DNA of 33,432 bases from a virus. The translations under genes were made by a program, and so were the position numbers. The DNA is taken from IMG/VR virus record IMGVR_UViG_3300037193_001365, positions 1-33,432 of that record; one strand, given 5' to 3'. The notes beneath the pieces were generated by a model, which had not been told where the DNA came from, ran no database searches, and saw only the letters and a program-made list of their open reading frames with translations. Below are positions 1-33,432 of this stretch, piece by piece. Within the stretch, counting starts at the first letter, position 1. Each line of letters opens with the position of its first letter.

Positions 1-2802
1 ACCCGCTATGTTTGTGGCGTTGAGAAACTGCACGATCTCCCATTGACCATCGCTTCCAATGGCACATGTGTTCGCACCACTGAGCACCGCTGCTTCAGTG
101 CGGCTAGATAATGTTCCATTACCAAGCTCGACACGAACTTCATTCCCTTCGTCCCAGATCGTCGTCGGTCCAGTCGGCAAACTTTCAAGCAACGTTCCGA
201 TAGCGACGGCCCCGGTCACGGATACGATGGGCGTATATGTCGTTCCATCGTCCACGCTCTTATACAGTGTCGCACCTCTAAAGGTTTGCGAACGGATGGA
301 CGCACGGAAAGCGGCATAGAAGCCGGCGTCGTTGTCTGAGTCCCTCAGCGCAGGGATATCTAGTAGCACAACGTCAGCAGGACCATAGAATTGGATGGCA
401 GGCGGCGCGCTGGAAAATTCTGTTCCCACCGCGTGCGAAACGTACTGACCGTCATCATCGCGAATGAGATCGATATGACGCAGATTCGTGAGTTTGTCGA
501 TTAGATTAGGAATTCTTACCCGAACGGTCCTGCCATCGACTGGTACAGCGATGGCATCGGCTGGTTCGAGATGTTTCATCGTCTGATCGACTTGAATCTG
601 ATGCAGATGTCTACCTGTCCACAGATCACGATGAATGATCTCTGCAATCTGCGCTGCCTTCTCTGAGGTTGTCGCTACAGGAACTTCCACATCCACGACG
701 GATTCAGCTCTAGTGTCGACGCGCGCGGGCGAAAGTTCTTCACCCGGATCATAGTCTCTATCGACATTTCTGAAATGAACCCTGATCTGACGTGGAAGGT
801 CGCGTTCCTGCATCTTGCGCGTAGTGATGAGGGAAGGTTGCTCCTCGCCTACAAAGTGTGCTCCAAGATCGTCATCAGTGAGCGTCTGGACAATTGCTTT
901 GCCACGTGTTGTGAATTTGAGCAGCGTTTGTGACTCAACCACATCGAACAATCCGTACGGACGAAGCGACTCAATCGCACCGCGTGCGGCCATTGGGCGA
1001 GCAAGGCTATAGCCATGCACGAAGATCTCATCTAGGTCCGTTGCATTTACGCTGTCGACTCCGACTCGAGCACAGACACGTTCCACAATGCTCGCCAGTG
1101 ACACAGGTGCGGTAGCAACGGAATCATAGGGCACGGAGAGCTTGTAACCCCATCCTTGTGTCTTGGGGTATTGGTTTCCATATGTCCATCCGGCAGGTAA
1201 CTGTCCCCTCGCCACGGCCAAGTCATATGCCTCTTCCCAAAACTCCTGATCGTTGTACTGAGGATGTCCGAGCGGTCGCGTCGGATTTAATGGGTAATAT
1301 TGAACCTGATCCTGCCCATCGCTGTTGAGATTCGTCCTATAAGTCGAGAGCACACGATAGGTAGTGGAGTTGTCGTAAACCCAGGGACCCGCTGGCAACA
1401 ACAAGCCATCAACAACATAGAAACCAGGCGAACCAGGAACTGGAACTCCGATGTCCGCCGGGTTCGGCGGTGGCATCGGTTCGCGATTCACTTTGATATA
1501 GACATCGAATGTCTGATATCGCTGCATTCCATTGAACACACTGCCAAATGACGCGGTCTTGAATCGTGCATCATGGAATTGGATTAGATTGCCGTCGTAG
1601 GTATCCGCAAATACCACGCCTTGGGTTGCAACCGAGCCCTCACGATACCAAGTGTGATTGGCAGCAATCGCTGCGGCCACCTCGCCTGATCCAGAGCCCG
1701 GTGGAAATTGTTCTTGATAATCTCGTGGTGCGAATTCGTTGAAATGCAGATCGATATTCAGCAGTTCACCGATCACAGACGAAGAAGGCGCATCAATTGG
1801 ATAGATATGAGCCTTGTGATGATCGTCGCCAGTTTCTAAAGGCGAATGTGCGACCAAGTGAAACTCGCTCACAGATAATTTCGTGGTGCCACTTCGATAT
1901 TCTTCGTTCCAGGCATCCACCCAAACGCCCAGTGCTTCATCTAGTGTTGGATACGGAGATTGATCAAACCCCGGTGGCTCTCCCAAATCGTAAGACATGC
2001 CATTGGCTTCGTACGTGTAGATTTGTCGCGAATCACGCGGATCCAACGACTCGAGCCATGGATACAGTACCGAGTTGCTGTATGCGACGATGTCACCTGA
2101 ATCTGCATCCCCATCTTCATAGACTTCAAACTTCCACTGAGCTGGGATTCTGTTTCCATCCTCAGGCTTCAGTTCGACATCATCAAACACGATATACGCA
2201 TAGCCGCGGTAGGCAGAGACGTTTCCTGTACCCTCAAATGACTCGATGACCGGATCAGGCATCTGATCTTCAGTGCCTAAATAGATCGTCATGCGATCTT
2301 CCAGATCGTGATTCACAGCGACGCGACCGAGCAGGCCTTGAACCACAGAGTCCACAATGTCCGATACATCCAGAATTGGTGAGCTCAGGTCATATATCAG
2401 TTTCCCGTTGGCCCAGATTCTTCGAACACCTGCGATTGGCCCTTCGCATAAGAGAATCGCGAATGATCGATAGTAGGTATATGTGGTTTGAGATTGCTCT
2501 GGGCTGCCCTTGCCGCCCACATCACTAGTGCTTGCAACTTCGCGGATTGGACTCGCCCAGATGACGATCCCGCCGACGATGTCAGTGCCAAATATGATGG
2601 GTATGGGAGAACCCACTACAGATTGCGTCTGAGTTCCCTCGCCAAGTCTCGGACCTTGGATGTGAGGCAATTGCGTGGGAAATATGGCCGTACCAGCGAG
2701 ATATCCAAGCTGGAATCCGTATACGGCTCCCTGCGGCCCTCCAATGAAGAAACCTATGACTGCGCCGACGACACTGAGAACAGCTTGACCAGCATTGCTC
2801 AC
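1..2802 (-). CDS. Tail tip / baseplate hub protein (GTA gp15-like), 3' end cut by window
   Basis: This reading frame is open from a GTG at 2802 to the left edge: 934 codons with no stop, so the gene is truncated by the window. The GTG overlaps the stop of the NlpC/P60 gene (GTGA). Residues about 7-40 are a Gly/Ala-rich hydrophobic stretch (VVGAVIGFFIGGPQGA), followed by a motif like PIPIIFGTDIVGG and a section (RSFAILLCEGPIAGVRRIWANG) typical of the putative phage tail protein family found after DUF2460, DUF2163 and NlpC/P60 genes. Family knowledge places this protein at the distal tail tip, forming the hub that contacts the host envelope. The assignment rests on these motifs, its size and gene order. 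I saw no catalytic site. The C-terminal, probably receptor-proximal, part is outside the window. Confidence 0.85.
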   Translation of the reverse strand, partial: MSNAGQAVLSVVGAVIGFFIGGPQGAVYGFQLGYLAGTAIFPTQLPHIQGPRLGEGTQTQSVVGSPIPIIFGTDIVGGIVIWASPIREVASTSDVGGKGSPEQSQTTYTYYRSFAILLCEGPIAGVRRIWANGKLIYDLSSPILDVSDIVDSVVQGLLGRVAVNHDLEDRMTIYLGTEDQMPDPVIESFEGTGNVSAYRGYAYIVFDDVELKPEDGNRIPAQWKFEVYEDGDADSGDIVAYSNSVLYPWLESLDPRDSRQIYTYEANGMSYDLGEPPGFDQSPYPTLDEALGVWVDAWNEEYRSGTTKLSVSEFHLVAHSPLETGDDHHKAHIYPIDAPSSSVIGELLNIDLHFNEFAPRDYQEQFPPGSGSGEVAAAIAANHTWYREGSVATQGVVFADTYDGNLIQFHDARFKTASFGSVFNGMQRYQTFDVYIKVNREPMPPPNPADIGVPVPGSPGFYVVDGLLLPAGPWVYDNSTTYRVLSTYRTNLNSDGQDQVQYYPLNPTRPLGHPQYNDQEFWEEAYDLAVARGQLPAGWTYGNQYPKTQGWGYKLSVPYDSVATAPVSLASIVERVCARVGVDSVNATDLDEIFVHGYSLARPMAARGAIESLRPYGLFDVVESQTLLKFTTRGKAIVQTLTDDDLGAHFVGEEQPSLITTRKMQERDLPRQIRVHFRNVDRDYDPGEELSPARVDTRAESVVDVEVPVATTSEKAAQIAEIIHRDLWTGRHLHQIQVDQTMKHLEPADAIAVPVDGRTVRVRIPNLIDKLTNLRHIDLIRDDDGQYVSHAVGTEFSSAPPAIQFYGPADVVLLDIPALRDSDNDAGFYAAFRASIRSQTFRGATLYKSVDDGTTYTPIVSVTGAVAIGTLLESLPTGPTTIWDEGNEVRVELGNGTLSSRTEAAVLSGANTCAIGSDGQWEIVQFLNATNIAG

Positions 2803-3224
2803 GAGTACTGCACTCCAGGCAATGCGAAATAGGCCTGAGTCAACTTAGGCCATCGCGCGCGGAATCCATGCTCGACGACTTTCTGCACACGCGCGTACGC
2901 GTGAATGATGTGATCAGGGGTCAAAAGCCCGCAATGCGATGCCCATTGCTTTGGCTTCCACCGGATGAGTGCGATAGCACCACACATCGGGCCAGGAAGT
3001 TCGATGCAGTGTTCTCGAACACTCTCCTCAAGCAATCCACATGCTGGCATCGGTCCATAGTTCCGCGGCTGCGGAAGATCGAGTGGAACCAGATTGAGTC
3101 GCTGGCAAACTACGATGATCAGTCCAATGCAATCCACACCAGCCCGCGACCGACCTTGGTGCAAATAGCGGGTTCCCGTCCAGGAGCGAGCCTCCCGGAT
3201 CACATCATTGCCTGTCACCATCAT
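2799..3224 (-). CDS. NlpC/P60-family tail peptidase
   Basis: A protein of 141 aa, the usual size for the phage/GTA NlpC/P60 family (TIGR02219-like, GTA gp14). The catalytic cysteine is in VDCIGL (about residue 32) and two candidate histidines lie in ASHCGLL and IIHAYA (about residues 97 and 106), giving the Cys-His-polar arrangement of this papain-like fold. Members cut peptidoglycan stem peptides and sit in the tail tip, where they help the tail cross the cell wall. The ATG overlaps the DUF2163 stop (ATGA), and the last bases overlap the hub gene start, so translation is probably coupled on both sides. No signal peptide is present, as expected for a virion component. Confidence 0.9.
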   Translation of the reverse strand: MMVTGNDVIREARSWTGTRYLHQGRSRAGVDCIGLIIVVCQRLNLVPLDLPQPRNYGPMPACGLLEESVREHCIELPGPMCGAIALIRWKPKQWASHCGLLTPDHIIHAYARVQKVVEHGFRARWPKLTQAYFALPGVQYS

Positions 3225-4147
3225 GGAGCTGCGATGATCTTGTCAGGGCCCGGACAGAACATGCCAGGCGCACGAATATTGATCAGATTGTTGTAGACGT
3301 CCCTGCATGTCTCTGGCCTTCTATCGCAGCCAGGCGCTAGATTGAACGTATCTCCGTCCTCAATATCGAACGGCGCCTCTTCTTCTAGTTCGATCTTCCC
3401 TAGGACACCGTCCACATTGTCGACTTTCACTCTGCTGACGAATCCGGCGTTTTCTCCTGTGAGCCACGAGAGTTTGCCAGTTCGAAAGTTCGGCGTCGTG
3501 ACAACGAATGATCCAGGCACCAATGTGGAATCGAATCGGCGTCTACTAGCCACGTTGGTCACAAGACCTGATGCAGTGGCGGATGCGACATTGAATTTGC
3601 AGCGCGCGTCACCGAATTCTGCGACATCGCATTTGTCTCCGCAGGTCCTGCCAATGGTTTGCTGAAGCTGCTGAGTAATCCCGCGCACTTCGCTTCGATA
3701 GTGCCCCTCAGATGTTCGAAACACTTCTCCCAATGATCCATGCCGCATGACATCTTGAAAATCATCTGGGTTCTGCCAGTTCACCAGAAACGTCGTCACC
3801 TCTGCGGAGTCAAGCAGTCCCGATTCAAGGTCTGCGACGCTCACATCAAGATGCAGATCACCCTGACGCTGAAGTGCACCGTTGACTTCCATGTTATCGA
3901 CCGACATATCAGATCCGGACGCAATGTCGCTGCCGAGAATTCCAGAGGAGGCGCGATAGACACCGACCAGAGAGAATGCAGATTCACTCACCACCACGCC
4001 GATGTTCGTCTGGGTGATGGGAATATCCCGATCATGCGATGTCCCGAGAATCAGGGCGCCATTGTTCTTCACGATGCGCCAGCAAACAGCGAGCGTCGTG
4101 TCGGACTGCTGCAGATGAGCGGCATAAGCCGTCGAATAGTTCTTCAC
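3221..4147 (-). CDS. DUF2163 tail-tip protein (BR0599/GTA gp13-like)
   Basis: A 308-aa protein. The C-terminal segment, with GCDRRPETCRDVYNN then NIRAPGMFCPGPDK, matches the conserved cysteine-containing C-terminal region of the DUF2163 / TIGR02218 family. Mid-protein cysteines (GDKCDVAEFGDARCKFN) are also typical. Family members are structural proteins of the siphophage or GTA tail tip, next to DUF2460 and NlpC/P60 proteins. The start is a GTG overlapping the stop of the DUF2460 gene (GTGA), and the end overlaps the peptidase start. The conserved cysteines may bind a metal or cluster as proposed for GTA homologues; that is family knowledge, not seen here. Confidence 0.9.
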   Translation of the reverse strand: MKNYSTAYAAHLQQSDTTLAVCWRIVKNNGALILGTSHDRDIPITQTNIGVVVSESAFSLVGVYRASSGILGSDIASGSDMSVDNMEVNGALQRQGDLHLDVSVADLESGLLDSAEVTTFLVNWQNPDDFQDVMRHGSLGEVFRTSEGHYRSEVRGITQQLQQTIGRTCGDKCDVAEFGDARCKFNVASATASGLVTNVASRRRFDSTLVPGSFVVTTPNFRTGKLSWLTGENAGFVSRVKVDNVDGVLGKIELEEEAPFDIEDGDTFNLAPGCDRRPETCRDVYNNLINIRAPGMFCPGPDKIIAAP

Positions 4148-4794
4148 GATGAAGCGATCAATGTGGGTGAACTTAGGCGCAGTTCGCGTAGCGCAAATCC
4201 TGTCGACTGGATCTTCCAGTTACCGCGCACGAACTCAGGTGTCGACTCGAACATGACGGGCACATAGAAATCGCCACCCCATGTCGGCGTACCTACAGGC
4301 AGTGACGAATTCAAGGTCAGGAGCCCAGTGTCATAGTCGAGACTGTAATCGACACCTTCCGTCAGCAGGGTTCCGGCATCGGCAACAAGGATGGATCCCT
4401 GTTTTGGCTTTTGAATGATCCGTTGCTGCTGGAACATGAACTCGTCGTCTTCATAGAGTTTGACGAGCTGAAAATTTCCATCCTCGGTCTCCACGACTGG
4501 TTGATCCAACCGTGTAACGGCCGTACTTGGCGTATTTGTGCTGTTGAAATCGGTGTAGTCCTTAAACAGGAAGGAACCAGCCATTCCGCCTATTGCGTGC
4601 CAGAAGCGCGCGATGCGGTACATGTCATCATCCGTTCGATTGTCGATTGGAACCGCTGAAAATATATGCAGCGGGTAGTACCAGTTTCGGTTGCGACTGC
4701 GAACACCAGAACCTTTCTCGACAATTGTCACCGAATAGTTAGCTGCCTTCGTGAATCCGTATGAAGGACAGATTGGAAAAATTGGCCAGGGCAT
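4144..4794 (-). CDS. DUF2460 distal tail protein (GTA gp12-like)
   Basis: A 216-aa protein matching the DUF2460 / TIGR02217 family in length and in the internal block YPLHIFSAVP...DDDMYRIARFWHAIGG...GSFLFKDYTDF. Homologues form the distal tail ring between the tail tube and the hub. The ATG shares one base with the tape-measure stop (TGATG) and the 3' end overlaps the next gene by 4 bases. It belongs to an uninterrupted run of tail-tip genes. Confidence 0.9.
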   Translation of the reverse strand: MPWPIFPICPSYGFTKAANYSVTIVEKGSGVRSRNRNWYYPLHIFSAVPIDNRTDDDMYRIARFWHAIGGMAGSFLFKDYTDFNSTNTPSTAVTRLDQPVVETEDGNFQLVKLYEDDEFMFQQQRIIQKPKQGSILVADAGTLLTEGVDYSLDYDTGLLTLNSSLPVGTPTWGGDFYVPVMFESTPEFVRGNWKIQSTGFALRELRLSSPTLIASS

Positions 4795-6665
4795 CAGCCG
4801 TTACGCCTTCTTGCTGTAGCAAGACCAGCTGCGACCGCATTGCTGATCTGTTGTTGGGTTTCCATCGACCTAGGATTCGTCACATTGGGAAATGAGATGG
4901 AGACATGGGTCTGTCCCTGTCCAATGCCGCCCATCTTCGAAAGAGGGATTACATCTCCATTACCGCGAGGCCTGAAGAACTCAGGCTCTCGTTCATTCAC
5001 GCGGTAAATCATTCCAGCACTCACTGGACCACCGGTAGCGCGAGCTCCACCGAATCCGAAGGCCTGCAATGCGAGATTGATCCAGCCCGCACCATCAGAG
5101 CTGTTGCCGCTGACACTGGATCCGAACAGCTTTCCGGCAATATCGGCTGCAATCGCCTGCGCCACCAGCTGCTTGATCATCTCGCCAAAGGATTTCAGGA
5201 TCCCATCACTGCCCTTGTCGAATCCGTCGACGAGCGTGTCGGCGATGATGTCTTGGGTATTGCGTGCAGCTTCCTTCTGAAACTCATTCCACTCGGTGCT
5301 GGCCTTTTCGACCTTCTCACTCATCTTCTTGAGCGTGACGTCGAATTCCTCAAGACCCAGCGTGTCGGTGATCGCCTCGTCGACACGTTCGCCGTATTGC
5401 TCCCACGAGATCAGGTTTTCATCGAGCAGTTCTTTTAGTGCTTCGCGCTCTGCGTAATACGCCGCGATCTGCTTCTCTTGGTTTGTTCTCGTGAGATCTT
5501 CCAGGTCCTTGTAGTACTGCTGCATCGGCGAGAGATCGATCTTGGCAGCAGCGGTGATCTTGACCTCTTCCACCTGCGACTTGCCGCCGCCGAACGCGAA
5601 TGACTTCTTAAGTGCCTCGTCAGTGGCTTGGGCAGTCGCAACGATGGACGCACCTGAGTCCTGCCAGAGCTTTTCTCGAAAGCGTGTGTAGGTTTCCTCT
5701 CGGGCGACGGCATCTGCGTTCGCTTCAGAGATGATGGTCGCGGCTTCGGAGAAGTCGCCCTTCGCCGCGGCCACGGCCGCAGCAGCAAGCGCGCCGAGTG
5801 CGGAGCCGACGTCCTGGAACGTCTCAGTAACACGCGATCCGATGTCTGCAATCAGCTTGAATGCCGTTGCTACGGATTCGGCAATTTGCCGCGCCACATC
5901 TCCATTCGTGGAGAAGTCGGCGAACGCATCAACGATGCCGGAAATGGATGGGAGAAGTTCGGAAGCGATCTGCCGACCTATTCCCTGAGCGATGAAGCTG
6001 AGCTTGTTCAGTTTGTCGTTGAAGTCATCGGCCGCTTGCGCGGTTTCTCCGCTGATGGTTATTCCCAAAGCTGCGGCTTCATCCTTCAGCGCCTTTATTC
6101 CCGTCTTTCCCTGATTGAGAAACGGAATGAGATCCGCACCGGATTTACCGAATAGCTCTTGAGCAAGCGCCGCCTTGCCGGCCCCGTCTTCGTATTGGGA
6201 GAAGACATCTGCCACATCAAGCAGCAGGTCCTCAGTGCTTCGCAGAGATCCATCTGCGTCCTTGACGGATACGCCGATCTTCTTGAACGCGTCTGCAGAT
6301 TCCTTCGATCCATCGGCGGCGTCCGCTGCGGCTTTCGATAGGCGCCTGAGTCCGGTCTCCAGTCCATCGAGATTGGACCCCGACTGTTCCGCGGCGTACT
6401 GAAGCTGTGAAAGCGACTCGACCGAAAGGCCTGTCGCTTTCGACATGTCATTCATGCCATCAGCGGCGTCGATGGCTGCCTTGGTGAGGGCTATGAATCC
6501 CACCGCTGCAGCCGCGCCCACGGCCGCCGCGACACGTCCGATGTTCGCGATCTGCCTATCAATCTCTTTTGCCCGTTTCTCAAGCGCTTTCGTTGCACGC
6601 GCCGTGTCGGTTTCGAACCCAGCAGTGTTCGCAACGAAATCGATGACGAGACGACCGATGCTCAC
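4794..6665 (-). CDS. Tail tape measure protein
   Basis: A 623-aa protein beginning with a GTG that overlaps the end of the T reading frame (GTGA) behind a strong GAGGGG ribosome-binding site. The N-terminal half is Ala-rich and helical, with an early hydrophobic Ala/Val segment (VAAAVGAAAAVGFIAL, about 45-60). It carries the block LSVESLSQLQYAAEQSG...LETGLRRLSKAA and LAQELFGKSGADLIPFLNQG, characteristic of lambdoid-type tape measure proteins. The C-terminal 100 residues are Gly-rich (FGFGGARATGGPVSAG) and include the usual PEFFRPRGNGDVIPL-type tail. It sets tail length and is ejected with DNA. It is short for the family, so the tail should be short for a siphophage (inference). Confidence 0.93.
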   Translation of the reverse strand: MSIGRLVIDFVANTAGFETDTARATKALEKRAKEIDRQIANIGRVAAAVGAAAAVGFIALTKAAIDAADGMNDMSKATGLSVESLSQLQYAAEQSGSNLDGLETGLRRLSKAAADAADGSKESADAFKKIGVSVKDADGSLRSTEDLLLDVADVFSQYEDGAGKAALAQELFGKSGADLIPFLNQGKTGIKALKDEAAALGITISGETAQAADDFNDKLNKLSFIAQGIGRQIASELLPSISGIVDAFADFSTNGDVARQIAESVATAFKLIADIGSRVTETFQDVGSALGALAAAAVAAAKGDFSEAATIISEANADAVAREETYTRFREKLWQDSGASIVATAQATDEALKKSFAFGGGKSQVEEVKITAAAKIDLSPMQQYYKDLEDLTRTNQEKQIAAYYAEREALKELLDENLISWEQYGERVDEAITDTLGLEEFDVTLKKMSEKVEKASTEWNEFQKEAARNTQDIIADTLVDGFDKGSDGILKSFGEMIKQLVAQAIAADIAGKLFGSSVSGNSSDGAGWINLALQAFGFGGARATGGPVSAGMIYRVNEREPEFFRPRGNGDVIPLSKMGGIGQGQTHVSISFPNVTNPRSMETQQQISNAVAAGLATARRRNG

Positions 6666-6961
6666 TTGCCCCTCACCCCGCCGAATTCTTTGATCACGTC
6701 TTCCACCGTCGCGACCTTGTCTGGTTCAAAGTTTGGCAACCAATCCTTCTGAATGGTTTTCCCGCCATAGGCGCGGTCAATGCGCCATGTGATGAGAGCG
6801 GGACCGGCGTCATACATGCGCACTGGAGTCAATCGACCGTACTTGTTGAAGTAGTCGATGTGCCGCCCGAACTCCGCGGCACTCATGCGATGCTTTAGTT
6901 CGCCGACTGTGCCGCCGCAGGCTCTGGAGAGTTCGATCCAGATTTCCTCGACGGCTCGGCG
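6662..6961 (-). CDS. Tail assembly chaperone T extension (GT fusion by -1 frameshift)
   Basis: After a -1 slip at the GGGAAAC site, the open frame runs from 6961 to a stop at 6662. It adds 99 residues to the first 107 of the G protein, for a GT fusion of about 206 aa. The translated frame upstream of the ATG at 6886 is open and clearly protein-like (AVEEIWIELSRACGGTVGEL then KHRMSAAEFGRHIDYF). This matches the usual T-domain pattern of a TVxEL followed by MSAAEF-like helix. Starting only at ATG 6886 would give 74 aa and cut this domain in half, so I consider the frameshift product the real form. T domains bind tail tube subunits during assembly around the tape measure. Confidence 0.8.
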   Translation of the reverse strand, partial: RRAVEEIWIELSRACGGTVGELKHRMSAAEFGRHIDYFNKYGRLTPVRMYDAGPALITWRIDRAYGGKTIQKDWLPNFEPDKVATVEDVIKEFGGVRGK

Positions 6962-7281
6962 TTTCCCTCTACGTCCTCTGCCGACAGCGGCTCACGTTTT
7001 TCATCCAGATCAAGCCCCTGTGCCTTCATTGCTGCTTTCGACAAGGGCTCGAATATCGACTTCTTGAGCCGACGCAGGGACGTATCATCGAACATCGGTT
7101 TGCCTTCGATGTCCTCGACACTCGCTAGCATCGTCAGCCGCATAATTTCCATTCCCACTGCTTCCACATCTCCCACCTTGGCCTTTCGGGATAGCTCGAC
7201 AAATTCCAGATATCCGAGCTCGCGGACGTAATAGGTCTTGCCAGAAATCTGGACTTCGACTCTTTCTGTTAGCTGGTTCAT
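6895..7281 (-). CDS. Tail assembly chaperone G
   Basis: A 128-aa protein located between tail tube and tape measure genes, where siphophages encode the G/GT chaperones. The N-terminus (VEVQISGKTYYVRELGYLEF) is beta-rich and followed by an acidic helical part, consistent with tail assembly chaperone families. The final 20 residues are low-complexity, rich in Ser, Glu, Pro and Ala, as expected for the tail that is replaced in the frameshift product. The ATG overlaps the tail tube stop (ATGA). The unshifted form should be made in excess over the GT fusion, and neither form is expected in the finished virion. Confidence 0.85.
   Translation of the reverse strand: MNQLTERVEVQISGKTYYVRELGYLEFVELSRKAKVGDVEAVGMEIMRLTMLASVEDIEGKPMFDDTSLRRLKKSIFEPLSKAAMKAQGLDLDEKREPLSAEDVEGNAEPSRKSGSNSPEPAAAQSAN
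6961..6967 (-). promoter_or_regulatory. Programmed -1 ribosomal frameshift slippery site, GGGAAAC
   Basis: On the minus strand the heptamer reads G GGA AAC in the zero frame of the G gene (codons 106-107, Gly-Asn). This is the canonical X XXY YYZ form and differs by one base from the lambda G/GT site (GGGAAAG). The -1 frame has a stop a little upstream (in the codons for Lys-Arg-Glu near residue 95) and then stays open through the slip site into the T frame. Confidence 0.85.
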
Positions 7282-7775
7282 GCGGCCTTCGGTGACACAG
7301 TTGGGAAGTCACTGACCTGAATCGTTACGTTGGCTGACACCAGTGCGTTCAATGCAAGATCAAGCGGAACATCGGCGATGTATCCGTTGAATGTGACCCA
7401 GCTGCGAGTACTTGGCAGGTTGAACGTGTCGTCCGTTTGAAGAGTGGGCGGGACAAGTGCTGCCGGCGCAGGCGGTCCATCAGACAGACCCAAGGCCCAA
7501 TCCACTTTTGTTCCTGCGCGCCAGAGTTCGTAAATGCGAACATGGGAAGCGTCTGCCGGATCGAAGTTGATCGTGAAAGACGCTTGGCCTGGAGTTCCCA
7601 GGCCTGCCTCATAACTGCGAGCATCGTCTTCCAAGCAGGTATCTTCGAGTTGATCGCGCGAGGCACCGATGCCTGAAATGCTGGTCGCGCATCCAACCGT
7701 GACGATCCCCGGACCATTCGAATCGAACTCCGGGTCGATGAAGTACAAGCTCGTTCGAGCGGTCTTAAGTGCCAT
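7278..7775 (-). CDS. Major tail tube protein
   Basis: A 165-aa protein upstream of the chaperones. Size and position fit the gpV-like tail tube family, and the sequence alternates beta-strand segments: GQASFTINFDPADASHVRIYE, then STRSWVTFNGYIADVPLDLA and a final ANVTIQVSD. Subunits stack as hexameric rings round the tape measure to form the DNA channel. The ATG has a strong GAGAGGAC ribosome-binding site and lies 31 bases after the U-run of a terminator-like hairpin, so this highly needed protein begins its own segment of the operon. There are two cysteines; no signal peptide. Confidence 0.88.
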   Translation of the reverse strand: MALKTARTSLYFIDPEFDSNGPGIVTVGCATSISGIGASRDQLEDTCLEDDARSYEAGLGTPGQASFTINFDPADASHVRIYELWRAGTKVDWALGLSDGPPAPAALVPPTLQTDDTFNLPSTRSWVTFNGYIADVPLDLALNALVSANVTIQVSDFPTVSPKAA

Positions 7776-7806
7776 TGCGGCCGTCCTCTCTAATTGGTGG
7801 CGGAAA

Positions 7807-7834
7807 TAAAAAAGCCCCCGCCGAATGGCGAGGC
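7807..7834 (-). terminator. Intrinsic-terminator-like hairpin before tail tube gene
   Basis: On the minus strand an 8-bp G+C-rich stem (GCCTCGCC paired with GGCGGGGGC, one bulge and one G-U) with an ATTC loop is followed by TTTTTTATTT. It lies in the 91-base gap between the tail completion gene and the tail tube gene. Confidence 0.8.
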
Positions 7835-7866
7835 CTCTTCGAAATAGATCGTCAGGTATCTAGAAA

Positions 7867-8235
7867 CTATCGCGGCGTGAAGAATTCGAACTCGAGCATG
7901 AAGCCATGTGATCGCGTCACAGAGTCGCGAGATCGCATCGACGCCAGCGTCATGTGCGCATGCGGCTCCAGTGCATCGCGAATGGCGCGAGCAACAAGCA
8001 ATGCGTTTTCCTGAGTCGATGCATACACGTCGATCTGTACACGCGCATCGTCAGTGTCTGGTAATTGCCCGAGATAGTTCGCTGGCACGCTCGTGGGCAT
8101 CTGCCAGACTGCATATGGAAGTTCCGTATTCTGTCGAGCTTCACCGAAGCTGAAGAACCTCATCTTCGGTTCCTTGCCGAGGTACTGCTGGCAAGTCGGC
8201 GCCTCCGCAATGATCGAGAAGAACGGAGGGATCAT
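7867..8235 (-). CDS. Tail completion / terminator-like protein (DUF3168, gp17-like)
   Basis: A 122-aa protein in the standard slot between the gp10-like protein and the tail tube. Residues LPYAVWQMPTSVPANYLGQLPDTDDARVQIDVYAST then ENALLVARAIRDALEP match the usual pattern of DUF3168-type tail completion proteins (a beta strand ending in a RVQID-like motif, then a helix, then repeated beta strands). These cap the proximal end of the tail and join it to the head. The ATG overlaps the previous stop (ATGA). It is followed by a terminator-like hairpin. Confidence 0.85.
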   Translation of the reverse strand: MIPPFFSIIAEAPTCQQYLGKEPKMRFFSFGEARQNTELPYAVWQMPTSVPANYLGQLPDTDDARVQIDVYASTQENALLVARAIRDALEPHAHMTLASMRSRDSVTRSHGFMLEFEFFTPR

Positions 8236-8717
8236 CGGCTGCCCCCCTTCGATGCTTTCTTGACTGCAGCTTTGATGCGTTTTTGCAGCTCTGAGGTAAA
8301 GACCTGCAGAGCCTCGTTCTTCTTGCTCTCAAATGCGCGACGCATCCAGGCTTCCGCCTTGTGGGTCTCATCACCGAACTCGAGCACGCCGCCATACTTG
8401 TTCGCCGACTGACCGTTCGGAGCTCTGGCGCCGCGTTTCACTCGCGTGCGAAATACTTCGCCCTTGAAACCCGTCGGCCGCGCTCGGCTGACGATGATCG
8501 CCTTCTCAAGTGTCTTCGAATTGTCGGGTGTACTGCCATCCTTGTTAGGCTGGTCAACAATCAGCTGAACGTTCTCAATAGCCTGCTTCTGAAAAACGAC
8601 ACTTGCCTTTCGAGCCGCCGTTCTGACGGGTCCTCCGCGTTTCGAGACAATCTCAGGCGGCAGAGACTTGAGGGTCTGCAGAAGCCCCTCGAGTCCGTGT
8701 ACATATTTGAGTGCCAT
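8232..8717 (-). CDS. HK97 gp10-like head-tail/tail component
   Basis: A 161-aa protein from the ATG at 8717, which shares one base with the stop of the glycosyltransferase-like gene (TGATG). An 18-residue upstream extension is possible but unlikely given this junction. The sequence GLEGLLQTLKSLPPEI then RTAARKASVVFQKQAIENV, followed by YGGVLEFGDETHKAEAWMRRAFE, matches the HK97 gp10 family: an N-terminal helix and a C-terminal AxPWMRPAF-like motif. The family acts at the head-tail interface or in tail completion. Confidence 0.88.
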   Translation of the reverse strand: MALKYVHGLEGLLQTLKSLPPEIVSKRGGPVRTAARKASVVFQKQAIENVQLIVDQPNKDGSTPDNSKTLEKAIIVSRARPTGFKGEVFRTRVKRGARAPNGQSANKYGGVLEFGDETHKAEAWMRRAFESKKNEALQVFTSELQKRIKAAVKKASKGGSR

Positions 8718-9427
8718 CAGTGGTAGTGATCGAAGATCCAAGGCGATGCTTGAAGCGCCGTGTAGTCCCACGGATCCGGTTTTCCATGGAAGACCACAGC
8801 GCGCGCATTCTTTGGAAGCTTCGCGCCAAAGGTGCGGCAGAGGTGGTCGCGGTACGAATAGACACCGTCGTTCGCGCCCCAGCCGGCGAGCTTCATTCCG
8901 AGCTTGTGTGCGATCCAGGCTTGATCAGATCCCTTCATGCGCGACTGCAATGCTTCGCGTGGGGAAGTTGCGGGGTCGAAGTCATTCCACACGTGCGCGA
9001 ATTTCCCTGCGGTCATCATGAACATCGAAGCGCAGAACGGAATGGTTGGGTTTCCCGTGTGCCAGATCAGAAAGTCTTCCTTGCGATCAAACAGAGGATT
9101 CAGATCCGAGGTGAACACCATGTCCAGATCGAAACACACGAACCGATCGCCAGCGATCTCGCCGAACCAGTCAGAGAACACCTTGAGCCGTCGATAGCAG
9201 CTCGGGCCATTTGGCCATGATGGGTTCTGGATGTTGGCGTGGTCATCCCAGAGAGGCACATGTTCGATGCCCGCTTCAAGCCCTGAAGGATCATCAGTCA
9301 CACAGATGAATCGGTGCGGCTTCTGATAGTGCCGTTCGATCATGTGACGCGAAATGTTCACGTGTGTCGCGGTGAACGTTGATCGATAGCCCGGCTTCGA
9401 CCACTTGAACGTCACGAACGAAATCAC
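8717..9427 (-). CDS. Glycosyltransferase-like protein (GT-A type, DxD)
   Basis: A 236-aa protein beginning at a GTG that overlaps the stop of the GDPD gene (GTGA), with a GGAGA site eight bases upstream. An in-frame ATG 21 bases further upstream has no good ribosome-binding site. The N-terminus (VISFVTFKW, then a conserved tyrosine and RFICVTDD) looks like the start of a nucleotide-sugar GT-A fold. FVCFDLDMVFTSDLNPL carries a DxD motif (Asp100, Asp102) that would hold metal and UDP-sugar; GSDQAWI (about 166-172) and VVFHGKPDPWD (about 212-221) resemble the acceptor and C-terminal His motifs of GT8-like enzymes. Donor and acceptor are unknown. It is cytoplasmic, last in an enzyme cassette between head-tail joining genes. 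Confidence 0.7.
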   Translation of the reverse strand: MISFVTFKWSKPGYRSTFTATHVNISRHMIERHYQKPHRFICVTDDPSGLEAGIEHVPLWDDHANIQNPSWPNGPSCYRRLKVFSDWFGEIAGDRFVCFDLDMVFTSDLNPLFDRKEDFLIWHTGNPTIPFCASMFMMTAGKFAHVWNDFDPATSPREALQSRMKGSDQAWIAHKLGMKLAGWGANDGVYSYRDHLCRTFGAKLPKNARAVVFHGKPDPWDYTALQASPWIFDHYH

Positions 9428-10071
9428 TGAAGCATTCTCCGGACGCACATGGTTTCGAGCAGCTGGACACCATGCCGAATGAGCCGATGTGCTGTCTGCG
9501 CGTCAGCGACTTCGTATGAACACCAGATGGGGCCTGGCCAAACAGGTTCGTTGATATAGCGCTGATCGCAAAAGACGTATTCAGGTGCAAATGTGTCGAC
9601 TCGCCATTTTGAATCGGCCCCCATTCCGCCAATCACGAACCCGATCCGAAATCCAAGGTCGCGAGCCGCCAAGGCTGCTTCGTGATCGAACGAGATCACC
9701 ACGCAGTTTCCAGTCAGCTGCCGACATACATCGGCCACCACGCGCTCACGGCCGAAGGTCTGGAACGAGTCCTGCTTGATCTCGACAAATGCTGTTACGG
9801 CAGCATCACGCACGGCCGTAACCGCGTCCTTCAGTGAAGAGATGCCGAGTTCTTCCAAGCTTGAACTCGTGGTGCACACGGCATCGCGGTCTTTCCCGAA
9901 CAGTCTGCTGAGGTATGCATCGTGCAACAGCATCGGCACGCCGTCGCTGGACATTTGGACGTCGAATTCGACGTACTTCACGCCAAGGTCGATGGCCGAC
10001 CGAATGGCGTCCAGCGAGTTCTCGCGATGCTCGTAGGCGTTGCCTCGATGAGCAACGATGCGATCCCTCAT
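9424..10071 (-). CDS. Glycerophosphodiester phosphodiesterase (GDPD-like)
   Basis: A 215-aa protein starting at ATG 10071, which overlaps the previous stop (ATGA); the longer frame upstream is not needed. Signature residues of the GDPD TIM barrel are in order: VAHRG (His8, Arg9), REN with Glu17 and Asn18, VEFDVQMSSDGVPMLLHDAYL with Glu35, Asp37, His50 and Asp51, and FVEIKQD with Glu97 and Lys99. The catalytic His pair and metal ligands therefore look intact. The family hydrolyses glycerophosphodiesters to glycerol-3-phosphate and an alcohol. No signal peptide is present, so it acts in the cytoplasm or in the virion. It is small for GDPD, with little between the core motifs. Its real substrate here is unknown. 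Confidence 0.85.
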   Translation of the reverse strand: MRDRIVAHRGNAYEHRENSLDAIRSAIDLGVKYVEFDVQMSSDGVPMLLHDAYLSRLFGKDRDAVCTTSSSLEELGISSLKDAVTAVRDAAVTAFVEIKQDSFQTFGRERVVADVCRQLTGNCVVISFDHEAALAARDLGFRIGFVIGGMGADSKWRVDTFAPEYVFCDQRYINEPVWPGPIWCSYEVADAQTAHRLIRHGVQLLETMCVRRMLQ

Positions 10072-10304
10072 GGATAGAGCATTTGCCGCGCTTTCAGTTC
10101 GCACCGGTATACCTCGACACAATGATTCGGTTCCCAGAAGTAGATGCGGTCTACAACCGCGCCCAGGACGAAGCCAACGATGCGCTGAACTGGCGTTCCT
10201 GTTTCTTTCCAGCGACCAAGCAATCCCGAGATAGTCTCGCGCGGCAGTGCCCAGGCGAAGAACACGAGAGAGCACAGGAGCATGTTCGTGGCCACATAGA
10301 TCAC
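10068..10304 (-). CDS. Small membrane protein of unknown function
   Basis: The frame is open from 10469, but its first half overlaps the ATP-grasp gene by 150 bases, so a later start is more likely. The GTG at 10304 gives 78 aa and an AGGTGGGCAGG stretch lies upstream; an ATG seven codons further on is an alternative. The product has a hydrophobic segment (LLCSLVFFAWAL, about 9-20) and a second weaker one (IVGFVLGAVV, about 41-52), then a charged C-terminus. It overlaps the GDPD start by 4 bases. It could anchor the cassette's enzymes or be an inner-membrane lysis or exclusion protein; I cannot choose. I recognise no family. Confidence 0.5.
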   Translation of the reverse strand: MIYVATNMLLCSLVFFAWALPRETISGLLGRWKETGTPVQRIVGFVLGAVVDRIYFWEPNHCVEVYRCELKARQMLYP

Positions 10305-10318
10305 GAAGACCTGCCCAC

Positions 10319-11227
10319 CTATGACTTTGACCAGACGCCTGCCTGCACTTCCTCCATCATCACGTCGAACATCTGCAGCCATTTCTTGTTCGTTCCGAAG
10401 ATCGGTGCCGAGTTGCACCTCCCCGGACTTGGCCAAGGCCAAGCCAAGCTCGTCTCGAGAAGCCACCATTTATCGTTCTCCTGCAGTACATCGACCGCGC
10501 ACCACTTCGTGTTCGCCACATCGAAGAATCGGTCACAGAATGCGAACAGTGCCTCCACCTGCTCGCCCATCTTCATGACAGGCTCCACGTTGCCCGTCTG
10601 CGCCACCGCTCGATCGGGATAGCAGTACCGCATGAACGCCGCTCGTTTGGTGCCGATCGCGTTCACTCGCCATGTAACCTTGTGAGGAATGAATTGCTGT
10701 AGCAGCACGTATCCATGCTGCAACGAGCATGCATCCCTCTCGACACCTGGACCGTGAGAGCAATGCTTGACCTTGATGCCCGGTCCGAATAGCTCTCGAA
10801 CATGAGACAACGCCTCATGCCTATTCTTGAGGATGCGAACGTTGATCGAGCTCGCGCCCACGTCTGCCTTGGACACCAATGGATACTGGTTCCAGTCACT
10901 GACAAAAATAAGTGCGGCGCCCTCATCGTTGAAGCGCCACGTTGGCGGCATCCATGTCTTCCATCGATCGAACTGCGCACTCTTGTTTTCGTAAACCCTG
11001 ACCTGCACTTCGTCCTGAATCATGGTCAGGCGTGCATCCATCAGATCGAAGTCGCGCTGATTCCTGATCAGTGCTGATGGTTCAGCGTGGCATCGCAGAA
11101 AGCCATAGCCGTTCTCCTCCACCTCTTCGCCTCGAAGAATTCTCTTTCCTTCGAATCCATGTCGATTCGCAGCATCGATGATGGCCGCATACCAGACGTG
11201 TCTTTCGTCAAGAACGTAGAACTTCAT
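10319..11227 (-). CDS. ATP-grasp-like enzyme
   Basis: A 302-aa protein. The motif YPLVSKADVGASSINV (about 115-130, Lys120) is the nucleotide-binding lysine plus glycine-rich loop of ATP-grasp ligases. Next come LLQQFIP (about 175-181, the hinge glutamine-rich strand), a conserved Arg187, CAVDVL (Asp245) and WWLLETSLAW (Glu258), which fit the metal-binding acidic residues. ATP-grasp enzymes join an activated carboxylate (acyl-phosphate) to an amine or thiol; RimK-, D-Ala-D-Ala ligase- and glycan-peptide-type members exist and I cannot tell which this is. The last catalytic asparagine may be replaced (ETSLAW rather than E.N), so activity is not certain. It overlaps the previous gene by 20 bases. 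Confidence 0.7.
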   Translation of the reverse strand: MKFYVLDERHVWYAAIIDAANRHGFEGKRILRGEEVEENGYGFLRCHAEPSALIRNQRDFDLMDARLTMIQDEVQVRVYENKSAQFDRWKTWMPPTWRFNDEGAALIFVSDWNQYPLVSKADVGASSINVRILKNRHEALSHVRELFGPGIKVKHCSHGPGVERDACSLQHGYVLLQQFIPHKVTWRVNAIGTKRAAFMRYCYPDRAVAQTGNVEPVMKMGEQVEALFAFCDRFFDVANTKWCAVDVLQENDKWWLLETSLAWPWPSPGRCNSAPIFGTNKKWLQMFDVMMEEVQAGVWSKS

Positions 11228-11738
11228 CGAGGCTCGCCATCGGAAACTGAGTCAATGCGGATCCCGGTGTGCAGTTGGTCACCTTGCATCCAGTCCACGT
11301 CCTAAATTGCGCGATGTGATGCTTGAACCTAGCCGGTGCCGTATTCGCCAACGGCTTGGGATGCGGTCCGAAGTAATGCGTGCCATGCATGTCGAAACCG
11401 AGCAGCACGATATGCGTCGCGGCAAGATAGTCCTGAGCAACTCGCATCCCCTGCAGCCCGCTGTTGCATCCGCTCGGATAGCGCTGAGTGATCGTCAGGT
11501 ATTCAAGTCCCGGCATCTGACAGCCGGTGAATTTGCGGCCCGCAAATCTGTACGCCTCACTGTGTTGATTCCACCAGGTGCGATCGTGACTCACGAGCGC
11601 CTCTGCCCACGGCATGAGCTTGTAGTTGTCGGAGATCGCGACCGCTTGGCAGCGGCCTTCCTCGTGAAACTGACGGACGCGGTCGACTTGCTGGCTCGTC
11701 AACGACTGGCCAGTTGCCACCACGCACACCAGCGTCAT
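11208..11738 (-). CDS. MptE/DUF115-like Rossmann-type protein
   Basis: A 176-aa protein. The N-terminal VVATGQSLTSQQVDRVR, then AVAISDNYKLMPWAEALVSHD and a conserved TWW, resembles a Rossmann-fold group seen in phages and in sugar-modification clusters. The middle has YLAATHIVLLGFDMHG, typical of that group. I infer kinship to the 6-hydroxymethylpterin pyrophosphokinase/MAF-type fold, but the function is unknown. The ATG shares a base with the head-tail adaptor stop (TGATG). It is the first of five enzyme-like genes inserted in the head-tail joining region. Confidence 0.55.
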   Translation of the reverse strand: MTLVCVVATGQSLTSQQVDRVRQFHEEGRCQAVAISDNYKLMPWAEALVSHDRTWWNQHSEAYRFAGRKFTGCQMPGLEYLTITQRYPSGCNSGLQGMRVAQDYLAATHIVLLGFDMHGTHYFGPHPKPLANTAPARFKHHIAQFRTWTGCKVTNCTPGSALTQFPMASLDEVLRS

Positions 11739-12088
11739 CAGTCGCCTGCGTTCACGCCTTGGCTACAGGGTGCAGTCAGATACTCGAGTCCGCTGTCCGG
11801 ATCCGGAAGCCAGCCCTGCGGGTTGTAGATCTTGCCTCGGTGCTTGATGCGCATAGTCGCATCCAGGCCATCGCGATATCGAATCGTGATGCGCGCGACG
11901 ATCTGGCTCTGCATGGACTGTGCTGCGATGAATTCGCGAACACTGACCGGCACCACTTCGGCGGCGAGATCCTCGACAACTGCCGACCAACGCGTCGCGC
12001 TGGCGAGTCCTGTCTCAGGGTCGCGGCTGCCTGGAATCTGCTTCTCGATCGTGATGCGGTGCCTGAGGCGGCCAGCGGACAGGCTCAT
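11738..12088 (-). CDS. Head-tail adaptor (head closure) protein, SPP1 gp16/HK97 gp7-like
   Basis: A 116-aa protein with the hallmark pattern of the phage head-tail joining family: GRLRHRITIEKQ at the start, AEVVPVSVREFIAAQ in the middle, then RITIRYRDGLDATMRIKHRGKIYNPQG and SGLEYLTAPC at the end. It builds a ring under the gp6-like connector to close the capsid after DNA packaging. The ATG overlaps the previous stop (ATGA). In canonical phages the gp10-like gene follows directly; here five other genes intervene. Confidence 0.9.
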   Translation of the reverse strand: MSLSAGRLRHRITIEKQIPGSRDPETGLASATRWSAVVEDLAAEVVPVSVREFIAAQSMQSQIVARITIRYRDGLDATMRIKHRGKIYNPQGWLPDPDSGLEYLTAPCSQGVNAGD

Positions 12089-12447
12089 GCGAGTGCAGGA
12101 TCTCTCAAGGGTCCGAGGATGGCGCGCACCGGTGCGGGCAACCGCCCATCAGCAAACATTGCCTCAGGATCTCCGTCGCGGTTCTTCCAGAGGATGCCGA
12201 CCAGATATCGCGTGGCCTGCTTCACTTCGGGTTTCACATCGTCGGTGTAGACAACCTCTCCAGAGCTGTCGAGCACGATGGCGCCGCTCGAATCCACCTC
12301 AGGCTCATACGGCGACGAAGACTTCAGATGGTTGGAAATGATGCGAGTTGCAGCGAGCGCGAAGAACTCCGCCTCTTCGTCGCTCGTATCGACATCGTCG
12401 CCGCGGACCTGTGCGCGAACGTCGTCCACTGTGATGAACGGATCCAT
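12085..12447 (-). CDS. Head-tail connector protein (HK97 gp6-like)
   Basis: A 120-aa protein of the gp6/YqbG-like connector family: FITVDDVRAQVRGDD then EEAEFFALAATRIISNHL near the start, and KQATRYLVGILWKNRDGDPEA followed by LPAPVRAILGPLRDP at the end. Family members form the ring attached to the portal. The insert between the two halves contains repeated acidic VLDSSGEVVY-like residues, a little longer than in many homologues. The ATG shares one base with the stop of the collagen-like gene (TGATG), with an AGGGG site upstream. Confidence 0.85.
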   Translation of the reverse strand: MDPFITVDDVRAQVRGDDVDTSDEEAEFFALAATRIISNHLKSSSPYEPEVDSSGAIVLDSSGEVVYTDDVKPEVKQATRYLVGILWKNRDGDPEAMFADGRLPAPVRAILGPLRDPALA

Positions 12448-13385
12448 CAGCGTACCCCTGCCGGACGCTCAGCATCCTTGCCGTCCCTGCCCTTCTTCAC
12501 AGCGAGACGCCACGAGTCGTCCTCGCCGGGCTTGGCAGTCGTCTCGCGCTGAGCGATCCAATAGCTGCCCTGGAAGGTCACGCCGTCGCCGCGCTCGTAC
12601 GTGGCGCCCTGCTTGTGCACCCCGCATTCGAGTAGCACTGGGACCTTAAAGGTGAATTCTTTCTGCCTATCTGCTTGAGTGAACACGAGCGTGAACGATC
12701 GCTTGCCGTCGTACTGCACTTCGAAGTCATCGAAGCCGAGTCCGTCACGCCCGTCGATGCCGTCACGACCATCTTTACCATCCTTTGGTTTTTCGATGCG
12801 TGACATGAACTGATGCAATAGATCCTGAGCTCTGCGTTCGAAGTCCAAGGCCCAGCCAGCTTGCTCTTTCGAATACATGTCGAGCCACATCCGGCGAACA
12901 TCCTCGAGCATGACCGATTTTCCGTCGATGCCGTCGCGACCATCGCGGCCGTCTTTTCCGTCAATACCGCGCTCGCCTTTTTCGCCGCGTTCACCGGCAG
13001 GGCCTGGTTCGCCACGTTCACCTTTCGCGCCTGGCTCGCCGGTGTCGCCCTTTTCACCTTTTTCTCCCCGCTTGCCTGCCGGCCCTGCTTCGCCAGTATC
13101 TCCCTTTTCGCCCTTGTCTCCTTTATCGCCCTTTTCGCCAGTTTCGCCGCGTTCGCCTTTTTCTCCCTTCTCACCGCGCTCGCCCGGTGCTCCGTCTTTT
13201 CCATCGATACCGTCGCGACCATCTTTGCCATCGCGACCATCGGCACCGTTCTTTCCATCGACACCATTGATGCCGTCCTTGCCGGCCGGGATCGCATCGA
13301 TGCGCTTGCTCAGTTCATCAATGGCGGGCCGCACATAATCCGCTACGTGCCGCATGATGGTGTCTGCAAAGCTCTTCAGGTCCAT
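12447..13385 (-). CDS. Collagen-like repeat virion protein
   Basis: A 312-aa protein. Residues 1-34 form an amphipathic helix (DLKSFADTIMRHVADYV); residues 35-157 are about 41 uninterrupted Gly-X-Y triplets, rich in Lys, Asp, Glu and Arg with few prolines. A helical spacer follows, then a second short triplet block near 203-217. The C-terminus (YERGDGVTFQGSYWIAQRETTAKPGEDDSWRLAVKKGRDGKD-like region) resembles small carbohydrate-binding modules found in phage fibres. Such repeats normally form a trimeric rod. The gene lies between portal and connector and shares one base with each neighbour, so its dose is tied to theirs. The role is probably a head fibre or vertex appendage; this is inference. 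Confidence 0.85.
   Translation of the reverse strand: MDLKSFADTIMRHVADYVRPAIDELSKRIDAIPAGKDGINGVDGKNGADGRDGKDGRDGIDGKDGAPGERGEKGEKGERGETGEKGDKGDKGEKGDTGEAGPAGKRGEKGEKGDTGEPGAKGERGEPGPAGERGEKGERGIDGKDGRDGRDGIDGKSVMLEDVRRMWLDMYSKEQAGWALDFERRAQDLLHQFMSRIEKPKDGKDGRDGIDGRDGLGFDDFEVQYDGKRSFTLVFTQADRQKEFTFKVPVLLECGVHKQGATYERGDGVTFQGSYWIAQRETTAKPGEDDSWRLAVKKGRDGKDAERPAGVR
12915..13283 (-). repeat. Low-complexity Gly-X-Y-coding repeat
   Basis: The DNA is a string of nine-base, G+C-rich units of the GGC-GAA-AAA type, with short internal perfect repeats such as GGCAAAGATGGTCGCGACGG-like units. It encodes the main collagen-like section. Confidence 0.85.
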
Positions 13386-14743
13386 CAGGCAGCCTTCCTC
13401 GTGATGAGTTCAGGCGCGCGCGCGAATGCGTCGCGCATGGCCTTATCCAAATCTTCTTCTGTCGGGGTACTCGGCGCGGGAAGCGCAGGCGAGTCTTTCC
13501 CGAATGGATCTTCCTTGGCATCTCTCTTCGCAAGAGCTGCCAACGAATAGTTTTGCTGCTGCGCCATTGGTGAATCTCCACCCTCGACGGGCGGGAGGTT
13601 CTCTTCGCGGCGTGCTTCATTGGGCGCGAGAAACGATCCGCTGATCGCATCCGCATGCGATTTGAGACGCGTAGCAGGATCCATGCGCATCATCGCGCTC
13701 TCGTCGAGCCAAACTTCGCGTCCATCCGGCACTTCTAAACCTTCAGTGAGACGCAGTTCAATGTTCTCGACGATCGGCTGCAGTGCCTGATCGTAGTACT
13801 GCTGATTCAGTGCGCCCGTATTGTTGACTGTCGGCATCTGTCCGAGACCGAGCTTGTACGGTGGCACGTGGAAGGTGGCGCAGATCATCTCGCCAGTGAA
13901 CTTCAGCTGTTCGATGAGCTGGCTGTCTTCTGCCGTCACCGACATCATTTCGTACTTGAGACCGTCGCCCAAGATCGCGACCTTGCCGTAGTTCGCGCCC
14001 GAGTAGTTGGTCTGCCAGTCGGCTTTCAGACGAGCCGCGGTTGTATCGGAGATTTCTCCGGGCGCAGTCAGCAACCCGCTCGGACGGCTCAAGTTCTGGA
14101 AGAAAATCGCACTGTTCTGCTGAATCGCCGCGGCCTGCATCGCGGCCATACCTGAGGCAAAGATAGGAGAGACACCAATGAGCGGATGCCACAGTGTGTA
14201 GAGTCGATCGTGGATGATCTCGCTGGCAGGAACGGTGACAGCCTCTTCCAGACCAGAGATGTGATCGGCTGAGAGTTGGTAGTAGATCCCGCCATCCGGC
14301 GCGATGAGCGGCGTCACCTTGCTGGGATCGAGGATGTAGAGCGCAACGATGAAGCCGTTCGCATCGCGCTCTTTGAGCACGTAGACATTTCCGTTGAGAA
14401 GCAGCGAGAAGACCCACATGCGGAAAAAGTCGATGCGGGTCTGATAGCGGTTTGGCTTTCTCAGCACCGCACGTTCCAGCGTGCGGTCATACACCTTCGT
14501 GTCTCTGTTGTATTGCCACACGGCCGCCGGCAGTTTGGCGATGTCGCCGGCTATCAGAGTCACGCACGAGAACACGGCCCAGTTCTGCGTCACTGTCGGC
14601 CGGTCGATCGTGACATTCATCTGCCACGCACCCGTGAACGACTCAAGAACGCGCGGCCACCAGCTCCAATTGCTGATACCAACAGGCGCTAGAAAGGAAG
14701 CCGCCTTGTAGAACAGTGAGGCGACTTGCTTCTTCAGATTCAC
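13385..14743 (-). CDS. Portal protein (HK97 family)
   Basis: A 452-aa protein, the normal size for HK97-type portals. Typical features are NWAVFSCVTLIAGDIAKLPAAVW (about 54-76), FRMWVFSLLLNGNVYVLKERD, PLIGVSPI near the middle, ATFHVPPYKLGLG followed by NNTGALNQQYYDQALQPIVENIE, and a C-terminal Gln/Pro/Ala-rich tail. Twelve copies form the DNA entry vertex. The GTG start overlaps the previous stop (GTGA). The portal here follows the capsid gene, whereas it usually precedes the protease and capsid. Confidence 0.95.
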   Translation of the reverse strand: MNLKKQVASLFYKAASFLAPVGISNWSWWPRVLESFTGAWQMNVTIDRPTVTQNWAVFSCVTLIAGDIAKLPAAVWQYNRDTKVYDRTLERAVLRKPNRYQTRIDFFRMWVFSLLLNGNVYVLKERDANGFIVALYILDPSKVTPLIAPDGGIYYQLSADHISGLEEAVTVPASEIIHDRLYTLWHPLIGVSPIFASGMAAMQAAAIQQNSAIFFQNLSRPSGLLTAPGEISDTTAARLKADWQTNYSGANYGKVAILGDGLKYEMMSVTAEDSQLIEQLKFTGEMICATFHVPPYKLGLGQMPTVNNTGALNQQYYDQALQPIVENIELRLTEGLEVPDGREVWLDESAMMRMDPATRLKSHADAISGSFLAPNEARREENLPPVEGGDSPMAQQQNYSLAALAKRDAKEDPFGKDSPALPAPSTPTEEDLDKAMRDAFARAPELITRKAA

Positions 14744-14997
14744 TGGCGCGGCTCGCGAGCAACCATGTCGCGACGGTTGTAGCCGCGGCGCTTACCGCGC
14801 GGTTGTGATGCCTCGCCATCAGCCGTCTCGTACTGATCGCCCGCCGATGCGATCTCTTCGTCAGAAGCGGGTCTGGCACGACCAGCGACGCCGAGCACAT
14901 GAACGAATTCATCTTCGCTTTCGAAGACTTCGTTCTTCTTGCGCATGCGGCCAGCGAAGTAGAACTGCTCATCGCTGATGGAAATCAGTTTTTGCAT
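14740..14997 (-). CDS. Hypothetical protein between capsid and portal
   Basis: An 85-aa protein with a GAAGG ribosome-binding site upstream. The first 45 residues are mixed (KLISISDEQFYFAGRMRKKN, EDEFVHVLGVAGRAR) and the last 30 are basic and disordered (GKRRGYNRRDMVAREPRQ). The 3' end overlaps the portal start by 4 bases. I do not recognise the family. The position after the capsid gene would suit a small capsid-associated protein, but the sequence gives no proof. Confidence 0.75.
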   Translation of the reverse strand: MQKLISISDEQFYFAGRMRKKNEVFESEDEFVHVLGVAGRARPASDEEIASAGDQYETADGEASQPRGKRRGYNRRDMVAREPRQ

Positions 14998-15022
14998 TTC
15001 ATTGACACCTTCAAACTAAGGA

Positions 15023-15055
15023 AGTGAGCCCGGCCCGGACTGTTCCGGGCTCACT
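15023..15055 (-). terminator. Perfect 11-bp hairpin after the major capsid gene
   Basis: An exact inverted repeat of AGTGAGCCCGG with an 11-base loop sits in the gap after the capsid stop. There is no U-run after it on the minus strand (CTTCCTTAG), so it may slow 3' exonucleases or terminate weakly rather than be a strong terminator. The capsid transcript would be the part protected. Confidence 0.6.
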
Positions 15056-15077
15056 CGTTGACTCAGCGCTGTTGCGA

Positions 15078-16502
15078 TTACTCGCCCCAGTTGACCGAGT
15101 TGATCCAAGACACCGAGGTGCTGCGAGCCTTCGTCCAGTTGATGAAGCGCTCCGCCTTGATGCCCACCAAATTCTGCTGCCACAGGCTGACAAGCACAGT
15201 GGAGGCAGTGGCGGGATTGTCTGGTGCATCGTTCAGCTGCAAGGACGCTTCGCGGCTCACGTCGATCGCGACTTGGCCATCGTCGGCCAGCAGGATCTCG
15301 GGTGCATTCGCCAGGATCACGACTTTGCCATTGGCCGAGGTGTTCAGAAGGCCATTTGACTGCGAAGTCACGACCGGCAATCCGAAGAACGTACCGCCAC
15401 TTGCATCGATGTCCGGGAACGAGCGCTGACCGAGTGAATTGACCATGGTCGACAGACGCATTGCCACGACGGTCGGCATGATCCACACGCCACCGACAAC
15501 ACCTTTGTTGTTCGTGATCCACTCACCGAAAGCGCTGTTCACATCACTGCGAACGTTCGCCTCTGTCGTGCCTCCGTTCGCCACGACCGGCGTCACACCA
15601 TTCGTGATCGATGCAGGCTTGACGTTGGCGGATCCTGCGTTGTCCGGATCCACAAAGTCGGCATCCATGACTTCGACAACCGCCTTCGCCAAGTCGTCAC
15701 GGATGATCGTTTCTGCGGATGGGCTGGAGAAGCGCGCAAGTTCTTCGGTGATGGCGGTGATGACTGCCAGCTTGGTGTGTCCCAGAGTGACCGCATCGAA
15801 GGCTTGGCGACCGAGAGGTTTCGGCGCACCTTCACCGACCCACTGAGCAGTCGCACCCGATGTCTGGCGAGCCATGCGGATATCGAACGGAACGCGACGC
15901 AGGCCAGGAATGCGTCCGATGATCGTCTGCGGACGCAGGAAGTCGATGAAGTCGTTCACCATGTTGGTGTAGTAGACCAATGGTGAAGCGAAATCGCTGT
16001 CCGTCGTCGTGCCGATATCGACCGCCGCTTTCACGATCTGTTCTGCACTCATACGCCCGCGCAGTTCGAGCGACTTGTGCAGCATCGCATCGTCCTTGAA
16101 TTTTCCCTTGGCGAAGGTCAGCGAGTCGCTGATGCTGCCCTTTCCTGCTACCAAGCATCCGACATAGCGTGCGTAGTCCACACCCTTCTCGCGTTTCTTA
16201 TCGAGCACGATCACGTGTGGCGTCTTGTCATCGCCACGCTGACGACCGGCTGCACGTTCTTCTGTGCCGTCGACCGTCACACGTGTGGCTTTGCTGACCT
16301 GCAGTTTTTCCATCTTACGCAGGCGCACGAGATCCTTGTCGATCTGTTCGATTTCATCTGAGAGCGTGTCGAATTCTTCGCCTTCGTTCTCATCGAATCC
16401 GCGCCCTTCATCCATGCCCTTTTGCGTGATGGCCTGCAGCTGCGCAGCCTTTGCAGCGCGGGTGTTCTCCAGATCCTTGATCTGGTCTTGAAGTGTCTTC
16501 AC
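15078..16502 (-). CDS. Major capsid protein (HK97 fold)
   Basis: A 474-aa protein starting with GTG (GTGA overlap with the protease stop) behind a GAGGAAA site. The first about 120 residues form a charged helical delta domain (KDLENTRAAKAAQLQAITQ, FDTLSDEIEQIDKDLVRLRK), which scaffolds assembly and is then removed by the neighbouring protease. After that come the usual HK97-family segments: FIDFLRPQTIIGRIPG, VPFDIRMARQTSGATAQWVGEG, DAVTLGHTKLAVITAITEELA and a C-terminal MPTVVAMRLSTMVNS...GLPVVTS. The full chain is longer than HK97 gp5 (385 aa). Confidence 0.95.
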   Translation of the reverse strand: MKTLQDQIKDLENTRAAKAAQLQAITQKGMDEGRGFDENEGEEFDTLSDEIEQIDKDLVRLRKMEKLQVSKATRVTVDGTEERAAGRQRGDDKTPHVIVLDKKREKGVDYARYVGCLVAGKGSISDSLTFAKGKFKDDAMLHKSLELRGRMSAEQIVKAAVDIGTTTDSDFASPLVYYTNMVNDFIDFLRPQTIIGRIPGLRRVPFDIRMARQTSGATAQWVGEGAPKPLGRQAFDAVTLGHTKLAVITAITEELARFSSPSAETIIRDDLAKAVVEVMDADFVDPDNAGSANVKPASITNGVTPVVANGGTTEANVRSDVNSAFGEWITNNKGVVGGVWIMPTVVAMRLSTMVNSLGQRSFPDIDASGGTFFGLPVVTSQSNGLLNTSANGKVVILANAPEILLADDGQVAIDVSREASLQLNDAPDNPATASTVLVSLWQQNLVGIKAERFINWTKARSTSVSWINSVNWGE

Positions 16503-17101
16503 TTGTATTTCCTCGGGATGAGTTGAACTGGACCGCGTTTTCTCGCGGTCGGTTTGGTGTCCCGAGACGCCGGGGAAGAGTTGATCAAAGTCACGCCGCT
16601 TCGCTGCTTGAGGCCTGACGCGGCCAGCGCTTTACGGTCGATGGACTTGATCGCGGTGATCGATGCTTCTTGATTCGCCGGGATGGTCACTGCACTCAGC
16701 TCAAGCCAGTTCCACTTCAGAAAGTGGATCCCGTACGTTTCTTCGATGTAGCTGTGTTCTTTAGATGTGAAGCCGATGGAGAGGCCTCGCACGAGACCGA
16801 GCTTGATGCTTTGCCATGCTTCATCGAGACGGTCTTTCAGGGTGCCTGGCTCATCTGACTTCACGAGCTTCACGACGACTTCGATGCCGTCATTGCGAAC
16901 TTTCGCTTTCGTCACATGCCCGATCGGCTGCGACGCGTCGTGCTGCCACAAGAACGGCAATGGCAGGGTGTATTCGGCACCTTTCGGTTCGACAACATCT
17001 CCGTACCGATCAGCCGTTGGAGTGCTGGCGATACCAGTGAGCTCACGCGCGTCGTCGTCAATGCCTTTGATCTCAAGCACGCTATAAGCACGCTTCAGCA
17101 T
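16499..17101 (-). CDS. Prohead protease (S78/U35 family, HK97 gp4-like)
   Basis: A 200-aa protein from ATG 17101, chosen because TGGAG lies seven bases upstream and the sequence LKRAYSVLEIKGID is the normal family start; ten more residues are open upstream. Diagnostic blocks are ELTGIASTPTADRYGDVVEPKGA, LPFLWQHDASQPIGHV (catalytic His in QHD), LVRGLSIGFTS (catalytic Ser region) and WLELSAVTIPANQEASI. It cleaves capsid delta domains inside the prohead. The start lies 16 bases after the U-run of a terminator hairpin. The C-terminal 45 residues are basic and probably disordered. Confidence 0.93.
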   Translation of the reverse strand: MLKRAYSVLEIKGIDDDARELTGIASTPTADRYGDVVEPKGAEYTLPLPFLWQHDASQPIGHVTKAKVRNDGIEVVVKLVKSDEPGTLKDRLDEAWQSIKLGLVRGLSIGFTSKEHSYIEETYGIHFLKWNWLELSAVTIPANQEASITAIKSIDRKALAASGLKQRSGVTLINSSPASRDTKPTARKRGPVQLIPRKYK

Positions 17102-17117
17102 TACGGTCTCCAGAAAT

Positions 17118-17141
17118 GAAAAACCCCGCACAAGGCGGGGT
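17118..17141 (-). terminator. Intrinsic terminator between TerL and protease
   Basis: On the minus strand ACCCCGC pairs with GCGGGGT around a 5-base loop, followed by TTTTTC. It lies in the 63-base gap between the terminase large-subunit stop and the protease start. Confidence 0.88.
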
Positions 17142-17164
17142 CTGTTTACGATTCGAATCGGCGC

Positions 17165-18877
17165 TCAGCCGACGAAGAACATCTGATACTTTTTCTTCCG
17201 AGGTTTCGGATTCATCGACATCAGCGCGACTGCGTTGAATGTCGCCATGAGTGGATCGATCTTCGCCGAGCCAGAGATCTGCTTTGTGATGATGATGGCG
17301 TTGCCGCGAGGTTCGACCTTCGCATTGCTCACTGACCAGGCCATCATGGGTCGCGCACCGTGCACCATCTCTTTGCCGGCCAGCTTTCGTTCCGTCGTCT
17401 TGATCGTTCCGACCAACTTCCAGCCCTGCGGAATTCCGATGATTCGTTTCTCATCGATCTTCTTCAGTGCCAGTGCATCAAGCACATCACCGATGCCCGC
17501 AGGATCCACGCCGATGTTGTCTAGGAGATCGGCCTTCTCGATTCGATCCACGATGTCGGCGAGCTCGTCTACATCATCGCCAATGTGATCGACGATCGTC
17601 AGATCGCCTTCCTTCTTGAACTGCAAGAATCGATCTGCTTCCGCTTTGCGGCGCTGAAGCACGATCTCGTGTGCCCAAGCGTGGGCCCAGTGAAGCCAGC
17701 GTCCGGTTCCTTCCTCGCGCCCGATTGCTGCGGCGCCTAGCAAGTCATCGAGGCCACCGCCGTCGATGCCGAAGGTCACGACATCACAGCGCTTGAGCAT
17801 TTCCTCCAGCGTGACTGTCGCGTCACCGCACTGCTGCCAGTAATCAGCGCCGACCCATCGATCATGTCGAAGCGCAATGCCGATCTCGACGTTGAGGTGC
17901 TGTGATGCCCATGCGCGCAGTTCGCCCTCGCCTTTGGACTCGGCATCCTCCATGTCCTCTATGAGTCGAGGGATTGAGATCGATCTTCCAGCGTTCGGCG
18001 TGACCAGCCGCCAGTTCTCTGGGTTACGCCATGGCTTGTCCGGCGCGAGTTGCATCTCATCTGGAAACTCGTAGAGCACGGGCAGCATCGCGCCTTGGCG
18101 CTTGCCATCGCGAATCTCACGGGCCTTCGTGAGCTCTTCCTTGAACACCCCTGAGGGCGGTTCTTCGCTCTGCGTCGTGATGAATGCCAGGAAGCCTTCT
18201 GGGAATGGGTGCATACCGCCGCGCAACTGGCGAAGTGCACTCGATGCCTTGCTCATCTTCGAGATCACGTGGAGCTCATCGATGAGCGAGTAGACCGGCT
18301 TCTGCCCAGTCATCACCGACGGATCGAACGTCATGATCTCGAGTTCAGCCTTCGTTTCGCGATGCACGATCGTTTTGATGTGATCGCGCACGTGAAGCTT
18401 TCGCTCGAGCACCGGATCCAATGCGATCGCTCCGCGTGCTGCATCAAAGGCGAGCTGCGCTACGTCTTGCACCGGCGCCGTCATGATCAATGACGCGTGC
18501 GGCCGCTCATTCAGCAACAACGCGGTCAGCATTAACAGCGCGCCATTCGTGGTCTTCGAATTCTTCTTCGGTACCAGCAGGAACAGTTCGCGAATCATCC
18601 GCTGCCGCGTGCGTTCGTCTAGCGCACCGAACAGCGCTCGCACGATGTCGCGGAACCAGTCGCCACCAGCCTCCGCCATCGTCGGCGTACCAGGCACGTC
18701 CGCGAGCCGCAGTTTGTTGAAGACTGCGACCGCCTGATTGCCGCGCTCAAGATTTAGCGGCAGATCCGGTACCAGCGATCGACCATCTTTCAGTCGCTCC
18801 CGCCAATCAGGGCAGGAGAGATTCCAGCGATCTACTGGAGGCTCGACGATGACGGTCTCGGCAGAATGTCTTCCCAC
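17165..18877 (-). CDS. Terminase large subunit (HK97-type)
   Basis: A 570-aa protein with a GTG start behind GAAGGGC, overlapping the TerS end by 46 bases. The packaging ATPase shows LFLLVPKKNSKTT (about 98-110) as a variant Walker A and VYSLIDELH (about 195-203, Asp200-Glu201) as Walker B, plus AFITTQSEEP as the likely coupling motif. The C-terminal nuclease shows VTFGIDGGGLDDLLG (Asp372) and later VDPAGIGDVLDAL and IDPLMATFNAVALM. The protein pumps DNA into the prohead through the portal and cuts concatemers. Confidence 0.93.
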   Translation of the reverse strand: MGRHSAETVIVEPPVDRWNLSCPDWRERLKDGRSLVPDLPLNLERGNQAVAVFNKLRLADVPGTPTMAEAGGDWFRDIVRALFGALDERTRQRMIRELFLLVPKKNSKTTNGALLMLTALLLNERPHASLIMTAPVQDVAQLAFDAARGAIALDPVLERKLHVRDHIKTIVHRETKAELEIMTFDPSVMTGQKPVYSLIDELHVISKMSKASSALRQLRGGMHPFPEGFLAFITTQSEEPPSGVFKEELTKAREIRDGKRQGAMLPVLYEFPDEMQLAPDKPWRNPENWRLVTPNAGRSISIPRLIEDMEDAESKGEGELRAWASQHLNVEIGIALRHDRWVGADYWQQCGDATVTLEEMLKRCDVVTFGIDGGGLDDLLGAAAIGREEGTGRWLHWAHAWAHEIVLQRRKAEADRFLQFKKEGDLTIVDHIGDDVDELADIVDRIEKADLLDNIGVDPAGIGDVLDALALKKIDEKRIIGIPQGWKLVGTIKTTERKLAGKEMVHGARPMMAWSVSNAKVEPRGNAIIITKQISGSAKIDPLMATFNAVALMSMNPKPRKKKYQMFFVG

Positions 18878-19242
18878 TCAGTGCCCTTCTGCGCGGTGAT
18901 CGCGTCTGCCTGTTGCTGCGCTTTCTTCCCTTCTTTGCCCTTGGCTTTCTCAGTCTCCGCCGGTGGCGCGGCCGCGCGCGGCGTCATGGCGTTGTAGGCC
19001 TTGATCGCTGCGACATTGCCCTTGCGTGCAGCTTTGTGAAGCGCGTCCAGCGTTTCGAGCTTGCGTTGGTACGCACCGACCGAGAGTTCATGCTCGAAAT
19101 GCTTCTCGAGCGTGTTGCGGCTGATTCCGAGGCCGAGTGCGATCTCTTCGTGAGACATCCCCGCACCCGCAGCGACTGACACCTTGCGTCGCATCGCTGC
19201 CGTCGGTTTGAAACTGGGCCTGCCGCCCTTGTTCTCAGTCAT
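18832..19242 (-). CDS. Terminase small subunit
   Basis: A 136-aa protein from ATG 19242, which overlaps the HNH stop (ATGA); the longer frame upstream is antisense-like noise. Residues AAGAGMSHEEIALGLGISRNTLEKHFEHEL (about 27-56) are a clear helix-turn-helix, followed by a helical middle (LETLDALHKAARKGNVAAIKAYN) and a Lys/Ala/Gln-rich, disordered C-terminus. Small terminase subunits recognise the packaging site and load TerL. It lies directly upstream of TerL. Confidence 0.85.
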   Translation of the reverse strand: MTENKGGRPSFKPTAAMRRKVSVAAGAGMSHEEIALGLGISRNTLEKHFEHELSVGAYQRKLETLDALHKAARKGNVAAIKAYNAMTPRAAAPPAETEKAKGKEGKKAQQQADAITAQKGTEWEDILPRPSSSSLQ

Positions 19243-19619
19243 GCAATCGAGAGGGTTAGAGGTTTCGAGGGAACGATCTTCGGGAATTCTGTGCCGTTTC
19301 GTTCGGCGAGTGTCTTGATGCTGTGGTGAGACACACATAGCGTTACGAGATTCTCGTCGGCAGTGGGATGACCACCGTCGGCGAGTGCGGTCCAATGGTC
19401 CACGTGTTGACCTTGCGTGATGACGTTTTCGTACGCGCATGCTTGGCAGAACGGATCTCGACGCAATTTTGCGTCTCGCGTGCGTTGCCACAGACCAGAG
19501 TCATAGAACTTCTTGCGCCGCTGCGCATATTCCTCACGACGCCCTTCAGGAAATGCAGCAGCGCGAGAGAGATTGGCCACGGAGACCTGAGGCTTGAGCG
19601 ATGCAATGCGTCGGCTCAT
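19239..19619 (-). CDS. HNH endonuclease
   Basis: A 126-aa protein with the full HNH layout: CQAC (Cys58, Cys61), HVDHW (His72, Asp74, His75), then DENLVTLCVSHHSIKT (Asn90, Cys95, His98, His99). The paired cysteines should hold a zinc ion. HNH proteins next to HK97-type terminases help cut at cos sites in several phages, so this is likely part of packaging and not a free homing enzyme. It overlaps both neighbours by 4 bases. Confidence 0.92.
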   Translation of the reverse strand: MSRRIASLKPQVSVANLSRAAAFPEGRREEYAQRRKKFYDSGLWQRTRDAKLRRDPFCQACAYENVITQGQHVDHWTALADGGHPTADENLVTLCVSHHSIKTLAERNGTEFPKIVPSKPLTLSIA

Positions 19620-19882
19620 GAAATCTTGATGGGATTTCCCGACATGTCGAACGATCCAGACTCTTCGTCATCCTCCGCCGGCTCGCCCAGTGCCTCAATC
19701 AGCTGAGCGTTCTGATTGAGAACCTGCAGCACTACGGTCTTCATCGTTTCGTTTTGCTGGTGCATCGCGAGTGTCAAGTCGCTCAGTCTTGCGGCTAAGG
19801 ACAATAGCGATTCGATCACGCGCTGTTCTTGCGAAACGCTGGAGTTTTTCGCGTCGTTCTTTACATCCACAGGACATGTCAC
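19616..19882 (-). CDS. Small helical protein of unknown function
   Basis: An 88-aa protein if it starts at the GTG that overlaps the previous stop (GTGA); a GTG eight codons upstream is possible, but it has no ribosome-binding site. The body (RVIESLLSLAARLSDLTLAMHQQNETMKTVVLQVLNQNAQLIEAL) is a long amphipathic helix, probably a coiled coil. The C-terminus is acidic (EPAEDDEESGSF). No family was recognised. It sits between fibre-type and packaging genes. Confidence 0.6.
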   Translation of the reverse strand: MTCPVDVKNDAKNSSVSQEQRVIESLLSLAARLSDLTLAMHQQNETMKTVVLQVLNQNAQLIEALGEPAEDDEESGSFDMSGNPIKIS

Positions 19883-20364
19883 TCGATGCTCACGATGAGG
19901 CGACACTCAAAGAGTGCGCCGAGATTTGTTTCAACCAGTGCCGTGATGACGTAGCTCTCGCCAACGGTACCGCCCGACACCCAGATTCGAATTTCCTGCA
20001 GGCCCGGATCGTCTGTCTCTACTTGATCGGATGCCGTGATGCCGTCCGGCGCCGTCCATGTGCAATCGACGATGTGGTGCTTGAGCCCTAATGCACTGAG
20101 AGCCTGCGCTGTCCAGGTGATAGATCCGTCCTCGACTGTTTCACCGGCCGGCGTTGGCCACTCTGGTTCGATCTCGCCATTCGATTGACCACCGGACGAA
20201 ACATATTCGAGGCCTGTGCCGACCGAAGGTCTCACGACAGCTGCCGCAGCGTACGGATGATCGGCCTCCCACAGCTTCGAAAACTCAGCCGTGAGATCGA
20301 AGGCATAGTCCTGTCGTTCGCCTGCCGTTTTGCAGACCTTCAGGACCTGAAGACACTTCGGCAC
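19879..20364 (-). CDS. Virion appendage-like protein
   Basis: A 161-aa protein. EPEWPTPAGETVEDGSITWTAQALSALGL is a module common in phage fibre and appendage proteins, and the final part (ITASDQVETDDPGLQEIRIWVSGGTVGESYVITALVETN) resembles another widespread phage structural beta-domain. There is no signal peptide. The role on the particle is inferred from these modules and from similar genes beside it. Confidence 0.6.
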   Translation of the reverse strand: MPKCLQVLKVCKTAGERQDYAFDLTAEFSKLWEADHPYAAAAVVRPSVGTGLEYVSSGGQSNGEIEPEWPTPAGETVEDGSITWTAQALSALGLKHHIVDCTWTAPDGITASDQVETDDPGLQEIRIWVSGGTVGESYVITALVETNLGALFECRLIVSIE

Positions 20365-20565
20365 TTACTCGATCTCGATCAGATCGGCCTTCCGAAGATT
20401 GACCAGGATCGTCGGCGAAATCGTGCGCTGACGACCGGCGAGCGTGACGACCACCCCGTGCTCAGAGGAGGTGCCTTCGTACACCTGATCTTTGATCATC
20501 TTGAACATTCCGCCTTCTGCTTTGCTCTGACCTTGCTCGAAGGTCTCTTTGCATTTGATCTTCAT
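20365..20565 (-). CDS. Hypothetical 66-aa protein
   Basis: The protein starts MKIKCKETFEQGQ and has a beta-strand-rich body (MFKMIKDQVYEGT, EHGVVVTLAGRQRTISPTILVNL) and an acidic end. GAGGAAGTC lies upstream of the ATG. It lies 10 bases downstream of the 186-aa appendage gene and abuts the next gene. Too short for a family call. Confidence 0.6.
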   Translation of the reverse strand: MKIKCKETFEQGQSKAEGGMFKMIKDQVYEGTSSEHGVVVTLAGRQRTISPTILVNLRKADLIEIE

Positions 20566-20575
20566 GACTTCCTCG

Positions 20576-21136
20576 TTAAGAAGCTGCAGCGGTCGCGGTG
20601 AATGTCACTTGGAGGGTGTCGTTATCGTCCAGATCCTTGTTGCCTGCAGTGAATGCGCCTGCGGCATACAGAGTGCCGGTCGTACCGCCCTTGGTGTTGT
20701 TCGACGTGAGGAAGGCACCACCAATGTTGGTACCGTTCGTGCTGATGGTGAACGTCGCGGGACTGCCGCTATTGCTCACCGATTGGCTGCTCACGCCACC
20801 ATCCGTCCAAGCCTGTCTGGTTGCCTCATCGTAGGCGGTGACTTCTGTCCATCCCGCATGGGATGCCATCGTGTCGCCAGCGGCGACGGTTGGAGTCGCC
20901 GAAAGAAGGCCCAGAAACCAAGATGTGATTTGAGTGGCACCGGAAAGCGTGACGTCGAGTGCGTGATTGAGTCCCGCATTCACGACGATGTTGTCGATGA
21001 AATCTCGCCATTTCTCATTGCCGTTCTTGTCACGGCAGATGACCTCCCACCGACCCTTGATTGCCAAGCCGTCGCCTTCATGCACGCGAGCGTTGGCCGC
21101 GGCACCGATGTTGGCGCCGAAGTGGCTGTTATCCAT
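20576..21136 (-). CDS. Phage appendage structural protein (WFLGL-type)
   Basis: A 186-aa protein from ATG 21136 with a GAGGTA site; upstream extension is antisense noise. Residues WRDFIDNIVVNAGLNHALDVTLSGATQITSWFLGLLS then TVAAGDTMASHAGWTEVTAYDEATRQAW are a pattern I know from structural proteins of many proteobacterial tailed phages, ending in a Ser/Thr/Gly-rich beta domain (STNGTNIGGAFLTSN, AGNKDLDDNDTLQVTFTA). Receptor-binding or appendage role is probable. Confidence 0.75.
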   Translation of the reverse strand: MDNSHFGANIGAAANARVHEGDGLAIKGRWEVICRDKNGNEKWRDFIDNIVVNAGLNHALDVTLSGATQITSWFLGLLSATPTVAAGDTMASHAGWTEVTAYDEATRQAWTDGGVSSQSVSNSGSPATFTISTNGTNIGGAFLTSNNTKGGTTGTLYAAGAFTAGNKDLDDNDTLQVTFTATAAAS

Positions 21137-21143
21137 GACTACC

Positions 21144-22046
21144 TCAGTTGATGCGTTTTGAACGAATGCGCGAAACGACTCGCAATGAGCGAACGCGCGG
21201 TCCCACGTGGAGCGTGGCCTTTGCCGGCGGCAGAATCGTGGCTGCGCCGCCGATGCCCAGGAATGCCGCGCCGAACGACATTCCGGCATTGATTGATGAT
21301 CGTGTCTGCGCTGCTGCTGCAGTTACAGCCGACAAACTCGTGAGTCCAGAGAGCGAGCCGATCGCTGCCGCAACGATCGCGAATAATGCATTGGTGGCTA
21401 TGCCGGCTTGCACGAGAACGCTGTTGCCTGTTGCGTAAGCGAACACCGCGTCGAGCGTGACTCCGCCAGACAGCTGACCCATCGTTATCGCGATAGCGCC
21501 CACGGCATCGAGCATGCTGGCCTGTGCCGAAACAAGCGCCAACGCCTGTGCGGCACTGATGAATTGTGCAGACAGCGACGTGCCCGAGTTCAGTGCGCCA
21601 ATCAAAGCGCCGGAAAGTTCGCCGGTGAATTCCGCGCCAAGTGATCCCGCTGCCGAGAATTGCGCAGCTGATTGCGCACTGGCTGCCCACTGCTCACTAG
21701 CCTGCACGCCAGCCAATACGGCTGCGATCGCACTCGAGATGGCATTGGCAACTACGGCAGCAGAGATCTGCGCAGAGATCGAGCCAGCTGCCCCAGCGAG
21801 TCCACCATCAGCATCGCCGGCACCAAGACCGGCAGTGATCGACGCGATGGCTGCGGCTTGGGCAGACATCGTCATGCCGGCACCAATGCTGGCCGTGAGA
21901 CTCGCCGCCGATGTGGCAACGCCGAGGAAAGAAGCGCCTAGGCCAACTGCCGCGTCAAATGAACCTGAGTCGGAGCCAGCATCTTCAGCCCACGCGGTTC
22001 CTGCCCACGCGCCAGGCGCCCACGCGCCAGGTGCCCATGCGCTCAC
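21144..22046 (-). CDS. Alanine-rich structural protein with repeated AWAPG start
   Basis: A 300-aa protein beginning MSAWAPGAWAPGAWAGTAW, then almost entirely Ala, Ser, Gly, with long stretches such as SAAVVANAISSAIAAVLAG and a basic end (RVRSLRVVSRIRSKRIN). The composition suits long helices with small residues at every contact, or a fibre. Two or three hydrophobic stretches could cross a membrane, but the Ala/Ser/Gly bias makes this uncertain. The ATG shares a base with the previous stop (TGATG). Family unknown; neighbours suggest a virion role. Confidence 0.6.
   Translation of the reverse strand: MSAWAPGAWAPGAWAGTAWAEDAGSDSGSFDAAVGLGASFLGVATSAASLTASIGAGMTMSAQAAAIASITAGLGAGDADGGLAGAAGSISAQISAAVVANAISSAIAAVLAGVQASEQWAASAQSAAQFSAAGSLGAEFTGELSGALIGALNSGTSLSAQFISAAQALALVSAQASMLDAVGAIAITMGQLSGGVTLDAVFAYATGNSVLVQAGIATNALFAIVAAAIGSLSGLTSLSAVTAAAAQTRSSINAGMSFGAAFLGIGGAATILPPAKATLHVGPRVRSLRVVSRIRSKRIN
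21988..22042 (-). repeat. 15-bp tandem repeat coding for AWAPG
   Basis: Units of 15 bp (gcccacgcgccaggc and near copies on the plus strand) begin at 21988, 22003, 22018 and 22033; the second and third differ at one base. They encode the repeated N-terminus of the Ala-rich protein. Confidence 0.85.
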
Positions 22047-22840
22047 TATGGCGCTCCGCCCCAGTTGGTATCTGTGGCGCCGTTGGTCTGCACAGGATCA
22101 CCGATCACCTGAACGATGTTCGCTGGAATCGGCGAGCTCGTGCTGGCAGGTGGTGTCGGCGTGATCTTATACATGATCGTGCCAGTGGGAGTTGTAGTCC
22201 ACGGAGGATCTATGGTCGCAGTGTCGGTGCTGCTCACATAGTCTGTGATGACACGGGATTGACCCACACCTGAAGATCCGCCAGTGATCCAGATAGTGGC
22301 GCCAACAATTTCGTCATTGGCGAAGCTCGCCGCCGATCGCAGTTGCAGCGTCGTGCTCGTTGCCGCCTGTGCGGTTCCTTGATCGATGATCTGATTCCAA
22401 GGCACCGCACCTGCAGTGTCGTCGTACGCGGTCTCGAGATTGTCGGCCGCAGTGCTATCGCCGGAAATCTGAGCCACGTTCACTGGCGCATTGGCCACGT
22501 ATCCGGGTGCCGAAGCAGCAAACAACGCGTCATAAACTGCTTCCTCGAGCACGACAAAAGTTGCAAACACTGGAAGGGCACCGGACACGACCACAGACAC
22601 GAAGATCTCGCCAACAGTGGCGGTATCCGTTGCGTCGAACGTGATGCCGTAGACACCATTGGCTCGATGCGTGCCACCGCCAGAATTCTTGTTGGCGCTC
22701 GCTGCGCCATTGATCATCAGTTTGATGTCGGTGTTCGCGATCGTCAGTCCCGTCTCGGCGGTCTTGAAATCGGTGTCATCCAGGAATGGACCGATCGACC
22801 TGCTTTGCGAAGCTGTCGATTGCCGAAGATACGAGTGCAT
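22046..22840 (-). CDS. Phage fibre-like protein
   Basis: A 264-aa protein. The N-terminus (GPFLDDTDFKTAETGLTIANTDIKLMINGA then GTHRANGVYGITFDATDTATVGEIFVSVV) is typical of beta-rich N-terminal domains of phage tail or receptor-binding proteins. The middle contains SAASFANDEIVGATIWITGGSSGVGQSRVITDYV, a motif repeated in fibre genes. The end is Pro/Thr-rich. The start lies three bases after the stop of the next upstream gene. Confidence 0.7.
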   Translation of the reverse strand: MHSYLRQSTASQSRSIGPFLDDTDFKTAETGLTIANTDIKLMINGAASANKNSGGGTHRANGVYGITFDATDTATVGEIFVSVVVSGALPVFATFVVLEEAVYDALFAASAPGYVANAPVNVAQISGDSTAADNLETAYDDTAGAVPWNQIIDQGTAQAATSTTLQLRSAASFANDEIVGATIWITGGSSGVGQSRVITDYVSSTDTATIDPPWTTTPTGTIMYKITPTPPASTSSPIPANIVQVIGDPVQTNGATDTNWGGAP

Positions 22841-22843
22841 GTG

Positions 22844-24745
22844 TTAGTGCAACATCTGTGAAGCGTAATAGCTCATTGGTTTTGCGGTCGATCCGCCTCC
22901 CGACATCGTCAACTTCGGCGTCACGCTGTATGTGTCCAGGGCGTTCGATCCTGCGTAGATGCGGAACTCGTAGTAGTCACCATTGGCTGCTGGAGCCTGC
23001 GTCTGCAGTGACCACTCCAGTTCCGTGTATCCATCCGCTGCGATGTCGATGGAATCCGATCCGTTCTCATCGTCCCATCGACGACCGACAGTGAAGTCAC
23101 TCGTTGTCTTCCCGCTCGGCGCAGTCAGCCGATCTGTCGTTGCTTCACCGCCTGCTGCGATGTTGCTTGATGGGCTGACGTAGATCTCGTTCGTGACCGC
23201 CGCCCTGCGAGCCCTGATCCGCAGAAATGCGGTCGGTCCACTGCCCGCAGCACTGATGGTGTATGCCCACGTAGGAGCGACGTTTGGTGTTCCGGAAACG
23301 CTGTTCACCGGTACCGTGTAGACGATATGGCGATGATCGTTGCCACCTGTGCATGCCGTGCTTGCACGGTTGGTGATCGTGCCGAACGTGACGCCAGTCG
23401 CGCTTAACGCAACAGATGAAAGCGTGCCTGTATCGATATTCTGCGCGGTCGCAACAAGGACGAGATCACCAGCGAGATACGTCTGGTTTGATCCTGCGGT
23501 GGCACTATAGGAAATGTCGTTTGACGCATCCGCGCCACTCGCGAATGATTCTTCGATGACATGATCCTGATCGGGCGGCTCTACGCGAACGATGCTTCCG
23601 CGAATTGTGTTCGTCGTTGTGCCTGCCAGCGTCACAGTGATCGTGCCGCTCTCAGATCCTGAGACTGAAGCCTTGCGGAAGATCGCAACGCGACGCGTGC
23701 CCGTGTCGACGCCGAACGTTCCCGTACCGCCCTCGAGCGAACCGATGAGATTCCAACCTCCACCGGTGACTGCGAACTCCGTGTCTGCTGTGCTGCTGCG
23801 CCCTGTCACGATGAGGTAAAGCGCAGTTCTCGATGTCGCTCCTGTCATCGACGGGTAATTGACATTGTGCGATGTCGTGCTCGTGGCGCTCGTGCCTGTG
23901 CCTATCGCGTTGTACGAGGTCGTCCCAATGTCCTCGCTGACCGAAGCACCGACGGGTACCGGCACATATCCGCCACTGCCGTTCTTCTGATAGCGCAGCG
24001 TGTATGCCGCCGACGCGGTATCGAGCACGGAATTGATCAGCACACGTAGCAGGCGCGACGTGCCCACTGCCACCGTGTCATCCGTGTCCTGATTCTGACT
24101 CCAGGCATGACTCGCCTCGTCCGCATCATCAATGCCGAAGCGAAAGCCTTCCTGATCGCGTGTGGGCTGCGGTCCAGCACTGGCCCATGCCGCAGCCTGC
24201 AAGCACACCGTCTGCGGTGCTGTTGCCTGCTCGGTGAACTGCACCGTAAGCGTGGTGGCCGAATCCGCCTGATAATCGATGATGATCAGGAACGGATTGA
24301 ACGTCCCGCCCGCGCCTGTCACAGTCGTGGAGATCGGGCTTGCTGAGCTATCGCCCAGCGAGATATTTAGGTTGTGCGTACTGGTGTTGTACGGGCTAAC
24401 CAGAATCCACGCGCGCCGCGGTGATGTCGTCGCCGGCAGGCTTAGTGCAAAGCCATTGCCAGATGCGAATGAACTGTTGAAAGCACAAAGCGCCGACGAC
24501 CCACTCGCCGTCGGCGTGCCGTTCGTCCAAGAGATGGTGCGGACGTCTGTTGCACTAGAACCCGCCACCGTCCCTACATAGGCATTCGAAATCGTCGAGC
24601 CGCCGCCATTGCGACGCTGCGCCGGTGTGACTAGATCAGTCGTCCACAGCGCCCAATCATCTGGCGCGCTCCCGCTGTTGATCGTGTCGATGTCAACCGG
24701 CGTGGTCGCATCGGCAACCGCTTGGACAAGCGTTAATGAACCCAT
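22844..24745 (-). CDS. Large beta-rich adhesin/fibre-like protein
   Basis: A 633-aa protein, very rich in Thr, Ser, Gly, Ala and Val and low in Lys. It shows several repeated immunoglobulin/jelly-roll-like strands, for example TLTVQFTEQAT, GTITVTLAGTTTNTIRGSIVRV, VALSATGVTFGTITN and a C-terminal DYYEFRIYAGSNALDTYSVTPKL. Only scattered cysteines (around 86, 180 and 475) and no signal peptide. Its position immediately after the SGNH gene suggests an adhesin or spike for binding. No family was recognised. The ATG abuts the previous stop. Confidence 0.7.
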   Translation of the reverse strand: MGSLTLVQAVADATTPVDIDTINSGSAPDDWALWTTDLVTPAQRRNGGGSTISNAYVGTVAGSSATDVRTISWTNGTPTASGSSALCAFNSSFASGNGFALSLPATTSPRRAWILVSPYNTSTHNLNISLGDSSASPISTTVTGAGGTFNPFLIIIDYQADSATTLTVQFTEQATAPQTVCLQAAAWASAGPQPTRDQEGFRFGIDDADEASHAWSQNQDTDDTVAVGTSRLLRVLINSVLDTASAAYTLRYQKNGSGGYVPVPVGASVSEDIGTTSYNAIGTGTSATSTTSHNVNYPSMTGATSRTALYLIVTGRSSTADTEFAVTGGGWNLIGSLEGGTGTFGVDTGTRRVAIFRKASVSGSESGTITVTLAGTTTNTIRGSIVRVEPPDQDHVIEESFASGADASNDISYSATAGSNQTYLAGDLVLVATAQNIDTGTLSSVALSATGVTFGTITNRASTACTGGNDHRHIVYTVPVNSVSGTPNVAPTWAYTISAAGSGPTAFLRIRARRAAVTNEIYVSPSSNIAAGGEATTDRLTAPSGKTTSDFTVGRRWDDENGSDSIDIAADGYTELEWSLQTQAPAANGDYYEFRIYAGSNALDTYSVTPKLTMSGGGSTAKPMSYYASQMLH

Positions 24746-25843
24746 CTAGATGCGACTTGCGTAAAAGTCAGCCTTAGCGGTTCGCAGCGCTGCATATCCA
24801 GCATCGGTTGCATGCACTTGATCACCTGAGATGTAGCTAGGCGTGTCTACGAAGAACTGGTATTCATCGAACCCAGCAAAGCATCCCGGTGTGCCACTCA
24901 CGATGTTGGCAATCGCCGTGTTGTAAGCAGCGAGATTCGCGTGCGGAGTACTCGCTGGCGTGTCACCGATCGTCTCGCAAAAGACTTTTTCGACACCCGC
25001 CGAAAGCAATGCATTGACCAAGCTCTGATAATTGTTGGTCCACGTGCTCCCATGTGCCGCGGCCAATGCGTCATTGATTCCGAGGTTCACGGTCGCCCGC
25101 TTGAAGCCGGGCATCGCGGTCATCCATTCAGAGATCAGCGGGACGATGTTGGCGACATTCGCTCCACTCATACCTGCGCAAATCGTTGGCACGTGAAACC
25201 CCGTCGTTGGCTGCATCAGGTTGCCTAGCGCATCGCGCGCTGTGCTGCCGCCGTGTGGATTGCCGTGACGCAGTCCAAACCATGTCCGCGAGTCGCCCAC
25301 GTGAAAAATGTCTCGCTGGCCGGCACGCACGTCCCAAAGATCGAGCTTCAACTGGATGTTTGAGCCAGACGAGCTCGAAATGTCCATCCCAATCCAGTTG
25401 TAACCGCTCGCCGAGAAGGAATGCTTCCGCGACTGATAGCTGTTCGACGAGACGGTCGCGATTGTCGTAATGCCGCTTGAGGGCACCGACGAACCGCCAC
25501 CAGCCTGTGTGCTGCCCTTGATGGTGTAGGCAGTAGGCAAATTGGTCTGGGCACCGCCGGTGCCGGTCTTGTTTTCCAGGTCGAAGTACAGCGTGGTCGT
25601 ATCGACGCCTACTTCGTTGTACCAGTACAAGGCCATCGACGCTTTTTGAGCATCGGTCAAACTCGAAATGTCGATCCACACCGAGCCATTGGTGCCAGTG
25701 ATCTGCAACAGGCTGTTGTAGTTGGAACTCGTAGCGTTCGCGGCTGTGCCGCTGCTTGATACAACAGGAAGGCTCCGTGACACCAACGCGAAGTCTGTGG
25801 CGAGAGGTGCAGGCAGAGCGCATCGTGGCGCGCGAAGAATCAT
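24746..25843 (-). CDS. SGNH/GDSL-type hydrolase
   Basis: A 365-aa protein. Residues 1-170 are a beta-rich accessory region. The SGNH domain shows its blocks in order: VGDSRTWF (Gly183-Asp184-Ser185, catalytic Ser185), ICAGMSG (Gly224), LGINDAL (Gly255, Asn257) and GDQVHATDAGY (Asp341, His344). All four invariant residues are present, so the enzyme should be active. The family removes acyl groups (acetyl) from sugars, xylan-like polymers or other esters. No signal peptide, unlike its upstream neighbours, so it is likely virion-bound. Deacetylating a host polysaccharide is the simplest role. Confidence 0.88.
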   Translation of the reverse strand: MILRAPRCALPAPLATDFALVSRSLPVVSSSGTAANATSSNYNSLLQITGTNGSVWIDISSLTDAQKASMALYWYNEVGVDTTTLYFDLENKTGTGGAQTNLPTAYTIKGSTQAGGGSSVPSSGITTIATVSSNSYQSRKHSFSASGYNWIGMDISSSSGSNIQLKLDLWDVRAGQRDIFHVGDSRTWFGLRHGNPHGGSTARDALGNLMQPTTGFHVPTICAGMSGANVANIVPLISEWMTAMPGFKRATVNLGINDALAAAHGSTWTNNYQSLVNALLSAGVEKVFCETIGDTPASTPHANLAAYNTAIANIVSGTPGCFAGFDEYQFFVDTPSYISGDQVHATDAGYAALRTAKADFYASRI

Positions 25844-25846
25844 TCG

Positions 25847-27223
25847 TCAGGGATGTGCGATCAGCCAGTCTCGGAAGACCTTGCCGTATCCATCAGTGGG
25901 CTCACCGACCGCATTCTTGATCAGCACGTTACTGCAGGCGGCACCCGGTGTGTACCAGGTGTTCCATGACCAGCCCAGCACGGAGACATTGCGCGCATCC
26001 GCCCACGTGATCATGTTCGTCACCTCTGGCGAATTAAGTGTGCCATCGCTACAGCGATCACCGAGCTCCGTGATCACGATCGGAATTCCGGCATCGAGGA
26101 TGCCTTGCGCTTGCGTGAAGATCTGTGGCGCGAAGTTCGGCTGCGCAGCAGCCGGCGTGCCGAAGGTGGAACCGTAGGCGGGATACGCATGCCACACAGC
26201 GCCGAGTTGATTCAGCCGATCGCTCGGCTTGTTCACCAGCCAGCCATCGAGCGCGGCCGCGTAGTTCAAGCCACCGACGAGCACGACGTTCGTGGCGCCT
26301 GTCGCGCGCACGGCATCCACCATTGCTTGCATGCTCGCGATGTTCCAGGTGTAGGTCACGTTGACCTGGCCCTGCAGTCCGTTTTCGATGAATCCGGTGA
26401 ACGGCCCGCCGCCGGTACCCTTCATCAAGTATTGCCATGCGTTGCCACTGAAGTACTGCGTTTGAGAGACGAACGGTTCATTGAACAGTTCGAAGATCAC
26501 CGCCGGCTGATCCTTGAACGCAGTTGCGATTGAGTTCCAGAACGCGAGCGAGTTGTCAGCATCCGCCATTGTGTTCTGGATCATCGGGCAATACGTGCCA
26601 GGCGCCGACATGTGCAGATCGAGAATCACATACATGCCGGATGCAATCGCATCGGCGACCGCCTTCCGAACGGTCGCTTGATAGTTGCTGCCGGGGTCAG
26701 CCTTGCGCAGTGCGCCCGACTTCGCGTCTTTGCAGGTCTGTCCCAACCACGAAGCTTGGTTCAGCGGAAATCTGACGGCGTTCGCCTTCCATGCTCTGAT
26801 GGCAGCGAGGTTTGGCACCTGTCCGCCCCAGGGATCCGAAGCGCTCCAATTCTGGATCGCCACGAACTCGAGTCCTGAGACATTCACCCCACGCAACTGC
26901 AGCGTCTTACCGCTGCCATCGATAAGTTTGTTGCCGCTGACCGAGACACCGAACACAGATGCCGGCGGCGGTGTCGTTGGATTTGGCGAGTACTTCGCAA
27001 TCACTTGTCGACGTTCGCCGCGGCAATCGTATGTCACGGTACCGGATGTGAGCTTCTCGGCCTGCGCTCGCTTGATGTTATCCGCTCGACAGGCATCCCA
27101 ACTCGGGCTCGTACCGATGTTCGAATTGTTGCGGTACTGATAGACGGACGTTTGCTCGGTGATGGTGACGGCCGAGAGTGCCGGGGCACACACCAGCAGA
27201 AGCGCAAGACAGAGTTTGATCAT
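25847..27223 (-). CDS. Exported GH5-family glycoside hydrolase (cellulase-like)
   Basis: A 458-aa protein from ATG 27223, supported by the signal peptide (MIKLCLALLLVCAPALSA) directly after it; the longer frame lacks one. Next comes a two-cysteine module (about 18-78, Cys45 and Cys67), a Thr/Pro linker, and the GH5 barrel: LQLRGVNVSG, NAVRFPLN (Arg151), LDLHMS (His204), IFELFNEP (acid/base Glu249), VWHAYPAY (His345, Tyr347), VITELGD (nucleophile Glu386) and GWSWNTW (Trp near 428). All catalytic residues are present. GH5 enzymes cut beta-1,4-glucans, mannans and similar. The signal peptide means periplasmic or outside release. Confidence 0.93.
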   Translation of the reverse strand: MIKLCLALLLVCAPALSAVTITEQTSVYQYRNNSNIGTSPSWDACRADNIKRAQAEKLTSGTVTYDCRGERRQVIAKYSPNPTTPPPASVFGVSVSGNKLIDGSGKTLQLRGVNVSGLEFVAIQNWSASDPWGGQVPNLAAIRAWKANAVRFPLNQASWLGQTCKDAKSGALRKADPGSNYQATVRKAVADAIASGMYVILDLHMSAPGTYCPMIQNTMADADNSLAFWNSIATAFKDQPAVIFELFNEPFVSQTQYFSGNAWQYLMKGTGGGPFTGFIENGLQGQVNVTYTWNIASMQAMVDAVRATGATNVVLVGGLNYAAALDGWLVNKPSDRLNQLGAVWHAYPAYGSTFGTPAAAQPNFAPQIFTQAQGILDAGIPIVITELGDRCSDGTLNSPEVTNMITWADARNVSVLGWSWNTWYTPGAACSNVLIKNAVGEPTDGYGKVFRDWLIAHP

Positions 27224-27224
27224 G

Positions 27225-29432
27225 TCACTGGATCGAAAGATTCGAAGGTTTACGACACAGCGAAGCATCGAATGTGGCCAACTGCGCCGGCATGTCGACC
27301 TTCTCGCCCTCTCCGATGATGTCCCACGCGCGTGTCGTCGCGATCGGGGTGTTCAGGATCGTGTGGTACAGCTGCGATGACCGGAACGGCAGGCCGTCGC
27401 GTGACGGCGAGGCGTACATCTCCCACTCGAGCGCTGAGTGATAGAGCAGATCGCCGTACGTGACCATGCCGTACTTCATCGTGAGCGGCTTATCACTCAG
27501 GTCGACGCAGAAGCCCTGGCGACCATTGACGAAGAAGACGATGCGATCGGGGCGCACGAAGACGTCATAGTGCGTGAGCGGCGCTACCTGATCGAACGGC
27601 TCGAGCAGCGGTCCGACGATCTTGCCGGCAGCGTCTGTCTTGTTGCGAAAGCTGCCGAGTTGAACGATGCCCTTCGCGTAGCCGGCGGGATGGATCTGAA
27701 CTCGGATCATTCCGCTCGTACGCACGCGTCCGCTGACCGGATACTCAGGCACGCCCTCTTCAGCGATCGACAAGCACTCTTTCGCCTTCGCGTTCTGTGC
27801 CTTTGCTTCGCTCACAGCGCCAAGCTGCGGAGCACCGATGCTCGGGTTGTCTGCGTAGAGCCCAGCGGTGCCCGCGGTGACGAAGGAGGTCTCGTAGAAG
27901 ATCGGGCGAATCTTGTACTCGCGAGTCACTGGATCTTGCAGTTCATCGCGCGTCGCGCCTCCGCAGAGGGTCCACGACCAATAGCGACGTTGCGTCGACT
28001 CGGTGTTGATGCGGAACATCGAGTGGACGTACTTCTGCGCGTCGAGTTCTTGCGGCACAACCTTCGATGAGGCGAAGCCGATGGAACCGCCGATGTCTTG
28101 GCCCGCATCGCCGAACGAGGTGTAGAGACGGCCGTGGCGCTGGAAGACCTGGAAGCCCAACAAACCTTTCGGGCTGTAGGCACCATTGACGATGCCGCTC
28201 TGGCCATCGGCGCGTTGCAGGTAGCGTCCCCAGAACTGCCACTGACCAGGGATCGAGAACTTCGGAGCGCCCGGCAGATTCGAGCCAGAGTAGTCGGGGT
28301 TGCCGACGTACGTTGCTGGATCCACGACCAGATCCGTCGTGAAGTTGTCCTCGATCGCATTTGCGCCGACGTCGATGATTGGTGCGAGCAACGCCTCATC
28401 GACAGACGGCAGCGTCAATTCGAAGGTGCTCCGAGCGATGACGACAGGATCAGTTGGGACGATTGTGCTGTTCACTGGCACGGGAACCCCCATCGGCGCC
28501 GTCATGCGATCGGCCCACGAGCTCGCCGCGCCCTGTCCATTCACAATCTCATTGCCATACGTGCTGCGGACAGTGTTGAACGAGACAAACTTCGCGTAGT
28601 GCTGACCCGTCGACGGATACGAATTGGGATCGAGCGCGTGGAAGTTTCCCTGCGTGATGGTCGCGTCCGTGTGCGCCGGGATGCCGGTGAACGGACACGG
28701 AGTCGCGATCGCTTCGAGCACCACGGTGTACTTGCCCGCCACGGTAAGGCCAGGAAGCTCCACGGCCTGCATCAGTTCGCGCGTTGAACTGCCATTGCTC
28801 ACGGCCGACGCAAAGCCGTGCTGACGGAATCCAGCGCATGCGATCACTGCGCTACGCGGCTGCTTGCCGTTTGGCGTGTCCGCGAAAGTCACACCCTCTC
28901 GAACAACATATGCTCGATAGTCACCCGCCCCAGCGACATTGCCGAAGTAGAAAACCGCAGCATCGCGTCTGGCCAAGACCTGCACGCCAGGCATGGTCGG
29001 CAGGTTCGACAACAGCGCTCTGGGCGTGGCGGTCGGTGTCGCCGGAATGCCGTGTACCGGGTTGTGCGCGAACGGGTCGAGCACTGTCAGCAGGCCGTTC
29101 ACCGGTGTGCTCGACGGCTGGCCGAGCGGCGCCTCCGTCGGTGTCGGGGTGGGCGTTGGTGTTGGCGTAGGCGTAGGAGTCGGATCCGCCGCATACGTCG
29201 CAATGACCTGCCGCTTTTCGCTCTGGCAGGTGTACGTCACCGTGCCGCTCGTTGCTGTCGCTGCCTTCGCTTTCTCGATCGCAGCGCTGCGGCACGCTTC
29301 CCAACTTGGATAGGTGCCGATACTCGAGGTGCCCTTCAGCAGATTGATGCTCGTTGCATCTTTGAGCGTGACGGCAGCATTGGCCGCGCCAATACATACC
29401 GCCAACGCAAGCGCAGTGCGGCGAAGGGACAT
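27225..29432 (-). CDS. Exported 735-aa protein with two-cysteine module, unknown function
   Basis: The protein starts at ATG 29432 with AGAGGT upstream and a signal peptide (MSLRRTALALAVCIGAANAA). Residues about 20-82 match the module of the GH5 protein: INLLKGTSSIGTYPSWEACRSAAIEKA...TSGTVTYTCQSEKRQVIATYAADP, with Cys47 and Cys69. A (TP)n linker (84-99) follows. The 600-residue body has an immunoglobulin-like early part and a C-terminal region (HYDVFVRPDRIVFFVNGRQ, YGMVTYGDLLYHSALEWEMY) like a concanavalin-type beta sandwich. No catalytic motif is recognised. I infer a polysaccharide-binding or -degrading enzyme because of the shared module and the GH5 next to it. Confidence 0.8.
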   Translation of the reverse strand: MSLRRTALALAVCIGAANAAVTLKDATSINLLKGTSSIGTYPSWEACRSAAIEKAKAATATSGTVTYTCQSEKRQVIATYAADPTPTPTPTPTPTPTPTEAPLGQPSSTPVNGLLTVLDPFAHNPVHGIPATPTATPRALLSNLPTMPGVQVLARRDAAVFYFGNVAGAGDYRAYVVREGVTFADTPNGKQPRSAVIACAGFRQHGFASAVSNGSSTRELMQAVELPGLTVAGKYTVVLEAIATPCPFTGIPAHTDATITQGNFHALDPNSYPSTGQHYAKFVSFNTVRSTYGNEIVNGQGAASSWADRMTAPMGVPVPVNSTIVPTDPVVIARSTFELTLPSVDEALLAPIIDVGANAIEDNFTTDLVVDPATYVGNPDYSGSNLPGAPKFSIPGQWQFWGRYLQRADGQSGIVNGAYSPKGLLGFQVFQRHGRLYTSFGDAGQDIGGSIGFASSKVVPQELDAQKYVHSMFRINTESTQRRYWSWTLCGGATRDELQDPVTREYKIRPIFYETSFVTAGTAGLYADNPSIGAPQLGAVSEAKAQNAKAKECLSIAEEGVPEYPVSGRVRTSGMIRVQIHPAGYAKGIVQLGSFRNKTDAAGKIVGPLLEPFDQVAPLTHYDVFVRPDRIVFFVNGRQGFCVDLSDKPLTMKYGMVTYGDLLYHSALEWEMYASPSRDGLPFRSSQLYHTILNTPIATTRAWDIIGEGEKVDMPAQLATFDASLCRKPSNLSIQ
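29136..29183 (-). repeat. Thr-Pro linker hexanucleotide repeat
   Basis: About eight copies of a six-base unit (GGNGTN on the plus strand) encode PTPTPTPTPTPTPTPT. It separates the two-cysteine module from the body of the 735-aa protein. Confidence 0.85.
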
Positions 29433-29448
29433 GTGACCTCTTGTTGTG

Positions 29449-29475
29449 AAAAACGCCCCGCGCTGAGACGGGGCG
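29449..29475 (-). terminator. Intrinsic terminator-like hairpin before 735-aa gene
   Basis: CGCCCCG pairs with CGGGGCG around an eight-base loop, followed by TTTTTC on the minus strand. It ends 16 bases before the start codon of the 735-aa gene. Confidence 0.88.
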
Positions 29476-29561
29476 AATGGAATGTCCAGCTCAGTGGGGA
29501 AAGGCTGGCTGGATCCGCAGCGATCAGCCTTCGATGGCTGTCGTTTGTCGGCTGCAAAACG

Positions 29562-29589
29562 AAAAAGCCCCGCTCGGTGGCGGGGCTTT
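29562..29589 (-). terminator. Intrinsic terminator after the small-gene block
   Basis: A 9-bp stem (AAAGCCCCG/CGGGGCTTT) with an 8-base loop, ending in GGGGCTTTTTC on the minus strand. It is the first of two hairpins in the 262-base gap between the 170-aa gene and the 735-aa gene. Confidence 0.88.
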
Positions 29590-29625
29590 AGAAGATGGCA
29601 GCGATAGATACCCTTATGGGCGCGG

Positions 29626-29654
29626 ACGGTAGATCTGATCGATTGTTCTGTCAA
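29626..29654 (-). promoter_or_regulatory. Candidate sigma70-type promoter (weak)
   Basis: On the minus strand a perfect TTGACA is followed after 17 bases by TACCGT, which matches only three of six -10 positions. If real, the transcript would start near 29619 and run into the first hairpin after about 30 bases. The weak -10 keeps this tentative. Confidence 0.3.
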
Positions 29655-29693
29655 GTCATTGTTTTCTCGTTCGAACATTCGCACCAATGCGCC

Positions 29694-30206
29694 TTACGAA
29701 CCAACATCGCCCTTGATCCTCGACAACATGTGGTAGTGGGCGATCGAGCACCACGTTTCGATCACATGCCTGATCGCTTCATATCGGCGCGACAGTCGGC
29801 GCTCCCACAAATGCTGATCCATGTCTTTGAAGCCATCCTGTGTCATTAGGTGTGGCCAAAGCTGGCTCTTGTTGATGATCCACCAGAATCGCTCTTCAAG
29901 AATCGCCATCCGCACTAGCCGCTCTACGTAGCGTTGTTCGCGAATTCGACTCGGCCATCCTTCGTTCTCCGCGATCTTCGCTGCCTCGTTCATCAGGCAT
30001 CCGTACAGCGTGGACCTTTGATCATCGGCACCCGCCCACCGGTAGGTAAAGGCAGCAAAGCAGGCGCGGCGTATTTCAGGCGGATCGATAGCAGCCAACG
30101 CAATCGCAGCATCTTGCGAGGTCCACTCTGGTCGTCCACCGCCACCGATATGGCCGATTGCGATTCCGCGAGCCGCAATGAGACTTGCCAAGCGTTCTGG
30201 TGTCAC
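29694..30206 (-). CDS. Helical protein of unknown function upstream of the late block
   Basis: A 170-aa protein starting at the GTG at 30206, which overlaps the previous stop (GTGA) and has GCGGGAT upstream; the longer ATG start at 30338 would overlap the upstream gene by 135 bases. Helix-rich: AIALAAIDPPEIRRACFAAFTYRW, SRIREQRYVERLVRMAILEERFW, then LWERRLSRRYEAIRHVIETWCS. No family was recognised. Its place, last of the early-type genes and directly before two terminators, is where phages keep late antitermination proteins such as Q; this is positional inference only. Confidence 0.7.
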   Translation of the reverse strand: MTPERLASLIAARGIAIGHIGGGGRPEWTSQDAAIALAAIDPPEIRRACFAAFTYRWAGADDQRSTLYGCLMNEAAKIAENEGWPSRIREQRYVERLVRMAILEERFWWIINKSQLWPHLMTQDGFKDMDQHLWERRLSRRYEAIRHVIETWCSIAHYHMLSRIKGDVGS

Positions 30207-30448
30207 GATCGATCCCGCTTCGATTGCACTTCGCGTTCTGCCGATTGGAGTTCCATCACACACAACGCGGCGCGCACCGCGTCCGATCTTGATCCTGCAA
30301 GTGCCGCGGCTCCTCCACCCGGCAATCTTCTCGACCATCCTTCGCGCTGTTTGATCGCAACAGCACCAGAAGCACTGATGAATCCCTCTGCTTCATCGAC
30401 CTCAGTGACGATCGGATCTTTGCCAGGAAGTACTTTCGCCAGATACAT
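30203..30448 (-). CDS. Hypothetical 81-aa protein
   Basis: The start is ATG 30448, ten bases after the stop of the RuvC-like gene, in place of a longer frame overlapping it. The short N-terminal half (YLAKVLPGKDPIVTEVDEAEGFISAS) is followed by a basic, Gly-rich second half. Its end overlaps the next gene (GTGA). Nothing more can be said about function. Confidence 0.6.
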   Translation of the reverse strand: MYLAKVLPGKDPIVTEVDEAEGFISASGAVAIKQREGWSRRLPGGGAAALAGSRSDAVRAALCVMELQSAEREVQSKRDRS

Positions 30449-30458
30449 GGTTGTTTCT

Positions 30459-30962
30459 TCAGGCTGCCGTCGCGCGAAGTCTCGTATTGATGTACCAATG
30501 GCCAATCAGCAGAGCTTCGGCTCGACCGTTGTGCTTCTGAAGATCAAGCCGAGCTCGCGGAAAAAGCTCGCGCGCCTTCTCCAGCGAATAACGTTTGCGC
30601 TCGTGATGTTCTACTTCGTTCGAGAAGATCAGTCCGTATGACTTCTTCCATACCTGCGCTGAGACGAATTCTGGGCGCGCCCCAAGCGCCTGACACAAAG
30701 CACACACCGAACCGAGTGTCTGACCCTGACTAAATGCAGCAATCGATCCATTTTTAGGATTCGGATTGATGCGCTCGATGATTGCTGAAATCTGCCGACC
30801 TTCCGCCAGTCGTTGAACACGTTTGGCAAACGTGCAACTCACCCACGCGAGCCGCTGATTGCTCGCGATGGCCAGGTCATCGACCGCAATGATTTCGCCA
30901 CTTTCGTCAAAGAGCGCGAATGCACCTGTCTTGCCCGGATCAACTGCGAGTACGAGTTTCAT
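30459..30962 (-). CDS. RuvC-like Holliday junction resolvase
   Basis: A 167-aa protein of the phage RuvC family. LVLAVDPGKTGAFALFD (Asp8) is the first acidic strand of the RNase H-like fold, IIERINPNP (Glu63) the second, and LQKHNGRAEALLIGHW (His144, Asn145, Glu149) the third. The last motif usually has HD.ADA; here HNGRAEA, so one acidic residue is replaced and the catalytic set may be changed. It cuts branched DNA before packaging or during recombination. It lies in the small-gene block. Confidence 0.8.
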   Translation of the reverse strand: MKLVLAVDPGKTGAFALFDESGEIIAVDDLAIASNQRLAWVSCTFAKRVQRLAEGRQISAIIERINPNPKNGSIAAFSQGQTLGSVCALCQALGARPEFVSAQVWKKSYGLIFSNEVEHHERKRYSLEKARELFPRARLDLQKHNGRAEALLIGHWYINTRLRATAA

Positions 30963-30977
30963 GGAAGTGCTGATCCG

Positions 30978-31082
30978 CTATTCGCTGAGTAATGTCGCGA
31001 GCATCCAAGCCTCACGCACCGTGATGCGTCCGCCGTGGAAGGGCTGCCACACCAGGAGACAGAATTTGCGTATGCGTTTCAT
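30978..31082 (-). CDS. Small basic protein, 34 aa
   Basis: The ATG at 31082 overlaps the previous stop (ATGA), and its stop is 15 bases before the RuvC-like gene, which supports a real small gene. The sequence MKRIRKFCLLVWQPFHGGRI is basic then hydrophobic and aromatic. Function unknown; could be a coupling leader. Confidence 0.45.
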   Translation of the reverse strand: MKRIRKFCLLVWQPFHGGRITVREAWMLATLLSE

Positions 31083-31366
31083 GAGCGGCCCACTACACGC
31101 AACTTTGGCTTGCCGACAGCGCGAGGCTTGCGCTTCTTCGTCGTGTTCTTCTTGATCCGCTCGAGCTTGTGCGGGATGTCTGTGAAGTTGTGGCAATGAA
31201 GCAGGGTATTGAGTCGCTGCAGCTCATCACGGATCTGGAACAGCGCGCACATCATGATCGTCTCAGTGTCGGCGCTCTGACTGCCATCGTCATTGACAGT
31301 GATGGTAGTGTTTAGGTCCTTCCATCCGGCGACTTCGCGATAGCTAACACGTTTTTTCGTTGGCAT
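31079..31366 (-). CDS. Hypothetical 95-aa protein
   Basis: The ATG at 31366 has GAGGA eight bases upstream; a TTG five codons earlier is less likely. The N-terminus (KKRVSYREVAGWKDLNTTITV) is followed by an acidic part and a helix (MMCALFQIRDELQRLNTLLHCHNF), then a Lys/Arg-rich end (KKNTTKKRKPRAVGKPKLRVV) that could bind nucleic acid. Its stop overlaps the 34-aa gene. No family recognised. Confidence 0.65.
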   Translation of the reverse strand: MPTKKRVSYREVAGWKDLNTTITVNDDGSQSADTETIMMCALFQIRDELQRLNTLLHCHNFTDIPHKLERIKKNTTKKRKPRAVGKPKLRVVGRS

Positions 31367-31381
31367 TGAATTGGTCCTCAA

Positions 31382-32206
31382 CTATGCGCTGAGCATTCCG
31401 ACGTAACTGATGCGGAAGCGCCGATACTTCGATCGGTGCTCTTGTTCGCAGTAGCGTTTGAACGCGGCCTCGTGAAGCTCTCCCGGAAGCATTTCAATGC
31501 TGTGGCCGACAGTGCCCCCTTTCCATGATCCTTTTTCAGGGCCGACCTCAGAACTGAAATCGAGATTCAGGCTGCGACTGATCTGCGGCTTGCGAAACCA
31601 TGAGAGCCACCGGAACAGTCCGGTGCCGAATCTCCACTCGCGTTCCTCGATGTAGGTCGAAGCGACGATCCGCTGGCCGTCGAAATCATCGAACTCAAAG
31701 CGGACCTTTGGGCAGGCATCGCGCACGGCCGTGGTTGCCTCCCACGCGTTGCGTGCACTCTCGAACTCAGTGTGGAAGTGCTCGCCCTTCAGGTCAAAGA
31801 GGCTGTGTCGAATGAATCGAGAGTTACGCCACGGCAGGAAAAACACCTTGCTCTTCGTGGTACGACTGTCATGTGTCTGTGGACCGAAGTAGGTGTGAAG
31901 ATTGCCATCGACGAATGTGAAGCCAAACTCTCGCGAGTGGCGCTCCTCGTACCAGTCTCGACCGATCCGCGCGATTGTGGCAGCGTCCCACGTCGTGGCT
32001 TGATGCCGTACCACATAGTCCGGAATGATCTGCGGCAATTCGCAGATGAACACGATGCCGTAGAGATAGAAGCGGATGTGACATCCGCCGCGCTGATCTT
32101 CATAGGCGCCGCTGTCGATCACAACTCCGACATTCCGATAGTTGGTAAGGCTCAGCGTGAACGGCCAGAAGTGCCGATCGTTGTCGCTGTATCGACGATT
32201 CTTCAT
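31382..32206 (-). CDS. Conserved phage protein of unknown function, 274 aa
   Basis: The start has a strong AAAGGAGA site five bases upstream. The beginning MKNRRYSDNDRHFWPFTLS is of a type I know from phage genomes. The rest is rich in aromatic residues, with strands (GCHIRFYLYGIVFICELPQII) and a WRNSRFIRHSLFDLKGEHF segment. No catalytic motif and no membrane segment. I have no functional call. Confidence 0.8.
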   Translation of the reverse strand: MKNRRYSDNDRHFWPFTLSLTNYRNVGVVIDSGAYEDQRGGCHIRFYLYGIVFICELPQIIPDYVVRHQATTWDAATIARIGRDWYEERHSREFGFTFVDGNLHTYFGPQTHDSRTTKSKVFFLPWRNSRFIRHSLFDLKGEHFHTEFESARNAWEATTAVRDACPKVRFEFDDFDGQRIVASTYIEEREWRFGTGLFRWLSWFRKPQISRSLNLDFSSEVGPEKGSWKGGTVGHSIEMLPGELHEAAFKRYCEQEHRSKYRRFRISYVGMLSA

Positions 32207-32306
32207 TTTGTCTCCTTTGGGTGCTCATGCTTTGCTCATCGACGCAGCGCAGCTCGCGGAGGAGTGCGCCAGTAGAAGCGCTGCAGATCGGTGTTCATAG
32301 TTCTGC

Positions 32307-32630
32307 TCAGGTTCTCAGCGGTGTTCCGAGCAGTGTCTTCGCGACGTGTTCGGCGAAATCGACGTGCTTGCGCAGCGCGTTGATCTCTCCGTCTGGACTG
32401 CTCCAGTCGGCAGGGCGAAGGCCGGCGTCCCAAAGGGCCTGCAGAAGACTTCGCGCAGAATCGACCTCTAGCGTTAGGGTCGGTTCGCCGATCGCCGTAT
32501 GCGGCTCTTTTGTATCCATGATGAATTCAACCGGCCGCGCGACCGCTTGCCGATCACCCCATGTCTGGATAGCCACGAGATCGACGCCACCGCGGTAAAT
32601 CGTCGATTGTGCAAGCCATTTCACATTCAC
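32307..32630 (-). CDS. Hypothetical 107-aa protein
   Basis: The GTG at 32630 is favoured over the longer frame because GGAGAG lies seven bases upstream and the gene then begins 17 bases after the previous stop. The protein (VKWLAQSTIYRGGVDLVAIQTWGDRQAV...SLLQALWDAGLRPADWS) has an acidic centre and a helical end. No family recognised. The 100 bases after it hold only the ribosome-binding site of the next gene. Confidence 0.65.
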   Translation of the reverse strand: MNVKWLAQSTIYRGGVDLVAIQTWGDRQAVARPVEFIMDTKEPHTAIGEPTLTLEVDSARSLLQALWDAGLRPADWSSPDGEINALRKHVDFAEHVAKTLLGTPLRT

Positions 32631-32646
32631 AGACTTTCTCTCCGGT

Positions 32647-32979
32647 TCAGACTGGTCGCTTGCAGTTCGGGCACACGCCTGAACCGTCACGCACGTGGCA
32701 TCCGGACATATGCGCAGGGCATTCATCCTCTGCGCTCGTTTTCGCAGCTGAGCTATCGGGTGTCATGCAATTCACATCGCATTCGGCAGTTGGGCTACCG
32801 CACACATGCGCCGACGCGGCGCGATATGCAGCAAGTGCCGTCTTCAGGCGTTGCAGGTGCCATGTCTCGGTCCGTGGGTTACAAGACATCGGGCCAGCGG
32901 CGAGCGACACGCGAAGGAACTTCAGAAGTCCTTCGGTGCACTCGGCCAGTTGATCTGCGGCGGCATCTCTTTGCGACAC
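32647..32979 (-). CDS. Small cysteine-rich protein
   Basis: A 110-aa protein starting at GTG 32979; a GTG two codons upstream overlaps the previous stop but sits too near its GGGAGA site. The first half is helical (DQLAECTEGLLKFLRVSLAAG) and the second has many cysteines (SAHVCGSPTAECDVNC, EDECPAHMSGCHV, GVCPNCKRPV), ending in CPNC, so zinc binding is probable. Role unknown. Confidence 0.65.
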   Translation of the reverse strand: MSQRDAAADQLAECTEGLLKFLRVSLAAGPMSCNPRTETWHLQRLKTALAAYRAASAHVCGSPTAECDVNCMTPDSSAAKTSAEDECPAHMSGCHVRDGSGVCPNCKRPV

Positions 32980-32981
32980 GG

Positions 32982-33410
32982 TCACTCTCCCTTCCTTGCT
33001 CTACGAGTCGCGCGCCGCCGCTCCGCGATCTCGCGGCTGATCATCGAACCGCCGAAGCCGTCATCCGGAAAGATCGGATCGCTGCAATGCGGGCACGTCG
33101 GAACCATCTTGCGGCTACGCCACGCCTTCTCCACGCGTTGGGCGGCTAGGAGACTTACGTTCGCTTCGATGCGCTCTTGAAGGGAGGCGGCGTTGCGCTT
33201 CGCGCTCTCTGCATGCTGTCCCCATACATCCACCATGTGGCGCAACGCCCAATAGGCACCGACTTGCTGTTTGCAGTCTTCGCACGTGACGATTTCGCCG
33301 TTGTCATCCAGCATCAACCGTTTGTGCTCGCAGCGATCCTTCTCCGACGGCCATCGCTTCTGCTTTGCCCGGAACTGCAGATCTGCGAACTGAACAACGT
33401 TGTCCGTCAT
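32982..33410 (-). CDS. Zinc-ribbon-like phage protein
   Basis: A 142-aa protein with a GAGGG site six bases upstream. It has RCEHKRLMLDDNGEIVTCEDC (Cys, His and CxxC) in the first half and CPHCSDPIF in the second, the form seen in a phage family with a metal-binding fold at each end and a helical linker between them (LRHMVDVWGQHAESAKRNAASLQERIE). A nucleic-acid-binding role is likely but unproven. It is the rightmost complete gene; the 22 bases beyond hold only its ribosome-binding site. Confidence 0.75.
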   Translation of the reverse strand: MTDNVVQFADLQFRAKQKRWPSEKDRCEHKRLMLDDNGEIVTCEDCKQQVGAYWALRHMVDVWGQHAESAKRNAASLQERIEANVSLLAAQRVEKAWRSRKMVPTCPHCSDPIFPDDGFGGSMISREIAERRRATRRARKGE

Positions 33411-33432
33411 TCGCGACCCTCGCTCTTCGTTG

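Follow-up and report, generated by a model that had tools for sequence, protein, structure and literature searches.

Active GH5 glycoside hydrolases encoded by phages are already known (PMC6786970, PMC10465536). An uncultured virus from Stordalen Mire, a permafrost peatland, carries a GH5 endomannanase that has been shown to act on beta-1,4-mannan (PMC6786970). Rumen viruses carry GH5 and GH9 cellulases, of which the GH5 enzyme lies between viral genes and is active on carboxymethylcellulose (PMC10465536). The endomannanase resembles the GH5 protein analyzed here in that its gene belongs to an uncultured virus and has a viral genomic context, but we met no mention there of a neighbor with a shared module or of an esterase. 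Both enzymes are likened to the present one by description, not by sequence; neither main text mentions a signal peptide, and that of the endomannanase does not mention secretion.

The same layout as in the present protein, with signal peptide, beta-sandwich binding domain, P/T linker and GH5 domain, is found in the CBM2-GH5 enzymes of Streptomyces and Kitasatospora (L085-L087, L101, L104, L105). In the GH5 part these actinobacterial enzymes are 33-41% identical to it. However, they carry a CBM2-like domain (named by sequence appearance) where the phage protein has a 65-aa module, they are chromosomal, and in the tree described below they do not group with the phage enzymes.

Phage depolymerases are usually regarded as virion parts or as bystanders freed by lysis. 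At the level of titles and opening lines of abstracts, no phage depolymerase with a signal peptide was found in the literature, nor did we meet an exported pair of proteins sharing a module, a coupled or fused SGNH esterase, or repeated gain and loss of signal peptides within a phage GH5 group.

The GH5 protein, its signal peptide and its N-terminal module

The window, which is the whole IMG/VR virus record of 33,432 bases, encodes a GH5 protein of 458 aa on its minus strand (27223-25847); the plus-strand translation of the same interval contains stops. The long open reading frame extends from 27268 to 25847 (473 aa) and has an ATG at 27223, which the stop of the upstream gene precedes by one base. 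Pfam PF00150 (Cellulase) matches residues 117-436 of the 473-aa frame with E = 1.1e-40 and 140.3 bits (cut-off 23.5). Besides the catalytic pair (Table 1), the conserved GH5 residues R150, H204, H345, Y347 and W420 are present. At the position aligned to E386, the deposited sequences of the PDB matches 5a8m and 5a8o differ, one having E and the other Q, which is what a nucleophile mutant should show. The protein was modelled by AlphaFold with a mean pLDDT of 67.8 and a pTM of 0.71. In a Foldseek search with the GH5 part of this middling-confidence model, the best matches were GH5 endoglucanases (E 6.9e-15), and the (beta/alpha)8 barrel was recovered. The SdGluc5_26A beta-glucanase and the CjCel5C endoglucanase (PDB 5a94, 8bn7) have the fold and the catalytic Glu pair in common with the window GH5, but identity to these and other solved structures is 18-20%, which is too low to transfer a subfamily (GH5_2, GH5_26 or others) or a substrate.

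All 37 window proteins were examined for signal peptides by n-, h- and c-regions together with a hydrophobicity test, and only those of GH5 and its upstream neighbor p820 were convincing. After the ATG at 27223 the GH5 N-terminus reads MIKLCLALLLVCAPALSA, with predicted cleavage before VTITEQ, which is a typical type-I pattern; it has the highest hydrophobicity among the 37 proteins (3.18 on the Kyte-Doolittle scale, 10 residues). The tail-tip protein also scored high, but owes this to a stretch rich in glycine and lacks a charged n-region. Both MIKLCLALLLVCAPALSA and the p820 N-terminus MSLRRTALALAVCIGAANA have a positive n-region, a hydrophobic core and small residues before the cleavage site, as for Sec type-I substrates, and neither contains a lipobox. 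The GH5 protein thereby departs from virion depolymerases of the tailspike or fiber-enzyme type, for which the absence of a signal peptide is a mark.

A linker (PNPTTPPPAS) separates the GH5 domain from the N-terminal module. The aligned front ends of GH5 and p820 are 46% identical with the two Cys kept, and the module has the same secondary structure in the AlphaFold models of both proteins (pLDDT about 65-72). p820 is named after its open frame of 820 aa, and its 735 aa are counted from the ATG; its AlphaFold model (pLDDT 33) gave no usable structure. We found no relatives of p820 in Pfam, PHROG, PDB, INPHARED, IMG/VR (exact-peptide scan) or 294 sampled genomes, and the module alone had no match in IMG/VR, INPHARED, PDB or Pfam. 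By analogy with the actinobacterial enzymes, in which CBM2 takes its place, our guess is that the module probably anchors GH5 and p820, once exported, to some polymer or surface. The sequence-only reading had claimed a complete set of GH5 catalytic residues behind a cleavable signal peptide and an accessory module. Both glutamates and the conserved R, H, H, Y and W were indeed found, the signal peptide looks cleavable by its features, and the module gained in substance by recurring in p820. That reading gave no strand, and it took in neither the upstream gene with the shared exported front end, nor the coupled SGNH esterase, nor the active phage GH5 enzymes already in print. Its description is borne out and its interpretation supported in part; the loosening of a cellulose-type biofilm or plant polymer and the benefit to a lysogen that it proposed would be possible roles.

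The gene run and its phage setting

Nearly all likely genes of the window are on the minus strand, with replication-type genes at high coordinates, then the cassette around GH5, and then terminase, protease, capsid, portal and tail genes toward base 1. The genes p820, GH5, SGNH, p633, p264 and p300 form a tightly packed run upstream of the terminase genes, with gaps, head to tail, of 1, 3, 0, 3 and -1 nt, and this packing indicates that GH5 is an integral member of a run of phage genes. Contamination with host DNA was ruled out by the phage genes on both sides and by the packed run. Of two markers used in PMC6786970, viral hallmarks flanking the gene are present, with a RuvC-like resolvase upstream and TerL and portal downstream. 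For the other, the absence of other microbial metabolic genes, a GDPD gene is found at 9424-10275 among the tail and head genes. Two terminator-like hairpins in tandem part the cassette from the upstream genes, so that read-through or antitermination would be needed for its transcription past them, and no promoter-like site was found on the cassette strand. No integrase or repressor was recognized in the contig, which is incomplete. The idea of a cassette exported in its entirety in every case was rejected, since SGNH, p633 and p264 of the window have no signal peptide.

Table 1. Features of the GH5 cassette and its surroundings, in window coordinates.
Feature	Position	Strand	Description	Basis
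Terminator-like hairpin	29564..29589	-	strong, the farther of the two from the p820 ATG	z -3.9
Terminator-like hairpin	29454..29475	-	strong, ends about 20 nt before the p820 ATG	z -4.9
p820	27225..29432	-	735 aa; signal peptide MSLRRTALALAVCIGAANA, same module as GH5, (PT)n linker, C-terminal part of about 600 aa without assignment	sequence comparison
GH5 glycoside hydrolase	25847..27223	-	458 aa; signal peptide 1-18, module ~19-80, P/T linker ~81-90, GH5 domain ~100-440	Pfam PF00150, residues, fold
GH5 signal peptide	27170..27223	-	MIKLCLALLLVCAPALSA	n/h/c regions, hydrophobicity
N-terminal module of GH5	26978..27169	-	60-65 aa; two conserved Cys, predicted beta-alpha-beta-beta	46% identity to p820 module
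Catalytic acid/base E249	26477..26479	-	LFNEP	conserved in 25/25 phage members, though NEP is part of the search pattern
Catalytic nucleophile E386	26066..26068	-	TELG	conserved in 23/25 phage members; outside the search pattern
SGNH/GDSL esterase	24746..25843	-	365 aa, without signal peptide; GDS, GIND and DQVH blocks	Pfam PF13472 3.7e-12
p633	22844..24745	-	fiber-like protein; homologue adjoins p264 in L114	homology
p264	22046..22840	-	widespread in environmental phages; L005 homologue with signal peptide	homology
p300	21144..22046	-	final gene of the packed run	gene coordinates
Terminase large subunit (TerL)	17165..18877	-	downstream of the cassette; phage context	TerL relatives

For TerL relatives 80 loci were fetched, of which 34 had at least 2.5 kb upstream of TerL, and exported-looking genes lay upstream of TerL in a few of those 34. 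In L005, with 78% TerL identity, the p264 homologue has a signal peptide (MKTFRIVASVVLALLLASPVYA). In a related phage (L012:6051-8507) a protein of 819 aa that has a signal peptide and matches PD40 and HZS_alpha (hydrazine-synthase-alpha-like) is encoded upstream of the terminase. For p264 relatives, too, 80 loci were collected. L130 has, before its terminase genes (229-6094), four consecutive genes that all have signal peptides, and its terminase differs from that of the window. These genes encode a 516-aa protein that Pfam does not match, one of 721 aa in which GH42 matches weakly (E 0.0017, below the cut-off), one of 254 aa that by eye is like part of p633, and p264. Among 105 proteins scanned from the genes upstream of p264, LamG lectin domains were found in eight, GDSL esterases in two and GH16 in one, which would suit a glycan-contact cassette.

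Other genes of the window were also assigned. At the early end of the contig (31382-32206, minus strand) a homologue of the CBASS inhibitor Acb3 is encoded (Pfam PF25187, E 1.5e-71), a counter-defense gene. The interval between head-connector and tail genes (8717-11738, minus strand) contains four odd genes, glycosyltransferase-like (by eye), glycerophosphodiester phosphodiesterase (Pfam 4e-20), ATP-grasp-like (by eye) and one without assignment, which possibly serve virion or surface modification. A collagen-like G-X-Y repeat protein (12447-13385, minus strand) adjoins the portal gene, and collagen repeats also precede the GH5 of L190.

GH5 relatives in phages and their ties to SGNH esterases

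An exact-peptide scan of IMG/VR with P0001 returned nothing, and degenerate GH5 patterns were needed, which gave 39 contigs; scanning with the alignment of the phage GH5 proteins (A6) recovered the identical set. INPHARED contained only two relatives of the window GH5, at 22-23% identity, and none for the GH5 of L193 or L205, and PHROGs has no family for the window GH5. Several of the contigs encode hallmark genes near GH5 and are therefore from real phages: terminase small subunit and primase (L190), TerL (L191), helicase (L193), ejection protein (L207), tail sheath (L212), head closure (L216) and major head protein (L221). In a quick maximum-likelihood tree the window GH5 joined 25 phage rows with an SH-aLRT of 89 (96 in a 24-row subset), and 14 bacterial rows, including the secreted CBM2-like GH5 enzymes, fell apart from this group. 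The bacterial rows came from exact-peptide hits in GTDB genomes and from two phyla, so bacterial group members may be missed. Judged by these sequences, with bacterial sampling outside the Proteobacteria, the lineage may be largely confined to phages. The nearest relatives found are phage contigs at 45 and 42% identity, with bacteria up to 41%, the degenerate pattern having been applied to phage contigs only. R, N, the acid/base E, H and Y are kept in all 25 phage members and the nucleophile in 23, NEP being in the search pattern.

Five relatives (L210, L212, L214, L216, L218) have Ala in place of the LDLH-motif His, and in two of them, L210 and L212, Thr stands where the nucleophile is expected, which is alignment-dependent. 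It is possible that these five are non-catalytic binding proteins.

Within the phage group, signal peptides, judged by hand, are present in L190, L198, L207, L217 and L219 and lacking in L191-L196, L199, L203-L206, L208, L210-L212, L214, L216, L218 and L221; L197 lies outside the group. On the tree of all labelled viral rows the signal-peptide state changes at least six times, and the sisters L207 (with signal peptide) and L208 (without) have related front modules. The sequence-only reading had called the gene phage-borne, had held that virion enzymes usually lack signal peptides and had suggested a search for GH5 genes in related phages. The phage genes on both sides bear out the first of these, the second fits the few signal-peptide-less relatives that are located among tail or head genes, not all members having been placed, and the search led to the 39 contigs.

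Some relatives combine GH5 and SGNH in one protein. In L205 and L213 (7320-10790), which probably represent the same virus, an SGNH domain (E 4e-26 to the window SGNH) interrupts the GH5 domain after the NEP motif and ahead of the block conserved next, so that Pfam finds GH5 in two stretches. In L221 GH5 is succeeded on its C-terminal side by an SGNH-like stretch (E 4e-6 to the window SGNH), in which the Pfam scan reported no GDSL domain, and then by a region resembling a propeller (Pfam Sortilin-Vps10 6e-14). The window encodes GH5 and SGNH as separate neighboring genes with 3 nt between them. Fusion elsewhere and close packing here point to a common substrate, and GH5 and the esterase probably act on one acetylated beta-glycan.

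Proposed export of the GH5 protein and its possible role

In our judgment it is an even call that GH5 is a Sec-exported and active beta-glycan endo-hydrolase which, together with p820 and SGNH, loosens polysaccharide around the host. GH5 would be made with p820 and the SGNH esterase from one tightly packed run, and the infected cell would export GH5 and p820 through Sec. Among solved structures, endo-beta-1,4-glucanases and a beta-glucanase come closest to GH5, in line with a putative endo-hydrolase activity. The module would then retain GH5 and p820 on polymer or surface, where GH5 may cut and the esterase may deacetylate the same acetylated beta-glycan, for example a cellulose-type exopolysaccharide. 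Loosening of the matrix around the host could favor spread of progeny or let virions reach further hosts. Because SGNH of the window lacks a signal peptide, it could encounter GH5 only once the cell has lysed or as a part of the virion. Signal peptides are likewise missing from the fused GH5-SGNH proteins, and the fused gene of L205 lies just after a baseplate-wedge-like gene (E 1.4e-5), which counts against this reading.

Alternatively, GH5 may be associated with the virion as a fiber- or spike-type enzyme, with its hydrophobic N-terminus unused for export or used in membrane-linked assembly. The coupled downstream genes, which include p633, p264 and further on a Gp77-like fiber adaptor, would fit such a role, as would the LamG, GH16, GDSL and beta-helix proteins that neighbor p264 elsewhere and the close GH5 relatives without signal peptides, some of them in tail or head clusters. 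However, virions of tailed phages are assembled in the cytoplasm, and two adjacent genes have good signal peptides with cleavage sites, of which none is convincing elsewhere in the window, so that a virion enzyme seems rather unlikely. An exported GH5 could also, with p820, serve the living host as an auxiliary or lysogenic-conversion gene, either in nutrition from plant or soil beta-glycans or in remodelling of its own exopolysaccharide. The gene run continues into genes for fiber-like and packaging proteins, which suggests that it is expressed late, and together with the lack of a recognized integrase, repressor or promoter-like site this makes a service to the host unlikely, even if the architecture of GH5 is of bacterial type, phage GH5 auxiliary genes have precedents (PMC6786970, PMC10465536) and the hairpins set the cassette apart. 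Some TerL relatives, moreover, may be prophages, as their IMG numbers appear to be those of isolate genomes. It is very improbable that GH5 is a recently captured host gene without a role in the phage: secreted GH5 enzymes of this kind do occur in several bacterial genomes, but the nearest relatives are on phage contigs (with the bacterial genomes searched without the degenerate pattern), the protein groups with the 25 phage rows and the catalytic residues are conserved across deep divergence.

If the proposed export and loosening of polysaccharide are true, an operon that exports a glycanase and a partner with the same module, with an esterase coupled to them, would show certain phages to condition the vicinity of their infected cell ahead of release or during it. 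Auxiliary glycoside hydrolases of soil and rumen viruses would then have a possible purpose besides feeding the host. From the GH5-SGNH forms, fused or adjacent, an acetylated substrate is predicted, which is testable.

The distribution of signal peptides raises a wider possibility, which we put forward tentatively and with some doubt. A largely phage-confined GH5 lineage may have switched repeatedly between virion-borne forms, without signal peptide and fused to fiber-type modules or SGNH, and Sec-exported forms. The window would then hold an exported form within a multi-gene secretion cassette, in which a new shared module sends two proteins to the same extracellular place.

The genes of L207 and L219 are two different signal-peptide GH5 genes on one contig of 70 kb (IMGVR_UViG_3300037340_000026), and near the second of them a beta-1,4-glycosyltransferase moron is encoded (phrog_13126, E 6.9e-97).
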